64,000 bases of DNA from Methyloversatilis thermotolerans. GTDB lineage: Bacteria > Pseudomonadota > Gammaproteobacteria > Burkholderiales > Rhodocyclaceae. The position numbers were made by a program, and so were the translations under genes. The DNA lies in the NCBI RefSeq assembly GCF_000372885.1, contig NZ_KB889967.1:3051430-3115429 (forward strand). Direction: 5' to 3'. The notes beneath the pieces were generated by a model. It was not told where the DNA came from. It did not search any database and saw only the letters and a program-made list of their open reading frames with translations. Positions 1 to 64,000 of the stretch are shown here, in pieces. Position 1 is the stretch's first letter; each line of letters starts with the position of its first letter.

Positions 1-235
1 GCGGCGGATGCCGGCCGCCCGGCTTCGTTCAAGGCCGCATCGCGGGCAAGCCCGCTCCCACGAAACCCTGGCCCCGCTCACGTTTGTCGCGAGATTCCGT
101 GGGAGCGGCCTCTGGCCGCGATGCGGCGGATGCAGGCCGCCCGGCTTCGTTCCAGGCTGCATCGCGGGCAAGCCCGCTCCTACGAAACCCCGGCTCCGTT
201 CACGGTCCGGGCGAGTTCTTGCGGGCGGCAGGCGG
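1..235. repeat. Palindromic (REP-like) repeat copies
   Basis: Two copies of a repeat made of two alternating hairpins: GCGGGCAAGCCCGC (near 46 and 166) and a GCGGCC-AGA-GGCCGC type stem (near 105). They are spaced by conserved linkers containing CGAAACCCTGGC/CGAAACCCCGGC. It is the same family as the long array at 30960-32085, in the opposite orientation. No gene is supported here; the open frames that cross it are repeat-encoded and implausible. Confidence 0.8.
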
Positions 236-243
236 TGGCTCGA

Positions 244-1827
244 TCAGGCGGCTGTCGAAGGCAGTTCCGTTTCGGTGTCACCCAGCGTGAAACAGAAGGT
301 GGCGCCCTTGCCCGGTTCGGCGCGCGCCCAGACACGTCCGTTGTGGCGGCGCACGATGCGCTGGACCAGCGCCAGACCGATGCCGGTGCCTTCGAATTCG
401 CCGTCGCGGTGCAGTCTCGCGAACGGAGTGAACAGCTTGTCCGCGTGCGCCATGTCGAAACCGACGCCATTGTCGCGCACATAGATGACCGCCTGCTGGC
501 CACGGCCCTCGGCGCCGACCTCGATGACCGGATCGTCGACCGGGCCGGAAAACTTCCACGCGTTGCGCAGCAGGTTGTCGAGTGCGATGCGCAGCAGGCC
601 GACATCACCTGCCACCAGCATGCCTGGCTGTATGTTGATCGTGCTCTTTCGCTGCGGATCGCTGGCGCGCAGCGCGTCCGCCAGGTCCTGCGCGATGGCG
701 CTCAGGTCGGCAGGCTGACGCTGCAAGGGCAGGCGCGTTACGCGCGACAGCTCGAGCAGATCGTCCACCAGATGCTCCATGCGCAGCGCGGCACGCAGGA
801 TGCGCGCCAGCGCATCGAAGGTCGCGGGCGACAGACCGGACACATCCGGTCGCATCAGTTCGGATTCGAGCACGCTGGCAAAGCCGTGTATCGACCGCAA
901 GGGGCCGCGCAGATCGTGCGACACCGAGTAGCTGAAGCTTTCCAGTTCCTCGAACGCGGCGCGCAGGCTGGAAGTGCGGCTGCGCACGCGTTCATCCAGT
1001 TCATGATTCAGCGCGCGCAGTTCCTCCTCGGCGCGCACCTGCCGGCTCACGTCGCGCGCGCTGCCGCGGTAACCGCCCGTGCGGCCGCTGGCGTCCTTCC
1101 ACGGCCGGCCGGAGAGCGCCATGATGCGCACGCCGCCGTCCTGCTGTCGCCAGTCGATCACGATGTCGCGGAACGGGCGGAACTCGGAGGCGAGCTGCGC
1201 CAGATCGTCGTGCCGTTGCGGACCGGGACGGCGCATTGCGAACAAGGCATTGAGCGTGAGCCCGCGCAAGGGCCAGGCACCTTCCGAGGTGTAGACGATG
1301 ATCCCGTCGGCGTCGGTTTCCCAGAACCAGTCGGCCGCCGCTTCGGCGAAATCGCGCAAGCGGGTGCGCTCGGCCTCGAGTTCGCCTATTTTCTTGTCCA
1401 GCTTGTCGCGCAGGCGTTCGGCATACAGGGCATCCACCTCCCCCGCCTGGGTCCGCTTCGCGCGGGTGTTGCCCAGGGTTTCCAGTTCCGCCACCAGCTT
1501 GTCGATCTCGCACGGCTTGACCAGGAAAAGGTCGGCGCCGAGCCGGTAAGCCAGTTCCTCGTCGCGCCGGTCGGTGAAGGTGGCGGTGTAGAAGGCGAAT
1601 GGCGTGGCCGACAACTGGGGATGAGCGCGCACCGCGCGACAGAAACCATAGCCATCGAGGTCGGGCATCAGGATGTCGGACACGATGAGATCGGGCGGCC
1701 GCGCGAGCGCCTGTTCGAGCGCCGTGCGTCCGTCGGGTGCCGAACGCACGGCGTGACCACGTGCCTCCAGCGCTGCACACAACATCAGGCGAGAGTTCTC
1801 GTCGTCTTCCGCAATCAGGATGTCCAT
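244..1827 (-). CDS. Receiver-PAS-histidine kinase hybrid
   Basis: A 527-residue cytoplasmic two-component protein. An N-terminal receiver domain (about 1-120) has the phospho-acceptor Asp51 and the conserved Lys104. A coiled linker follows, then a PAS domain (about 155-265), a HisKA domain with His304 in VSHDLRGPLRS, and a HATPase with an N-box (DNLLRNAWKF) and G boxes (DNGVGFD, GTGIGLAL). There are no membrane segments. The kinase most resembles phytochrome-like or bacteriophytochrome-associated HisKA kinases in its HDLRGPL H-box, but no chromophore domain is present. Its ATG shares one base with the stop of the response regulator gene upstream (TGATG), so it is the last gene of a three-gene operon. 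The input signal cannot be read from the sequence. Confidence 0.85.
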   Translation of the reverse strand: MDILIAEDDENSRLMLCAALEARGHAVRSAPDGRTALEQALARPPDLIVSDILMPDLDGYGFCRAVRAHPQLSATPFAFYTATFTDRRDEELAYRLGADLFLVKPCEIDKLVAELETLGNTRAKRTQAGEVDALYAERLRDKLDKKIGELEAERTRLRDFAEAAADWFWETDADGIIVYTSEGAWPLRGLTLNALFAMRRPGPQRHDDLAQLASEFRPFRDIVIDWRQQDGGVRIMALSGRPWKDASGRTGGYRGSARDVSRQVRAEEELRALNHELDERVRSRTSSLRAAFEELESFSYSVSHDLRGPLRSIHGFASVLESELMRPDVSGLSPATFDALARILRAALRMEHLVDDLLELSRVTRLPLQRQPADLSAIAQDLADALRASDPQRKSTINIQPGMLVAGDVGLLRIALDNLLRNAWKFSGPVDDPVIEVGAEGRGQQAVIYVRDNGVGFDMAHADKLFTPFARLHRDGEFEGTGIGLALVQRIVRRHNGRVWARAEPGKGATFCFTLGDTETELPSTAA

Positions 1828-2195
1828 CAGGCTTGGGCCAGCACGTCTTCTATCTGGGTCATGACCCGCAGCGGGTCTATGGGTTTTTCTATGTAGCCGT
1901 TGCAGCCGGCCGCCAGCACCCTCTCCCGGTCGCCGGCCATGGCGAACGAGGTGATCGCGATCATCGGGATGGGCGGCGCAGTTTCGCCTGCGCGGATGCG
2001 CCGGGCAACCTCGATGCCATCGATGTCGGGGAGCTGTATGTCCAGCAGGATGAAATCGGGGCGTTCGCGCAAGGCCTCGGCCACGCCGTCGAGGCCGGTC
2101 ATCGCGCTGCGGGTCGCGTAGCCGCGGGCATTCAGGATGAACGAGATCAGTTCGAGGTTATTGTCGTTGTCCTCGATCACCAGCGCGGTCTTCAC
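1827..2195 (-). CDS. Single-domain response regulator (CheY/DivK type)
   Basis: A 122-residue stand-alone receiver domain. The acidic pocket (IEDND), phospho-acceptor Asp52 in LLDIQLPDIDG, Thr/Ser switch (AITSFAM) and Lys in YIEKPIDP are all present. It has no output domain, so it probably acts in a phosphorelay or by protein contact. Its start overlaps the stop of the large sensor kinase by 4 bp (ATGA) and its stop touches the start of the hybrid kinase. This is a tight relay operon in which both kinases are plausible partners. Confidence 0.9.
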   Translation of the reverse strand: MKTALVIEDNDNNLELISFILNARGYATRSAMTGLDGVAEALRERPDFILLDIQLPDIDGIEVARRIRAGETAPPIPMIAITSFAMAGDRERVLAAGCNGYIEKPIDPLRVMTQIEDVLAQA

Positions 2196-5173
2196 GGTCG
2201 CGCACCCTCCGCGGCCCGACCCGAGCCCTCGCGCGGGATGCGCAGCGTGAAGCGGCTGCCCACCCCCGGTGTGCTGTGTACATCGACGCCGCCAGCCAGC
2301 AGTTCGGTGGCGATCTTGCGGGTCAGGTACAGCCCCAGTCCGGTGCCCGGTGTCTTGACCCGCAGATGGGAATCGATGCGCTCGAAAGGCTGGAAAAGCC
2401 GCGCCAGACCGGCTTCGTCAACGCCGATCCCGGTATCCTCGACGCTGATGTCGAGCCAGCTTCCGTGCACACTTGCCTCCACGCGGATTCGTCCTTCAAC
2501 GGTGTACTTTACCGCGTTGCTGGTGAAATTCAGTACGCATTGCAACAGGCGGCGGCGGTCGGCGCGCACCATGAGCCCGGGCGGCACCTGCACCTCGACC
2601 GCCAGCTTCTTCTCGCGCGCCCCCGGCATGACGGTCTGTATCGCCTCGTCGATCATTTTCTCGACCTCGAAAGTTTCCTCGAACACGTCGATGAAACCGG
2701 CTTCGATCTTGGAAATGTCGATCACGTCGGTGATCAGCGCGAGCAGGTGACGGGCCGAACCATAGACGCGGCCGAGCTGGTCGCGCTGGCGTTCGTTCAG
2801 TTCGCCGGCCATGCCGGCCAGCACCACGCCGGTGAAGCCGATGATGGAATTGAGCGGCGTGCGCAGTTCGTGCGACATGGAGGCGATGAACATGGATTTC
2901 AGCCGGTCCAGATCCTTCAGCCTTTCGTTGGCGCGCGCGAGCTCGGCCGTGCGTTCGGACACCCGCTGTTCCAGCGTTTCGTTCGCCTCGCGCAGAGCCA
3001 GTTCGGTCTGCTTGATCGCCGTGATGTCACGCAGCAGGCTGGAAATGTAGAGCAGGCGTCCGTCGGCATCGCGATGCGCAACCCGCACCGCAGACACCGG
3101 GCGCACGCCGCCGACCGGCGTCTTGAGCTCGATCTCGCCGACCCAGATGCCGTCCCTGAGCACTGCCGGCAACTGCACCTCGAGGTAATGGCGGTACATG
3201 TCCGGCGTATACAGGTCGCGCACCCGCATGTCGGTCGGCAGTTCGCCGCCGTCGCTCAGGCCCAGCGTGCGGCGGGCCGCCAGGTTCAGATATCTGAAGC
3301 GCAGTTCGGTGTCGACCGTGGACACATAGTCGGGCGTCGCATCCAGGATGGCGGACAGCCGGTCCTGCTCGCGCTGCATGTCACGCCGCGCGCGTGCCAC
3401 CAGGAAGCGGCCGAGCAGGGTGGCGATCTCGCCCGCGAAGCGCACTTCGTCGTGCGCCCAGTCGCGCGTCCCCCCGTCGTGTTCGATGCAGACGACGCCG
3501 GCCAGTCGCCCATCGAGGAAGACCGGTGCGTCCAGCATGGCCTCGATGCCGGCATCGTTCAGGTAGAGCGACGCGAACTCGCGGGTCTGCGCACAGGCGC
3601 GCGCATCGTTGGCCACCACCGGCTGGCCGCCACGCAAGGCGTCGAAGTAGCCCGGATAGTCGGCAACGGCGAGCCGGCTTCCGGCCTGGTGGGCCTGCAG
3701 TCCGGAGCGGTCGTGCAGTGCGCGACGATCGAACAGATCCAGGCACACCAGATGCATCTGGTCCGCATCGAGTTGCCACACGCTGACGCGGATGACCGAG
3801 AGTGCCTCGGACACCGCCTCGGTCAGCACACACAGCCCCAGTTCGTCGCCCACCGAAAGCAGCGGATCGACACCGAGCCGCAGCATCGCCGCGAGCTGCT
3901 TCTCCTGGCGCTCGAGCCGCTCGCGCTGTTCCTGCCGCGCACGCAGATCGTCGGTCACGTCGATGAAAGTCGCCTGCACCGCGCGCTCGCCGTCCCACAT
4001 GACGTGACGCACCATGGAATCCAGCGTACGACGGCTGCAGTCCTGGCGTATCACGTCGAGCTGCATCGGCAGCATGCGTCCGGCGGCGAGCTGGCGGCGG
4101 CTCTGCTCGCTGGAAATGCGTGCCAGATCGTCCGGCACGACAATGCCGGCAAGCGAACGCTGCGCCATCAGGTCGGCCACCGAGTGGAAACCCAGCAGTT
4201 CGGCCGCGCGCCGGTTGGCGTACAGCGGCCGGAATTCGCGATGGATCAGGATGCCCTGGATGGAACCATCGACCAGATCGAGCAACTGGGCCTCGCGGGT
4301 GCGCGCCCGGCGCGAGGCGGTGGCCCGTTCGCTCAGCGTGATGGACAGCGAATACACGGCGACCGACATGGCGATGAGGAAGGTCTGCAGCAGCAGCAGT
4401 GCGCGCAGCGGCGTTTCGTTGCCGAACGGACCGGTGCCGTTCCGGGTGCCGTACAGCGCCAGCAGATTCATCAGCACCAGCAGCAGCGCCATCCAGCGCA
4501 CTTTGAGCGTGATCGCCGCCCACACCAGCACGGCGGGCAGCACCAGCATATAGGGCTCGGGACCGTCGAACAGGCGCAGAAAGATGGCGGCGGCCACCGC
4601 AAGCGCGATCAGCATCCACGGCAGCGCACGCGGCAGATCCGCCGGCACGCGTCGCCACACATGCACACCGCTCCAGCCGGCGACCAATTGCACCACCAGC
4701 AGCGCGCCGGCAAACTGGGCGGCCGCGTGCAAGGTCCAGTCGGACAGAGGGAGACCTTCATCCGGCGACCACGCATCCACCGCCGCATGCAGGATGGCCA
4801 CCGCCAGCGCGGCCCCGAGGAACCAGCCGTAGTGGTCGGCCCGCATGCGCGGAAAGGGCTGCAGCGGATAGGTGCGCAGCACGCGTACCGCCGCCACCAG
4901 CACGACGCCCAGCGCAAGCGCGTGGGCGATCGCCGGCAACGGCGACCCGCCGTGCATCAGCGACAGCAACCCATCGGCCAGCGCAGCGGGCAGCACATGC
5001 AGCGGTCCGAACATCAGTATCGCGGAGAACGCGACACCCAGCCGGATCTGCAGTACCGGGGGCTGGCCTTCGCTCAGGCCGAGCATGGGATCGATCAGCC
5101 CCGCCGCCACACAGGCCACGAGTGTCAGCAACAGGGCAGGAAGCTGCAGCAGGGCGCGCGACAATGCGGACAC
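2192..5173 (-). CDS. Multidomain membrane sensor histidine kinase (MASE1-like/PAS/GAF/PAS)
   Basis: A 993-residue sensor kinase read from a GTG start. About 285 N-terminal residues form a block of roughly eight to ten hydrophobic segments resembling a MASE1-type sensor. Then come a PAS domain (about 295-410), a GAF domain (about 440-600), a second PAS domain with PAC (about 605-730), a coiled coil, HisKA with the H-box SMSHELRTPLNSIIGF, and a HATPase with an N-box (NFTSNAVKYT) and G boxes (VEDTGIGVDEAG, GTGLGLYL). It lacks its own receiver; two receivers are supplied by the next two genes, which overlap it. It is first in the operon, opposite the chaN-like gene across a 197-bp intergenic gap. 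The ligand is unknown. Confidence 0.85.
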   Translation of the reverse strand: MSALSRALLQLPALLLTLVACVAAGLIDPMLGLSEGQPPVLQIRLGVAFSAILMFGPLHVLPAALADGLLSLMHGGSPLPAIAHALALGVVLVAAVRVLRTYPLQPFPRMRADHYGWFLGAALAVAILHAAVDAWSPDEGLPLSDWTLHAAAQFAGALLVVQLVAGWSGVHVWRRVPADLPRALPWMLIALAVAAAIFLRLFDGPEPYMLVLPAVLVWAAITLKVRWMALLLVLMNLLALYGTRNGTGPFGNETPLRALLLLQTFLIAMSVAVYSLSITLSERATASRRARTREAQLLDLVDGSIQGILIHREFRPLYANRRAAELLGFHSVADLMAQRSLAGIVVPDDLARISSEQSRRQLAAGRMLPMQLDVIRQDCSRRTLDSMVRHVMWDGERAVQATFIDVTDDLRARQEQRERLERQEKQLAAMLRLGVDPLLSVGDELGLCVLTEAVSEALSVIRVSVWQLDADQMHLVCLDLFDRRALHDRSGLQAHQAGSRLAVADYPGYFDALRGGQPVVANDARACAQTREFASLYLNDAGIEAMLDAPVFLDGRLAGVVCIEHDGGTRDWAHDEVRFAGEIATLLGRFLVARARRDMQREQDRLSAILDATPDYVSTVDTELRFRYLNLAARRTLGLSDGGELPTDMRVRDLYTPDMYRHYLEVQLPAVLRDGIWVGEIELKTPVGGVRPVSAVRVAHRDADGRLLYISSLLRDITAIKQTELALREANETLEQRVSERTAELARANERLKDLDRLKSMFIASMSHELRTPLNSIIGFTGVVLAGMAGELNERQRDQLGRVYGSARHLLALITDVIDISKIEAGFIDVFEETFEVEKMIDEAIQTVMPGAREKKLAVEVQVPPGLMVRADRRRLLQCVLNFTSNAVKYTVEGRIRVEASVHGSWLDISVEDTGIGVDEAGLARLFQPFERIDSHLRVKTPGTGLGLYLTRKIATELLAGGVDVHSTPGVGSRFTLRIPREGSGRAAEGARP

Positions 5174-5370
5174 GATGGGGCTGCGTGCGATGGACCGGTC
5201 GCCATGTTAGGGTCTGTTGCGGCGAATTTCATCCGCTGATTGCGTTCCGGCGTGACGTCGGCCCGGTCAGCAGCGTCCGGCCGACCGGGAACGAAGGCGT
5301 GTGTCGCCCGTCCACGCACCGGCGCCGCGTGGCGCCACCCGCTCCAAGCATGTCGTTCCGGGAGAATGCC

Positions 5371-6255
5371 GTGAATCTTGCCTCCACCCTGGCCACCTGG
5401 CTGCTGTGTTGCGTACCGGCCTGCGCGAGTGCCGCGTCCTGCGTGCCCGCCGGACGCTGGGTGGAACCGGGCGCGGGGGAAATCCCGGCCGAGCAGGTAT
5501 TTGCGCAGGCCAGCCAGCAGACCGTACTGCTGCTGGGCGAGAAGCACGATGTCGCGGCGCATCATCAATGGCAGCTCGACACGCTGCGCACGCTGAAGAA
5601 CTTGCGGCCGCAACTGGTGATCGGACTGGAAATGCTGCCACGCAGCGCGCAACCGGTACTCGATGCGTGGGTGCGCGGCGAACTCGACGAAGTCACGCTG
5701 TTCCGGCTCGCCGACTGGAACAAGGCCTGGGGCGTGCCGTCGGCGCTGTATGTCGACATTTTCCGTTTCGCGCGCGAACAACGCATTCCGATGCATGCAC
5801 TCAACATCGACCGTTCCATCGTGCGCGAGGTGTCGCGCAGCGGATTGGCCGGCGTGCCGCGCGAGCGGCGCGAGGGCGTGGGCGATCCGGCCGCGCCGGA
5901 CGCCGACTATCGCGCCTGGCTGGAGGAAATATGGCGCGGCCATGTCGCCCACGCACGCGGTGGCGACGCCGCGCGCGAGCGCTTCATCGAAGGACAGTTG
6001 CTGTGGGACCGCGCCATGGCCGAAGCGCTGGCGGATGCGGCGCGGTCACATCCGCAGGCGCTGGTGATCGGCCTCATGGGCAGCGGCCACATCGTGCACG
6101 GCCATGGCGTGGAACATCAGTTGCGTGCGCTCGGCCTGCCCGCCGTCGGCAGCCTGCTGCCGTGGGACGACCATGCGGATTGCGACGATCTGGTGCGCGG
6201 CCTGGCCGACGGCGTGTATGGCCTGGAGTCGCCGCGGCACGAGGCGCGCCAGTGA
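5371..6255 (+). CDS. ChaN family (haem-binding uptake, Tiki-like) protein
   Basis: About 294 residues. The GTG start at 5371 is chosen because GGAG lies 6 bp before it and it opens directly into a signal peptide ending near ACASAASC. An ATG at 5350 is in frame but has no ribosome site. Family hallmarks are VLLLGEKHDVAAHHQWQ near the N terminus, a central GLEMLPRS, and GSGHIVHGHGVEHQL near the C terminus; these give the His/Glu cluster of the ChaN/Tiki fold. ChaN proteins are periplasmic or outer-membrane-associated and have been linked to haem or iron handling. The stop overlaps the next start (GTGA), indicating co-expression with the peptidase. Confidence 0.8.
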   Translation: MNLASTLATWLLCCVPACASAASCVPAGRWVEPGAGEIPAEQVFAQASQQTVLLLGEKHDVAAHHQWQLDTLRTLKNLRPQLVIGLEMLPRSAQPVLDAWVRGELDEVTLFRLADWNKAWGVPSALYVDIFRFAREQRIPMHALNIDRSIVREVSRSGLAGVPRERREGVGDPAAPDADYRAWLEEIWRGHVAHARGGDAARERFIEGQLLWDRAMAEALADAARSHPQALVIGLMGSGHIVHGHGVEHQLRALGLPAVGSLLPWDDHADCDDLVRGLADGVYGLESPRHEARQ

Positions 6256-8267
6256 CGACGGTTCGCGTCGGCCTGGCACTGCTGCTCGCAGCCTCGTGCG
6301 CCCGCGCAGCCCCCGGCTGCGATATCGAACTGTCGCTCGACCCGGCCACGCACAGCGCGCGCGCGCATGGGCGCTTCATGCTGGCGGCGGGCGAAGGCGT
6401 CGCGCTGCGCATGGATGCGCGGCATCCGATCCACACGCTGGAGGTCGACGGACGGCCGCATGCGACAACTGCTCGTGACGGGCTGTGGCAGATCGACCTG
6501 ACGCCAGCGCCCGGCCCGCGCACGCTGACGCTGAAGTGGACCCTCACCGGCGATGCGATGGCAAGCGGCCAGCGTCATCGCGACACGCTGACCGATTTCG
6601 CGCTGCGCATCGATGAAACCGGCAGCTTCCTGCCCGCCCAGGCCGGGTGGTATCCGCTGCCGATGGACGGCGAACGGGTGGCACTGCATCGCTGCAGCGT
6701 GCGGATCGACCTGCCGGCCGGCCAGCGCGCAGTGAGCACCGGCGAGCGGGTGAGCGAACAGCTCGACGGCGCGCGCCGCCGCCTGGTGTGGCAGCAGGAG
6801 GCCGATGGCGAAGGGCTGGATGTGATGGCCGGCCCGTGGCAGGAAACGCTGCGCAGCGTGCGTTCGATCGACGGGCGCAACATCGAGCTGGCCACGCTGT
6901 TCCCGGCCGCACTGGCCGGCGAGGCGGCGGGTTATCTCGACGCGGCGGCCGACGCGCTGGCCCGCTACGAGGCACGCATCGGTGCCTATCCCTATCGCCG
7001 CTTCACCATCGCCGCATCGCCGACGCCCACCGGTTTCGGCATGGCCGGGCTGACCTATCTCGGCAGCGAGGTGCTGCGCCTGCCCTTCATCCGCCACACC
7101 TCGCTGCCGCACGAGGTGCTGCACAACTGGTGGGGCAATGGCGTGTATGTCGATCCGGACAGCGGCAACTGGAGCGAGGGGCTCACCACCTTCATGGCCG
7201 ACTACGCGCAGCGTGAAGCGCAGGGCGAGGACGCGGCGCGCGCCATGCGGCTGGACTGGCTGCGCGGCCTGTCGGCGCTGCCGGACGCCAGCCAGGGCAC
7301 GCTGGCGGCGTTCCGCGGCCGTACCCACGACGCCTCGCAGGCGGTCGGCTACCACAAGGCGGCGCTGGTGTTCCTGATGCTGCGCGACGAGCTGGGTGAG
7401 GAAGCGTTCGCGCGGGCGCTGCGCGACTTCTGGCAGCAACAGCGCTTCCGGCGCGCGAGCTGGACGACGCTGCAGGACAGTTTCGAGCGCAGCTCGGGCC
7501 GCAAGCTGGGCGCCTTGTTCGAACAATGGATACGGCGCGCCGGCCTGCCCGCGCTGTCGCTGCACGACCTGCGCGCACAGCCGGGCGCGGTGACGCTGAC
7601 GCTGCGGCAGGCCGGCCCGGCCTATGCGCTGACCGTGCCGCTCGCGCTGCGCGATACCGGCGACGGCAGCACGCGCATCGAGAAGATCGCGCTGCGCGGA
7701 ACGGACACCTCTGTGCAGCTCGGACTGACGCGCTGTGCCGATATCGCGCTCGACCCCGATTTCCGCCTCGCGCGCCGGCTGGCCGCTGGCGAAGCGCCAC
7801 CGATACTGCGCGAGGCGACGCTGGATCCGGCGCTCACGGTGACCGTGCTCGATGACGGTGACACGCGCCTGCGCGCGGCGGCGGAAGGCTTGCTCGACGA
7901 CTGGCTGGACCGTCGCCCGCCCCGTCCCGGCGCCGACAGCCCGCCTGGCAGCGAGGCACGACTGGTGGTCGGCAGCACTGCGGCGCTCGATCGCTGGTTG
8001 CGCAGGCACAACTTGCCGGCGCGCCCGCACGACGGGGAGGTGGTGGCCTGGGCGATGCGCGCCCCGCAAGGGGGCGTGCTGGCGCTGGTGGCCGCGCGCG
8101 ACGCCGATGCGCTGGCTGCCGCCCGACGCGGACTGCCGCACTACGGACAGCAGGGCTGGGTGGTGTTGCGCGGCGGCCGCGCGGTCGAACGCGGACAGTG
8201 GCCGGCCGCACCGCGCTGGACGCGAATCTGCCCGGCCAATGCCCCGGCCGCGCTCAGCGCACGATGA
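6252..8267 (+). CDS. M1-family metallopeptidase, exported
   Basis: A 671-residue protein starting at GTG inside the GTGA overlap with the upstream gene. It begins with a signal peptide (cleavage near CARAAPG). The zinc site is HEVLHNWWGN followed 18 residues later by the Glu of WSEGLTTF, the HExxH-x18-E pattern of gluzincin M1 peptidases. GFGMAGLTYLG stands where the GAMEN exopeptidase motif normally lies, so aminopeptidase specificity is uncertain. The distal 150 residues are a less conserved domain. Its 3' end overlaps the convergent rlpA gene by 14 bp. Confidence 0.82.
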   Translation: MTTVRVGLALLLAASCARAAPGCDIELSLDPATHSARAHGRFMLAAGEGVALRMDARHPIHTLEVDGRPHATTARDGLWQIDLTPAPGPRTLTLKWTLTGDAMASGQRHRDTLTDFALRIDETGSFLPAQAGWYPLPMDGERVALHRCSVRIDLPAGQRAVSTGERVSEQLDGARRRLVWQQEADGEGLDVMAGPWQETLRSVRSIDGRNIELATLFPAALAGEAAGYLDAAADALARYEARIGAYPYRRFTIAASPTPTGFGMAGLTYLGSEVLRLPFIRHTSLPHEVLHNWWGNGVYVDPDSGNWSEGLTTFMADYAQREAQGEDAARAMRLDWLRGLSALPDASQGTLAAFRGRTHDASQAVGYHKAALVFLMLRDELGEEAFARALRDFWQQQRFRRASWTTLQDSFERSSGRKLGALFEQWIRRAGLPALSLHDLRAQPGAVTLTLRQAGPAYALTVPLALRDTGDGSTRIEKIALRGTDTSVQLGLTRCADIALDPDFRLARRLAAGEAPPILREATLDPALTVTVLDDGDTRLRAAAEGLLDDWLDRRPPRPGADSPPGSEARLVVGSTAALDRWLRRHNLPARPHDGEVVAWAMRAPQGGVLALVAARDADALAAARRGLPHYGQQGWVVLRGGRAVERGQWPAAPRWTRICPANAPAALSAR

Positions 8268-9288
8268 GCAGCGCTTCCAGGCCCAGCCGTTCGCGCAGTT
8301 CGCGCGCCGCGGATTCCGCGGCGTCGCGGCTGGCGAACGGGCCGGCCTGCACGCGGTGACGGCTGCCTTCGCTGGTCACGCGCAGCCGCTCGGCCCAGTC
8401 GGCCAGGCCATCGGCGACGCGCCGGCTGAGCGCCTGCGCATTGTCCAGCGCCGCGAAGGCGCCCAGTTGCAGCCAGTGCCGGCCGGACGCCTCCGCTGTG
8501 GCGGCCGTTCCGTCGCGCGCCAGTGCGGCGATGGCGTCGTCCGTGGCCGGGACCTCCGCCGGTGCGGATCGCACGCGTTCCGGCCGGCCGGCGGCGCGAC
8601 GCGCCAGCAGGTCGGCCGCGCTGCCTTCCGGAAATACCGCCTCGACCTCGACCTCGGCACTGCCGTCATTCACATAGCCCAGCTTGGCCGCCGCCGTCCA
8701 TGACAGATCGATCACCCGGCCCGGCTTGAACGGACCGCGGTCGTTGATGCGCACCACGACCGAGCGGCCGCTCGCCAGGTGGGTGACGCGCGCATAGCTC
8801 GGAATGGGCAGCGTGGCATGCGCGGCCGTCATGCCGTACATGTCGTAGGGCTCGCCGCTGGAGGTCTTCTGGCCGTGAAACTTGCGGCCGTACCAGGAGC
8901 CGCGGCCGCGCTGCCGGAACGGCTGCGCTTCGGTCATCGGCACGAACTGCATGCCGAGCGCGGTATAGGGACGGTTGGCGAAACGATGCAGCGGTTCATC
9001 GCGCGGCACGGCATCCGGAATGGCGGCCAGCGCGGCCGCGTCCAGCGGGTTGTCGCCGGGGCCGTCATCCAGGTAGTAGCCGCCGCCGGCCGGCCGGCGC
9101 GGTGCCGTGGGCGCACTGACCGGCGCTGACGGCGCGGGCGCATCCAGCGCGGCATCGTCGCGGGGCGACGGCGCACCGGACGCGGCGTCGGGGGTGGAGA
9201 CCGGCGTGCCGGCGCAGGCCGCCAGCAACAGCAGCAGGGGCGCCAGCAGCAGCGCGCATGGCGCGCCGGTTCGCAGCGGACCGATCAC
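8254..9288 (-). CDS. rlpA: RlpA septal-ring lytic transglycosylase, lipoprotein
   Basis: A 344-residue lipoprotein. The GTG start at 9288 overlaps the rodA stop (GTGA) and opens into a lipoprotein signal with lipobox LLAAC. The double-psi beta-barrel RlpA domain contains GRGSWYGRKFHGQKTSSGE and VRINDRGPFKPGRVIDLS with the catalytic-type Asp. A C-terminal SPOR domain (last about 75 residues) would bind denuded septal peptidoglycan. RlpA cleaves naked glycan strands and helps daughter-cell separation. It is the last gene of the rod-shape operon, the usual place for it in proteobacteria. Confidence 0.92.
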   Translation of the reverse strand: MIGPLRTGAPCALLLAPLLLLLAACAGTPVSTPDAASGAPSPRDDAALDAPAPSAPVSAPTAPRRPAGGGYYLDDGPGDNPLDAAALAAIPDAVPRDEPLHRFANRPYTALGMQFVPMTEAQPFRQRGRGSWYGRKFHGQKTSSGEPYDMYGMTAAHATLPIPSYARVTHLASGRSVVVRINDRGPFKPGRVIDLSWTAAAKLGYVNDGSAEVEVEAVFPEGSAADLLARRAAGRPERVRSAPAEVPATDDAIAALARDGTAATAEASGRHWLQLGAFAALDNAQALSRRVADGLADWAERLRVTSEGSRHRVQAGPFASRDAAESAARELRERLGLEALLIVR

Positions 9289-10451
9289 CGTCTTTCCCTC
9301 CGGCGGCGGCGGTGCGCCTCGATCGACATGAGCAGGCCCAGGCCCGTGCACAGCGTGACCAGCGCGGTGCCGCCGTAGCTCACGAAGGGCAGCGGCACGC
9401 CGACAACCGGCAGGATGCCGGTCACCATGCCCATGTTCACGAAGGCATAGGTGAAGCAGGACAGCGAAATCGCGCCGGCGAGCAGACGGCCGAACAGCAG
9501 CGGCGAACTGGCGGCGATCATGAGCCCGCGGCCGATCAGCGCAATATAGATGAGCAGCAGCACCACCGCGCCGGCGAGGCCGAACTCCTCCGCCATCACG
9601 GCAAAGATGAAGTCGGTATGCCGCTCGGGCACGAATTCCAGATGGGTCTGGGTACCTTCGCGCCAGCCCTTGCCGAAAATGCCGCCGGAGCCGATGGCGA
9701 TGCTGGACTGGATGATGTGGAAGCCGCTGCCGCGCGGATCAGTGGTCGGATCCAGCAGCGTGCATACGCGTTGCCGCTGGTAGGCCTTGAACCCGGGCCA
9801 TTCGACGCCGTCGGCGCACATGGCATCGCCCTCGATGGCCAGCGCGGTGATGGCCACCACGCCGACCGCCAGCACCGGAATGATGAGCTTCCACGACAGG
9901 CCGGCGAAGAAAATGACGAATACGCCAGCCGCCAGCACCAGGATGGCGGTGCCGAGATCCGGCTGATGGAAGATGAGCACCACGGGAATCAGCAGGATGA
10001 CTGCCGCGACGACGAAGTCGCGCACCCTGAGCTGGGCCTCGTGACGGTGGAAGTACCAGGCCAGCATCAGCGGCACCGATATCTTCATCATTTCCGATGG
10101 CTGTATCCGCGTGAAGCCGATGTGGAGCCAGCGCTGCGCGCCCTTGGACGTTTCGCCGAACAGTTCCACCCCCAACAGCAGCACCACGCCGAGGATGTAG
10201 AAGGGCAGCGCGAGCTGCATGAGCCGCAACGGCGGAATCTGTGCCACCAGCACCATGACGCTGCCGGCCACCAGCAGATTCACCAGATGGGCTTCGAAGC
10301 GGAACATGAAGTCGGCGGTGGCGCTCGCCATCACCAGCGTGGCAAGCGACAGCAGCACGGTCGTGATCAGCAGCAGCGGCGGATCGAGCGCCGACAGCAG
10401 GCGGCCGATGCGCTCGCGCAGGACGGACCATCTATTCGCTGTCAGTTGCAT
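9285..10451 (-). CDS. rodA: RodA peptidoglycan glycosyltransferase (SEDS)
   Basis: 388 residues, start ATG at 10451 with GGAGGA 5-6 bp upstream, lying 20 bp inside the end of mrdA. It is a ten-helix SEDS protein. Conserved blocks are GAQRWLHIGFTRIQPSEMMKI, HQPDLGTA with the catalytic-type Asp, the large periplasmic loop, FVPERHTDFIFAVMAEEFG, and the PFVSYGGTALV C-terminal motif. It polymerises lipid II during lateral wall growth together with PBP2, encoded immediately upstream. Confidence 0.95.
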   Translation of the reverse strand: MQLTANRWSVLRERIGRLLSALDPPLLLITTVLLSLATLVMASATADFMFRFEAHLVNLLVAGSVMVLVAQIPPLRLMQLALPFYILGVVLLLGVELFGETSKGAQRWLHIGFTRIQPSEMMKISVPLMLAWYFHRHEAQLRVRDFVVAAVILLIPVVLIFHQPDLGTAILVLAAGVFVIFFAGLSWKLIIPVLAVGVVAITALAIEGDAMCADGVEWPGFKAYQRQRVCTLLDPTTDPRGSGFHIIQSSIAIGSGGIFGKGWREGTQTHLEFVPERHTDFIFAVMAEEFGLAGAVVLLLIYIALIGRGLMIAASSPLLFGRLLAGAISLSCFTYAFVNMGMVTGILPVVGVPLPFVSYGGTALVTLCTGLGLLMSIEAHRRRRRERR

Positions 10452-12321
10452 CGCTGTCCTCCGGCGCCGGTCCCTCCGGCTTGTTGCCGAGCAGGTAGTA
10501 ATCGAACACCTGGCGCGCGATCGGTGCCGCCGACTGCGCGCCGAAGCCGGCATTCTCGACGATGACCGCCAGCGCGATCTTCGGGTTCTCGACCGGCGCG
10601 AAGGCGATGAACAGCGCGTGATCGCGCAGCTTTTCGGCCAGCTTGCTGCCGCGGTACTGCGCGCCACGCAGCGAAAAGGCCTGCGCGGTGCCGGTCTTGC
10701 CGGCCGCCGTGTAGGGCGCGCCGGCAAACGCTCTCGCGCCGGTACCTTCGCGGTTCACGTCCACCATGGCCTGCTTGATCACCGCAATGTGCTCCGGCTT
10801 CAGATTCACCCTGCGCGTCGGCTCGGCTTCCACCCTGCGCACGGCACCGGTGCGCACATTCTCGACCTGCTTCACCAGGTGAGGCTTGTACACCACGCCG
10901 TCATTGGCCAGTATGGATACCGCGTGCGCCATCTGCAGCATGGTGTAGGCGTTGTAGCCCTGACCGATGCCGACCGACACCGTTTCGCCGGCATACCATT
11001 TCTGCTGCTCCGGCCGCTTGAAGCGCTTCTTCTTCCATTCCGGCGATGGCAGCACGCCGGTGGATTCACCCTCCAGGTCGATGCCGGTGCGGCTGCCCAG
11101 CCCGAGCTGGGACATGAAGCCGGCGATGCCGTCTATGCCCCAGTCGGCGGCCAGCCGGTAATAGTAGGTGTTGCAGGACACGACGATGGACTTGTGCATG
11201 TCCACCATGCCGTGGCCGCCCACCTTGTCGTCGCGGAAGCGATGGCCGCCGAAATCGAAATGGCCGGGGTCGGCGATGGCGAATTCCGGCGTTCGCTTGC
11301 CGGCGGTGAGCGCGCCCAGCGCCATCAGCGGCTTGAAGGTCGAGCCGGGCGGATAGGAAGAATAGATGGCGCGGTTCAGCAGCGGGTGATCCGGCGAATT
11401 GTTCAGCAGGTCCCAGTTCGTCGCGTCGATGCCATCGACGAACAGATTGGGGTCGAACGTGGGTTTGCTCACCAGCGCGAGCACGCCGCCGGTGGACGGT
11501 TCGATCGCCACCAGCGCGCCGCGCCGCTCGCCGAAGGCCTGTTCGACCACGCGCTGCAGCCCGGCGTCCAGCGTGAGGCGCAGATTGTTGCCGTTCTGCG
11601 CCGGCGTGCGCGACAGCACGCGCACCGGACGGCCGGCGGCCGTCACCTCGACCTGTTCGTAGCCGGTCACGCCGTGCAGATCGCTTTCGTAGAACTGTTC
11701 GAGACCGGCCTTGCCGATGTGATCGGTGCCGCGGTAGTTGTCGGCGTTGCCGGTCTCGTCGATGCGCTCGGCGTCGCGCTTGTTGATGCGCCCCATATAG
11801 CCCAGCACATGCGACGCCAGCTCGGTGTTCGGATACTGCCGGAACAGGCGCGCCCTCACCTCGACACCCGGAAAGCGGTAACGCTGGGCGATGAAGCGCG
11901 CCACCTCGTCGTCGGTGAGCCGGGTACGTATCGGCAGCGAATCGAAGTTGCGCGACTCCTCCATCAGCTTGCGCAGCCGGCGCCGGTCGCGCGGCTCTAT
12001 GGTCACCACGCGCGCCAGTTCGTCCAGCGTGTCGTCGAGATGGGTGACGCGCGACGGCTGGATTTCCAGCGTGTAGGCAGAGTAGTTGCGCGCCAGGATT
12101 TCGCCGTTGCGGTCCACGATGAGGCCGCGGTTGGGCGAGATCGGCATCAGCGCGATGCGGTTGTCCTCGGCGCGCGTCTGGTAGTAGTCGTGCATCACCA
12201 CCTGCAACCACACGAAGCGCGCGAACAGCAGGCCAAAGCACACCAGCACGATGCCGGCCGCGAAATAGACGCGGCGGCGGAATCGCAAGACCTGTGTTTC
12301 CGGACTCAGCAGATCGATCAT
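10432..12321 (-). CDS. mrdA: Penicillin-binding protein 2 (MrdA)
   Basis: 629 residues. It has one N-terminal membrane anchor (about 18-40), a class B dimerisation domain with LIVDRNGEILARN, and a transpeptidase domain. The active-site Ser327 and Lys330 lie in PPGSTFKP, the SxN motif is VSCNT, and KTGT lies in AAGKTGTAQ. It crosslinks peptidoglycan in the elongasome with RodA. It normally follows mreD directly; here 834 bp, mostly palindromic repeats, separate the two genes. Confidence 0.95.
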   Translation of the reverse strand: MIDLLSPETQVLRFRRRVYFAAGIVLVCFGLLFARFVWLQVVMHDYYQTRAEDNRIALMPISPNRGLIVDRNGEILARNYSAYTLEIQPSRVTHLDDTLDELARVVTIEPRDRRRLRKLMEESRNFDSLPIRTRLTDDEVARFIAQRYRFPGVEVRARLFRQYPNTELASHVLGYMGRINKRDAERIDETGNADNYRGTDHIGKAGLEQFYESDLHGVTGYEQVEVTAAGRPVRVLSRTPAQNGNNLRLTLDAGLQRVVEQAFGERRGALVAIEPSTGGVLALVSKPTFDPNLFVDGIDATNWDLLNNSPDHPLLNRAIYSSYPPGSTFKPLMALGALTAGKRTPEFAIADPGHFDFGGHRFRDDKVGGHGMVDMHKSIVVSCNTYYYRLAADWGIDGIAGFMSQLGLGSRTGIDLEGESTGVLPSPEWKKKRFKRPEQQKWYAGETVSVGIGQGYNAYTMLQMAHAVSILANDGVVYKPHLVKQVENVRTGAVRRVEAEPTRRVNLKPEHIAVIKQAMVDVNREGTGARAFAGAPYTAAGKTGTAQAFSLRGAQYRGSKLAEKLRDHALFIAFAPVENPKIALAVIVENAGFGAQSAAPIARQVFDYYLLGNKPEGPAPEDSDATDSE

Positions 12322-12429
12322 GACAGGCGGGTCATCGCGTCAATCCAGCGCCATCGGACCCGCCGAGCGCAACGGGCCGCATGCGGACGAGCACGCGCCC
12401 TGCTTCCAAGCGGATCGCGGGGCCGCCCC

Positions 12430-13152
12430 GACAACAAGCCCAGCCCCCGTGGGGAGGGGGGTGAGGCAGGGGTTTCGCAGCGCATGCGCTGCGCCTGCCG
12501 AACAGGCCGGCTGTGCAAAGCCGGCCCCCGTGCCTCGGGGTTTCGCAGCGCATGCGCTGCGCCTGCCGAACAGGTCGGCTGTGCAAAGCCGACCTCCGTG
12601 CCTCGGGGTTTCGCAGCGCATTGCGCTGCGCCTGCCGAACAGGTCGGCTGTGCAAAGCCGACCTCCGTGCCTCGGGGTTTCGCAGCGCATTGCGCTGCGC
12701 CTGCCGAACAGGCCGGCTGTGCAAAGCCGGCCCCCGTGCCAACGAAGTGAGCGTGGGGGGTGTAGCGGGGCTTTCGGCGAGCACTGCTCGCCGCCCGCGC
12801 AACCGGTCGGCTGTGCAAAGCCGACCGCGGAACGAGCGCAGCCCCCTTGGTGGGGGGTGAGGCAGGGGTTTCGCAGCGCATGCGCTGCGCCTGCCGAACA
12901 GGCCGGCTGTGCAAAGCCGGTCCCCGTGCCTCGGGATTTCGCAGCGCATTGCGCTGCGCCTGCCGAACGGGTCGGCTGTGCAAAGCCGACCCTGTGCGAA
13001 CGAAGTGAGCGTGGGGGGTGAAGCGGGGGTTTCGGCGAGCACTGCTCGCCGCCCGCGCAACCGGTCGGCTGTGCAAAGCCGACCGTGGGTAGCGCCGCCC
13101 CGAGGGCGAGCGCAGCCCCCCTGGGGGGCAGCGAACGAAGTGAGCGTGGGGG
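12430..13152. repeat. Cluster of palindromic repeats inside the mre operon
   Basis: Eight repeat units of roughly 65-70 bp lie in the mreD-mrdA gap. Six (starting near 12471, 12541, 12608, 12676, 12868, 12936) contain the palindrome GCAGCGCATGCGCTGC or its GCATTGCGC variant, followed by a hairpin of the form GGTCGGCT-GTGCAA-AGCCGACC. Two (near 12770, 13029) replace the first palindrome with GGCGAGCACTGCTCGCC. Linkers repeat AACGAAGTGAGCGTGGGGG. The long open frames across the region encode only repeated peptides and are rejected as genes. Transcription of mrdA must cross or start within it. Confidence 0.9.
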
Positions 13153-13155
13153 CCC

Positions 13156-13680
13156 TCATATCGGCCGGTTCTCGTCCTTCTCTTCCGGCCGGTACTGCGG
13201 CAGCATCAGCAACATGCCGACCGGCGTCCAGAGCAGGGTGGAAATGACCGGACCGAGAAAGTACACCGGGCCGGGAAAGTCGGCGTCGGCCACCATGCGC
13301 ACAGCCAGCATGACGCAGTGCGCGCCGAACAGCATGGGCAGCACATGCAGCGACTGCTGCAAAGGGCCGAACCAGAGGATGCGCCGCGACAGCGAGGTGG
13401 CCGCGTAGGCGAGCAGCACATAGGCCAGCGCATGCTGGCCCATCAGGCTGCCATAGCCGATATCCATCGCCAGTCCGAACACGAAGCCGGCGCCCATGCC
13501 GACACGCAGCGGTTCGCGTACGCACCAGAAGCACAGCACCAGGGCGACCCAGTCCGGCAACCAGAATGCCCGGCCCAGCGGCATCAGGTTCACCAGCAGC
13601 GCCAGCAACAGCGACAGCCAGATGAACCAGGGCCTTACCGGGCGCAGGATGCGACGCGAGCTGAAGGTGGGCTGGTTCAT
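13156..13680 (-). CDS. mreD: Rod shape-determining protein MreD
   Basis: A 174-residue inner-membrane protein with about five hydrophobic helices. It starts at ATG 13680 (an ATG 24 bp further upstream is less likely). Features typical of MreD are FWLPDWVALVLCFWCVREP, GMGAGFVFGLAMDIGYGSLMGQHAL and the conserved Arg-rich cytoplasmic loop. It is part of the MreBCD elongasome scaffold. 127 bp separate it from mreC, longer than usual and carrying a short direct repeat (ATCCGTGCGGC/T), but no hairpin array. Confidence 0.9.
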   Translation of the reverse strand: MNQPTFSSRRILRPVRPWFIWLSLLLALLVNLMPLGRAFWLPDWVALVLCFWCVREPLRVGMGAGFVFGLAMDIGYGSLMGQHALAYVLLAYAATSLSRRILWFGPLQQSLHVLPMLFGAHCVMLAVRMVADADFPGPVYFLGPVISTLLWTPVGMLLMLPQYRPEEKDENRPI

Positions 13681-13807
13681 CCACCGCCCTCCGCCCGACC
13701 ACACGTCATCCGTGCGGCATCCGTGCGGTGCGGCGCACCCTGCCGCCGCCTCGCGCCTTGCCGGATGCCCGGCGCCTCGTGCCGCGGCTCGATCGTCGTG
13801 TTCCGCA

Positions 13808-14719
13808 TCATTTGCGCACCGCCTCCAGCTTCTCCTCGCCCGCCGCGGTGGGCATGTCGACCTCGGGCAGCACCGGCTGACCGGGCTTCATCACCAGCAC
13901 CGTCGAATGGGCCTCGACGCCGGCGACCGGCACGCACACGATGCGCACGAAACCGCCGACGCCGTCGCGGTCCACCGACTTCACGCGCGCCACCGGCAGA
14001 CCGGCAACGAATACGCCATCCAGTCCCGAAGTGACGATGCGGTCGCCCTCGCGCAGATCGACGTCGGTTGCCAGATAGCGCAGTTCGAGCAGGCCGGCGC
14101 CGGCGCCGAACATGACGGCGCGCACACCGGTGCGCGCCACCTGTACCGGCAGCGCCTGGTCCTTGTCGGAAATGAGGGTGACTTCGGCATACAGCGGATA
14201 CACGCGCGTGACCTGGCCGATCACGCCGACATCGTCCACCACCGGACTGCCGGCCTCGATGCCGTGCGTGATGCCCTTGTCGATCACGATGCGGCGCGAG
14301 AACGGATCGCGCACCTCGTACACCACCTCGGCCACGCGCGACTCGACCTGCGCCCGCTCGCGCATGTCGAGCAAGGCGCGCAACCGCGTGTTCTCGCGGT
14401 CGAGCTGTTCCTGGCGCAGCCGCATGGTGGACAGTTCGGTGTGCTCGCGCCGCAGTTCGGTGTTTTCCGCCTGCAGTTGCGCGAGATCGGCGAAGTAGTC
14501 GCCGGCCGAACGCACGCCCTTGACCGGCATGCCGGCCAGTACCTGCAGCGGCGTGGTCATCACCGACAGGCCCTGGCGCACCAGTTCGAGATAGTGCAGC
14601 CGGTGATCGACCACCAGCAGCGTGAGCGAGGCACTCACCAGCACGACCAGGCGTGCCAAAGGCGCAGGACCGCGCCGGAAGAAGGGCGGGGGAGAATGTC
14701 CGGCGACCGGTGAAACCAT
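13808..14719 (-). CDS. mreC: Rod shape-determining protein MreC
   Basis: A 303-residue bitopic protein. It has one N-terminal membrane helix (about 20-40), a coiled coil (about 75-115; LAQLQAENTELRREHTEL), then the beta-rich periplasmic domain with GSPVVDDVGVIGQVT and LISDKDQALPVQ. It links cytoplasmic MreB to PBP2 and the wall machinery. The start is the ATG at 14719. The gap to mreB is 142 bp, where nothing else is evident. Confidence 0.93.
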   Translation of the reverse strand: MVSPVAGHSPPPFFRRGPAPLARLVVLVSASLTLLVVDHRLHYLELVRQGLSVMTTPLQVLAGMPVKGVRSAGDYFADLAQLQAENTELRREHTELSTMRLRQEQLDRENTRLRALLDMRERAQVESRVAEVVYEVRDPFSRRIVIDKGITHGIEAGSPVVDDVGVIGQVTRVYPLYAEVTLISDKDQALPVQVARTGVRAVMFGAGAGLLELRYLATDVDLREGDRIVTSGLDGVFVAGLPVARVKSVDRDGVGGFVRIVCVPVAGVEAHSTVLVMKPGQPVLPEVDMPTAAGEEKLEAVRK

Positions 14720-14861
14720 GAATCAGCAGACCGACTTCGCAGTTGCGGGAGGGAGGCCGATCCGCCGCGCGGCGTGGCCGGCGGCGGGCAGGCGGTGACC
14801 GCGGCCGAAGGCGGCCGCCTCGATTGCAGGCGCGCGCCGTGACCGCGACATCATGGAGCAA

Positions 14862-16465
<1,604 letters not shown>

Positions 16466-16469
<4 letters not shown>

Positions 16470-17929
16470 GCGATCGCATGAGCCCCCCCGAAACCGTGAA
16501 GTCGCTGTCGGCGAAGCTGGCGGCGGGCGAAGCGTCGGCGGTCGAGCTGGCGCAGGACTATCTGGCGCGGATACGCGCGGCCAACCCGGCGCTGAATGCC
16601 TTCGTCGAAATCAACGAGGACGCCACGCTGGCCGACGCCCGGGCCGCCGACGCACTGCGCGCCGAGGGCCGCGCCGGTCCGCTGACCGGCGTGCCGATCG
16701 CGCACAAGGACATCTTCTGCCAGACCGGATGGCACGCGCGCTGTGGCTCGAAAATGCTGGAAAGCTTCGCCGCGCCGTACGACGCCGGCCTGATCGAACG
16801 TTCCCGCGCCGCCGGCCTGGTCACGCTGGGCCGCACCAATATGGACGAGTTCGCGATGGGCTCGACCAATGAATCGAGCCACTACGGCGCGGTACGCAAC
16901 CCGTGGAACAGCGCGCACGTGCCCGGCGGATCGAGCGGCGGTTCGGCCGCCGCCATCGCCGCCGGCTTGGCGCCCGCCGCCTCCGGCACCGACACCGGCG
17001 GCTCGATCCGCCAGCCGGCCGCCTTCTGCGGCATCAGCGGCATCAAGCCCACCTACGGCATCGTGTCGCGCTGGGGCATGATCGCCTACGCGTCCAGCCT
17101 GGACCAGGGCGGCCCCATGGCGCGCACCGCCGAGGACTGCGCGCTGCTGCTCAATGCCTTCGCCGGCTTCGACGAACGCGACGCGACCAGCCTGCAGCGC
17201 CCGGCCGAGGACTACACGCGCGCGCTGGCGCAGCCGCTGGCCGGCCTGCGCATCGGCGTGCCGAAGGAGTTCTTCGGCGATGGCATGTCGGCCGACGTGC
17301 GCGCCGCGGTCGACGCCGCACTCGCCACCTTCCGCACGCTCGGTGCGGTGACCGTGGACGTGAGCCTGCCGCGCGCCGGCTATGCGGTGCCCGCCTACTA
17401 CGTCATCGCGCCGGCCGAAGCCAGCTCCAACCTCAGCCGCTTCGACGGCGTGCGCTATGGCTACCGCGCGCCCGATTACGGCAACCTGGACGACATGTAC
17501 GGCAAGAGCCGCGCGCAGGGCTTCGGCCCCGAGGTGAAGCGGCGCATCCTGATCGGCACCTATGTGCTGTCGCACGGCTATTACGACGCCTACTACCTGC
17601 AGGCGCAGCGGGTGCGCCGGCTGATCGCCGACGACTATCGCGCCGCCTTCGCGCAGTGCGACGTCATCATGGGGCCGACCACGCCGAGCACCGCGTACGC
17701 GCTGGGCCAGAACGACGAAGACCCGCTCGCCATGTACCTCGGCGACATCTACACCACGTCGATCAACCTGGCCGGCCTGCCCGGCATGAGCATTCCCGCG
17801 GGCTTCGGCGCCAACGGGCTGCCGGTGGGCCTGCAGATCGTCGGCAACTATTTCGACGAAGCGCGCATGCTGGGCGTGGCGCACCAGTTCCAGCAGGCGA
17901 CCGACTGGCATCTGCGCACGCCGGAGTAA
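16466..17929 (+). CDS. gatA: Asp/Glu-tRNA amidotransferase subunit A
   Basis: A 487-residue amidase-signature enzyme that releases ammonia from glutamine for GatB. The Ser-cisSer-Lys triad is visible: Lys in [15 protein letters not shown], cis-Ser in [11 protein letters not shown] and the nucleophile Ser in [12 protein letters not shown]. The C-terminal substrate region has [19 protein letters not shown] 16466 overlaps the gatC stop. Confidence 0.97.
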
Positions 17930-17935
17930 GCCACC

Positions 17936-18250
17936 ATGAACAACACCTTCCGCTACAGCACCCGACAGCTCCAGGCCATCGTCGACCAGGCCGGCATCTA
18001 TATGTGCGCCTGCCCGGCGCAGCTTGCGGTGCAACTGCTGGAACTGCGGAAGCTGCACGACTACCAGCTCGCCTGCATGGGCGACATGCCGGACATGGTG
18101 GACAGTCATCGCGCGATCGCCGAGGCGGCGGCGCAGGCGCATGCACTGCTCGAGGACGCTTTCGACCGCGTGCTGGAACTGGAAGGCTGGGACAAGGCGA
18201 GCCTGGAAATGCCGGAAGGGCTGCGCAAGAAGCGGGACGCCCTGCTTTGA
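17936..18250 (+). CDS. Conserved hypothetical protein in the gat operon
   Basis: A 104-residue soluble, mostly helical protein starting 6 bp after gatA. It has a CAC motif ([23 protein letters not shown]) and conserved acidic and His residues in its middle ([19 protein letters not shown]). No signal peptide or membrane segment. No family is recognised with confidence. Its position between gatA and gatB suggests co-transcription but does not establish a role in tRNA amidation. Confidence 0.75.
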
Positions 18251-18759
18251 GGGCTGGCGCGATCCGCCCCGGTGCGCTGGCCGCCCTGCTGATGGCGGGT
18301 TGCGCGCCGCTGAAGCCGCCCGGCGCGCCGTCCGCCCCGGAAGCGCCGGCGCCGTCCGCGCTGCCGCCCACGGTGGTCCGGCCGGCGCCCGGCCGCAGCG
18401 CCAAGCCCCTGCCGATACCGGCGCGCGCGCTGCAGGCCCGGGCCGACTGCCGCTATCGCGACGACGGCGGCACCGAAGGCCGGCTGGTGCTGGACGTGCA
18501 GGATTCCCGGGTGGAGCGCTTCGCATCCGAGGTGGACATGGGCGCAAAAGGCCGCTGCAGCTTCGACCTGTCCGCCTTCACGCAGACCCGCTTCGACCAC
18601 ACGCCCACACTGGTGGCCGGTGCGTGCACCATCAGCATGTGGGAGCAGAAGGACGAAGTCACCGTGTCCTACCGCAACTGCGCGGCCCACTGCACGCCGG
18701 GCGCGAACGATTACCTGTGGCCCACGCTGGTGAGCCGCCGAACCGGCGGCTGCCGCTGA
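18247..18759 (+). CDS. Putative lipoprotein, TTG start
   Basis: 170 residues. The proposed start TTG 18247 overlaps the preceding stop (TTGA) and is the only start that retains the export signal: a short basic region, a hydrophobic core and the lipobox LMAGC. A Pro/Ala-rich spacer follows (about 20-60), then a compact domain with four or more Cys ([39 protein letters not shown]) that could form disulphides in the periplasm. No known family. It lies between gatA and gatB for no functional reason that can be read from the sequence. Confidence 0.65.
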
Positions 18760-18785
18760 GCCACCGCATACAGAGAGAACGCATC

Positions 18786-20255
18786 ATGAGCAGATCGAAC
18801 TGGGAAGTCGTGATCGGGCTGGAGACGCATACCCAGCTCAACACGGCCTCGAAAATCTTCTCCGGCAGCTCGACCGCCTTCGGCGCGGCGCCGAACGTGC
18901 AGGCCAGCGCCGTGGATCTGGCATTGCCCGGCGTGCTGCCGGTGATGAACCGCGCCGCAGTGGAGCGCGCCATCCGCTTCGGTCTGGCGATCGGCGCCAC
19001 GGTGGCGCCGCGCTCGGTGTTCGCGCGCAAGAACTACTTCTACCCCGATCTCCCGAAGGGCTACCAGATCAGCCAGTACGAACTGCCGGTGGTGCAGGGC
19101 GGTACGCTGACCATACGCGTCGGCGAGGGCGACAAGGCTTACGAAAAAGTGGTGCGCCTCACCCGTGCCCACCTGGAAGAGGATGCCGGCAAGAGCCTGC
19201 ACGAGGATTTCCACGGCATGTCCGGCATCGACCTGAACCGCGCCGGCACGCCGCTGCTGGAAATTGTCAGCGAACCGGACATGTCGTCCAGCGCCGAGGC
19301 GGTGGCCTACGCGCGCGCGCTGCACGCGCTGGTGCGCTGGGTGGACATCTGCGACGGCAATATGCAGGAAGGCAGCTTCCGCTGCGACGCCAACGTGAGC
19401 GTGCGCCGTCCCGGCGAGCCGCTGGGCACCCGCCGCGAAATCAAGAACCTGAACAGCTTCCGCTTCCTGCAGCAGGCCATCGACTACGAAATCCAGTGGC
19501 AGATCGAACAGATCGAGGACGGCCACAAGATCCAGCAAGCCACCGTGCTGTTCGACCCGGACACCGGCGAAACCCGCATGATGCGCAGCAAGGAAGACGC
19601 GCATGACTACCGCTACTTCCCCGATCCCGACCTGCCGCCGCTGGTGATCGCCGCCGAGTGGGTGGACGAAGTGCGCCGCGCCATGCCCGAACTGCCGGCC
19701 GCGCTGGCCGCGCGGCTGCAATCGGACTGTGGCCTGTCCGCCTACGACGCCGCCGGCCTCACCGCCAGCCGCGAAACCGCCCAGTACTTCACCGACGCGC
19801 TCGCCGTCGCCGGCGCGGGGCAGGCCACTCAGTTGGCCAAACCGCTCGCCAACTGGGTGATGGGGGAACTGGCCGCGCGCCTGAACCGCGAAGAGCGCGA
19901 CATCGCGCACAGCCCGGTCAGCCCGGCCCAGCTCGCGGGCCTGGTCGCCCGCATCGCCGACAACACGATTTCGAACAGCATCGCCAAGAAGGTGTTCGAC
20001 GCGCTGTGGAATGGCGAAGGCCGTGACGCCGACGCCATCATCGAAGCGCAGGGCCTGAAGCAGGTGACCGACGCCTCGGCCATCGAACCCATCATCGACG
20101 AGGTGCTGGCCGCCAACCCGAAGTCGGTCGAGGAGTACCGCGCCGGCAAGGAAAAGGCCTTCAACGCCCTGGTCGGCCAGGTGATGAAAGCCAGCCGCGG
20201 CAAGGCCAGCCCGGCGCAGGTGAACGAACTGCTGAAGAAGAAGCTGGAAGGCTGA
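18786..20255 (+). CDS. gatB: Asp/Glu-tRNA amidotransferase subunit B
   Basis: A 489-residue kinase-like subunit that phosphorylates and then transamidates tRNA-bound Glu/Asp. N-terminal [46 protein letters not shown] and [12 protein letters not shown] are GatB signatures. The C-terminal YqeY-like tRNA-binding tail ends [14 protein letters not shown]. Start ATG 18786 has a GAGAGAA-type ribosome site. Confidence 0.97.
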
Positions 20256-20289
20256 GGCCGCGCCCCTCATGCGGGCGCTCCGGTTTCCC

Positions 20290-20340
20290 CCTCGCCCGCA
20301 TCAGCAGGAGAGGGTGGCGCGCAGCGCCGGGTAAGGGCAA
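20290..20340. repeat. Short interspersed repeat (CCCTCGCCC...CTCTCC type)
   Basis: Palindromic intergenic repeat with arms CCCTCGCCCGCATCAGC and GGAGAGGGTGGCGCGCAGCG. A second, reverse-oriented copy is at 27193-27247. It lies in the 143-bp gap between gatB and vapC, which holds no gene. Confidence 0.65.
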
Positions 20341-20398
20341 CTGCGCCTGCACGCCGCGGACCGCGGATACATGCCATGGCCGCAAGCGGGCGCCCGCC

Positions 20399-20785
20399 TC
20401 ACCACACCGTCCGTACGCGAAAGCCGGCAAAAGTCGCGTCGCACGTGATCAGCGGCACTCCTTCGAGTTCGCATTGCGCGGCCAGCATGCGGTCGAAGGG
20501 GTCACGGTGGTCGACTTCCAGCGTACCTGCACGCAGCGCATGCAGGCTCGTCACCGGCAGATGCTCGAAGGCGTCAAGCGTGGCCAGTTCGTGAAAACAG
20601 GACACCGCCTCGGCGGCAGATTCCAGTTTGCCAAGACGATGCTTGGTCACGATTTCCCAGGCACTCGCTGCGCTGACCAGAATGGTGTTGTCCTGGTTCT
20701 GGATGAAGGAGCGAGCCGTCGCTGAGAGCAGAGGGTCGTCCGTCCACCACCAGAGCAGCGCATGGGTGTCGAGCAGCGCCTTCAT
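20399..20785 (-). CDS. vapC: VapC-family PIN-domain toxin
   Basis: 128 residues. The PIN-domain fold is shown by the N-terminal MKALLDTHALLWW, the central Glu of SAASAWEIVTKHRLG, and the C-terminal DPFDRMLAAQC and LITCDATF acidic residues that bind Mg2+. Such toxins cleave RNA (often tRNA or rRNA) unless held by the antitoxin. Start ATG 20785 overlaps the antitoxin stop by 4 bp (ATGA). Confidence 0.9.
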   Translation of the reverse strand: MKALLDTHALLWWWTDDPLLSATARSFIQNQDNTILVSAASAWEIVTKHRLGKLESAAEAVSCFHELATLDAFEHLPVTSLHALRAGTLEVDHRDPFDRMLAAQCELEGVPLITCDATFAGFRVRTVW

Positions 20786-21015
20786 CTGCCCTCCCAAACG
20801 CGCGTCTCGTCCTCAGGCAAGGGCTCGAAAAAAGACGCATCGATGCGGCCGGGCAATCTGCCGGGTCGCCGGCCAGCCGATTCGGGCGCCAAGGGCACCA
20901 GACGTGCATAGGGCTTGCCCGCCTTCGCCAGCACAATCTCCTGTCCGGCGTGAGCCTGCTCCAGCAAACGCGAAAAATTCGTCTTGGCTTCGTGCACATT
21001 GACGATCAGCGGCAT
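20782..21015 (-). CDS. vapB: Phd/YefM-type antitoxin of the VapC pair
   Basis: 77 residues with the Phd/YefM N-terminal DNA-binding fold: VNVHEAKTNFSRLLEQAHAGQEIVLAKAGKPYARLVPL. The acidic, flexible C terminus (SFFEPLPEDETRVWEG) would wrap the toxin. It is the first gene of the pair, overlaps vapC, and should autoregulate the operon. It sits 82 bp downstream of intI on the same strand, so the pair flanks the integron. Confidence 0.88.
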   Translation of the reverse strand: MPLIVNVHEAKTNFSRLLEQAHAGQEIVLAKAGKPYARLVPLAPESAGRRPGRLPGRIDASFFEPLPEDETRVWEGR

Positions 21016-21097
21016 AGCGACTCCTGAGAAGGATTGATCGGACTACGTTTGAGGACTAAGTCTGGCCGGATCAAGAGGCTCCGCAATCCTCCGTTCC

Positions 21098-22108
21098 TCA
21101 GCGCACCATCCCCAATGCATCCAGCGGCGACCGGACTCCGTGCGCCCCGCGATTCAGCACGTGCGTGTAGATCATCGTGGTGCTGACGTCCGCATGGCCG
21201 AGCAGTTGCTGGATGGTGCGGATGTCCTGCCCCGAATCCAGCAGGTGGGTCGCGAACGAATGGCGCAGCGTATGCACGGACACCTGCCGCGTGATGCCTG
21301 CCTGTCGCGATGCGATCTGAAGTGCGCGCTGCAGCGACTTCTCGTGCATGTGATGACGGCGAACCACACCGGTGCGCGGGTCGACCGAATGACCGTCGGC
21401 GGGAAACACCCAGAACCAGCCCCATGACGCACCGGCAGCCGGATACTTCCGGTCCAGCGCATCCGGCATGAAGACGCCGGCGCGCCCTTGCGCCTGATCG
21501 AGCTCGAAAAGCGCGCGCGCGCGCTGCAGTTGCCCCACCAGAGGCGCAACCAGCGTTTCCGGCAGCACCGTCACCCTGTCCTTGTTGCCCTTCCCCTCAC
21601 GCACCATGATCTCGCGGCGCTGCAGATCGACGTCCTTCACCCGCAACCGCAGGCATTCCATCAACCGCATGCCGGAACCATAGAGCAGGCGCGCCATCAG
21701 GCCGTGACGGCCGTCCATCAACGCGAGCACCCGCATCACCTCGTCTCGGTTGAGCACGGTCGGCAACCGCCGCGGCTTCTTCGGCCGCACGACGTTATCC
21801 AGCCAGGGCAACTGGACGCCCAGCACATCCCGATAGAGAAACAGGATCGCCGCCAGCGCCTGCTGCTGGGTCGCCGCCGCCACATCGCGCTGCGAAACAA
21901 GATGAGACAGGAAGGCTTCAACCTCCACCCCGCCCATGTCCGCCGGGTGCCTGAGGCCGTGAAACCGGATGTAGCGACGTACCCATCCGAGATACGATTT
22001 CTCGGTGCGCACGCTATAGTTGCGCACGCGGATGGCATCGCGCATGCGATCAAGCAGCCGAGGCTGGGCAGGCGACGCAGCGCCGGGCGAGTGGGTGTCC
22101 GGTTTCAT
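21098..22108 (-). CDS. intI: Integron integrase IntI
   Basis: A 336-residue tyrosine recombinase. The N-terminal SAM-like core-binding domain (about 15-105; [22 protein letters not shown]) is followed by the catalytic domain with Arg in [42 protein letters not shown] and the nucleophile Tyr. The IntI-specific insertion is present ([14 protein letters not shown] followed by [12 protein letters not shown]), which separates it from XerC/D. Start ATG 22108 is chosen because a LexA box lies 14 bp upstream. It is divergent from the cassette array, as in all classic integrons. The gene looks intact. Confidence 0.93.
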
Positions 22109-22121
22109 GGTCTCTTTCGTA

Positions 22122-22137
22122 CTGTACGTAAACACAG
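22122..22137. promoter_or_regulatory. LexA box controlling intI
   Basis: CTGT-N8-ACAG, the exact core of the gammaproteobacterial/betaproteobacterial LexA operator, centred about 22 bp before the intI start. It would place integrase expression under SOS control, as shown for other integrons. Confidence 0.75.
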
Positions 22138-22179
22138 CAATAGACCGGAGAACCAGAAAATGCAAAGTGAATTTGATGT

Positions 22180-22248
22180 CCGGTTTGACGGCTTATCCGG
22201 ACAGACGCCGGCTTACTCGCCGAATCTGGCGTCGACCTCACGTTGGGC
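22180..22248 (+). other. attI: attI-like primary recombination site
   Basis: The region between the divergent intI gene and the first cassette ends in the crossover core GTTGGGC (22242-22248). The first attC carries the exact complementary R'' core GCCCAAC (22658-22664), as expected if a cassette beginning TTGGGC had been inserted at G^TT here. The left limit is approximate. Confidence 0.65.
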
Positions 22249-22747
22249 CCCGTAATCCCATGCTCCGTCTAGCCCCTCTGCATCTGCCTTTCCAGGCGCC
22301 GTCTCTCGGTGGCGGTGGCGTTTGCGTCGGTGGTCTTCTTCAATGCACAGTGGTTCGCCCTCGCGCCGTTGACTTCTTGGCTATCGGTCGGTCGTCGCCT
22401 GTTCGATTTTCCGTGGGTGCTCGACGCGCACTTGGACAGAACGTCGGTTTCAGTGGTGCCGCGCCTGAGGGCGCGGAATCATCGAGTTGTGGCGGCCTGT
22501 GGTCGTCCCGTCCTTTGCTGAGTATGAGCCTCCGCGAGAGGTTCGCTCATCTGTGCTCGACGGCCTGCGCTTCGTGGCTCCCAAAAGCTCATTCCTCTCG
22601 CTCTCGTCGGTCCGTGCCCTGTCGTGCCGCTTGCAATGCGGTTCTTCGGGGCGCGTGGCCCAACCCTGCGGTCGAGGGGACGGCCTGCAAGCTACGCTTG
22701 CAGGTTCCCCGTCGGCTTCGCCGCCGGGCCGCCCCTCACCTTGAACG
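22243..22747 (+). mobile_element. Integron cassette 1, no clear gene
   Basis: The segment between the attI-like crossover and the crossover in the first attC. Codon use and frames do not single out a convincing gene. A frame from 22260 runs through the attC, and a 70-codon frame from GTG 22309 encodes a hydrophobic N terminus. It may be a non-coding or decayed cassette. Confidence 0.55.
22309..22521 (+). CDS. Possible small membrane protein of cassette 1
   Basis: A 70-codon frame from GTG with a hydrophobic segment (VAFASVVFFNAQWFALAPL) and a basic C terminus. No clear ribosome site and no recognised family. Listed only because it is the most protein-like frame in the cassette and lies wholly before the attC. 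Confidence 0.25.
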   Translation: MAVAFASVVFFNAQWFALAPLTSWLSVGRRLFDFPWVLDAHLDRTSVSVVPRLRARNHRVVAACGRPVLC

Positions 22748-22753
22748 TTGAGG
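22658..22753 (+). repeat. attC: attC site 1
   Basis: R'' core GCCCAAC (22658-22664), L''/L' arms GAGGGG/CCCCTC, an inner hairpin GCCTGCAAGC-TAC-GCTTGCAGG, a second hairpin (GGCTTCGCC) and the terminal core GTTGAGG (22747-22753). The GCCTGCAAGC hairpin is shared with attC site 2. The IS element starts at its last base. Confidence 0.8.
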
Positions 22754-24542
22754 CTGTAGAAAAACCCCTCCTTCCGCCCCACCGTTCACATGCCGTTGTT
22801 ATGATTGCGCATCGCCTCTGCGGAGCCCTGCGATGCCGCGATTCAAGACCCCCGACTACGGCCTGAAGCTCATCCCGGTCGATTTCGCGCAACAGGTGCT
22901 GCCCGGCACCTTCGAGTTCGCGCTCTGCCACCTGGTCGACAACGACCTCGATCTTTCCGTCCTCCGTGCCCGCTACGCCAACGACGCCGGCGGTGCCCCG
23001 GCCTTCGATCCGGCGGTGCTGCTCAAGATCGTGCTGCTCGCCTACTCGCGCGGCGTGCTCAGTTCCCGCTCCATCGCCACCGCCTGCCGCCACAACGTGC
23101 TGTTCATGGCCGTCTCCGGCGACAGCGCCCCGCACTTCACCACGGTTGCGCACTTCATCAGCACGCTGGGTGACGAGGCCCAGGCGCTGTTCACCCAGGT
23201 GCTGCTGGTATGCGACCGCCAGGGCCTGATCGGCCGCGAGCTCTTTGCCATCGACGGCGTGAAGCTGCCGTCGAACGCATCGAAGGCCAAGAGCGGCACG
23301 CGTGCCGATTTCGAGCGCGAGGCGGCGAAGATGGACGCGGCCGTGCAGCGCATGATCGAGGAGCAGAAGGCGCGCGATGCCGCCGGTTGCGACGACGAGG
23401 CCGCCCGCGCACAGCGCACCCGCGAACGCTTGAGTCACGAAGCGGCAAAGATACGCGACTGGCTCGCGCTCAATCCGGACGAGCGGCGCGGCGCCAAGGG
23501 CGGGGTGCGCCTGAGTAACCGCACCGACAACGACTCGGCCAAGATGGCCACCGCCAAGGGCGTGATCCAGGGCTATACCGGCGTAGCGGCGGTCGATGCC
23601 GCGCACCAGATCGTGGTCGATGCGCAGGCGCACGGCACGGGCTCGGAACAGGAACTGCTGCTGCCGGTGATCGATGCCTGCGCACCACAGCGCCACACCG
23701 ACACGGCGATCTGCGCCGACGCCGGCTATCACTCCGAGAAGAATCTCGCTGGACTGGATAGCCGAAACATTCCAGCCTGGATCTGTGACAACGGCTACCG
23801 GCAGCGCGACCCGAGGTACGCCGATCAGGCGAAGCACAGAGCCAAGCCCGATGCGCTGTGGGATAAGAGTGACAAGGCGAAGGCAGCGCGCAGCGCCAGC
23901 AAGAACAAGCGCTACGCCAATACCGACTTCACCGAAGCGGACGACCGCAGCCACTGCATCTGCCCGGCGGGCAAGCGGCTGTATCGCAACGGCGGCGACT
24001 GCACGATCAACGGCTACGCCGCCACGAAGTACACCGGCGCCGAGCGCGACTGCGTGCCGTGCGCGCTGCGCACCCGTTGCCTGCGCACGCCGGAGACGAC
24101 GAAGGTGCGACAGGTCGCCTTCTTCCGCGGCAAGCGCGATGGCATCGAATCACACACCGAGCGGATGAAGCGGCGCATCGATTCAATTGAGGGCAAACGG
24201 ATGATCGCCGCGCGCTTCGCCACCGTCGAACCCGTGTTCGGCAATCTGCGCCACAACAAGCGGCTCACCCGCTTCACGCTGCGCGGACGCAGCAAGGTCG
24301 ATGGGCAATGGAAGCTGTACTGCCTGGTGCACAACATCGAAAAGCTCGGGCACCATGGCTACGCGAACTAGGTAAGCTGGCGGCCGACACCGACGCCATT
24401 CGAGTGCGCCGGGCAGCGGCCGAGGCAGACCTCAGGAGACGACGATGAAGCGAAGATCGCGAGACTGAAATGAGGAAGAACGACTTCGAACCGGCGAGGG
24501 CCGGAAGCAACTGCTTGCCCCGGAATGGGGTTTTTCTACAGC
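22753..24542 (+). mobile_element. IS1182-family insertion sequence
   Basis: A 1.79-kb element bounded by 16-bp perfect terminal inverted repeats: GCTGTAGAAAAACCCC at 22753-22768 and GGGGTTTTTCTACAGC at 24527-24542. It carries a single complete transposase. No clear target duplication is seen beyond a possible 2-bp GC. It has inserted exactly at the junction between the first attC and the next cassette, splitting the array. From 24372 to 24526 there is no further gene. Confidence 0.85.
22833..24371 (+). CDS. IS1182-family transposase
   Basis: A 512-residue DDE transposase. An N-terminal DUF772-like domain (DPAVLLKIVLLAYSRGVLSSR) precedes the catalytic core with FAIDGVKLPSNASKAKSG (first Asp), a coiled insertion, TDTAICADAGYHSE (second Asp), a Cys-rich zinc-binding stretch (CPAGK, CVPCALRTRC) and the C-terminal RMIAARFATVEPVFGNLRHNK with the catalytic Glu. 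It is full length with an ATG at 22833, so the IS may be active. Confidence 0.9.
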   Translation: MPRFKTPDYGLKLIPVDFAQQVLPGTFEFALCHLVDNDLDLSVLRARYANDAGGAPAFDPAVLLKIVLLAYSRGVLSSRSIATACRHNVLFMAVSGDSAPHFTTVAHFISTLGDEAQALFTQVLLVCDRQGLIGRELFAIDGVKLPSNASKAKSGTRADFEREAAKMDAAVQRMIEEQKARDAAGCDDEAARAQRTRERLSHEAAKIRDWLALNPDERRGAKGGVRLSNRTDNDSAKMATAKGVIQGYTGVAAVDAAHQIVVDAQAHGTGSEQELLLPVIDACAPQRHTDTAICADAGYHSEKNLAGLDSRNIPAWICDNGYRQRDPRYADQAKHRAKPDALWDKSDKAKAARSASKNKRYANTDFTEADDRSHCICPAGKRLYRNGGDCTINGYAATKYTGAERDCVPCALRTRCLRTPETTKVRQVAFFRGKRDGIESHTERMKRRIDSIEGKRMIAARFATVEPVFGNLRHNKRLTRFTLRGRSKVDGQWKLYCLVHNIEKLGHHGYAN

Positions 24543-24545
24543 GTC

Positions 24546-25094
24546 GTTATGCATCAGGAGTCATCATGCGCATGCTCTCGGTTGTTCTTGTTCTTTGTTC
24601 AAGTTTCCTGACCAATTCCGTTCTCGCCGCCGATCCCGGAGCAAAAGCGCTTGTTGAGCGCGGTTTGTCGGCCTATCTCACCGGTGGTCCGGATGCAGCG
24701 ATAAAAGCGTGGTTGAAAGGCAGCGGAATGGAAGGCAATACCCAAGCCCTTACTCAAGCAAACAGTCTTAGACAAATCGAAGACTTCTACGGTAAGCCGG
24801 AGAGTTACGACATCGTGAAGGAGAACGCCATCTCTCCTCGATCTCAAATGGTTGTGTTCGCAGTCAATCACGCAAAAGGTGTTGTGTTTGGCCGGTTCCA
24901 GGCCTACCGAACCAAGTCGGGCACATGGGTCACTACCGAATTCAAGTTCCACACCGAGGCGGCGGCGGTCCTACCGCCTGAAATGGTCTTCGGCAAGCAG
25001 CCGTGATGCATAACCTTGCGCTCAACCGGACCGCCTGCAAGCTGCGCTTGCAGGTCCCCTCCGCCTTCCGCTCCGGCGGCCGGTTAGCTCCACG
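24546..25094 (+). mobile_element. Integron cassette 2
   Basis: Begins at the core GTTATGC (24546-24552), right after the IS, and ends at the crossover of attC site 2. Its own R'' core is GCATAAC, the exact complement of its first bases, as required for a cassette excised and inserted at G^TT. It contains one gene in the usual forward direction. Confidence 0.75.
24566..25006 (+). CDS. Exported hypothetical protein (cassette 2)
   Basis: 146 residues from ATG 24566 with an AGGAG ribosome site 5 bp upstream. It has a clear signal peptide (MLSVVLVLCSSFLTNSVLAA). The mature protein has a pattern near GLSAYLTGGPDAAIKAWLKGS, a linker, then a beta-rich segment (MVVFAVNHAKGVVFGRFQAYRTKSG). The GC content is visibly lower than that of the flanking chromosome, consistent with acquisition. 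No named family is recognised; it is probably periplasmic. Confidence 0.75.
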   Translation: MRMLSVVLVLCSSFLTNSVLAADPGAKALVERGLSAYLTGGPDAAIKAWLKGSGMEGNTQALTQANSLRQIEDFYGKPESYDIVKENAISPRSQMVVFAVNHAKGVVFGRFQAYRTKSGTWVTTEFKFHTEAAAVLPPEMVFGKQP

Positions 25095-25100
25095 TTAAAC
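25008..25100 (+). repeat. attC: attC site 2
   Basis: R'' GCATAAC (25008-25014), L'' GCTCAACCGG, an inner hairpin GCCTGCAAGC-TGC-GCTTGCAGG, L' CCGGTTAGC and R' GTTAAAC (25094-25100). A textbook attC layout, about 93 bp. It shares its inner stem with attC site 1, suggesting one attC lineage in this integron. Confidence 0.88.
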
Positions 25101-25103
25101 AGC

Positions 25104-25403
25104 ATGGGGCAAAAGCTCAGTGGACCGGATTTATTGCTGTATCGCGCCGTTGACGAAGTTCTGCATTACGTCTGGGACCCGATCGGGGTCTGTGGGGTGC
25201 CGCAAGCACGCGACGAATACCACGGCTACTTACCGCAGGTCTTCGGCTTGTTGCGTGACGGAGCGGACCAGTTCGCAATCGCAGCAGTCCTCACGTCGAT
25301 CACCACGGAGCGCATGGGACTTTCGTCGCGACCGGATCATGACAGCGAGGTTGCCCGAATTCTTCTCGACTGGAAGGAGAGCGTGCGTGATCATGAGGTT
25401 TAA
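25104..25403 (+). CDS. Hypothetical protein (cassette 3)
   Basis: 99 residues starting 4 bp after attC site 2 and ending inside the R'' core of attC site 3 (GTTTAAC supplies the TAA). The whole cassette is thus 25095-25451. The sequence is acidic and globular (LLLYRAVDEVLHYVWDPIGV, GYLPQVFGLLRDGADQFAIAAVLTSI), matching small helical proteins often carried by integron cassettes. No function can be assigned. Confidence 0.8.
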   Translation: MGQKLSGPDLLLYRAVDEVLHYVWDPIGVCGVPQARDEYHGYLPQVFGLLRDGADQFAIAAVLTSITTERMGLSSRPDHDSEVARILLDWKESVRDHEV

Positions 25404-25457
25404 CAAGTCGGCCCAGCACGGACGGCCTTCGGCCGCCGCTGGCCTTAATCGTCATGC
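25398..25457 (+). repeat. attC: attC site 3 (short, imperfect R')
   Basis: R'' GTTTAAC (25398-25404) is the exact complement of the core GTTAAAC at the start of cassette 3. Arms GGCCCAGC/GCTGGCC and inner stem GGACGGCC-TTC-GGCCGCC follow. The terminal core reads GTCATGC (25451-25457) instead of GTT-type, so the site may be mutated. Confidence 0.72.
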
Positions 25458-25468
25458 CTAAGGCGCCC

Positions 25469-25675
25469 ATGACTCCCGACGATCACGCGCGATACGTACG
25501 ATGGCAAGACCATCGAATCACGCAGCTATCTTTCGCGGCCAATCTTTTTCTCGGGTTTGCCGTAGCCTCATTGGCCTACGCAATCAACCTAAAGCTCGAA
25601 AACTTGCTGCCGACACCATGCTGGATCGCCGTCTTCAGGTACAGCGTCGTTGGGCGGCTGAACGGAGTTCAGTAG
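25469..25675 (+). pseudogene. Truncated cassette 4 gene (membrane-protein fragment)
   Basis: The frame opens at ATG 25469 (or 25454, inside the attC core) and encodes MTPDDHARYVRWQDHRITQL followed by one hydrophobic helix (LSFAANLFLGFAVASLAYAI). After about residue 45 the frame runs into unrelated sequence and reaches a stop. No complementary attC follows; instead a second core TACAGCGTCGTTGGGC (25640-25655) appears. This is best read as a cassette whose 3' part was deleted. Confidence 0.5.
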
Positions 25676-25923
25676 TGATAGCGAAGCTGAGCAATCAGGA
25701 GTTCATCGCCGTCAACGCGATACACCATCCGGTGCTCGTCAGTGATCCGTCGTGACCAAAAGCCTGCCAGTGCGTGTTTCAAGGGCTCCGGTTTGCCGAC
25801 GCCGGAGAATGGCTCGCGCCGTATTTCCTGGATCAAGCGGTTTATCCGCTCAACCATCTTCCGATCTTGTTTCTGCCAGTACAGGTAGTCGTCCCAGGCT
25901 TCGTCCGCAAACACCCGCTTCAT
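25669..25923 (-). CDS. yoeB: YoeB/Txe-family mRNA interferase toxin
   Basis: 84 residues, the typical YoeB length. MKRVFADEAWDDYLYWQKQDRKMVERINRLIQEI, PFSGVGKPEPLKHALAGFWSRRITDEHRMVY and the C-terminal QLRYHY give the catalytic Glu, Arg, His and Tyr of the RelE/YoeB fold. It cleaves mRNA in the ribosomal A site. Start ATG 25923 overlaps the antitoxin stop (ATGA). It is oriented opposite to the cassette genes, as is common for toxin-antitoxin cassettes with their own promoter. Confidence 0.92.
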   Translation of the reverse strand: MKRVFADEAWDDYLYWQKQDRKMVERINRLIQEIRREPFSGVGKPEPLKHALAGFWSRRITDEHRMVYRVDGDELLIAQLRYHY

Positions 25924-26171
25924 TTGGCCAGCTTGCGTTCGACGCCTTTTCCAGCCGCAAGCTGCGCCGTTGCAGAAAGCAAGCGCTTCGCATTGGCCGG
26001 GCTGCGCAACAGGTAGGCGGTCTCTTCCAGCGCCTTGTAGTCCTCCAGCGACAGCATCACGACCGACTGTTCGCCATTTCGGGTAATGATCAGCGGTTCA
26101 TGGTCATCACAAACCCGATCCATCGTTTTGGCAAGGTTGGCGCGGGCGGCGCTGTAGGTGATCGCGTCCAT
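25920..26171 (-). CDS. yefM: YefM/Phd-family antitoxin
   Basis: 83 residues from ATG 26171: MDAITYSAARANLAKTMDRVCDDHEPLIITRNGEQSVVMLSLEDYKALEET is the canonical YefM/Phd DNA-binding domain, and the basic C-terminal helix would bind YoeB. A ribosome site GGAG lies upstream. The palindrome-like GTACGTTCTATTGTAC just upstream (about 26186-26201) could be its autoregulatory operator. Confidence 0.9.
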   Translation of the reverse strand: MDAITYSAARANLAKTMDRVCDDHEPLIITRNGEQSVVMLSLEDYKALEETAYLLRSPANAKRLLSATAQLAAGKGVERKLAK

Positions 26172-26227
26172 GTCGAGCTCCTGTATGTACGTTCTATTGT
26201 ACAACGATGGCGCGCCGCGGAGCAGCC

Positions 26228-26260
26228 GCCTGACAAGTCGTTCAAGGCGACCCGTTACGG
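26228..26260 (+). repeat. attC: Degenerate attC fragment
   Basis: GCCTGACAAGTCGTTCAAGG (26228-26247) resembles the R''-L'' half of attC sites (consensus form xCCxAACAAxTCGTTCAAG). No matching L'/R' half was found in the following 300 bases. The interval 26272-26622 (about 350 bp) contains nothing else recognisable. Confidence 0.4.
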
Positions 26261-26622
26261 CAGCCAACGCCTGGATGCCTGCCGCTCACGGGTGCACGGA
26301 ATCCCGACCGCGATTGGCCGCGCTGACTCGACGCCTTCCGGAACGCACACCGGCCGACCTGGCTGCCCGGTCGCGACGAGGTCCGACGGCAAGGCGAGTG
26401 GCGGTGCTTCGCCGCAGGGATGCGGTGGCGTCCGGGCGCTTCACGAAGGATCGCCCTGGCGCGCCTCGCCCGCATCTGCTAGCTTTCGTTTGCGATCTTC
26501 AGTCGAAGCACGCCGTAAGCGTTTACGTCAATCAACGCGCCACTTCTGCCGGCTCACGCCGGGGGTTGATTTCTCTTCTTGTGAAGGGAAGGCGCCTTGC
26601 CTGACCGGCTTATGGAGCATCC

Positions 26623-26889
26623 ATGAACTTCCTGAAATCGCAATCCACTGATGGCATTCGCAAGCTTCCTGTTCGCTATGCGGGCATCGTCATGCCACTG
26701 ATACTTTCGGTGCTGATGACATGCGTGGTGTCGCTTATCAGCACACTGAGAAGTATCGGCTGGAGCCCAGACTTCTTCGAGGTCTGGCCCGGTGCGTGGG
26801 CACTTTCCTGGCTCGTCGCATTTCCGGTGCTGCTGCTTGTCTTGCCCGTCGTCCGCAAACTGACTGCCATGATCGTTCAAACAGCCTGA
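26623..26889 (+). CDS. DUF2798-family small membrane protein
   Basis: 88 residues with two membrane helices (about 22-45 and 60-80). MPLILSVLMTCVVSLISTLRSIG and WPGAWALSWLVAFPVLLLVLPVVRKL match the DUF2798 family. Inner-membrane location; the function of the family is unknown. No operon partner. Confidence 0.82.
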   Translation: MNFLKSQSTDGIRKLPVRYAGIVMPLILSVLMTCVVSLISTLRSIGWSPDFFEVWPGAWALSWLVAFPVLLLVLPVVRKLTAMIVQTA

Positions 26890-26976
26890 CCGGTCGATCC
26901 GACGCGCACCGGCACGGGTCGTTGCATCGCCATTCCGGCGAGTGCCGGCGCGCGCCCTGAACCGAAAGGAGGACGG

Positions 26977-27066
26977 ATGAGCCGGACCCGGGTGAAGCAG
27001 AAAGACCTCAGGTTTGCGTTCGACATCGTGAGCGCGAGCATGCCGACCGAGAACGAAGCCTGGTTG
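26977..27066 (+). pseudogene. UPF0158-like gene fragment truncated by a repeat
   Basis: The ATG at 26977 has a strong AAAGGAGG site upstream. The first 30 codons (MSRTRVKQKDLRFAFDIVSA, then PTENEAW) match the N terminus of UPF0158-type proteins, which are about 150 residues long. After about 27066 the frame enters a REP-like palindromic repeat and becomes repeat-encoded peptide until a stop at 27336. The native gene has lost its 3' four-fifths. Confidence 0.6.
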
Positions 27067-27250
27067 CGCCGCATCGCGGCCCCAGGGCGCTCCCACAACA
27101 GCGGGGCTCCGTTCGCGCTCAGGGCGAGTTTTTGTGGGAGCGGGCTTGCCCGCGACAGGGCCCGAAACGAAGCCGGCGATCCATGGCGGCCGCCAGCCCT
27201 CACCCGGCGCTTCGCGCCACCCTCTCCCGCTGATGCGGGCGAGGGTCACA
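27067..27250. repeat. REP-like repeat plus a CCCTCACCC-type repeat
   Basis: About 27070-27170 is one variant copy of the GCGGGCTTGCCCGC/CATCGCGGCC hairpin unit. 27193-27247 is the inverse copy of the repeat at 20290-20340 (CCCTCACCCGGCGCTTCGC, then CTCTCCCGCTGATGCGGGCG). From 27251 to 27457 no gene is supported. Confidence 0.7.
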
Positions 27251-27457
27251 TCGAGACGGCGCAGCGGACGGCCGCGCTGCACGGATGGGCCGGGTCCGAA
27301 GGCAGGGCGATTTCAGCCGACTGCGCGGACGACTGAGCGCGGCGACGCGAGCCCGCTTGCGCTGTATGCGCGGACGCGCCGGCACAGTCGGGCCCGCGCC
27401 ATCGCCGGGCGGCGAAGCATGGTTCACCATGGCGCTTGCACCCGCTGGAGTCGACGC

Positions 27458-28075
27458 ATGTACTGCCCCGCGCATTTCGAGGAAACGCATCCGGACCTCC
27501 TTTTCGACCTGATCGCGCGTCATCCGCTGGCCACGGTGGTACGCCAGTCGGACGACGGACTGGTGGCCGATCACGTTCCGCTGCTGGCGGATCCGGCGCG
27601 CGGCATGCTGCTGGGCCATGTCGCGCGCGCCAACCCGCTGTGGCGCACGCCGGCCGATCACGCGCTGCTGCTGGTGTTCCAGGGGCCGGCGGCCTATGTG
27701 TCGCCCAACTGGTATCCGTCCAAGGCGCGCGACGGGCGCGTGGTGCCGACCTGGAACTATGCGGTGGTGCATGTGCGCGCCACGCTGCGCAGCTTCGACG
27801 ACCCGGCGCGGCTGCGCGCGCTGCTGCAGCGGCTGACCGACACGCACGAAGCCGGTCAGGCCGCGCCCTGGCGAATCGCCGATGCACCCGACGATTACAT
27901 GGCGCGCATGCTGGACCACGTGGTGGGTCTGGAACTGTCCATCCTGCACATGCAGGGCAAGTGGAAAATGAGCCAGAACCAGCCGGCGGACAACCGGCGC
28001 GGCGTGGCCGAAGGTCTGGACGCGCTGCACGACGCGCAGGCGCGCGCGGTCGCGGCCGCGGTGCGCGGCGACTGA
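27458..28075 (+). CDS. PaiB-family FMN-binding-fold protein
   Basis: 205 residues from ATG 27458 with a CTGGAG site upstream. MYCPAHFEETHPDLLFDLIARHPLATVV, PLLVFQGPAAYVSPNWYPSK, VPTWNYAVVHVRA and the C-terminal GKWKMSQNQPADNRRGV are PaiB hallmarks (split-barrel flavin-binding fold). Annotated members are called negative transcriptional regulators, but a DNA-binding motif is not evident here. It lies just before another split-barrel protein. Confidence 0.88.
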   Translation: MYCPAHFEETHPDLLFDLIARHPLATVVRQSDDGLVADHVPLLADPARGMLLGHVARANPLWRTPADHALLLVFQGPAAYVSPNWYPSKARDGRVVPTWNYAVVHVRATLRSFDDPARLRALLQRLTDTHEAGQAAPWRIADAPDDYMARMLDHVVGLELSILHMQGKWKMSQNQPADNRRGVAEGLDALHDAQARAVAAAVRGD

Positions 28076-28164
28076 CCGCTCGCCGCGGCGCGTTGCCGGC
28101 GCGGGCCTTGCGTCCGGCGATGGCGGCGCGCGATCATGGGTCATCGCCCGCCACCTCCTGCCCG

Positions 28165-28638
28165 ATGACGCCCGAACAGACCCGGACCCTGCGCCAACTG
28201 CTGGCCGACCAGCCCTGCGCCGCACTCGCCACGCTGCACAAGGGCGACCCGGCGGTGTCCATGGTGCCCTTCGCGCTGCGGCCGGACGGACGCGGCTTCA
28301 TCATCCATGTGAGCGGTCTGGCCACGCATACGGCCGACATGCTGGCGCATCCCGCGGTCGGTGTCATGGTGACCGCGCCGCTGATCGCGGGCACGTCGCC
28401 GCTTGCACTGGCCCGGCTCAGCGTGCGCGGTCAGGCCGCGCGCTGTGCGCCGGATTCGGCCGGCTACGCCGCCCTGCGCGCCGCCTATGTCGCACGTCTG
28501 CCGGACAGCGAAGAGCTGTTCTCCTTCGGCGATTTCTCGCTGTTCCTGATCACCGTGGAGTCCGCGCGCTTCGTTGCCGGCTTCGCACAGGCGTTGTCGC
28601 TCACCGCCACGCAATTCGCGACCGCCACCGCCGGCTGA
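28165..28638 (+). CDS. Pyridoxamine 5'-phosphate oxidase-fold (HugZ-like) protein
   Basis: 157 residues from ATG 28165. The split-barrel domain is visible in LADQPCAALATLHKGDPAVSMVPFALRPDGRGFIIHVSGLATHTADML and RLSVRGQAARC. The C terminus (FGDFSLFLITVESARFVAGFAQA) matches HugZ/haem-utilisation-like members, many of which bind flavin or haem. It is shorter than HugZ and lacks the second domain. Substrate unknown. Confidence 0.78.
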   Translation: MTPEQTRTLRQLLADQPCAALATLHKGDPAVSMVPFALRPDGRGFIIHVSGLATHTADMLAHPAVGVMVTAPLIAGTSPLALARLSVRGQAARCAPDSAGYAALRAAYVARLPDSEELFSFGDFSLFLITVESARFVAGFAQALSLTATQFATATAG

Positions 28639-28716
28639 AGGATTCCGCAACAGCGCGGCGCGCCGCATTCACGCGGCGCGGCTATGATGGCGCGCGTCCC
28701 GTCCTGCCCCGCCACC

Positions 28717-29046
28717 ATGAACCCCGCCCCGGAAAAGGAAATCCGCGAACACGAACTGACCATGCATGTGTTCACCGTGTCGGCCGGCATGGTGGGCGTG
28801 TGCCTGACCGCGATCGGCCTGCTGCGCCTGATCGCGTCGCAAACCAAGGTGCAGACGGTGGGCGACGATCTGCTGGCGATCGATGCACTGGTGTTCGTGA
28901 GCTGTGCCTGTCTGGCCTTCTGGTCGTTCAAGACCCGTCACATCGCCTTGCGGCGGCGCCTGCGCGTGGTGGTGGATACGCTGTTCCTGTGCGGGCTGGT
29001 GGCCATGGCCGGCATCTGCTCCATCATCGCCTATGCCATCCTTTAG
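28717..29046 (+). CDS. Hypothetical membrane protein
   Basis: 109 residues (120 if the ATG at 28684 is used). Three hydrophobic segments (about 18-38, 55-72, 85-105) separated by short basic loops suggest an inner-membrane protein. No family was recognised. It lies 12 bp before the DUF2127 gene, so the two may be co-transcribed. Confidence 0.7.
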   Translation: MNPAPEKEIREHELTMHVFTVSAGMVGVCLTAIGLLRLIASQTKVQTVGDDLLAIDALVFVSCACLAFWSFKTRHIALRRRLRVVVDTLFLCGLVAMAGICSIIAYAIL

Positions 29047-29058
29047 GGTCTGTCGGCA

Positions 29059-29547
29059 TTGAATCGCGAACCGCGTCTGCAGGCCGTGAGTCCGCTTCGC
29101 CTGATCGCGCTGTTCGAGGCGCTCAAGGGCGTGCTGGTGCTGCTGGCGGGCAGCGGCGTGCTCACGCTGCTGCACAAGGACGTGCATGCGCTCGCCGCCT
29201 CGCTGGTGGCGCATGCGCACCTGAACCCGGCGTCGCATTACCCGCGCATCTTCATCGACGCCGCAGCCTCGCTCGATGACCGTCATCTGATGCTGCTCGC
29301 GGCCGGTGCCGCCGCCTACGGCGTGCTGCGGCTGGCCGAAGGCTGGGGCCTGTACTTCGACCGCGCCTGGGCGGAGCTGCTGGCGGCGGCAAGCGGCGCC
29401 ATCTATGTGCCGTTCGAACTGGCAGAAGTGCTGACCCGCGGTTCCGCGCTGGCCATCGCGCTGTTCATCGCCAATCTTGCGGTGGTGGCGGTGATGGTGC
29501 GCGCTTTGCTGCGCCGGCGTCGTCGCATCGACGATAATCGCGCATGA
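29059..29547 (+). CDS. DUF2127-family membrane protein
   Basis: 162 residues, proposed TTG start at 29059. LRLIALFEALKGVLVLLAGSGVLTLLHKDVHALA, AYGVLRLAEGWGLYFDRAWAE and PFELAEVLTR are characteristic of DUF2127; about four helices. Function unknown. Its end overlaps the dbpA start (ATGA). Confidence 0.85.
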   Translation: MNREPRLQAVSPLRLIALFEALKGVLVLLAGSGVLTLLHKDVHALAASLVAHAHLNPASHYPRIFIDAAASLDDRHLMLLAAGAAAYGVLRLAEGWGLYFDRAWAELLAAASGAIYVPFELAEVLTRGSALAIALFIANLAVVAVMVRALLRRRRRIDDNRA

Positions 29548-30932
29548 ACTCCGCCTCCTCCTTCGATACGCTGCCGCTGTCGGCCGCCACACTCGCCAAC
29601 CTCGGCGCACTCGGCTTCAACGCGATGACGCCGGTACAGGCGGCCGCGCTGCCCGCCGCGCTGGCCGGCCGCGACCTGATCGCCCAGGCGCGCACCGGCA
29701 GCGGCAAGACCGCCGCGTTTTCGCTGCCGCTGCTGCAGAAGCTCAATCCGCGCTGGTTCTCGCCGCAGGGCCTCGTGCTGTGCCCGACACGCGAACTGGC
29801 CGACCAGGTGGCGCGCGAAATGCGCAAGCTGGCGCGCGGCATCCCCAACATCAAGATCCTCACGCTGTGCGGCGGCGCCAAGATCGGTCCGCAGATCGAC
29901 AGCCTGGCGCATGGCGCGCATGTCGTGGTGGGCACGCCCGGCCGGCTGCTCGACCATATCGAACGACGCACGCTGGACCTGCGCGGCATTTCCACACTGG
30001 TGCTCGACGAAGCCGACCGCATGCTGGACATGGGCTTCTTCGACGACATTGCCGACGTGGTGCGCCAGTGTCCGCCGGCGCGCCAGACCCTCATGTTCTC
30101 GGCCACCTTTCCCGACGGTGTCGAGCGCATCGCCGCGCAGTTCATGCGCGAGGCCGAACGCATTGCGGTGGACACCGCGCACGCGCCGCGTGCGGTGGAC
30201 GAAGTGTTCATCGAGATCGACGAAGCGGCGCGTCTGGCGACCGCGGTCGACCTGCTGCGGCGCGTGCGGCCGGTCAGCACCCTCGCCTTCTGCAACACCC
30301 GCCGTCGCTGCCACGACCTGGTGCAGAAGCTGGGCGAAGCCGGCATCGTCGCGATCGAGCTGGTCGGGGACATGGAACAGCGCGACCGTGATCGCGCGCT
30401 GCTGCGCTTCGCCCAGCAGAGCGTGTCCGTGCTGGTGGCGACCGATGTCGCGGCGCGCGGCCTGGATATCGCCGGGCTGGATGCGGTGGTCAGCGTCGAT
30501 CTCACTCCCGATCCCGAAGTGCATGTGCACCGCATCGGCCGCACCGGCCGGGGCGACGCCGCCGGCCGCGCCTACGCGCTGGTCGCGCCCTTCGAACAGG
30601 TGCGCGCGCAGCGCATTGCCGACATGCGCGGTCAGCCGCTCATGTGGCAGACGCTGGACGCGCTGGGCAGCGCCGATCCGGCGCCGCTGCAGCCGCCGAT
30701 GGCCACGGTGCAGATACTGGGCGGCCGCAAGGAAAAGATGCGCCCGGGCGACGTGCTCGGCGCGCTCACCGCATGGGCCGGCTTCACGCGCGAACAGATC
30801 GGCCGCATCGACATCACCGATTACCTCACCTTCGTCGCGGTCGAACGCAGCATCGCGCGCGCCGTGGTGCTCAAGCTGGATGGCGGCATGGTGAAAGGCC
30901 GCTACGTGAAGGTGAAGGTGGTGGAGGAATAG
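29544..30932 (+). CDS. dbpA: ATP-dependent RNA helicase DbpA
   Basis: A 462-residue DEAD-box helicase. Q-motif MTPVQAAALPA, Walker A ARTGSGKTAAF, motif Ib TPGRLLDH, VLDEADRMLDMGF, motif III SATFP, and motif VI HRIGRTGRG are all intact. The C-terminal RNA-binding domain (last about 75 residues, MRPGDVLGALTAWAGFTREQIGRIDI) is the DbpA type that binds hairpin 92 of 23S rRNA in 50S assembly. Confidence 0.93.
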   Translation: MNSASSFDTLPLSAATLANLGALGFNAMTPVQAAALPAALAGRDLIAQARTGSGKTAAFSLPLLQKLNPRWFSPQGLVLCPTRELADQVAREMRKLARGIPNIKILTLCGGAKIGPQIDSLAHGAHVVVGTPGRLLDHIERRTLDLRGISTLVLDEADRMLDMGFFDDIADVVRQCPPARQTLMFSATFPDGVERIAAQFMREAERIAVDTAHAPRAVDEVFIEIDEAARLATAVDLLRRVRPVSTLAFCNTRRRCHDLVQKLGEAGIVAIELVGDMEQRDRDRALLRFAQQSVSVLVATDVAARGLDIAGLDAVVSVDLTPDPEVHVHRIGRTGRGDAAGRAYALVAPFEQVRAQRIADMRGQPLMWQTLDALGSADPAPLQPPMATVQILGGRKEKMRPGDVLGALTAWAGFTREQIGRIDITDYLTFVAVERSIARAVVLKLDGGMVKGRYVKVKVVEE

Positions 30933-30959
30933 AAGGATTTGCCGGCACGGTGCGCCATG

Positions 30960-32085
30960 AATGGAGCGAGGGTTTTTGAGGGAGCAGGCTTGCCCGCGAT
31001 ACAGCCTTGAACGAAGCCTGCGGCCCGCATCCGCCGTATCGCGGCCAGAGGCCGCTCCCACAACAGCTCGCCCCGATCGCGAACGGAGCCGGGGTTTGGT
31101 GGGAGCGGGCTTGCCCGCGATGCAGCCTCGAACGAAGCCTGCGGCCCGCACGCGCCGCATCGCGGCCAGAGGCCGCTCCCACACCAGCTCGCGACAAACA
31201 CGAGCGGAGGCGGGGTTTGGTGGGAGCGGGCTTGCCCGCGATACAGCTTCGAACGAAGCCCGCGGCCCGCACGCGCCGCATCGCGGCCAGAGGCCGCTCC
31301 CACAACAGCTCGCGACAAACACGAGCGGAGCCGGGGTTTGGTGGGAGCGGGCTTGCCCGCGATACAGCCTCGAACGAAGCCTGCGGCCCGCATGCGCCGT
31401 ATCGCGGCCAGAGGCCGCTCCCACAAAAGCTCGCCCCGATCGCGAACGGAGCCGCGGGTTTCCTGGAAGCGGGCTTGCCCGTGATACAGCCTCGAACGAA
31501 GCCTGCGGCCCGCACGCGCCGCATCGCGGCCAGAGGCCGCTCCCACAAAAGCTCGCCCCGATCGCGAACGGAGCCGCGGGTTTCCTGGAAGCGGGCTTGC
31601 CCGTGATACAGCCTCGAACGAAGCCTGCGGCCCGCACGCGCCGCATCGCGGCCAGAGGCCGCTCCCACAAAAGCTCGCCCCGATCGCGAACGGAGCCGCG
31701 GGTTTCCTGGAAGCGGGCTTGCCCGCGATGCAGCCTCGAACGAAGCCTGCGGCCGGCATCAGCCGTATCGCGGCCAGAGGCCGCTCCCACAACAGCTCGC
31801 GACAAACACGAGCGGAGCCTGGTTTTCGTGGGAGCGGGCTTGCCCGCGATGCAGCCTCAAACAAAGCCTGCGGCACGCATCCGCCGTATCGCGGCCAGAG
31901 GCCGCTCCCACAGCAGCTCGCGACAAACGAGCGGAGCCGGGGTTTGGTGGGAGCGGGCTTGCCCGCGATGCAGCCTCAAACAAAGCCTGCGGCACGCATC
32001 CGCCGTATCGCGGCCAGAGGCCGCTCCCACAGCAGCTCGCTCAAACCGGCATCGGAGCCAAGTTTTTGTGGGAGAGGACCCGCTC
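30960..32085. repeat. Tandem array of nine REP-like units (about 121 bp period)
   Basis: Nine tandem units with the hairpin GCGGGCTTGCCCGC near 30987, 31110, 31230, 31350, 31471, 31594, 31717, 31838 and 31957. Each alternates with a GCGGCC-AGA-GGCCGC hairpin and fixed spacers (CAGCCTCGAACGAAGCCTGC; CTCCCACAACAGCTCG). Two spacer classes alternate in blocks (ACAAACACGAGCGGAGC and CGATCGCGAACGGAGC). A half unit ends at about 32080. The region is 1.1 kb without any supported gene. Confidence 0.93.
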
Positions 32086-32088
32086 CGG

Positions 32089-34212
32089 TCAGAACTTCGC
32101 GTTCAGCGTCAGGCGCAGGGTGCGGGGCTCGACCGGGTGGATGTGGCGGTCGTCGACGCCGCCGGCGGCCTCGCCCGCGAGGCGCGAGGTGTAGTAGTAC
32201 TCGATGTCGTTGTCCTTGCTGTCGAACAGGTTATAGACATCCAGCATCAGACGTACCGACGGCGTAAGCGCGCGACCGACGCGCAGATAGGCGAGCGTGA
32301 CCGTGTCGGACTTGACCGAGCCGTCCTCGACCAGGTCGCGCGGGCCGATGTGACGCACCTGCAGGTGGCCGAACCAGCCGCGCGCCCAGGGATTGCTGTC
32401 GGTCAGGCTGGCGCCGAAGGCAATGACACGGGCGGCGGCACCGGGCACGCGGTCGCCGGCGGGATCGTCATTGGTGAAGCGGGCGCGCGACAGCGATATG
32501 TCGAGGTCGAACAGCAGCCAGTTCTGCGGTGTCCAGCGGGTGGACCATTCGATGCCCTGACGGCGGCTCGCGCGCGTCGCTTCGGTTTCGCCCGCATCGC
32601 CGACGAACAGCAGTTCGGAATCCAGGTTGAGCTGCCACAGCGCGAGCGAACTTTGCACATCGGGCAGCACTTCGGTGCGCACGCCCAGTTCGCCGCCGCG
32701 ACCGCGCGCCAGCGCGTCGACGCGCTGTGCCGGATCGCCGCCCGGCGTCACGCGCGCGGTGGTGCCGCGCGCATCGTTGCTGTGGAAGCCGAAGCCGTAG
32801 TTCAGGAAATATTCGGTGCGCGACCACGGCCCGAAGATGAGCGACAGCTTGGGTGAAGCAATGTGGTCCGACGCGTCGCCGCTGTTGGCGGCGATGGAGC
32901 TGTCGACATCGAAGTCGTAGCGGTCGAAGCGCAGGCCGGCCACGCTGCGCAGCCAGTCGTTCCACTGCACGCTGGTTTCGCCGAACACGCCGACGCTGGT
33001 CTGACGCACCCGGCTTTCCTGCGTGACGGAGGTGGTCCGGCGCGCGACGGTGCTGTAGAGCCCGACCGGATCCAGCCTGTCGTGACGCAGTTGCACACCC
33101 AGGGTGTGCGTGGCGGCACGGCCGCCAAGGTGACCGTCCCAGCTCCGGCTGATCGCGCCCCCATAGGTGTTGCGTCGCTCGGACTGACGGAACTGGTCGC
33201 CGTCCGGATCGTTGTCCAGCACGTAGGTGAAGTTGGACCACAGGTCCAGTTCGGAGCGTATGGCATAGGCCTGCACGCGCAGCACGCCATCGTCACGCAA
33301 CTGCTGGCTGTCCACCGAAAGGCTGTAGCGCCGGCTGCGTCCGCCATCGGTCGGGTCGATCGCATCGTATCGGCCGATCTGTCCGGACTGCAGCGCGCGC
33401 AGCGGCACCTGGTCGGTGGAGTCCCAGCGCGCGGTATAGGCCATGGCGGTAATCGAGGTCCGCTGCGCGCCTTCGCCCAGGGTGTAGCGCAAGACGCCAT
33501 TCACCCGGCGGAAGTCTTCGGGATTGGTCCACGGCCCGTCATTGCGCGACGTTTCAAGCGCGTACAGCAGGGTGCCGGTGGCCAGCGCATGCGAATTCAT
33601 CATCAGCGCGCGACGGTAACCGTCCTCGCCCAGCGTCACTTCCGCCATGCCGGCATCCAGACGGTCGCGCAGTCTGAGCCGTGCCGAGCCGGCGGACGAG
33701 AAGTCGCCTTCTTCGGCGTAATAGGGGCCCTTGCGGTAATCGATGCGCTCGACCAGTTCGGGAATGAGCCAGTTCAGATCGGTGTAGCCGTGACCGTGCG
33801 CATGCGTGGGCATGTTGACCGGCATGCCGTCCACCCAGGTCGCGAAGTCGGTGCCATGGTCGAGGTTGAAACCGCGCAGGAAGTACTGGTTCGCCTTGCC
33901 GCCGCCACTGTGCTGGGTGACGATGACGCCGGGCACGAATTCGAGGATTTCCGCCGGCCGCAGCGTAGGACGGTTCTCGATCAGCCTGGCGGTGACGCTG
34001 CCCTGGCTGGCGGCGTCGGAGGTGCCGACCGCATTGTCGTAATGCCCTTCCACGGCGACCGGGTCGAGGTGGTGGCCGACCGGCGCCGCCTCGTGCGCCT
34101 GCGCGATCACCGGGATGCCGACAAGCGGGAGGCACAGCGCCTGCATCAATGCGCGCGTCAGCCGCGTCGGACGGAATGAGCCCGGCGTGCGGCCCTTGCT
34201 TCCCTGTTTCAT
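32089..34212 (-). CDS. TonB-dependent outer-membrane receptor, probable nickel uptake
   Basis: 707 residues. A signal peptide (cleavage near PVIAQAHE) is followed by an N-terminal plug domain (about 45-170; RPAEILEFVPGVIVTQHSGG, YFLRGFNLDHGTDFATWVDG). A 22-strand-type barrel follows, ending in the Phe-terminated RTLRLTLNAKF. His-rich stretches (MPTHAHGHGYTD, AHEAAPVGHH) could bind metal. A NikR-type palindrome lies 15 bp before the start and nikR is the next gene upstream, so nickel is the most likely substrate. The family assignment is firm; the substrate is inferred. Confidence 0.85.
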   Translation of the reverse strand: MKQGSKGRTPGSFRPTRLTRALMQALCLPLVGIPVIAQAHEAAPVGHHLDPVAVEGHYDNAVGTSDAASQGSVTARLIENRPTLRPAEILEFVPGVIVTQHSGGGKANQYFLRGFNLDHGTDFATWVDGMPVNMPTHAHGHGYTDLNWLIPELVERIDYRKGPYYAEEGDFSSAGSARLRLRDRLDAGMAEVTLGEDGYRRALMMNSHALATGTLLYALETSRNDGPWTNPEDFRRVNGVLRYTLGEGAQRTSITAMAYTARWDSTDQVPLRALQSGQIGRYDAIDPTDGGRSRRYSLSVDSQQLRDDGVLRVQAYAIRSELDLWSNFTYVLDNDPDGDQFRQSERRNTYGGAISRSWDGHLGGRAATHTLGVQLRHDRLDPVGLYSTVARRTTSVTQESRVRQTSVGVFGETSVQWNDWLRSVAGLRFDRYDFDVDSSIAANSGDASDHIASPKLSLIFGPWSRTEYFLNYGFGFHSNDARGTTARVTPGGDPAQRVDALARGRGGELGVRTEVLPDVQSSLALWQLNLDSELLFVGDAGETEATRASRRQGIEWSTRWTPQNWLLFDLDISLSRARFTNDDPAGDRVPGAAARVIAFGASLTDSNPWARGWFGHLQVRHIGPRDLVEDGSVKSDTVTLAYLRVGRALTPSVRLMLDVYNLFDSKDNDIEYYYTSRLAGEAAGGVDDRHIHPVEPRTLRLTLNAKF

Positions 34213-34226
34213 GGCGCTCTCTTTTT

Positions 34227-34256
34227 GTGATGTTTGTTGATTTTTTCTTACATCAC
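34227..34256 (-). promoter_or_regulatory. NikR-type operator before the TonB receptor
   Basis: Perfect 7-bp inverted repeat GTGATGT-N16-ACATCAC (34227-34233 and 34250-34256). Spacing and half-site resemble the E. coli NikR operator GTATGA-N16-TCATAC. It lies 15 bp upstream of the receptor start, where a bound repressor would block the promoter. No other match explains this AT-rich island in the 135-bp gap. Confidence 0.7.
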
Positions 34257-34347
34257 GATGTTGCCAGAAAACGATGACCGATTGATTGCAGCCAGCGCCG
34301 CTTGGAACGGCTTCCGCCCGGAAGGATAGAGGGCGCCCGCGCCGGGT

Positions 34348-34851
34348 TCAGGTAGCGGGCTTGATGTGCACGTGACCGAAGCCGGGGCCGCGCGCGTGGC
34401 GGGCGCGGTAGGGATGCGAGCCAGCGGCCGCATGGTGCTGCGAGGTATCCAGCTCGACGCTGATCACATTGATGTGTCCATGATGCACGCCGCGTTCGGC
34501 GCACACCGCGTCGGCGAACTGCCGCACCGCCGACAGCTCGCCTTTCAGGATGACGGTTTCCAGGCAGTGGTCGTGGTCCAGGTGCGCGTGCATGGTGGAC
34601 ACGGTGAGGTCGTGATGCGCGTGCTGCAAGCCGGTCAGCCGCTCCGACAGGTCGCGCTCGTGATGGTTGAACACATAGGACAGGCAGGCCACGCAATGCC
34701 TGGCCGCGCCGGTCTGCTGATGGGTGCGCTCCAGTTCCGCACGGAACAGGTCGCGCACCGCCTCGGAACGGTTTTCATAGCCGCGCCGGGCGATCCATTG
34801 ATCGAACTGCGCCGCGAGCTGGTCGTCGAGGGAAATGGTGAAACGTTGCAT
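34348..34851 (-). CDS. nikR: Nickel-responsive regulator NikR
   Basis: 167 residues. An N-terminal ribbon-helix-helix (MQRFTISLDDQLAAQFDQWI, YENRSEAVRDLFRAEL) is followed by an ACT-like metal domain with the nickel ligands in the MHAHLDHDHCLE segment (His88, His90, Cys96) and His77/79. It carries a His-rich C-terminal extension (about 150-167) beyond the E. coli length. It binds DNA with Ni2+ to repress nickel import. It lies 53 bp after hoxC, linking nickel control to the hydrogenase block. Confidence 0.93.
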   Translation of the reverse strand: MQRFTISLDDQLAAQFDQWIARRGYENRSEAVRDLFRAELERTHQQTGAARHCVACLSYVFNHHERDLSERLTGLQHAHHDLTVSTMHAHLDHDHCLETVILKGELSAVRQFADAVCAERGVHHGHINVISVELDTSQHHAAAGSHPYRARHARGPGFGHVHIKPAT

Positions 34852-34904
34852 ACGTAATCGGTGCGCGAAGGGGTGGCGGCCATTCTAAGACCTGCTCCCG
34901 GCTT

Positions 34905-36356
34905 TCAGTGCACGGTGCACACCATGCACGGATCGAAGGAACGCACGATGTGCTGCACCGCCACCGGCGTGGTTTCACCGGGCTGCACCGGCGCGCCTTC
35001 GAGCGCGGCTTCCAGCGCGCCGGGGCGGCCTGCCGCGTCGCGCGGCGAGAAGTTCCAGGTGGTGGGCGCAACGATCTGGTAGTTGGCGATGCGCCGTTCG
35101 CGCACCGACAGCCAGTGTCCGAGACTGCCTCGCGCCGCCTCGCCCAGGCCCGCCGCCACCCCCTCGTCCGGCAGGCTGCCCGGCGTGCAGAAGGCCTCGC
35201 CCGGACGCAGCGCGCGCAACCAGTCTTCCATCATCGGCAGCACGCGCGCCAGTTCCAGCAGCCGCGACACGACACGACCGTGCACCGAGGCGCCGTGACG
35301 GCGCACCAGGTCGAGCACCAGCGGATGTCCGCTCGCGAGCTGGCGCGCGATGGCACCGGTTTCCACCACTTCGCCGGCCAGCCTCGGCGCCTTGTTCCAG
35401 GTGTAGGCGCCCGGCTTGTCCGCGACCGGTTCGGTCAGACCCGATGCCGGATGGCGCGCGCCACCCTCGTCGCTCAGCCAGGCGTGGGTCGCGTCCTCGC
35501 GTATCGCCTCGACATCGAGCGGCGACAGCTTGCCGGCCTGCCACACGCCACCTCCCAGCGCATGGCCGCCCGCGGGCTGCGGATAGGCGCCATAGCTCAG
35601 GAAGCGGCCGGGGCCCGGACCGAGCGCGGCAAGCGCGGTGTCGCGCGCGATCTGCAGGAAGAAGCGCAGGTCGCCGCGCTGCGGATCGGCATCCACCCAG
35701 GCATCGAGCGCGGCTTCGCTGTCCAGCGCCGCCACCTCTTCCAGCGCGGCGCCGAAGGTGACGGCTTCCAGGAAGCGCCGGAACTCGCGCACGCGCGCCA
35801 GCAGCCGGCTGCGTTCGGACGCATCGATCGCACGCGTCGAACCGCCCGGATCCAGGCTTTGCGTGTGCGGCCACTTGCCAGCCAGCGTGCCGAGCAGCGT
35901 GAACCAGCGCTGGCGCGCCGCGATCGCCGCGCGTACGCGCTCGCCGGTGTGCGGCGCGAAGCGGCGCGCCGCTTCCGCGTGCCAGGGCCGCCCGGCATAG
36001 ACCGGACGCACGAAGTCCGGCATGAAGAACAGGTAGAAATGGGTCAGGTGATCGGCCAGGTTCTCGGTGGCCAGCACCAGATTGGTCACATGCTGCCCGT
36101 TGGGCGGCATGGTGATGCCACCCAGCGCCGCCAGTGCACGCGCCGCCGCCACCGACTGCGACACCGAACAGATGCCGCAGATGCGCGGCACATACACCAG
36201 CGCATCGTGCGGATCGCGACCGCGCAGGATCTGTTCGAAGCCGCGGTACATCGGCGCATTGACATGCGCCGACACGACACGACCCTCGGCCACGTCCAGC
36301 GTCACTTCCAGATCGCCCTCGACGCGGTTGAAGGGGCCGACGATGAGGCGGCTCAC
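34905..36356 (-). CDS. hoxC: Regulatory (H2-sensing) hydrogenase large subunit HoxC/HupV
   Basis: 483 residues from GTG 36356 (GTGA overlap with hoxB). The L1 motif RICGIC (Cys60, Cys63) and L2 motif DPCMVCTVH (Cys477, Cys480) ligate the NiFe site. The protein ends exactly at the L2 His, with no C-terminal extension. That is the known hallmark of group 2b H2 sensors, which need no maturation protease, and it separates this gene from the two catalytic large subunits in the window. With HoxB it should sense H2 in the cytoplasm and control a HoxJ-type kinase. Confidence 0.92.
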   Translation of the reverse strand: MSRLIVGPFNRVEGDLEVTLDVAEGRVVSAHVNAPMYRGFEQILRGRDPHDALVYVPRICGICSVSQSVAAARALAALGGITMPPNGQHVTNLVLATENLADHLTHFYLFFMPDFVRPVYAGRPWHAEAARRFAPHTGERVRAAIAARQRWFTLLGTLAGKWPHTQSLDPGGSTRAIDASERSRLLARVREFRRFLEAVTFGAALEEVAALDSEAALDAWVDADPQRGDLRFFLQIARDTALAALGPGPGRFLSYGAYPQPAGGHALGGGVWQAGKLSPLDVEAIREDATHAWLSDEGGARHPASGLTEPVADKPGAYTWNKAPRLAGEVVETGAIARQLASGHPLVLDLVRRHGASVHGRVVSRLLELARVLPMMEDWLRALRPGEAFCTPGSLPDEGVAAGLGEAARGSLGHWLSVRERRIANYQIVAPTTWNFSPRDAAGRPGALEAALEGAPVQPGETTPVAVQHIVRSFDPCMVCTVH

Positions 36357-37348
36357 TTCAACCGTGTCCTCTTCGCCACCGGCGGCACCACCACGTGGTC
36401 CGACACCGCGTTCACCTTCACCCGCTTCGGCGTGGCCGACTTGGACAGCGAGGCGAGCGCGACGAACCAGGCCTTGGGCATGTCGGTGGGCAGGCCGATC
36501 GGGATGCCGGCCAGCTTGGGCGTGGCATGGAAGGGGTGGCCCGGTTCCTGGAAGCCCGGCTCGGTGCAGCTTATGCAGGCGTAGCCGCCACGGGTACAGG
36601 AACCTTCGCCATTCCACGGCCGGGTATTGCAGTCGGCATGCGCCTGCGTGCCCTTGCAGCCCAGGTGTTCCATCATGCAGCCGAGGTCCGACGGCTTCTC
36701 GGCGCTGGCCTTGAATTCGTAGTACTCGTTGCGCGAGCAGCCGTGGTGCACAAGCTGGTCGGCGAAGAAGCGCGGGCGACCCAGCGTGTCGAGGTCCGCT
36801 TCGTTGAAGCTGCCGGCGGCCAGCGCCGTCAGCGTGTCGATGACCCAGCCCGGATGGGTGGGACAGCCGGCGACGTTGATGACCGGCAGACCGCCGGCCG
36901 CACGGAACTCCGCGCCGAGCAGGCCGCCGCGCACCTCGTCGTCGTACTGCAGGCCGCAGGCTTCGGTCGGATTGCTGCCGCCAGCGGTGACACCGCCCCA
37001 GGCGGCGCAACTGCCGATCGCCACCACATGGCGCGCGCACGCGGCGAGCCGGCTCACCCAGTGGATCATGGGCTGGCCGGTGCCGGCCATGATGTGGAAG
37101 CGGCCGCTGCCATGCGGGCCGCGCAGCAGCGCACCTTCGATGCACAGCGCATCGAGCGGCAGTTCGCCGTCGAGGATGCGGTCGAACAGCGCGGTCACTT
37201 CGGCGCCGCTTTCCAGCGACAGCGACGGATGCCACAGCAGTTCGATGCCAGCGTCGCGCAGTTCGCCGTGGAAGTCGGTCGTATCGGCGCACAGCAGCGA
37301 CATGCTGCAGCCGCCGCAGCCGCCCGACTGCAACCACAGCACATTCAC
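36353..37348 (-). CDS. hoxB: Regulatory hydrogenase small subunit HoxB/HupU
   Basis: 331 residues, GTG start in a GTGA overlap with the protease gene. There is no Tat signal, so the protein stays cytoplasmic, as expected of a sensor. Cluster ligands are visible in QSGGCGGCSMSLL, IGSCAAWGGVTAGGSNP, VAGCPTHPGW, VHHGCSRNEYYE, and CISCTEPGF. The six-Cys O2-tolerance pattern of the membrane-bound enzyme is absent. Partner of HoxC, with which it overlaps by 4 bp. Confidence 0.92.
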   Translation of the reverse strand: MNVLWLQSGGCGGCSMSLLCADTTDFHGELRDAGIELLWHPSLSLESGAEVTALFDRILDGELPLDALCIEGALLRGPHGSGRFHIMAGTGQPMIHWVSRLAACARHVVAIGSCAAWGGVTAGGSNPTEACGLQYDDEVRGGLLGAEFRAAGGLPVINVAGCPTHPGWVIDTLTALAAGSFNEADLDTLGRPRFFADQLVHHGCSRNEYYEFKASAEKPSDLGCMMEHLGCKGTQAHADCNTRPWNGEGSCTRGGYACISCTEPGFQEPGHPFHATPKLAGIPIGLPTDMPKAWFVALASLSKSATPKRVKVNAVSDHVVVPPVAKRTRLK

Positions 37349-37848
37349 GGGTTCGCTCCCGGCGGGGGCGCGGCGGGCGAGACTTCACCCTGCAGCCAGC
37401 GCTCGGCCCAGACCTGCGCCCGGGCGAGGTCGTCCAGCGCCTGCGCATCCGGTGCCTCGCCCAGCGTCCAGTGCCGGCCGCGCAGCGCGAGCAGCGTGCA
37501 GGCGGGCGGCGCCGCCCGCTGCACATCGACATACACCTGAAGCAGCGCCTCCGGGGACAGCGCGTGGGTGGTGAAATGGCGTTCGCGCTGCGGCCGCACC
37601 GTGCTCACCGCGAAGGGCTGCGCGAGGCCGTGCGCGGCATCGACGAACAGCACGCGCTCGCGGCCCGCCAGATCGACGGCGTGCTCGACCTGGAGCTGGA
37701 AATCGCACAGGCATTCCACGCGGCCGGGGGGCAGCGCGCGCTCGGCGTACTGCGCCAGCCGGTCCACCAGCATGAGGCCGAGGCCGTCGTCGGCGCGCGC
37801 CGGATTGCCCCAGCCCAGTACCAGCAGTGGTGCGACGGGCGCGCTCAC
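37345..37848 (-). CDS. hoxW: Hydrogenase maturation endopeptidase (HoxW type)
   Basis: A 167-residue HycI/HupD-fold protease: GWGNPARADDGLGLMLVDRL (nickel-sensing acidic residue), VLFVDAAHG, and a His in HFTTHALSPE. It trims the C terminus of a NiFe large subunit after nickel insertion. Directly after hoxH (ATGA overlap), so HoxH is its probable substrate. The adjacent HoxC needs no processing. Confidence 0.85.
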   Translation of the reverse strand: MSAPVAPLLVLGWGNPARADDGLGLMLVDRLAQYAERALPPGRVECLCDFQLQVEHAVDLAGRERVLFVDAAHGLAQPFAVSTVRPQRERHFTTHALSPEALLQVYVDVQRAAPPACTLLALRGRHWTLGEAPDAQALDDLARAQVWAERWLQGEVSPAAPPPGANP

Positions 37849-39365
37849 GATGCGGTCTCCGCGGCGTGCGCGGGCGCGTCGCGCAGCAGTTCGCCGCCCG
37901 GGCTGCGCAATACATGGTCGAGCAGGCGGCCGTCGGCCGCGCGCAGGCTCACCGCCAGCGGCATCTGGCCGAGCGCGTGAGTGGCACAGGACAGACAGGG
38001 GTCGTAGGCGCGCACCGCCACCTCGATATGGTTGAGCAGGCCTTCGGTAATCGTTTCACCGTCGAGATGGCGCAGCGCCACCGCGCGCACCGCCTCGTTC
38101 ATCGCCTGGTTGTTGTGGGTGGTCGACACGATGAGGTTGCAGCGCGTGACCAGATCGTCGTCGCCGACTTCGTACTCGTGGATGAGCGTGCCGCGCGGCG
38201 CCTCGATGATGCCGATGCCCGAGCACTGGCGCGGCCCCTCGGTCCGCAGCGGTCCGCCGAGGATGAGCGGATCGTCCAGCAGTTCGGCCACCGTCTCGAC
38301 CCCGTGCAGCAGTTCGATCATGCGCGCCCAGTGGGTGGCCAGCACCGCGTGCACCGGTTGCCCGCCGTGCGCGGCGACGAAGCCCTGGCGCGCCTCTTCG
38401 GCGCGCGGCGTGGGAATGAAATCGCAGTTCTGCACGCGCGCCAGCGGGCCGACGCGGTACCAGCCCTGGTCCACGCCGAGACTGCGGCGGTAGGGGAATT
38501 TCATATAGGTCCAGGGCTTGACCGCCTCGGCTATCAGTTCGCGGTAGCGCTGATCGTCGAAGCCGTCGATGGCGATGCGACCGTCGGCCTCGCGCAGTCG
38601 CAGCACGCCGTCGTACAGTTCCATCGCGCCGTCGCGGCCGACCAGCGACAGCATGGCGGCCGGCGTGTCGGCGAAACCGGCGTAGCGCGCCGGCAGGTTT
38701 TCGTGCAGGCGGCGCGCCAGCGTCACCGCGTCCTGCGCCCAGTCCAGCATCTGCGGCAGTCCGGCGCGCAGCGCGTCGCGCTCGGCCGGATCGACCGCGC
38801 GGTTCATGCCGCCCGGTATCGAGCCGGTGCCGTGAATGCGCTTGCCCGAGGTGATGCGGATCACTTCCTGACCGAACCTGCGCAGCATGACGCCCTGACG
38901 CGCAGCATCCGGAAAGGCGGCCGCCACGCCGACGATGTTGCGGCGGTCGACCTCGGCATCGAAGCCGAACAGCAGGTCGGGCGAGGCGAGATGAAAGAAG
39001 TGCAGCGCGTGGCTCTGCACGATCTGGCCGTAGTGCATGAGGCGACGGATGCGGTCGGCCGCCGGCGGCACCGGCCAGCCACCCACCACACGGTCGAGCG
39101 CCTTGGACGCGGCCAGGTGATGCGACACCGGACAGATGCCGCACAGCCGCTGCACCATGACCGGCACTTCCCAGTACGGCCGGCCTTCGATGAATTTCTC
39201 GAAACCACGGAATTCGACGATGTGCAGCCGCGCCTGGCGCACGCGGTTGTCGTCGTCGAGCAGCAAGGTCACCTTGCCGTGCCCTTCGACGCGCGACAGC
39301 GGGTCGATCGCGATGCGGCGCAGTCCTTCGGGGTCGGCGGCGGTTTCGAGCGGGCGCGTACTCAT
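37845..39365 (-). CDS. hoxH: NAD-reducing hydrogenase large subunit HoxH
   Basis: 506 residues, catalytic NiFe subunit of the soluble group 3d enzyme. L1 is RLCGIC (Cys75, Cys78) and L2 is DPCLSCATH (Cys457, Cys460). 43 residues follow the L2 His (ALGQMPL at the cleavage point), longer than the usual extension of about 24-30 residues, so proteolytic maturation is required. It pairs with HoxY and feeds electrons through HoxFU to NAD+. The gap to hoxY is 4 bp. Confidence 0.95.
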   Translation of the reverse strand: MSTRPLETAADPEGLRRIAIDPLSRVEGHGKVTLLLDDDNRVRQARLHIVEFRGFEKFIEGRPYWEVPVMVQRLCGICPVSHHLAASKALDRVVGGWPVPPAADRIRRLMHYGQIVQSHALHFFHLASPDLLFGFDAEVDRRNIVGVAAAFPDAARQGVMLRRFGQEVIRITSGKRIHGTGSIPGGMNRAVDPAERDALRAGLPQMLDWAQDAVTLARRLHENLPARYAGFADTPAAMLSLVGRDGAMELYDGVLRLREADGRIAIDGFDDQRYRELIAEAVKPWTYMKFPYRRSLGVDQGWYRVGPLARVQNCDFIPTPRAEEARQGFVAAHGGQPVHAVLATHWARMIELLHGVETVAELLDDPLILGGPLRTEGPRQCSGIGIIEAPRGTLIHEYEVGDDDLVTRCNLIVSTTHNNQAMNEAVRAVALRHLDGETITEGLLNHIEVAVRAYDPCLSCATHALGQMPLAVSLRAADGRLLDHVLRSPGGELLRDAPAHAAETAS

Positions 39366-39369
39366 GGCT

Positions 39370-39918
39370 TCAGTCGTAGCGGATCAGTCCGGGCGCCGAT
39401 GCGGGCGCGCGACCGGCCATCAGGTCCTGCAGCAGTTGCCAGAAGGCATCGGCCGGCGGCGGACAGCCGGGCAGCGCGTGATCGATGTGCACCACCTCGT
39501 GTATCGGCAACACCCGGTTCAGCGGCAGCGGCAGCTCCGGGTCATCCGGTACCCGACCATACACCGACTGCAGCACAGTGCCGACATCCAGGTGATTGCG
39601 CAGTGCCGGCAGGCCGCCGGTGATGGCGCAGGCGCCGACCGCCACCAGCACGGTGCAGCGGTCGCGGAAGGCGCGCAGCACCTCGACGTTCTCGGCATTG
39701 CACAGCCCGCCTTCGACCAGGCCGATGTCGCATCTGTCGTGCTCGCCGACGGTCTTGATGTCGGTCAGCGGCGAGCGGTCGAACTCCACCCGCTCGACCA
39801 GATCGAACAGCCGCTCGTCGATATCGAGCAGCGACATGTGGCAGCCGAAGCAGCCGGCGAGCGACACGGTGGCGACGCGCAGCTTGCGCGGCGGTGTGGA
39901 TGCGACCGGCGCATTCAT
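39370..39918 (-). CDS. hoxY: NAD-reducing hydrogenase small subunit HoxY
   Basis: 182 residues; short small subunit with a single [4Fe-4S] cluster near the NiFe site: SLAGCFGCHMSLLDIDE, GACAITGGLPALRN and LPGCPPPADAFW carry the Cys ligands. No signal peptide. Typical group 3d length. ATGA overlap with hoxU. Confidence 0.94.
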   Translation of the reverse strand: MNAPVASTPPRKLRVATVSLAGCFGCHMSLLDIDERLFDLVERVEFDRSPLTDIKTVGEHDRCDIGLVEGGLCNAENVEVLRAFRDRCTVLVAVGACAITGGLPALRNHLDVGTVLQSVYGRVPDDPELPLPLNRVLPIHEVVHIDHALPGCPPPADAFWQLLQDLMAGRAPASAPGLIRYD

Positions 39919-40607
39919 CCGCGCGTGTCCTCGTTATCGAAGCGGCGCCGGCCGATCGGCACGGCAAAGCCGACCCGCTTGGGCAGCAGCGCACCGACCG
40001 GGCAGATGTGGGCGGCACGGTCGTGCACCGACAGCGCGCTGTCGCCGAGGCGGCCGCTCGGGCTGTCGATCAGCAGGCGGGTGGCGATGCCGTGGCCGCC
40101 GATCGCGAATACCCGCTTGCCGTCGATTTCGTCGCTGGCGCGCACGCAGAGCTGGCACAGGATGCAGCGGTTCGGTTCGAACAGCACGTCCGGGTGGCTG
40201 GCATCGACCGGCCGTTCCGGGTTCAACGCCTCGAAATGCAGGGCGGTCATGCCGGCGCGTTCGGCCTGCACCTGCAGCACGCAGTTGCCGCTTTTCTCGC
40301 AGCCGGGGCAGAAGTGATTGCCCTCGACGAACAGCATCTGCAAGAGGCGCAGCCGCTGCGTGGCGAGCGAGGCGGTGCGGCATTCCACCTTCTGGCCGGC
40401 CACCGCCGGCGTGACACAGGCGGCCACCGGCCGGCCGTCGGCCAGCACCGTGCACAACCGGCACGACGCACTGCCCGACACTTCGTCGCTCCAGCACAGG
40501 TGAGGGATGTCCAGCCCGGCGCGCGCCGCGGCGCTCAGTATCGTGTCGCCCGGCTGCAGCGGGACCGGCTGGCCGTCAAGGTCGAAGGTCGGATCGACGG
40601 CGCTCAT
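39915..40607 (-). CDS. hoxU: NAD-reducing hydrogenase diaphorase subunit HoxU
   Basis: 230 residues, homologous to the N-terminal part of NuoG. An N-terminal [2Fe-2S] domain (HLCWSDEVSGSASCRLC, CVTPA), the His/Cys segment GNHFCPGCEKSGNC and a [4Fe-4S] site (RCILCQLCVRASDEIDG, CPVGAL) are present. It passes electrons between HoxHY and HoxF. ATG 40607 lies in an ATGA overlap with hoxF. Confidence 0.94.
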   Translation of the reverse strand: MSAVDPTFDLDGQPVPLQPGDTILSAAARAGLDIPHLCWSDEVSGSASCRLCTVLADGRPVAACVTPAVAGQKVECRTASLATQRLRLLQMLFVEGNHFCPGCEKSGNCVLQVQAERAGMTALHFEALNPERPVDASHPDVLFEPNRCILCQLCVRASDEIDGKRVFAIGGHGIATRLLIDSPSGRLGDSALSVHDRAAHICPVGALLPKRVGFAVPIGRRRFDNEDTRG

Positions 40608-42430
40608 GCCGGTGTGTCCGTGTGCAGATGGGCGCCGGCGTCGTCGCGGCCGGTGGCGCGGCGCGCCGACGACAGTTCGGCATCGAGGTCGACATCCGGC
40701 TGGAACTGCGGCGCGGTCGCGCGCTGCGCGTAGGCGGCGCCGAAATGTCGCAGCGTGTCGCGCAGCGGATTGCAGGCCGAGGCGCCGAGGCCGCAGTGGG
40801 TGCCGCTGTGCAGCGCGGTATCGAGATCGTGCAGCAGTGCGATGTCGAAGGCCGAGCCCTGCCCGGCGCCGCGCGCATGCGCCAGCTTGTCCAGCCGGCG
40901 CACCACCAGTTCGGTGCCGACGCGGCAGGGCGTGCACAGGCCGCAGCTCTCGTGCGCGAAGAAGCGGGCGAAGTGGCGCGCCACCTCGAACAGATCGCGC
41001 GTGCGGTCGAACACCATGAAGGCGCCGGCGCTCGGCACGTCCTCGAAGGCGATGGCGCGGTTGAATTCCGGCGCCGGCACGCAGGTGCCGGACGGCCCGC
41101 CCACCTGCACCGCCTGCGCGTCGCGGGCGCCGCAGTCGTCGAGCATCTGCGCGATGGGCGTGCCCAGAGGGTATTCGTACAGCCCGGGTCGCGCACAGTC
41201 GCCGGACACCGAATGGATCTTGGTGCCGGTCGATTGCGCGGTGCCGATGCCGGCCCACCAGGCGCCGCCACGGCGCGCGATGTGGGCGACCGCGCAGAAG
41301 GTTTCCACGTTGTTCACCACGGTCGGCCGGCCGAGATAGCCGGCCTGCACCGGGAAGGGCGGACGGATGCGCGGCGTGCCGCGCTTGCCTTCCAGCGATT
41401 CGATCAGCGCGGATTCCTCGCCACAGACATAGGCACCGGCACCCAGATGGAGGGCGATATCGAAATCGAAACCGGAGATGCCGCACGCGTCCGGGCCGAG
41501 CAGGCCCTGGGCGCGGCGGCGCGCCAGCACCTGTTCGAGCTGCGGCAGCAGGAAGCGGTATTCACCGCGCAGATAGACAAAGCCCTGCTGCGCGCCGACC
41601 GCGCGCGCCGCCACCGTCATGCCATCGAACACGGCGTCGGCATGACTCGCGAGCAGCACGCGGTCCTTGAAGGTGCCGGGCTCGCCTTCGTCGGCATTGC
41701 AGACGACGACACGCAGGTCGCCGGCCGCGTCGCGACAGGCCAGCCACTTGCGCGCGGCGGGAAAACCGGCACCGCCGCGTCCGCGCAGGCCGGACGCCGC
41801 CACTTCGTCGAGCAGGGCCTGCGGCGACTGCGCGAGCACCACCGGCAACGCGGGTGCGTCGTCCGCCAGACCGCCCAGCAGCACATCGGCGCGCTGCACG
41901 CCATCGACCACGGCGAACCACTCCGCCGGCCACTGCCCGACCGGCGTGCCGGCGAGCAGCAGATCGGCCAGCGCGTCGACGCGCGCCGCGTCCAGGCGGG
42001 TGACGACCTGGTGGTGATTCACCAGCAGCGCCGGCCCCTGGTCGCACAGCCCGGTACAGGAACAGCGGTCCACGCTGAAGCGGCCCTGCGCATCCACCTC
42101 GCCCGGCGCCACGCCGAGGCGCGCGCACAGTTGCGCCAGCAGGGTTTCGCTGCCCAGCATGCGATCGGTGATGTTGTCCGAGAACAGCAGCCGCGTGCGG
42201 CCGACCGGACGGGTGTGAAAGAAGCGGTAGAAACCGGCCACGCCTTCGACCTGTGCCAGCGTGAGGCCGAGCGCGCCGGCGATGTGGGCGAGCAGCGGGC
42301 GCGACAGCCAGTGCGTGACCGCCTGCGTGTCGCGCAGGATCTGCACCAGCGCATGCGGGTCGCGCCGCCAGCGCGCCATGACGGCATCGGCCGCGAGGCG
42401 CGCCGGTCCGTCGCTGTCCGCCGCATCCAT
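40604..42430 (-). CDS. hoxF: NAD-reducing hydrogenase diaphorase subunit HoxF
   Basis: 608 residues. ATG 42430 is chosen because GGAGGG lies 8 bp before it; a TTG at 42436 has no room for a ribosome site. An N-terminal NuoE-like [2Fe-2S] domain (about 1-165; SCTGLCDQGPALLVN) is fused to a NuoF-like domain with the NAD site GRGGAGFPAARKW, the FMN site CNADEGEPGTFKDR and a [4Fe-4S] motif ESCGLCTPCRVGT. This is the H16-type fusion, and no separate hoxE or hoxI is seen. It reduces NAD+. Confidence 0.95.
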   Translation of the reverse strand: MDAADSDGPARLAADAVMARWRRDPHALVQILRDTQAVTHWLSRPLLAHIAGALGLTLAQVEGVAGFYRFFHTRPVGRTRLLFSDNITDRMLGSETLLAQLCARLGVAPGEVDAQGRFSVDRCSCTGLCDQGPALLVNHHQVVTRLDAARVDALADLLLAGTPVGQWPAEWFAVVDGVQRADVLLGGLADDAPALPVVLAQSPQALLDEVAASGLRGRGGAGFPAARKWLACRDAAGDLRVVVCNADEGEPGTFKDRVLLASHADAVFDGMTVAARAVGAQQGFVYLRGEYRFLLPQLEQVLARRRAQGLLGPDACGISGFDFDIALHLGAGAYVCGEESALIESLEGKRGTPRIRPPFPVQAGYLGRPTVVNNVETFCAVAHIARRGGAWWAGIGTAQSTGTKIHSVSGDCARPGLYEYPLGTPIAQMLDDCGARDAQAVQVGGPSGTCVPAPEFNRAIAFEDVPSAGAFMVFDRTRDLFEVARHFARFFAHESCGLCTPCRVGTELVVRRLDKLAHARGAGQGSAFDIALLHDLDTALHSGTHCGLGASACNPLRDTLRHFGAAYAQRATAPQFQPDVDLDAELSSARRATGRDDAGAHLHTDTPA

Positions 42431-42432
42431 GC

Positions 42433-43881
<1,449 letters not shown>

Positions 43882-43996
43882 GACGCTGCGGCGCCCGGGC
43901 TACAGGATGGGTGCATGGCGGAAACGGGGCAGGTCATGCGAGTGCGGCTCATCCGGAATCGGCGCGACACGGCGGATTGTACGCCCGACATGCCGC

Positions 43997-45073
43997 TCAG
44001 CAGATGCGCGGCAACTGCTCGCCGGCCAGCCAGTCGACCACGCGCCGGCCGCCGAAGCGGGTCGCCATCTGCACGAAGCGATGCGGGTCTTCCTGCACCA
44101 CGCCGATGCGCACGGCCTCGCGGCCGCGCGGATGCGCGCGCATGGCGGCCAGCACCGCGTCGGCGGCGGCGGCGGGCACGATGGCAACCAGCTTGCCTTC
44201 GTTGGCGACATACAGCGGATCCAGCCCGAGCAGTTCACAGGCGGCGTCGACCTCCGGGCGCACCGGTATCGCCGCCTCGTCGATCAGCATGCCGACACCG
44301 GACTGGCGCGCGATCTCGTTCAGCGTGGTGGCCAAGCCGCCGCGTGTCGGGTCGCGCAGTGCGCGCACACCGGGACAGACCTCCAGCATGGCGGCGACCA
44401 GACCGTTGAGCGCTGCGGTGTCGGACACGATGGTGGTTTCGAATTCCAGTGATTCGCGCTGCGACAGCACCGCCACGCCGTGGTCGCCGACCGGACCGGA
44501 CAGCAGGATGACATCGCCCGGCCGCGCCTGCGCCCCCGACACACGCACCCCGGGCGGCACCGCGCCGACGCCGGTGGTACTGATGAACACCCCGTCACCC
44601 TTGCCCTTCTCGACCACCTTGGTATCGCCGGTCACCACCGCCACGCCGGCTTCGCGCGCCGCCGCCGCCATCGACTGCACGATGCGCTGCAGATCGGCCA
44701 GCGAAAAGCCCTCTTCCAGGATGAAGCTGGCCGACAGCCAGAGCGGCACGGCACCCATCATCGCCACATCGTTCACCGTGCCATGCACCGACAGACAGCC
44801 GATGTCGCCACCGGGAAAGAACAGCGGCGAAATGACATGGGCGTCGGTCGCCATGACCAGGGTGTGGCCGGCCGGCATGACGAGCGCCGCACCGTCGTCG
44901 CCCTGGCGCAGCCAGGGATTGTCGAAGGCGGCGAGAAAGATTTCGTCCACCAGTTGTGCGGCGGCGCGCCCGCCTGCGCCATGGCTCATGTCGATGCGCC
45001 CGTTGCGGATGTCCAGCGGCCGGACATAGCCGGCACGCACCGTGCCGCCCTTGCTGTCGTCTCTCGCGTTCAT
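43997..45073 (-). CDS. hypE: Hydrogenase maturation protein HypE
   Basis: A 358-residue PurM/ThiL-like ATPase. It dehydrates the carbamoyl group that HypF places on its C-terminal Cys, making the cyanide ligand. The C terminus PRIC-stop carries that Cys. The ATP region GDDGAALVM, SVHGTVNDVAMMGA and VTGDTKVVEKGKGDG are intact. Start ATG 45073 overlaps the hypD stop. Confidence 0.96.
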   Translation of the reverse strand: MNARDDSKGGTVRAGYVRPLDIRNGRIDMSHGAGGRAAAQLVDEIFLAAFDNPWLRQGDDGAALVMPAGHTLVMATDAHVISPLFFPGGDIGCLSVHGTVNDVAMMGAVPLWLSASFILEEGFSLADLQRIVQSMAAAAREAGVAVVTGDTKVVEKGKGDGVFISTTGVGAVPPGVRVSGAQARPGDVILLSGPVGDHGVAVLSQRESLEFETTIVSDTAALNGLVAAMLEVCPGVRALRDPTRGGLATTLNEIARQSGVGMLIDEAAIPVRPEVDAACELLGLDPLYVANEGKLVAIVPAAAADAVLAAMRAHPRGREAVRIGVVQEDPHRFVQMATRFGGRRVVDWLAGEQLPRIC

Positions 45074-46212
45074 GCGCTTGCCCTGACCGGAATATCCTTG
45101 AATCTGCCGTACGCATAGTGTGCCGCGCACGCCCCTTCGCTCGACACCATGCAGGAGCCGACCGGGTTTTCCGGCGTGCAGACGGTGCCGAAAATCCTGC
45201 AGTCGGTCGGCTTCTTGACGCCGCGCAGGATGGCGCCGCATTCGCAGGCCTTGTTGTCGGCCACCGCGCTGTAGCCGATGTCGAAGCGACGCTCGGCGTC
45301 GAACTGCGCGAACTCCGGCCGCATGCACAGCGCGCTGTGCGGCACCTCGCCCAGGCCGCGCCATTCGAACGCGGGCCGCATGGCGAACACCTGCGCCATC
45401 TTGTGCTGCGCGCCGGCATTGCCCTGGCGGTCGACCGCGCGGGTGAATTCGTTCTCCACCTCGGCGCGGCCTTCATTCACCTGGCGCACCAGCATGAGCA
45501 CCGCCTGCATCACGTCCAGCGGTTCGAAGCCGGCAATCACCACCGGCTTGCGATAGGCCGCGGCAAAGGGCTCATAGGGCGCCGAGCCGATGACGATGCT
45601 CACATGCGCCGGCCCGACGAAGCCATCGAGCGGCACCGTGCCGTAGCGGCTCACTTCCGGCGACTCGAGAATGTGGGTGATGGCGGCGGGCGTCAGCACA
45701 TGACAGCACAGCACGCTGAAATTGTTCAGACCTTCGCGCTGCGCGCGCAGGATGGCCAGCGCGGTCGGCGGTGTGGTCGTTTCGAAGCCGATGGCGAAGA
45801 ACACGACTTCGCGCTGCGGATTGTCGCGCGCCACGGTAAGCGCATCGGCCGCCGAATACACCATGCGGATGTCGCCACCGCGCGCCTTCGCGCGCATCAG
45901 CGACAGGCCGCCGGACGCCGGCACGCGCAGCGTATCGCCATAGGTGCACACGATGGCGCCATGATCCAGCGCCAGCCGTATCGCCATGTCGATGCGGCCG
46001 ATGGGCAGCACGCATACCGGACAGCCCGGACCGTGGATCATGCGCACGTTCGCGGGCAGCAGATCGTTCACGCCATAGCGCGAGATCGCGTGCGTGTGGC
46101 CGCCGCAGAACTCCATGAAGCCGTACTGGCGCGACGGGTCGACCTCGGCCTGCAGGCGTTCGGCGATGCGTCGCGCGATGTCGCCGTCGCGGAATTCGTC
46201 GATGTATTTCAT
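45070..46212 (-). CDS. hypD: Hydrogenase maturation protein HypD
   Basis: A 380-residue Fe-S protein of the Fe(CN)2CO assembly complex with HypC. Conserved Cys motifs are EFCGGHTHAI, IHGPGCPVCVLP, and C-terminal CECGAILRG and CTPENPVGSCMVSSEGAC ([4Fe-4S] cluster). GFETTTP is present. ATG 46212 overlaps the hypC stop. Confidence 0.97.
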   Translation of the reverse strand: MKYIDEFRDGDIARRIAERLQAEVDPSRQYGFMEFCGGHTHAISRYGVNDLLPANVRMIHGPGCPVCVLPIGRIDMAIRLALDHGAIVCTYGDTLRVPASGGLSLMRAKARGGDIRMVYSAADALTVARDNPQREVVFFAIGFETTTPPTALAILRAQREGLNNFSVLCCHVLTPAAITHILESPEVSRYGTVPLDGFVGPAHVSIVIGSAPYEPFAAAYRKPVVIAGFEPLDVMQAVLMLVRQVNEGRAEVENEFTRAVDRQGNAGAQHKMAQVFAMRPAFEWRGLGEVPHSALCMRPEFAQFDAERRFDIGYSAVADNKACECGAILRGVKKPTDCRIFGTVCTPENPVGSCMVSSEGACAAHYAYGRFKDIPVRASA

Positions 46213-46445
46213 GGCGTGGCTCCCTTCACCGCTTCGGCCATTTCGCCGAACAGCGCCAGCGTGCGTTCGGCCTCGTCGGGATCGACCATGCCGATCGCGT
46301 GTCCGACATGCACGATGACGTAGTCGCCGACGCGGGCTTCCGGCACCAGTTCGACCGATATGGCCTTGCGCAGGCCTCCCAGCTCGACCAGGGCCTGTTC
46401 GTCGTCGCGCAGTTCGACCACGCGGGCGGGTATCGCTAGGCACAT
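46209..46445 (-). CDS. hypC: Hydrogenase maturation chaperone HypC
   Basis: 78 residues beginning [12 protein letters not shown]; the N-terminal Cys (after Met removal) is essential for carrying the iron ligand complex from HypD to the large subunit. Downstream VGDYVIVHVGHAIGMVD is typical. A second HypC-family protein, HoxL, is encoded at 52080. Confidence 0.95.
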   Translation of the reverse strand: MCLAIPARVVELRDDEQALVELGGLRKAISVELVPEARVGDYVIVHVGHAIGMVDPDEAERTLALFGEMAEAVKGATP

Positions 46446-47596
46446 GCGCGCATCTCCTCGATATGGTGCGGTCCGGTGTGATCCGGCGTGGTGCAGTGTC
46501 CCGCGTGCAGTTGCTGCGCCACCGCCCATGCCTGTCCGAGCGCCAGCCCGGCATCGCCACAGGATGCGGCCTGCGGGCGCAGCACGCGCAGTCCGCCCTG
46601 CTGCAGGACGCGCGCGACGCGCGCGCTCAGCAGCGCATTCATGAAACAGCCGCCGCCCAGGCACACGGTATCGCAGCCGTGCGCGCGTGCGGCGGAGAGC
46701 GCCCACTGTGCGAGCCCGTCGGCCAGCGCGGCATGAAACGCCGCCGCCGCCTGTTCGACCGCGGGAAAGCGTCGGTCGAGCAGCGCGGCCAGCGCCGGTC
46801 GCAGATCCAGCCGGCCATCGGCGCCCAGTGCGAACAGCCCGTCGGTCGACACCTCGCCGCCGCGCCAGCGCGTGGCCGCCTGTTCCAGCGCGATCGCCGC
46901 TTCGGCTTCGTGCGACTGCCGCACGCTGAGACCGAGCGCACCGGCCGCCGCGTCGAACCAGCGGCCGGTGCTGCTGGTGGCCGGGCTGTTCAGACCGCCC
47001 TCGAGCATGCGGCCAACCACGCGCGCCGCCTGCGCACCGACCACGGGCGCGAAGCGGCTTTCGATCTCGTCGTTCCGGCCCAGCGCATGCAATGCCGCGG
47101 CGGCCATGCGCCACGGCTCGCGCGCGGCGATGTCGCCGCCGGCCAGGCGCAAGGGCCACAGGCTGCCCAGACGGCGCCAGCCCTGCGGCGCCACCCACAG
47201 CAGTTCGCCGCCCCAGGCGCCGCCATCGCTGCCCAGGCCGACGCCGTCGAGCGCCAGACCGATCACCGGCCCGGCGATGCCGTGCTCGGCCATCACGGCG
47301 GCAATGTGCGCGTGGTGGTGCTGCACGCCGATGGCCGGCACGCCCAGATGCGCCGCCAGCGCGTGCGCGCGCTGCGTGCTGTAGAAATCCGGATGCAGGT
47401 CGTGGGCGACTGCGGCGATGCCCGTGCGCGCCCCGGCCCGCAGCGCATCGAGCGAGCGATCCAGCGCCGCGCACGCGGCGGGATCGCCGAGGTCGCCATG
47501 CACCGGCGACCAGTGCGGCTCGCCCTGCTCGAGCAGGCAGGCCGCGTTCTTCAGCCAGGCGCCACAGGCGAGCACCGCGGGCAGCCCGGTGTTCAT
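46436..47596 (-). CDS. hypF: Truncated-type carbamoyltransferase HypF
   Basis: 386 residues, only the C-terminal Kae1-like carbamoyltransferase half of HypF (a full HypF has about 750-770). [68 protein letters not shown] and [12 protein letters not shown] are intact. The acylphosphatase, zinc-finger and YrdC domains are absent and no upstream remnant exists, since hypB overlaps the start. This matches the short HypF1 form described for Cupriavidus. It transfers carbamoyl to HypE. Confidence 0.92.
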
Positions 47597-48495
47597 GCCG
47601 CGGCTCCGCGCTGCGCCGTCGCCGACAGCCGGCCATCCAGCCAGGCCAGCCATTCCGCCATGCCTTCGCCGGTGACCGCGGACAGCCGGATGACCGATAT
47701 CGCCGGATTCACGCGGCGCGCCAGTTCGATGCAGCGCTCGACGTCGAAGCGCAGATGGGGCAGCAGATCGACCTTGTTCAGCAGCATGAGGGCGGACGCG
47801 GCGAACATGTCCGGATACTTGAGCGGCTTGTCCTCGCCCTCGGTCACCGACAGCACCGCGACCTTGGCCTGCTCGCCCAGATCCCACATGGCCGGGCACA
47901 CCAGATTGCCCACGTTCTCGATGAACAGCAGGCTGCGCGGGGCCGCATGCGCGAAGCCGTGCAGCCGGGCGAAGGCCTCGCCCACCATGGGCGCGTCGAG
48001 ATGGCAGCCCTTGCCGGTATTCACCTGTATCGCCGGGGCGCCGGTGGCGCGTATGCGTTCGGCGTCGAAGGCGGTCTGCTGGTCGCCCTCGATCACCGCC
48101 ACCGGCAACTGCGGCGCATGGGCCTTCAGCGCGTCTATCGTGGCGCACAGCAGCGTGGTCTTGCCGGACCCCGGGCTGGATACGAAATTGAGCGCGGTCA
48201 CGCCCTGCGCCGCGAAGCTCGCGCGGTTGCGCGCGGCGATGCGATCGTTCTCGCCGAGGATGTCGGTCTCCAGCCGGATCGCGCGCGTCTGGCTCATGCC
48301 GGGCACCGACACGCGCGCCGCGCCGGCGCCGAAGTGCAGGTCGCCGGTCGCCGCATCCACCGCGACCGCGGATGCCGCCCTGGTACGCGCCGGCCGTCGC
48401 GCCGCCGGCGAATACGGATTCGGCGCATGCGCATGTCCCGCCCCGTCCATCGTCACTCCGCCGCCGTCACCGGCGCATCCGCATACCACGCACAT
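47593..48495 (-). CDS. hypB: Hydrogenase nickel-insertion GTPase HypB
   Basis: 300 residues; ATG 48495 with GGAGGAGG upstream. N-terminal [10 protein letters not shown] nickel site, a weak His region (HAHA only), then a SIMIBI GTPase: P-loop [41 protein letters not shown] and [10 protein letters not shown]. It delivers nickel to the large subunits with HypA. The unusually short His tract suggests limited nickel storage. Confidence 0.95.
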
Positions 48496-48512
48496 CGCGT
48501 CCTCCTCCCGCT

Positions 48513-48857
48513 TCAATCATTGACCATGAGATCGACCACCCGGAGCTCGGTGCCGCCGGTCGGCTGCAGGCGGTAGCCGCCGCAGTGCGGACAGGCGTCG
48601 CCGCGCTGCGCCATGGCCACCGTCATGCTGCAATCCATGCACCAGGCCTGGCCCGGCGGCTGGTCGATATCGATGACCGCGCCCTCGAGCACGGTGCCGG
48701 GTGCGATGGCTTCCAGCGCGAAACGCAGCGCACGCACCTCGACACCGGCGAGCGCACCCGCTTCCAGCCGCAGCCGGGCAACGCGGCTGAAGCGTTCGCG
48801 CTGCGCGGTCTGCTCGACCAGTCGCAGCACGCCGCCGGCGAGGCTGGCTTCATGCAT
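48513..48857 (-). CDS. hypA: Hydrogenase nickel chaperone HypA
   Basis: 114 residues starting MHEASL (nickel ligand His2). The zinc site is CMDCSM and CPHCGG. It partners HypB. ATG 48857 overlaps the end of hoxV by 8 bp. Confidence 0.95.
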
Positions 48858-49929
48858 GGTCCGTGTTCTCGCTCATGTCCGGGCACTCGATATCCAGTTT
48901 CACGCACGGGTCCCAGGCGGCGGCAAGCACCGATACCCGGCGGACCGCATCCGGCGCCGCCGCATCGACGTTCGCGATGGCACGCGCCAGCGAACCGTCG
49001 GGATGCGCATTCCATTCGGTCGGCGCCAGCACGTGGCAGGCGTCCACCCGCGCATGTTCGCCCGGACGGTCCAGGACCACATGATGAACCAGCAGACCTC
49101 GCGCGGTATCCATCCACGCGATGCCCTCGCCCGGCCCCAGCGCGCGCGCGCCGGCACTCAGCCGCACGGGCTCGCCCAGCGCCAGCGCCACCAGTTCGGC
49201 GATGCGCGCACCGATGCGGGCGACCGCGGTTGGTGGCAAGGGCGCGAGGCCGTCGCGCGTCCAGCAGCCGGTTTCGGCGCAGTCGCCCCGCCACTGCGGG
49301 CGGCGCGTGAAATCCGCCTGCGTCCGCATGGCCTGCGCCATGTCGGACCAGTCGATGTCGGCGATGCGCAAGGGCGGGGCAAGTTCCAGCGGCCGTTCGA
49401 TCAGCTCGGCATGCCGGTTCAGCCATGCCGCCAGCCAGCCGCGCGAACCGTCTTGCCAGTTCTTGAGGGCGACAGCCGGATCGCGCCGCCAGTCGTCCAG
49501 CCAGCGCGTCGGCTCGGCCCCGAGCAGGACATGATGCAGCCAGTGCGCCGCCTGCCCGGGCTCGCGCGCCGCCAGCAGCGGACAGGTGGCGAGCGCATGG
49601 CCCACCTCGGCGTGGCCGGCATCGCCGGACAGCGCGGGCCAGTCGAGCAGCACCCGGTGCAGATGATCGCGCAGCGTGTCATTCGCCTGCGCGCCGATCA
49701 CGGCCGGCTCGCGGCCCCGCGCCGCTGCGACCGCCATCGCGGCGCAATTGCGATGGGCATGACCGCACAGATTGAATACCGCCGACAGCAGCGACGGCAG
49801 CAGGTCCGCTCCGCGGCCGCGCGCCAGTCGCGCCGCGATGTCGGGACGGTCGCACGACAGTGTGTGCCGACCGTCGGCGCGCAGGCGGACGTGCAGCGCA
49901 CCGGCCAGCGCATCGACGGCCGGCGTCAT
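48850..49929 (-). CDS. hoxV: HoxV/HupK hydrogenase assembly scaffold
   Basis: 359 residues, a distant relative of NiFe large subunits without a usable metal site. The C-terminal AAWDPCVKLDIEC segment mimics L2 (DPC retained) and GHAHRNCAAM stands near the L1 position. HupK/HoxV proteins hold the Fe(CN)2CO unit during assembly of membrane-bound hydrogenase. Overlaps hoxT by 4 bp. Confidence 0.85.
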   Translation of the reverse strand: MTPAVDALAGALHVRLRADGRHTLSCDRPDIAARLARGRGADLLPSLLSAVFNLCGHAHRNCAAMAVAAARGREPAVIGAQANDTLRDHLHRVLLDWPALSGDAGHAEVGHALATCPLLAAREPGQAAHWLHHVLLGAEPTRWLDDWRRDPAVALKNWQDGSRGWLAAWLNRHAELIERPLELAPPLRIADIDWSDMAQAMRTQADFTRRPQWRGDCAETGCWTRDGLAPLPPTAVARIGARIAELVALALGEPVRLSAGARALGPGEGIAWMDTARGLLVHHVVLDRPGEHARVDACHVLAPTEWNAHPDGSLARAIANVDAAAPDAVRRVSVLAAAWDPCVKLDIECPDMSENTDHA

Positions 49930-50462
49930 CGGCGTGCGCTCCTGCCGTCACCGGACATGGCGCCGGCGGCGCGACCGAACAGGAAGCCCCGACGCCCCGG
50001 CTGCACCGGTGCCGCGGGTGCTGCGCTCGCCTCCGGCGGCACGCCGCGCAAGGCATCGAGTACGGCAAGCGCGGTCGCCCGCGCGGCGATGAGGTCCGCG
50101 AATTCGAATACCGGCGAGAACAGCGAACAGCTTTCGAAGCGGCCCAAAGCGGGCTTGTGGCTGCCGATGAAATCGAAATGCTCGCATCCGAAGGCGACAC
50201 GACGGCAGAGGCCGATGCCGGACAGGTCGTCCACGCGCACCAGAGGCAGACGCAGCAGGCTCATGAACCAGGGCGTCAGCAGCACGCCGGCGGCCACCGG
50301 CGGCTCGTCAGCCACGCCTTCATCGACGATGAAGCCGATGGCCTCGACCTGCAGCGCCGGATTCACCATGGGCAGCCCGTGCATGCGCTCGCGCGCGATG
50401 TCACGGAAGGTGGCGGCGAGCAGGTCCACGCGCGCGGCCAGCAGGGCGCCGTTGTCGCTCAC
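49926..50462 (-). CDS. hoxT: HoxT/HupJ (HybE-family) assembly chaperone
   Basis: 178 residues from GTG 50462 (GTGA overlap with the rubredoxin gene). NPALQVEAIGFIVDEG, GVLLTPWFMSLLRLPL and FIGSHKPALGRFESCSLFSPVFEFAD define the HybE family, which interacts with hydrogenase precursor subunits before Tat export. A C-terminal tail GRRGFLFGR resembles a twin-arginine motif and is shared with the paralogue at 60939. Confidence 0.88.
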   Translation of the reverse strand: MSDNGALLAARVDLLAATFRDIARERMHGLPMVNPALQVEAIGFIVDEGVADEPPVAAGVLLTPWFMSLLRLPLVRVDDLSGIGLCRRVAFGCEHFDFIGSHKPALGRFESCSLFSPVFEFADLIAARATALAVLDALRGVPPEASAAPAAPVQPGRRGFLFGRAAGAMSGDGRSARR

Positions 50463-50686
50463 GGCTCGATCACCATGAACTGTTCGGCGTCGCCATCGCA
50501 CTGCGGGCAGCGCCAGTGCGGCGGCAGGTCGGCGAAGGCGGTGCCGGGTGGAATCTGCCATACCGGGTCACCCTCGGCCGGGTCGTACACCCACCAGCAG
50601 ATCTTGCATTCCAGCCGCGCATCCGCCGGCAGCCGGGCGGCGTCGCCCAGATAGCTGCCTTCGAAACGGGTCGCCGGAGCGCTCAT
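50459..50686 (-). CDS. hoxR: HoxR/HupI rubredoxin
   Basis: 75 residues: LECKICWWVYDPAEGDP and WRCPQCDG provide the four Cys of a FeS4 site, with a 20-residue N-terminal extension. Hydrogenase-linked rubredoxins support assembly of the membrane-bound enzyme under O2. ATG 50686. Confidence 0.92.
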   Translation of the reverse strand: MSAPATRFEGSYLGDAARLPADARLECKICWWVYDPAEGDPVWQIPPGTAFADLPPHWRCPQCDGDAEQFMVIEP

Positions 50687-50717
50687 CGCGCGGGCTCCGG
50701 CAGGTGCGGCACGCCGG

Positions 50718-51581
50718 TCATGAACGGGCGACCCAATCCAGCACCTCGGCCAGACGCTCGTGCGAGTCCTCGAGGTCTTCCCGCGCGGCCAGCGCGACAT
50801 CCGGCAGCGCGCTCACTTCCACCGTGTTCAGGATGACCACGTCCTGCGAGTTGTAATACACGACGCGCCAGGTATTGGGCACGCGCGTGCTGGTGATGCG
50901 GCAGTTGCCGTAGCCGCGCGACAGGATGAGCACGCGGCCGGTGCCCAGGTGATGATCGAGGAAGCCGATGTCCTCGACCGACATCGGCAGCAGCGTCAGA
51001 TTGACCACCTGCGCCGGCATACCGGCGTTCCAGCCGCGCCAGTGATCCTCGATCTCGGCCAGCACCGCTGGCGCATTCTGCACATTGGGCGGCAGCGCGC
51101 CCTGCCAGCGCGGCAGCTCGCGCCACAGGTCCTCGGCCGGCGCGCGGCGCAGCGCCTCCGGAATGGCGCCGACCTCGATGGCGTCGGCGACCACGCGGTC
51201 GCCATCGCGCGTCACCACCCGCCACACGCCTGCGAACACGGATTCCTGCACCGCCACGCGCACGCCGCCGTCATCGCTGCGCACCTGGGCGCTCACCTCA
51301 CCCTCGCCCATCACCTGGTTGATGAGCTGCAGGTCGGCCGGCGCGAGCCCGGCCAGATCGATGCGTCGACTCACGCCGTCGTCGCGACACCGCTCGAGCG
51401 CCGCCTGTACCGCTCGCAACGCGGCGACCGCGCCGTCGTGACCGGCGAGCTGTTCCGGCTCGGGCAGCACCGGCGGTCGGTAGGTGTCCATGCCGCCAGG
51501 CATCTGCAGATATTGCAGCGTGTCCTCCTCGACCTGGCTGCCCGGACCGATCATCGCGACGGGAATCGGGAATGGTTTCAT
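50718..51581 (-). CDS. hoxQ: HoxQ/HupH hydrogenase assembly protein
   Basis: 287 residues. MKPFPIPVAMIGPGSQVEEDTLQYLQMP at the start and LPMSVEDIGFLDHHLGTGRVLILSRGYGNCRITST, RVPNTWRVVYYNSQD are HupH signatures. It belongs to the chaperone set that protects the small subunit during Fe-S insertion. ATG 51581; a 31-bp gap to hoxR. Confidence 0.93.
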   Translation of the reverse strand: MKPFPIPVAMIGPGSQVEEDTLQYLQMPGGMDTYRPPVLPEPEQLAGHDGAVAALRAVQAALERCRDDGVSRRIDLAGLAPADLQLINQVMGEGEVSAQVRSDDGGVRVAVQESVFAGVWRVVTRDGDRVVADAIEVGAIPEALRRAPAEDLWRELPRWQGALPPNVQNAPAVLAEIEDHWRGWNAGMPAQVVNLTLLPMSVEDIGFLDHHLGTGRVLILSRGYGNCRITSTRVPNTWRVVYYNSQDVVILNTVEVSALPDVALAAREDLEDSHERLAEVLDWVARS

Positions 51582-51600
51582 GTCGGGGTCTCCGCCGGGT

Positions 51601-52083
51601 TCAGTGACAGGATGCGTCGGCATTGCCGTTGCGCAGCGCGATCGGTGCGCGCGAGGTGGGCATGTCCAGCGCGCTGGCCACGCGCTCGACGAACACCTCC
51701 CAGTCCAGCATGCCGGACAGCGTCGTGACATATCCGCCATCGCGCACGAATACCAGTGCCGGCCAGCGGATGGAACCGTAGCGGCGGGCGATCGCGTCCT
51801 CGTGTTCGCGCCGCGCCACGCCGACGCGGAAGCGTTGCGGAAAGCGGGCCAGCAGCTCCGGCAGCACCACCGCCACGTCCAGTGCCTCGGGAAAACGCAC
51901 CGGATCGCCAACCAGGAAAATGATGCGGTCGCCGCCTTCGGCCGCCCACGCGGCCACATCGTCACTGTCCAGCCACTGCGCGCCATGCGCGCTCACCAGG
52001 CGGTCCACCAGCGGCGGTATCGCCACCGGTGCCCCCACCTGCAGTGGCAACGTGGCGCCCGTCTGTTGCAGCTCGGAACTCAT
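51601..52083 (-). CDS. hoxO: HoxO/HupG thioredoxin-like chaperone
   Basis: 160 residues with a thioredoxin-like fold and no CxxC. RIIFLVGDPVRFPEALDVAVVLPELL, RFRVGVARREHEDAIARRYGSIRWPALVFVRDG and a cis-Pro (WPALVF) match HyaE/HupG. It binds the Tat signal of the small-subunit precursor. ATG 52083 overlaps the hoxL stop. Confidence 0.9.
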   Translation of the reverse strand: MSSELQQTGATLPLQVGAPVAIPPLVDRLVSAHGAQWLDSDDVAAWAAEGGDRIIFLVGDPVRFPEALDVAVVLPELLARFPQRFRVGVARREHEDAIARRYGSIRWPALVFVRDGGYVTTLSGMLDWEVFVERVASALDMPTSRAPIALRNGNADASCH

Positions 52084-52406
52084 GCCTGCTCCTTTCCATG
52101 AGAGCGGCCGCCGGACAGCGACCGCAGAAAATCCATATCCATGGCCGACGGCAGCGCGAACGATGCATCGCCCTCGCCGCCCGAACCGCGCATGGCGGAC
52201 TCGACCAGATCCAGCGTCGCCTCGATCTCGCGCGCGCGTTCGGCGCCGATGCGCGACTGCGCGCTGTCGAGGAAGACCAGCAGCCAGTCGCCGACGGCGA
52301 CCTCGCCCACCAGCGCGGTACGCACCCGCTGCCGGCCGAGCCGGCCGTCGCACCAGGCGTGGCCCGGGTCGATTGCGGTCACCTGCATCGGAATGCCCAG
52401 GCACAT
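52080..52406 (-). CDS. hoxL: HoxL/HupF (HypC-family) chaperone
   Basis: 108 residues starting MCLGIPMQVTAID with the essential Cys2; WLLVFLDSAQSRIG follows. Longer than HypC, with a C-terminal tail as in HupF. It escorts the membrane-bound large subunit precursor, specifically under O2 in related systems. ATG 52406, 2 bp after hoxM. Confidence 0.92.
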   Translation of the reverse strand: MCLGIPMQVTAIDPGHAWCDGRLGRQRVRTALVGEVAVGDWLLVFLDSAQSRIGAERAREIEATLDLVESAMRGSGGEGDASFALPSAMDMDFLRSLSGGRSHGKEQA

Positions 52407-52408
52407 GG

Positions 52409-53110
52409 TCAGCGCCCGCCCGGCATGAAGCGCTCGTCGCCGTGGCGGCAGGCGGCGTCCGCCGGCGGACGGTCCGCCTCGTAGCGCGCCAGATCCAGTT
52501 CGGCAAAGGTGATGCGCTCGCGCTCGGTCAGCGGGGTGCGCCGTACGCGCGGCCGGGCGCCCCAGCGCGCCAGCGCGGCGAGGCCCAGACGCAGCGCCTC
52601 GTCCATCGCCTGGCGCACCGGTGCGCTGAGGCTGCCGCCGTAATCCTCGAGCACCGCGGGCTGACAGCCGATCAGCAGCACCTCGCGCGGATAGCGGCCG
52701 GTGAGCTGGGCCAGCATGAGCACCTCCTGGAAGCCGGTCTGGTGCAGGCTCATCTTCTTCGCACCCATGAAGCGCGGCACCTCGTCGTCGACGATGCAGC
52801 GCAGGCTGCCCGGCGCCAGGCCGTAGTCGATGGCGTCGAAAATGAGCAGGCGGTCGGCTGCCTGCACGTGCTGCACCAGGTAGAGCCCCTGCGTGCCGCC
52901 GTCGATGAGCTGCACGTCGGGTCCTCCTGCCGCGGAATCGATGGCGTCGCCCGCCGAGGTCCCTTCGGCGCCCAACTCCCAGCCTTGCTGCAGCGCTTCG
53001 ACACAGCGCACACCGAAGCCTTCGTCGGCCCACAGCACATTGCCGATGCCGAGCACGACGATGCTGTCACCACCGGGGTGACAGGCGATTCCGGACGGAT
53101 GGATGCGCAT
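52409..53110 (-). CDS. hoxM: HoxM/HupD large-subunit maturation protease
   Basis: A 233-residue endopeptidase: VVLGIGNVLWADEGFGVRCVE (acidic nickel ligand), LLIFDAIDYG and KKMSLHQTGFQEVLML (His ligand) define HupD. It removes the C-terminal 15 residues of HupL. It has an insertion of about 20 residues (45-65) and a C-terminal extension compared with HybD (about 160). Confidence 0.93.
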   Translation of the reverse strand: MRIHPSGIACHPGGDSIVVLGIGNVLWADEGFGVRCVEALQQGWELGAEGTSAGDAIDSAAGGPDVQLIDGGTQGLYLVQHVQAADRLLIFDAIDYGLAPGSLRCIVDDEVPRFMGAKKMSLHQTGFQEVLMLAQLTGRYPREVLLIGCQPAVLEDYGGSLSAPVRQAMDEALRLGLAALARWGARPRVRRTPLTERERITFAELDLARYEADRPPADAACRHGDERFMPGGR

Positions 53111-53131
53111 GGTGTGATGACTCCGTAACGG

Positions 53132-53473
53132 TCAGTGAGCCGCGCGCGGCAGGGCGGCGGGTTCGGCGCGCAGGGTCTTCCACGCATGGAAGCTGTCCCA
53201 GGCCGACTGCATGGCGAGCAGCAGGGCGGTATCGGTGCCGAAAAGCAGTGCGCAGCGTATGGCGGTGTCGGGTGTCAGCGCGCGCTGGCCGTGCACGATT
53301 TCATGCAGGCGCCGGCGCGACATGCCGAGCGCGCGCGCGGCTTCGCTCTGCGTCAGGCCCAGCGGCGACAGGAAGTTGCGCTGGAGAAAGCGCCCCGGAT
53401 GCCACGGCGCCCGCACCGGAATGCCGGCTGGCAGGTGCGGACGACGCAGCGGTCCGGGGCGTGAGGAGGACAC
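53132..53473 (-). CDS. HigA-like HTH antitoxin/regulator in the hup operon
   Basis: 113 residues with a Cro/C1 HTH of HigA/VapI type: HPGRFLQRNFLSPLGLTQSEAARALGMSRRRLHEIVHGQRALTPDTAIRCALLFGTDTALLLAMQ. No HigB toxin gene exists on either side. It lies between hoxZ (3-bp gap) and hoxM (21-bp gap), so it is co-transcribed with the hydrogenase. It may act as a regulator rather than as an antitoxin. Confidence 0.85.
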   Translation of the reverse strand: MSSSRPGPLRRPHLPAGIPVRAPWHPGRFLQRNFLSPLGLTQSEAARALGMSRRRLHEIVHGQRALTPDTAIRCALLFGTDTALLLAMQSAWDSFHAWKTLRAEPAALPRAAH

Positions 53474-53476
53474 GGT

Positions 53477-54208
53477 TCAGTCCTTGAAGGTGCGGTGACC
53501 GGAAATCATGGTGCTCACCACGCTGGAGCGGCCCATGATGTCTTCGCGTATCGCCGCATAGACATGCAGGATGACGAACACGACCAGCGCCCACATGCCG
53601 AGGTGATGCCAGGTGTGCACATCCTGCGACTGGCCGAACAGCGGGATCACCCAGCCGAACAGCCGCTCCTGCCACGATCCCATCTGTGCGCCCTCGCCGT
53701 ACAGCGCGAAGCCGGTGACGATCATGAACAGGGTGATGAGCAGGAAGCCGAAGAACATGGCGAAGCGCGCCAGCGGGTTGTGGCCGACATAGCGGCCCGG
53801 ACGCGGACTGATGAAGGCGTACCACTTGAGCATGCCCAGCACCTCGACCCAGTAGGCACGGGTGAATACCGGCACCGAGAACAGCTCGCGCGCGTGGTGG
53901 TTGCCGGCGAGCGCCCAGTAGGCACGACCGATCAAGCCGACCGCCAGCACATAGCCGGCACTGAAATGCGCGAAGCGGATGTAGCCCATCAGGTAGTTGG
54001 CACTGGCCTCGCCCGGCTGGGTCGGCAGCGGCGAGCCGATGAAATAGCCGGTGATGGCCAGCACCGTGATGGCCAGCGCATTGATCCAGTGCCAGGCGCG
54101 CACCGGCGCTTCATAGACATAGACCGACTTGATCGAGCGGCCGTGCGCGACCGCACCTTCATCGATGCCGGTGGCGTGCGACAGCTTTTCCGAGGTACTG
54201 GCTGACAT
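53477..54208 (-). CDS. hoxZ: Hydrogenase b-type cytochrome HoxZ/HupC
   Basis: 243 residues, four membrane helices. VYEAPVRAWHWINALAI, GYIRFAHFSAGYVLAV, and DVHTWHHLGMWALVVFVILHVY carry the haem-b ligand His residues. It anchors HupSL in the membrane and passes electrons to quinone. ATG 54208; 23 bp after hupE. Confidence 0.95.
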   Translation of the reverse strand: MSASTSEKLSHATGIDEGAVAHGRSIKSVYVYEAPVRAWHWINALAITVLAITGYFIGSPLPTQPGEASANYLMGYIRFAHFSAGYVLAVGLIGRAYWALAGNHHARELFSVPVFTRAYWVEVLGMLKWYAFISPRPGRYVGHNPLARFAMFFGFLLITLFMIVTGFALYGEGAQMGSWQERLFGWVIPLFGQSQDVHTWHHLGMWALVVFVILHVYAAIREDIMGRSSVVSTMISGHRTFKD

Positions 54209-54231
54209 GGCGGTTCTCCCGGTGACTGCGA

Positions 54232-54834
54232 TCAGACGCGCGTGGCGAGCATGAACAGACCGGCGGCCGCGAACAGCGCCGCCTGCGCCCGCCACAGCCA
54301 GCCGCCGCGGGTGGCGAGGTGTGCGCCCAGCGACAGACCGGCGCCGTGCAGCAGCGCCGAGGCGGCCATGAAGCCGGCGACATAGGCGAGGAAGGATGCG
54401 CCGGGCACCCACTCGGCGCCGTGCGCCACGCCATGCAGCAGGCCGGCGACCGCAGTGACACCCAGTCCGGCCGCCTGCGGCAGACGCGCGCGACCGGCGA
54501 GCAGCAGGCCGAACAGGGCCACGCTCAGCGCGGCACCCGTCTCGGTCAACGGTACGGCGCCGAAGGACAGGCCCAGCAGCGCACCGGCGAACAGGGTGAG
54601 CATGAACAGCGTTGGCGCGACCAGCCGGCGCGATGGCGGCAGCGCGGCGGCCGACCACAGACCGACCGCCAGCATGGCGAGCAGGTGGTCGAGGCCGGAG
54701 AGCGGGTGCGTGAAGCCGGCAGCGAAGCCGCCGACATGGCTGTGCGCGACGGCCGCCTCATGCGCCTGGGCCACGCCCGCCGCCGCGAGCAACACGGTGG
54801 CGAAGGCAGCACGGCGGATCGGGGACATGTTCAT
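54232..54834 (-). CDS. hupE: HupE/UreJ-family metal permease
   Basis: 200 residues. An N-terminal signal-like helix ends AQAHEAAVAH; the family motif HPLSGLDHLLAM and a second His site GLLHGVAHGAEW lie in five to six further helices. HupE proteins transport nickel (UreJ for urease). Inserted between hupL and hoxZ, it offers an inner-membrane step after the TonB-dependent receptor. Confidence 0.9.
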   Translation of the reverse strand: MNMSPIRRAAFATVLLAAAGVAQAHEAAVAHSHVGGFAAGFTHPLSGLDHLLAMLAVGLWSAAALPPSRRLVAPTLFMLTLFAGALLGLSFGAVPLTETGAALSVALFGLLLAGRARLPQAAGLGVTAVAGLLHGVAHGAEWVPGASFLAYVAGFMAASALLHGAGLSLGAHLATRGGWLWRAQAALFAAAGLFMLATRV

Positions 54835-54889
54835 GTTTCCTCCTTCGTGTTCTTGTCGGGTGGGTCCGGTGACGATGGCGCCGGGGCGT

Positions 54890-56746
54890 TCAGCGCACCT
54901 TCACGGTGGTCAGTTCGCGTCCGTCCTCGCTCATGACATGGGTGGAGCAGGCGAGGCAGGGATCGAAGGAATGCAGGGTGCGCAAGATTTCCACCGGCTG
55001 TTCCGGATTCACCATGGGCGTGTTCATCAGGCTGGCCTCGAAGGCGCCGATCTGGCCCTTGGTGTCACGCGGACTGCCGTTCCAGGTGGTGGGGACCACG
55101 CACTGGTAGTTCTCGATGCGGCCGTCCTTGATGCGTATCCAGTGGCCCAGCATGCCGCGCGGCGCGGCCACCGTGCCCACGCCCTTGGCCTCCTTCGGCC
55201 AGGTGCTGGGATCCCATTTCTCGACATTGGCGGTGCTGGTGTCGCCCGCCTTGATGTTGCCGACGAGCTGCTTGAAGTCGTCATACATCATTTCGCCTGC
55301 GTACTGGCTTTCCAGCGCGCGCGCCAGCGTGCGGCCTATGGTGGTGGGCAACAGCTGCTTCGCGGTGAACGCGGTTTCCGGCAGGCCCAGCGCCTTCGGG
55401 ATGGCGCTGTTGATCGCGATCGCGGCGCCGTCGATCTGTTCCTTCACGCGCTGGCACCACTTGTTGCCCTTGCTGGCGTGCGCATAGCCGAGGATGTAGC
55501 GCGACAGCGGGCCGACCTCAACCGCGTGACCGCGCCAGCGCGGCGACTTGATCCACGAGTATTTCGCGCTTTCGTCGATTTCCTCGATGTTCGTGCGCGT
55601 GCCCTTGGTTCCCGCGCCCAGCTCGAAATTCGGCTCGGTCACGCCATCCCACGGGTGCAGGCCCTTGCTTTCGTCGGCGTACTTGTACCAACTGTGCGCG
55701 ACGAATTCCTGCACCTGTTCCGGATCGCGCGGGTCGATTTCGTGGATTTCGTCCCAGTTGCCATTGAGGATGACGCCGCCCGGAAGCTGCTGGGTGGCGT
55801 GATCGTACGGCACCTTCTCGTAGGTGCCGTAGTCGGCCACATTGGTCGCCGACAGGCCGCCGCCGTACAGCCAGCCCGCCTGCTTGTAGATCGTGCCGAT
55901 GGCCAGCACATCCGGGATGTAGACCTTGTTGTTGAACTCGATCATTTCCTTGATGCGCGCCTCGACGAAGTTCAGCCGCTCCATGTTGATCGGCGCGCCG
56001 GCGGCGCCGGTGCCGTCGAGGTTGATCGCGCACGGCACACCGCCGACCAGATAGTTCGGGTGCGGGTTCTTGCCGCCGAAGATGGTGTGCACCTTGACCC
56101 ACTCCTTCTGCAGGTCGAGCGCTTCGAGATAGTGGGTGACCGCCATCAGATTGGCTTCCGGCGGCAGCACATAGGCCTTGCTGCCCCAGTAGCCGTTCAT
56201 GAACGGACCGAGCTGGCCGCTTTCGACGAACTTCTTCAGGCGGTTCTGGATGTCGCGGAAATAGCCGGGCGAGGACAGCGGATGCGACGGCGACACCAGA
56301 TGCTGCAGTTCGCTGGTCTGCTTCGGATCGGCCTTGAGCGCGGACACCACGTCCACCCAGTCCAGCGCATGCAGGTGGTAGAAATGCACCACGTGATCGT
56401 GCACCTGCAGCGTCTTGGCCATCATTTCGCGGATCAGGTGGGCGTTCAGCGGGATCTTGATGCCCAGCGCATCCTCCACCGCGCGCACCGACGTGAGCGC
56501 ATGACAGCCGGTACAGACGCCGCAGATGCGCTCGACGAAGGCCCAGGCGTCGCGCGGGTCGCGACCCTTCAGGATGACTTCCAGGCCGCGCCACATGGTG
56601 CCGGTGGACACCGCGTTGCGGATCACGTTGTTCTCATCGACATTCACTTCGCATCGCATGTGGCCTTCGATGCGGGTGACCGGATCGACGACGATGCGCC
56701 GGCCGGAGTCGTCCATCTTGAAGCCCTGAGTTTCGTATGCACCCAT
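54890..56746 (-). CDS. hupL: Membrane-bound hydrogenase large subunit HupL/HoxG
   Basis: 618 residues. L1 RICGVC (Cys75, Cys78) and L2 DPCLACSTH (Cys597, Cys600) hold the NiFe(CN)2CO site. The 15-residue tail [15 protein letters not shown] after His603 is the peptide removed by HoxM. Sequence and length match group 1d enzymes (E. coli HyaB, Cupriavidus HoxG). It is exported as a complex with HupS. Confidence 0.97.
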
Positions 56747-56815
56747 CTTCGTGTTCCTTGTCTGGCGGCGGGACGGTCCGCGCCGCCCTCACGGCGGACG
56801 CGGCACGGCCGGCAC

Positions 56816-57898
56816 TTACTGTTCTGTGGTGGAGGTGGCGTCCTGCTTGACCGACGCGCGCTTGATCGCCGATACCGCGGCGTGCGCGGCGACTGCCGCG
56901 CCGACCACACCGGCGGCGGTGGCGCCGACCTGGTCGGCATTCGCTTCGATGCCGAAGGCGTGGATGTCGGTCAGGCGGTCGTAGAACGAACCCTTGTCCC
57001 AGAAGCCGTCCTCGGAACAGCCGATGCAGCCGTGGCCGGCCTGGATCGGGAAGCTGGTGCCTTCATTCCAGCGCACGGTGGAACAGGCGTTGTAGGTGGT
57101 CGGGCCCTTGCAGCCGACCTTGTACAGACAGTAGCCGCGACGCGCCGAATCGTCGTCCCACGCTTCGACGAACTGGCCAGCGTCGAAATGCGGGCGGCGG
57201 TAGCACTTGTCGTGGATGCGCTGGCTGTAGAACATCTTGGGCCGCCCCTGGCGATCCAGTTCGGGGATGCGGTCGAAGGTGAGCATGTAGGTGATGACGC
57301 CGGTCATCACCTCGGCGATGGGCGGACAGCCCGGCACCTTGATGATGGGCTTGTCGAAGATCACCTTGTGCACCGGCGTGGCCTGGGTCGGGTTGGGCTT
57401 GGCCGCCTGCACGCAGCCCCAGCTCGCACAGGACCCCCAGGAAATGATGGCCTTGGCATCCTTGGCCACATGGGTGAGCTGGTCGATGAAGGGCTTGCCG
57501 CCGATGATGCAGCTCATGCCATCCTGGTTCAGCGGCGGGTTGCCCTCGACCGCCAGGATGTAGTTGCCCTTGTACTTGGTCATGATCTCCTCGAGGATGG
57601 CTTCCGCCTGGTGGCCGGCGGCGGCCATCAGCGTGTCGTCGTAATCGAGCGAAATCATGGACAGCACCACATCCTTGGCCAGCGGATGGGCCGAGCGTAT
57701 GAAGGACTCGGAACAGCAGGTGCATTCCAGACCGTGCAGCCACAGCACCGGCGTGCGCGGCTTGGTTTCCATCGCGTGCGCGATCTGCGGCACGAAGGCC
57801 GGACCGAGCCCGAGCGAGGTGGCGGTCAATGAACAGTACTTGAGGAAACTGCGGCGCGAGATGCCCTGGCGACGCATCACCTCGTAGAAGGTTTCCAT
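56816..57898 (-). CDS. hupS: Membrane-bound hydrogenase small subunit HupS/HoxK
   Basis: 360 residues. A Tat signal [11 protein letters not shown] lies at 13-23. Proximal-cluster ligands are Cys59, Cys61, Cys62 (LECTCCSES), Cys157 and Cys162 ([10 protein letters not shown]) and Cys191 (PGCPP). The six-Cys set including the two extra Cys (61 and 162) is the known signature of the [4Fe-3S] cluster in O2-tolerant group 1d hydrogenases. A C-terminal helix (about 325-345) anchors it in the membrane. It is preceded by FNR-box and sigma-54-like sites. Confidence 0.96.
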
Positions 57899-57966
57899 CC
57901 TGCTCTCCTCTCTGCGGCTTCTTGTTGTCGGCGGTCCCCGGCGGTGACCGGGCGGTGGAGAGGACT

Positions 57967-57982
57967 AACAAGGAGCGGGCCA
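57967..57982 (-). promoter_or_regulatory. Candidate sigma-54 -24/-12 promoter of hupS
   Basis: Read on the minus strand TGGCCC-N5-TTGTT: GG and the -12 dinucleotide have the correct 10-bp separation, with GT instead of GC at -12. Predicted start about 57956, 58 nt before the hupS ATG. It is supported by a GAFTGA-carrying HoxA in the same locus. The one mismatch makes it a candidate only. Confidence 0.5.
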
Positions 57983-58010
57983 GCCGCCTTTATGGCGGCG
58001 CAGCAGGCGC

Positions 58011-58024
58011 TTGATTCAGATCAA
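58011..58024. promoter_or_regulatory. Perfect FNR/Anr box upstream of hupS
   Basis: TTGATTCAGATCAA, an exact match to TTGAT-N4-ATCAA. Its centre is 61.5 bp upstream of the start predicted from the candidate -24/-12 element, a position used by class I FNR activation. It suggests low-oxygen control of the membrane-bound hydrogenase operon. Confidence 0.72.
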
Positions 58025-58119
58025 GTCTTTGTTCCGGCGTGCGAAAGTTATGCAGTCCGTCACGAACGCCTGTTTGCCTGACGCGGCTGCGCCGGTCACT
58101 GCGCTGCCAGAGATGACGC

Positions 58120-59529
58120 TCAGGTGGACGCCGGGCTGTCGGTTGACCGCGGCAGATCGAGCGTGAATTCGGCGCCGCCTTCGGGATGGTTGCGCGCGGA
58201 CAGCCGGCCGCCATGCTGTTCGACGATGCCATAGCTGATGGACAGCCCGAGCCCGGTGCCCTTGCCGACCGGCTTGGTGGTGAAGAAGGGTTCGAAGATG
58301 CGGGACAGATACTGTTCCGGAATGCCCGGGCCGTTGTCGCGCAAGGTCATGCGCACGCGGTCGCCCTCCACCGCGCAGGCGATGTGCAGACGCGCCGTGC
58401 CGCCCGCCGCGTCACCGGCGGTGCCGGCCGCATCGCAGGCGTTCTGCAGCAGGTTCATCACCACCTGCTGCAACTGGCCGGCGCTGCCCTGCACGATGCA
58501 GGCCTCGCCCGGCTGCCAGTGCAGTTCCACCGGTATCGCGCGGCCCTTGCCGGTCCAGTGCAGCGCACGGTCGATCACCGCATTCAGATCCACCGCCTCG
58601 CGGCTGCCGGTATCCATCGCCGAAAAGCGCTTCAGGCCATTGACGATGTCGGCGGTGCGCTGTGCGCCCTCCACCGTGCCTTCGATCAGCGACGGCAGGT
58701 CGGCCAGCGCATGTTCGATGCGCAGGCGCTCGCGCAGATCGGCCAGCGCTTCCCCGGACACCCCGGCATGCACCGCGTCGATGTAGCGGCCCATGCGTTC
58801 GCCGTACTTCTTCAGCGCATGCACATTGCCGAGCACGAAGCTGATCGGGTTGTTCAGCTCGTGCGCCACGCCGGCCACCAGACGCCCGAGCGAGGCCATC
58901 TTTTCCGAGTGCAGGAGCTGCTGCTGCGCCCGTTTCAGCGCCTCATGCGCCTCGCGCAGTTCGTGATAGGCGCGCTTCAGTTCGGCCGTGGGCCGGCCGA
59001 CCACCACGGTGCCGGCGCGCCGCCCGTTGCGCGCGAAACGCGGCGTCAGGTTGGCATCCACCGGTACCGGCCGGCCTTCGGCATCGACCAGGTTCAGTTC
59101 GCTCGCCTGGCCGCGGCGCGATGCCTGCGCATCGGCCAGGAAGCGCTTCATGCGCTCGACGCTGTCGGCGTCGGCCAGCAGCGCGAATACCGGCATGCCG
59201 TGCAACTGGTCGTCGCTGCGGCCGACCAGCTCGCACAGCGCGGCATTGGTTTCCTCGATCTCGCCGCCTTCGTTGCACACCAGCAGCACATCGGACATCG
59301 CCGACATGATGCTGAAGATGAACTGCTGCGACTCTTCCAGCTCGACGTTCTTCTGTTCCAGCGCGATTTCGTCGCTGACGAGCTGCGAATACACCTCGTC
59401 CATGCGCTGGATCACATCCAGCCAGGTGGCTTCGTCCACGCCGTCGATGGCGCTGCGGGCGGTGAGCGGATGGTCCGGCGCGATACCGGCTTCCTTGCGT
59501 GCGTCGGACATGGCGGCACGGTGGGTCAT
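58120..59529 (-). CDS. hoxJ: HoxJ/HupT-type sensor histidine kinase
   Basis: 469 residues (ATG 59529; ATG 59511 is possible). No membrane segment. An N-terminal coiled region and PAS domain (about 55-190; IMSAMSDVLLVCNEGGEIEETNAALCELVG) precede a HisKA with GVAHELNNPISFVLGNVHALKKYG, the motif typical of HupT/HoxJ. The HATPase has an N-box (NLLQNACDAAG), DNGPGIP and GTGLGLSIS. It is expected to form a complex with HoxBC and phosphorylate HoxA. It is 221 bp upstream of hupS, far from hoxBC. Confidence 0.88.
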   Translation of the reverse strand: MTHRAAMSDARKEAGIAPDHPLTARSAIDGVDEATWLDVIQRMDEVYSQLVSDEIALEQKNVELEESQQFIFSIMSAMSDVLLVCNEGGEIEETNAALCELVGRSDDQLHGMPVFALLADADSVERMKRFLADAQASRRGQASELNLVDAEGRPVPVDANLTPRFARNGRRAGTVVVGRPTAELKRAYHELREAHEALKRAQQQLLHSEKMASLGRLVAGVAHELNNPISFVLGNVHALKKYGERMGRYIDAVHAGVSGEALADLRERLRIEHALADLPSLIEGTVEGAQRTADIVNGLKRFSAMDTGSREAVDLNAVIDRALHWTGKGRAIPVELHWQPGEACIVQGSAGQLQQVVMNLLQNACDAAGTAGDAAGGTARLHIACAVEGDRVRMTLRDNGPGIPEQYLSRIFEPFFTTKPVGKGTGLGLSISYGIVEQHGGRLSARNHPEGGAEFTLDLPRSTDSPAST

Positions 59530-59668
59530 TCGGTGATCGCGGTACGGTAGCACGTCGGCGCGCACCGTTGCCGCGCAGCCGGGAATGCCCCTCATCCAAT
59601 GCGGTTAACCGCGTGCAGTCCCGGATCCCGGGCCTACACTCGCGCCTTCACCGTGTGGAGGAGGACGC

Positions 59669-60922
59669 ATGATGGGCAATCTGTTCACGCAGGACCCACA
59701 GGTGCGCGACGCCGTGAAGCGCATCGCCGAATGTTCGCGCGGCCGCGCCTGGTCCGACATCGTGGACGCGGAGGGCCGGCAGTATGTCGATTTCGTCATG
59801 GAAGGCGGCGGCGTACTCGGCATTTCGCTGCTCGGCTATGTCTATGCGCTGGAACAGGCCGGCATACGTCTGCTCGGCATAGGCGGCACGTCGGCCGGCT
59901 CCATCGTTGCGCTCATCCTCGCCGCGCTCGGCCGTGCCGACCAGGCCAAGGCGGAACGCGCGGTCGACATCCTGGCCGCCATGCCGATGGCGTCCTTCAT
60001 CGACGGCGACGGCGACGCGCGCGACTTCACCCAGGCCATGCTGGCGAAGTCCGGTCCGGCCAAGCTGCTGTTCAAGGCCGCGCAATGCATCGACAACCTG
60101 AAGGAGGACCTCGGCCTGCACCCGGGCCGCAAGTTCGAAAACTGGCTGTCGGACGTGCTGGCCAAGCAGGGCGTGCGCACGCTGGGCGACCTGGAGGCGG
60201 TATTGCAGCAGGTGCCGCCCGGACTGAAGCACCGGCTCGACGATGCCGCCTTCAGGGGCGACCGCGAGTGCGGCCGCCTGGTCATCATCGCCGCCGACAT
60301 TTCCACCGAAACCAAGGTGGACTTCCCGCGCATGGCGCCGCTGTACTGGACGGACCCGGCCAAGGTGAATCCGGCCCGGCTGGCGCGCGCATCGATGTCC
60401 ATTCCCTTCTTCTTCCATCCCTTCACGGTCGATGTGCCGCAGGGCGAGGAATCGCGCAAGCGCTGGGAAGAACTGGCGAGCTATACCCACCCGCTGCCGA
60501 AGAAGGCGATGTTCATGGATGGCGGCATCATGTCCAACTTCCCGATCAACACCTTCCACGTGAAGAACCGGGTGCCGCACGCGCCCACCTTCGGCGCCAA
60601 GATCGGCTTCGACCGGCGCGCGCGCGACGTGACGAAGCCAGCGGCACTGATAGGCGCGATATTCGATTCCGCCCGCCACACGCTGGATTACGACTTCATC
60701 GTGAGCAATCCGGATTACCGGCAGCTTGTGGCCAATATCGATGTGGAGGACAGCCACAACTGGCTGAACTTCGAAATGGCGGACGACGAGAAGCTGCAGC
60801 TTTTCGTGGCCGGCGTGAAAACCGCGGAAACCTTCCTGTGCGGCGAGCCGGGCAAGAGCACGGGCTTCGACTGGGAAGGCTACAAGAATCTGCGTCGCAC
60901 GCTGGCCGCAGCCGGGGGCTGA
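59669..60922 (+). CDS. Patatin-like phospholipase
   Basis: 417 residues, start ATG 59669 (59672 also in frame) with GGAGGAGG upstream. The oxyanion segment is EGGGVLGISLLG, the catalytic Ser lies in GIGGTSAGSIVAL, and the Asp in MDGGIMSNFPIN, completing the Ser-Asp dyad. No signal peptide. It probably hydrolyses lipid acyl esters in the cytosol or at the membrane. It is the only gene on the plus strand between the two hydrogenase-linked blocks, and no role in hydrogen metabolism can be inferred. Confidence 0.88.
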   Translation: MMGNLFTQDPQVRDAVKRIAECSRGRAWSDIVDAEGRQYVDFVMEGGGVLGISLLGYVYALEQAGIRLLGIGGTSAGSIVALILAALGRADQAKAERAVDILAAMPMASFIDGDGDARDFTQAMLAKSGPAKLLFKAAQCIDNLKEDLGLHPGRKFENWLSDVLAKQGVRTLGDLEAVLQQVPPGLKHRLDDAAFRGDRECGRLVIIAADISTETKVDFPRMAPLYWTDPAKVNPARLARASMSIPFFFHPFTVDVPQGEESRKRWEELASYTHPLPKKAMFMDGGIMSNFPINTFHVKNRVPHAPTFGAKIGFDRRARDVTKPAALIGAIFDSARHTLDYDFIVSNPDYRQLVANIDVEDSHNWLNFEMADDEKLQLFVAGVKTAETFLCGEPGKSTGFDWEGYKNLRRTLAAAGG

Positions 60923-60938
60923 CCGGCGCGGCGCGCGA

Positions 60939-61442
60939 TCAGCCGCGGCGACCGAACAGGAAGCCCCGGCGCGACGGGCTGGACAGGCCCGTCCCGTCCT
61001 CCACGGCCGGCGGCGCGCGGCGGGCACGCTCGAGCACGGCGCGCGCCGCCGCCACCGCCAGCGCCTGGCTGGCGAAATCGTGCAGCGGCGAAAACAGCGT
61101 GTGCACGTCGAAAGTGCCCAGCATGGCATCGTGCGCGGCGACGAATTCGAAGCGCTCGTGACCCAGCGTGAGCCAGCGCGCCTCGCCCACGCGCCATGCC
61201 GCGTCCTCGCGCACCAGCGGCAGACGCACCAGCAGGATGGACCAGGGCGTGACCAGCGCGCCTTCCAGCCGCTCCGGCTGCGGGCCGGCGGGCAGGGCGA
61301 GGAAATCGACCCGCTCCACATCGAGCGCCTCATTGCAGGGTGGCAACGTGCTGCGCGCACCCTCCGCCTGCCGCCGGAATACGGCTTCGAGCGCGGACAG
61401 GCGGTAATCCACCATGGGGTCGGGCAGCGCGGGGTCGGTCAT
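60939..61442 (-). CDS. Second HybE-family assembly chaperone
   Basis: 167 residues from ATG 61442. CNEALDVERVDFLALP, GALVTPWSILLVRLPL and AAHDAMLGTFDVHTLFSPLHDFASQA align with HoxT at 49926. Both end in (G/S)RRGFLFGR. It is convergent with the patatin gene, on the same strand as the hydrogenase block and about 1.4 kb upstream of hoxJ. It may be a spare chaperone for one of the other hydrogenases. Confidence 0.82.
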   Translation of the reverse strand: MTDPALPDPMVDYRLSALEAVFRRQAEGARSTLPPCNEALDVERVDFLALPAGPQPERLEGALVTPWSILLVRLPLVREDAAWRVGEARWLTLGHERFEFVAAHDAMLGTFDVHTLFSPLHDFASQALAVAAARAVLERARRAPPAVEDGTGLSSPSRRGFLFGRRG

Positions 61443-61711
61443 CGTGAGTGCGGAGGGCGGAGGGCGGAGGCAGATCGCCATTGTCGGTCAAGTCGGCCCG
61501 GGCGGCGGAACCGGTGCGGCAGGTGCGAAGCCATGACGGAATTCCGTCATGTCGACACGCTGCGGCGGTGGATTAGAATGCTCGCCCTCCGGACGGCGAA
61601 AGGCCGCTCCGGACCCCAGCCCGCCGGCGCTGGCGGCCGCCACGAACGGCCGCGCGGACCGGCGTTCCGGCCGGTCGTGCGACCGGCCCTTTCGATTGAC
61701 GGAGATTCACC

Positions 61712-62842
61712 GTGCCCAGCCTGCTTCCCCATGTCGACCCGCAAGGTCTGCTCGAGTACTCGGTCGTCTACACCGACCGGGCGCTGAACCACATGTCCGT
61801 CGCCTTCCAGGGCGTCATGAAGGACATTTCCCGCGTCCTGAAGCAGGTCTACAACGCCCGCTCCGCGGTGGTCGTTCCGGGCAGCGGCACCTTCGGCATG
61901 GAAGCGGTGGCACGCCAGTTCGCCACCGACCGCAAGGTGATGGTGCTGCGCAACGGCTGGTTCAGCTATCGCTGGACGCAGATCTTCGACATGGGCCGCA
62001 TCCCGTCCGAGCAGATCGTGCTGAAGGCGCGCCAGACCGAAGCCGGATCGCAGAAGCCGTTCGCGCCGGTGCCGGTGCAGGAGGCGGTGGCCGCCATCCT
62101 CGAACACAGACCCGCCGTGGTGTTCGCGCCGCAGGTGGAAACCTCGGCCGGCATGCTGTTGCCGGACGACTACCTGAAGCAGATCGCCGCCGCGGTGCGC
62201 GAGGTCGACGGCCTGTTCGTGGTGGACGCGATCGCCGCTGGCACGCTGTGGGTGGACATGGCCGCGCTCGGCATCGACATCGTGGTGAGCGCGCCGCAGA
62301 AGGGCTGGAGCGGTTCGCCGTGCGCCGGCCTGGTCATGCTGGGCGAACGCGCCCGCGCGCGCATCGACGCAACGACCAGCACCAGCTACGCGGCCGATCT
62401 GAAGAAGTGGCTGCAGATCATGGAAGCGTACGAGAGCGGCGGCCACGCCTATCACGCCACGCTGCCCACCGACGGCCTGGTCCAGTTGCACCAGGTCATG
62501 CTGGAAACCGAGCGCTTCGGTTTCGACAAGGTGAAAGCCAACCAGATCGAAATGGGCCGCCGGATCCGCGCGCTGCTCGAAGCCCGCGGCTTCGCCAGCG
62601 TGGCGGCGGAAGGCTTCCAGGCGCCGTGCGTGGTGGTGAGCTATACCAGCGACCCGGATATCCAGTCCGGCAGGAAGTTCGCCGCACAGGGCCTGCAGAT
62701 CGCTGCCGGCGTGCCGCTGCAGTGCGACGAACCGGCCGATTTCCGCACCTTCCGCATCGGCCTGTTCGGCCTGGACAAGCTGCAGAACGTCGAGCGCACG
62801 GTGGCCAGCTTCAAGGACGCGCTGGACCGCATCAGCGGCTGA
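61712..62842 (+). CDS. Class V aminotransferase (alanine-glyoxylate type)
   Basis: A 376-residue PLP enzyme. VVPGSGTFGMEAVARQF near the N terminus, FVVDAIAAGTLWVDM with the PLP-stacking Asp, and the PLP-binding Lys in SAPQKGWSGSPC are conserved. Members convert serine, alanine or phosphonate-derived amino donors with glyoxylate or pyruvate; the substrate cannot be decided. GTG starts are possible, but ATG 61712-type context is not strong; here the frame opens at GTG with an AGGGAG-poor leader. Confidence 0.85.
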   Translation: MPSLLPHVDPQGLLEYSVVYTDRALNHMSVAFQGVMKDISRVLKQVYNARSAVVVPGSGTFGMEAVARQFATDRKVMVLRNGWFSYRWTQIFDMGRIPSEQIVLKARQTEAGSQKPFAPVPVQEAVAAILEHRPAVVFAPQVETSAGMLLPDDYLKQIAAAVREVDGLFVVDAIAAGTLWVDMAALGIDIVVSAPQKGWSGSPCAGLVMLGERARARIDATTSTSYAADLKKWLQIMEAYESGGHAYHATLPTDGLVQLHQVMLETERFGFDKVKANQIEMGRRIRALLEARGFASVAAEGFQAPCVVVSYTSDPDIQSGRKFAAQGLQIAAGVPLQCDEPADFRTFRIGLFGLDKLQNVERTVASFKDALDRISG

Positions 62843-63614
62843 CGCACTCGAGCGCGCCGGCCTTCGGCCAGCGGCCGGGCGAAACGCCGAAGCGCTGCGC
62901 GAAGCGCCGCGTGAAGGCGCTCTGGTCGGCGAAACCGGTGGCGGCCGCGACATCGCTCAGCGCATGGCCGCCCTCGGCCATCAGCGTGAGCGCGGCATCC
63001 AGCCGAAGACGCGTGAGGTAGCGGTGCGGCGGACAGCCGAACGCTTCCGCGAACAGGTCGTGGAAGCGGCGGGGGCCATAGCCGAAACGGGCCGCCAGCG
63101 CCGGCAGCGTCGGCAGTTCGCCGACATGGGCGCGCAGCCAGGCATCGATGCGCGCGACCGGAAAGCGCCGTGCGTCGCCGGGCCGCGCATCCCGCGCCGG
63201 CGAGCCGTCCTGCAGCCGTTGTGCCAGATCGTCGGCGAAACGCGCGGCCAGCATCCAGTGCGCAGGTCGCGACACCCGCCGGCCCTGCACACCCAGCAAG
63301 GGGCGGACCCGGGTACGCAGGCGCTCGTCGATCACGAAGCCTGCGGTGCGCTCGAACAGTGCGGCGGGCAGCGCGACGGAATCCGCCGGCAGGTCGACCA
63401 CGAGCTGCCGGTTCTCGCCCAGGCCGCGGTAATCGTGACGGGTGCCGGCCGGAATGAGCAGGCCGGCGCCCGCATCCACCCGGTGCAGATGGCCCTCGAC
63501 CTCGAGTTCGGTCCCGCCTTCGCCACCCAGCACGACCTGATGGAAGTCATGCGCATGCCCGGCCGGTTCGGCCTCGTAACAGCGGGTATCGACGTTGGGA
63601 TCGGCGGTATGCAT
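62832..63614 (-). CDS. AraC-family transcriptional regulator
   Basis: 260 residues from ATG 63614. An N-terminal cupin (about 20-80; HAHDFHQVVLGGEGGTELEVEG, LLIPAGTRHDYRG) is followed by two C-terminal HTH motifs (LPALAARFGYGPRRFHDLFAEAFG and LSDVAAATGFADQSAFTRRFAQRFGVSPGRW). It overlaps the aminotransferase end by 11 bp convergently and is 31 bp from the transporter gene, its likely co-transcribed partner or target. Confidence 0.88.
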   Translation of the reverse strand: MHTADPNVDTRCYEAEPAGHAHDFHQVVLGGEGGTELEVEGHLHRVDAGAGLLIPAGTRHDYRGLGENRQLVVDLPADSVALPAALFERTAGFVIDERLRTRVRPLLGVQGRRVSRPAHWMLAARFADDLAQRLQDGSPARDARPGDARRFPVARIDAWLRAHVGELPTLPALAARFGYGPRRFHDLFAEAFGCPPHRYLTRLRLDAALTLMAEGGHALSDVAAATGFADQSAFTRRFAQRFGVSPGRWPKAGALECVSR

Positions 63615-63645
63615 GGCGGTGCGGCTGACGATGTTGGCCGTATGC

Positions 63646-64000
63646 TCAGCGACGCCGGCACAGTAGCACGCCGACCAGCGTGAGCGCGAAGCCCGCCATC
63701 TGCACCGCATCCAGGCTTTCGCCGAACAGCAGGGCGGCCTGCAGCGCCGCCAGCGGGGGGGCCAGCAGCACCAGCACGGTCACCCGCGCGGCCGACCCGC
63801 GGCGCACCATCCACACCAGCAGGGTGCTGCCCACCGCCGACAGGCCGAACACCGCCCAGGCGAGCGCGCCCCACAGCGCGATGCCGGGCACCCACAGGGA
63901 TTCGCCCAGCAGCGCGGCCGCCAGCGCGCACACCAGGGCACCGCCCGCGTTCTGTACCGACGACGCCGCGAACAGATCGGCCGCTGCGAGAGATGTCTTC
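63646..64000 (-). CDS. EamA/DMT-family transporter, partial
   Basis: The C-terminal part (about 118 codons) of a ten-helix drug/metabolite transporter; the frame runs off the right edge. Four hydrophobic helices, a VQNAGGALVCALAAALLGE segment and PPLAALQAALLFGESL are typical of EamA repeats. Substrate unknown. It is transcribed toward the AraC-type regulator gene. Confidence 0.8.
   Translation of the reverse strand, partial: KTSLAAADLFAASSVQNAGGALVCALAAALLGESLWVPGIALWGALAWAVFGLSAVGSTLLVWMVRRGSAARVTVLVLLAPPLAALQAALLFGESLDAVQMAGFALTLVGVLLCRRR

Follow-up and report, generated by a model that had tools for sequence, protein, structure and literature searches.

A perfect palindrome between nikR and a TonB-dependent receptor gene of Methyloversatilis thermotolerans is a probable diverged NikR operator

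The NikR operator of Escherichia coli is given as GTATGA-N16-TCATAC (PMC7055735), and the NikR signal described for delta-proteobacteria reads GTGTTAC-N13/14-GTAACAC (PMC545781). In Helicobacter pylori, FrpB4 and FecA3 are described as being under NikR (PMC7055735, PMC11247825). Outer-membrane nickel uptake has been demonstrated in few systems. Within one family of TonB-dependent receptors, transport of nickel/cobalt has already been predicted for Bll6948, Daro_3944, RPA_4757, pHCG3_081 and Daro_1684 (PMC3400609); Daro_3944 and Bll6948 are named also in PMC11247825, and PMC2771747 describes a region of receptors for which nickel and cobalt are the predicted substrates. Because such transport had been predicted for this family (PMC3400609, PMC2771747), the original prediction, made from the DNA discussed here, overstated its novelty. 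A literature search at title and abstract level found no report that NikR controls this receptor in Methyloversatilis.

In the 64-kb stretch of the M. thermotolerans genome that we analysed (the window), a 707-residue TonB-dependent receptor is encoded on the minus strand (32089-34212; Pfam Plug and TonB_dep_Rec), predicted to serve as an outer-membrane nickel (or nickel/cobalt) receptor. Its AlphaFold model (pLDDT 86.5, pTM 0.85) has the plug and beta-barrel of the TonB-dependent receptor fold. The best solved structures matching the model were FecA (Z 36.3), PqqU (35.9) and BtuB (35.5), and since these and the siderophore receptors are tied, the model confirms the fold alone and the substrate cannot be read from it. 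Five TonB_C matches are present in the genome. On plasmid pHCG3 of Afipia carboxidovorans OM5, the receptor has a single tblastn match, 44% identical over 95% of its length (E 3e-173), which we infer from plasmid and position to be pHCG3_081, the record carrying other locus tags. This match places the receptor in the pHCG3_081 sequence family; its assignment also draws on alignments of 22 and 42 sequences, and its cargo is probably nickel.

The next gene upstream, on the same strand, is nikR (34348-34851), coding for a nickel-responsive ribbon-helix-helix repressor of 167 residues with a His-rich C-terminal tail (Pfam RHH_1 and NikR_C, PF01402 and PF08753). The protein scores 207 bits against NCBIfam NF002815 (cut-off 83), falls slightly below the cut-off of TIGR02793 (164.9 versus 175.45) and aligns to E. 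coli NikR (1q5v) at 7.3e-38. Its recognition strand reads MQRFTISL where E. coli NikR has MQRVTITL, and the residues that we take to be the nickel ligands, presumably H76, H87, H89 and C95 in E. coli numbering, are conserved in the 1q5v alignment.

The three [NiFe] hydrogenases and the HupE named in the original prediction are borne out by Pfam matches, all on the minus strand. A third hydrogenase adjoins nikR (large subunit 34905-36356, PF00374; small subunit 36353-37348, PF01058 and PF14720), followed by a hydrogenase with a diaphorase-like module (37845-42436; PF00374, PF01058, Fer2_4, Complex1_51K), in which the large subunit spans 37845-39365, the small subunit 39370-39918, HoxU-like domains lie inside the ORF 39915-41486 and the HoxF-like part spans 40604-42436; Hox names are labels given here. 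Next come a sigma-54-dependent response regulator labelled HoxA-like (42433-43881; PF00158, PF00072, PF02954) and the maturation genes for HypE-like, HypD, HupF/HypC, HypB and HypA proteins, which include nickel insertion (43997-48857; PF00586, PF01924, PF01455, PF02492, PF01155). Within the same cluster, a HupE/UreJ protein, a putative inner-membrane nickel permease (54253-54792, genome 3105682-3106221; PF04955, 147 bits), precedes an uptake-type hydrogenase (54890-57898; large subunit 54890-56746, PF00374, 706 bits; small subunit 56816-57898, PF14720 and PF01058) and a PAS histidine kinase labelled HoxJ-like (58120-59595; PF02518, PF08448, PF00512). The genome has no NicO permease.

Between nikR and the receptor gene lies a 135-bp gap (34213-34347, minus strand), the presumed promoter and operator region. 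It contains GTGATGTTTGTTGATTTTTTCTTACATCAC (34227-34256, plus strand), a perfect inverted repeat of 30 bp with 7-bp arms (GTGATGT-N16-ACATCAC), separated by 14 bases from the start codon of the receptor gene (about 15 bp upstream of the ATG at 34212). Thus, the palindrome, its distance to the receptor and the adjoining nikR are as the original prediction had them, in agreement with coordinates and Pfam. The further claim, that the spacer is that of the E. coli operator, holds only if 7-bp arms are set against 6-bp arms, and the identity is loose, as only ATG-N18-CAT is common to both. We estimate a probability of roughly 60% that the palindrome is a diverged operator of the neighbouring NikR, and that the gene behind it encodes a NikR-controlled nickel (or nickel/cobalt) receptor supplying the hydrogenases.

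As a bare sequence the palindrome is unremarkable, because 11 perfect 7-N16-7 repeats are present across the window and an equally perfect N15 twin occurs at C1:2006829 of the same genome. The twin lies over the fliK ribosome-binding region, in the fliI-fliJ-fliK stretch of a flagellar operon, and no nickel link is visible in its gene surroundings; it shows that such repeats arise, or serve, without any tie to nickel, which we count against an operator of NikR. The exact site was found once in the 4.16-Mb genome, and near matches carry little signal, since up to three mismatches gave 80 places versus 56 for the reversed control pattern. The position is less ordinary: when the 135-bp gap was shuffled 5000 times with dinucleotides preserved, a perfect 7-N15/16/17-7 repeat began within the final 60 bp in 0.52% of cases. 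The site does not consist of E. coli-type GTATGA half-sites 15-16 bp apart, and genome-wide searches found neither an exact GTATGA-N13-17-TCATAC nor a canonical N16 box with one mismatch. The best canonical match in the gap, GTAAGA-N15-TCACAA (9/12, or 10/12 with A allowed), overlaps the palindrome, and about 4% of shuffles reach its level.

Of the 12 other genomes of the genus (13 in all), 7 have a perfect GTATGA-N15/16-TCATAC immediately ahead of the orthologous receptor gene, and 3 more have imperfect copies. The palindrome occupies the orthologous position, an inverted repeat just before a predicted metal-uptake gene, as are the canonical boxes of those 7 genomes; by eye, it shares the ATG-N18-CAT core of the N16 canonical form. 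Eleven of the 13 genomes have nikR. One of the two without it, G009, has a decayed site and the other, G007, a receptor remnant; HupE is above cut-off in neither, and G007 has no hydrogenase above cut-off. G009 retains a hydrogenase without nikR or HupE, which counts against our preferred reading. The GTGATGT arms themselves are absent from all 12 other genomes. The search for the same palindrome before orthologues, which had been proposed as a check, thus went against the prediction, with the site in 1 of 13 genus genomes and, at a threshold of at least 12/14, upstream of the receptor in none of 79 further relatives. Changed recognition residues of NikR were rejected as the cause of the new arms, as all 11 genus NikRs that we compared have the same strand, MQRFTISLDD; altered arms facing an unchanged recognition strand also count against a NikR operator.

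A sigma-54-like element, with the form TGGCACG-N4-TCGC in a relative, precedes the receptor gene in 9 of 12 genus genes and is missing in the gap studied here, which we count against the operator reading. The element is suggestive only, as such matches occur elsewhere in the window (two scoring at least 12.8, neither before the receptor). Between 34100 and 35000 we found no sigma-70 consensus promoter and one terminator-like match at chance level; an RNA element was rejected because no Rfam match reached gathering scores within the window. It is conceivable, if rather doubtful, that the operator was symmetrically rewritten within the genus (GTATGA to GTGATGT) with loss of the abutting sigma-54-like promoter, and that NikR tolerates the new half-site by way of DNA shape or contacts in the flanks, or that the second NikR, which in the genus only this genome has, took the site over.

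We consider it unlikely that the palindrome is a chance repeat or a decayed leftover, with NikR control lost or resting on the weak GTAAGA-N15-TCACAA. The frequency of perfect repeats in this GC-rich window, the twin at fliK, the genome-wide lack of canonical half-sites and the missing sigma-54-like element speak for this reading. Decay, however, should break symmetry, as it has in G009 and G011, whereas the present site has perfect symmetry at the orthologous position, with the low frequency in shuffles given above, and nikR is intact.

Beyond the genus, a perfect 12/12 NikR box lies upstream of the receptor in 12 of 79 further relatives versus 0 of 1580 mononucleotide shuffles, a count that allows A for T at box position 4 (strictly, 9 of those 12). 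The 67 relatives without a perfect box are counted against the operator reading, as is the presence of nikR in only 11 of 80 receptor loci within the stretch covered per locus. Also counted against it, the box pattern and its reversed control each gave 27 places in 101 genomes. In favour, of 24 of these box places examined, 11 precede TonB-dependent receptors, 3 NicO nickel permeases, 2 DUF4198 proteins and 1 the urease gene UreD, with 7 lacking an assignment. An apparent hybrid site in Methylibium was dropped, since 3.9% of shuffles reach 10/12, the level of its match, which is therefore close to chance. Clustering of neighbour genes over the 80 loci gave one family in 17 loci, the one tested member of which is HupE_UreJ_2; we do not take this as evidence. 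From the boxes in the genus and in 12 of the 79 relatives, together with the losses in the genomes without nikR, we conclude that the original prediction is partly supported and is right in kind, in that a hydrogenase cluster includes a receptor under NikR control whose cargo is probably nickel. A NikR-type operator before the receptor agrees with these canonical boxes, but the arms found here are not the E. coli half-site.

The same regulation would be compatible with cobalt, or a cobalt/nickel complex, as the cargo, a possibility that we regard as improbable. It is favoured by the label 'Nickel, Cobalt' of the literature cluster (PMC3400609) and by a 44% identical relative in Methylorubrum extorquens CM4 that adjoins cobalamin biosynthesis genes. 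Against it, the receptor adjoins nikR within a hydrogenase cluster, its gene is a remnant in the genus genome without a hydrogenase above cut-off, and NikR-type boxes precede the nickel permeases and the urease gene in relatives.

The genome also encodes a second NikR paralogue (C1:2955251-2955709) inside a urea carboxylase operon, which scores above two NikR cut-offs, carries a different recognition strand (SRISMSL) and, in translation, has Met at the position of the metal-binding Cys. Binding of the palindrome by another regulator, of which this paralogue is the most concrete candidate, would fit the confinement of both paralogue and GTGATGT site to this one genome of 13, its NikR scores and its divergent residues, and the fliK twin would also fit a non-NikR regulator, but we think this quite improbable, as the 18 kb around the paralogue operon contain no GTGATGT-type palindrome matching at 12 or more of 14 positions and the classical nikR adjoins the receptor here and in 10 genus relatives.

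In our preferred reading, we infer that the neighbouring NikR binds the altered site, that the gene responds to nickel, and that the receptor transports nickel in partnership with HupE. With sufficient nickel, nickel-loaded NikR would occupy the site and silence the receptor gene, whereas a shortage of nickel would allow the receptor to be produced. It would import a nickel (or nickel/cobalt) complex across the outer membrane, energised by TonB, HupE would move the metal over the inner membrane, and HypA/HypB would place nickel into the three hydrogenases. Natural genomes thereby add comparative support to the prediction of nickel (or cobalt) cargo for the family, which sequence comparison places under NikR in several lineages. 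Within one genus, the operator series runs from intact through imperfect and rewritten to lost with nikR, and lets the rules of NikR operator change be measured.

Among described systems, the E. coli operator resembles the site in its ATG-N18-CAT core, and the adjacent NikR has an E. coli-like recognition strand; it differs in arm length (6 versus 7 bp here) and overall length (28 versus 30 bp), and precedes, as described, the nikABCDE importer instead of an outer-membrane receptor. On pHCG3, the receptor gene is divergent from nikR and lies beside hyp genes, and by our own reading of the sequence the gap between them contains GTATGA-N16-TCATAT; here, in contrast, nikR lies upstream in the same orientation as the receptor gene, and the arms of the operator have changed. 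Receptors from Dechloromonas, which may include the named Daro genes, show 49-51% identity. On pHG1 of Cupriavidus necator, a 49% identical receptor lies about 4.4 kb downstream of hoxN near the regulatory hydrogenase, with HoxN instead of HupE, and a scan of 241 bp there gave no palindrome of the NikR type. FrpB4 and FecA3 of H. pylori, likened here by description and not by sequence, share NikR-controlled TonB-dependent nickel uptake, which is predicted for our locus. The H. pylori NikR sites are more degenerate. The delta-proteobacterial signal, as described, illustrates that NikR operators can diverge yet remain inverted repeats of 27-28 bp; its arms are other than those found here, and that divergence lies between bacterial classes, whereas the present one lies within a single genus.

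The original prediction, a NikR-type palindrome shortly before a TonB-dependent receptor gene with nikR as its neighbor, was borne out in its geometry. Both arms of GTGATGT-N16-ACATCAC are perfect at 34227-34256, 14 bases from the receptor ATG (34212, minus strand), and nikR (34348-34851, minus strand) is the next gene upstream. However, perfect 7-N16-7 repeats are common in the window (11 instances), so the palindrome alone is weak proof. Its placement is less ordinary than its sequence: when the 135-bp gap was shuffled 5000 times with dinucleotides preserved, 0.52% of the shuffles had a perfect repeat with a spacer of 15-17 and its start in the last 60 bp. The exact palindrome occurs once in the genome, and with up to three mismatches it was found at 80 places, versus 56 for a reversed control. 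A perfect GTGATGT-N15-ACATCAC version at C1:2006829-2006857 of the same genome (locus L153:1501-1529) lies over the ribosome-binding region of fliK, within a run of fliI, fliJ and fliK genes. This twin, which either arose by chance or is a second target of some regulator, has no nickel link, and the palindrome by itself therefore deserves little weight.

We compared the region across 13 genomes of the genus, the window's own included. The receptor is near full length in 12, with a remnant in G007 (L048). The textbook E. coli NikR operator, GTATGA-N16-TCATAC according to PMC7055735, is matched by seven relatives but not by the arms in the window: of the 12 other genomes, G001, G002, G003, G004, G006, G010 and G012 have a perfect GTATGA-N15/16-TCATAC box before the orthologous receptor. 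Imperfect boxes stand in G008 (GTATGC-N16-TCATAC, 11/12 arm bases), G011 (TTATGC-N16-TCATAC, 10/12) and G005 (GTATGA-N15-TCTTAA, 10/12). The expectation that orthologues would share the window's palindrome failed, as GTGATGT arms occur only in its own genome among the 13. That genome has no exact GTATGA-N13-17-TCATAC and, at N16, none within one mismatch; matches to the canonical box in the gap reach at most 9/12, or 10/12 if A is accepted at position 4, for GTAAGA-N15-TCACAA, which overlaps the palindrome. By eye, the palindrome keeps the ATG-N18-CAT spacing of the genus N16 sites, with outer bases changed alike in both arms. In a tree of 18 receptors the window's receptor lies beside that of G004 (support 88/88), inside the genus; as GTATGA is also found outside the genus, this nesting makes GTATGA the probable ancestral form, from which GTGATGT would be derived.

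A search for nikR found it in 11 of the 13 genus genomes, all but G009 and G007. The G009 site (L030) is decayed, with GTAGCA...TCATGT at the aligned place and a best upstream box score of 8/12, the commonest score in shuffled relatives. Loss thus appears joint, with a receptor remnant in G007 and a decayed operator in G009. HupE was above the cut-off in neither genome, and no hydrogenase exceeded it in G007 (best 19.9 bits). G009 retains one hydrogenase large subunit without nikR, which counts against strict coupling. In nine of 12 genus genes (L020-L026, L029, L030) the receptor is also preceded by TGGCA[CT][GA]-N4-TCGCG, directly abutting the NikR box or, in G009, its decayed remains. This element is close to the sigma-54 consensus TGGCACG-N4-TTGCA and scores 12.4-13.1 of 14.8, a range reached (at 12.4) by 13 of 2400 mononucleotide shuffles; it is missing in the window's own genome (9.1), G008 (8.7) and G011 (8.4).

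The three [NiFe] hydrogenases of the original prediction were confirmed by domain matches and lie upstream of nikR: one adjoining nikR (34905-37348), one with diaphorase-like subunits (37845-42436) and one of uptake type (54890-57898), all on the minus strand like nikR. The cluster also holds Hyp maturation genes, a PAS histidine kinase and a sigma-54 response regulator that fits the sigma-54-like promoter, and we infer a link between the two. The 4.16 Mb genome yielded no NicO-family nickel permease, which makes HupE proteins, such as that at 54253-54792 (minus strand), the obvious inner-membrane candidates; TonB_C matches number five. Three HupE/UreJ-domain genes lie in a row outside the window (G000:C1:578103-579837); of the other genus members, only G008 and G011 showed such a trio.

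We then considered which regulator might own the altered site. The NikR encoded in the window aligns to E. coli NikR (1q5v, 7.3e-38) and keeps what we take to be its nickel-ligand residues, with MQRFTISL in place of the E. coli strand MQRVTITL. It also has a His-rich C-terminal tail (34348-34450) that makes it some 34 residues longer than E. coli NikR at this end, and most of the genus members compared share the tail. Possibly the GTGATGT site belongs to a second NikR-family protein, whose gene (G000:C1:2955251-2955709; L160:7279-7770) is present in this genome alone among the 13; its strand differs (SRISMSL) and Met occupies the nickel-binding Cys position, but no similar palindrome lies in the 18 kb around it. 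The genes for urea carboxylase, allophanate hydrolase and type III glutamine synthetase stand in the same row; a nickel-free urea pathway is odd company for a relative of NikR. A changed recognition strand in NikR was rejected as the cause of the new arms, as all 11 NikRs compared within the genus have the same one. NikR operators are described as varying between bacterial classes, GTATGAT versus GTGTTAC (PMC545781).

Among wider relatives, mostly beta-proteobacteria, we took the best 80 of at least 586 confirmed receptor matches in genome contigs, 45-76% identical to the receptor in the best segment. In the 79 with a scorable upstream stretch (L117 is too short), the box scored 12/12 in 12 loci (allowing A for T at position 4; nine without), 11/12 in three and at most 10/12 in 64; 1580 mononucleotide shuffles gave none at 12/12, 0.25% at 11 and 3.9% at 10. 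With nikR in the examined stretch of just 11 of these best 80, most boxes are not explained by nikR adjacency. Across 101 genomes of the order, exact GTATGA-N13-17-TCATAC occurs at 27 places in 24 genomes, and a reversed control also at 27, in 21 genomes. Box versus control is 20 versus 5 in the family, 8 versus 0 in the genus and 7 versus 22 outside the family, so that the raw count is of little value past the family level, and the location of the sites matters more. Behind the 24 box loci examined (of 27) lie 11 TonB-dependent receptors (eight of the window receptor's family by coordinates, three of a distant one), three NicO permeases, two DUF4198 proteins and one UreD, the other seven being inside or beside unassigned ORFs. 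The distant subfamily (L055, L057, L060; 27-29% identical) stands behind perfect boxes in three genomes, and the DUF4198 proteins, directly behind theirs (L068:784-1491, L070:1540-2244), are candidate periplasmic nickel-handling proteins.

The window protein is a normal TonB-dependent receptor. Mean column identity among 22 aligned sequences is 60%, and His 101, 119, 139, 477 and 692 are invariant in these and in a 42-sequence set. Its AlphaFold model (pLDDT 86.5) matches FecA, PqqU and BtuB about equally, so the fold gives no substrate. Cobalt is a possible cargo, because a related receptor in M. extorquens CM4 adjoins cobalamin genes. Scans of short stretches before the CM4 receptor and before the C. 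necator pHG1 receptor, which lies near hoxN, showed no NikR-type palindrome. Nickel is the probable cargo and NikR the probable regulator. The original interpretation named the correct kind of system but erred in the details, and the operator in this genome departs from the textbook sequence. By sequence the receptor belongs with those already predicted for nickel or cobalt, a role that is not new for the family: Daro_3944 and Bll6948 are counted among nickel receptors (PMC11247825), and the nickel/cobalt receptors listed in PMC3400609 include pHCG3_081. We infer that the latter is the sole plasmid match, 44% identical, on pHCG3 of Afipia carboxidovorans OM5, where the gene is divergent from nikR and beside hypF, hypC, hypD, hypE and hypB; in Paraburkholderia acidisoli a related receptor sits directly behind hoxN, beside nikR.
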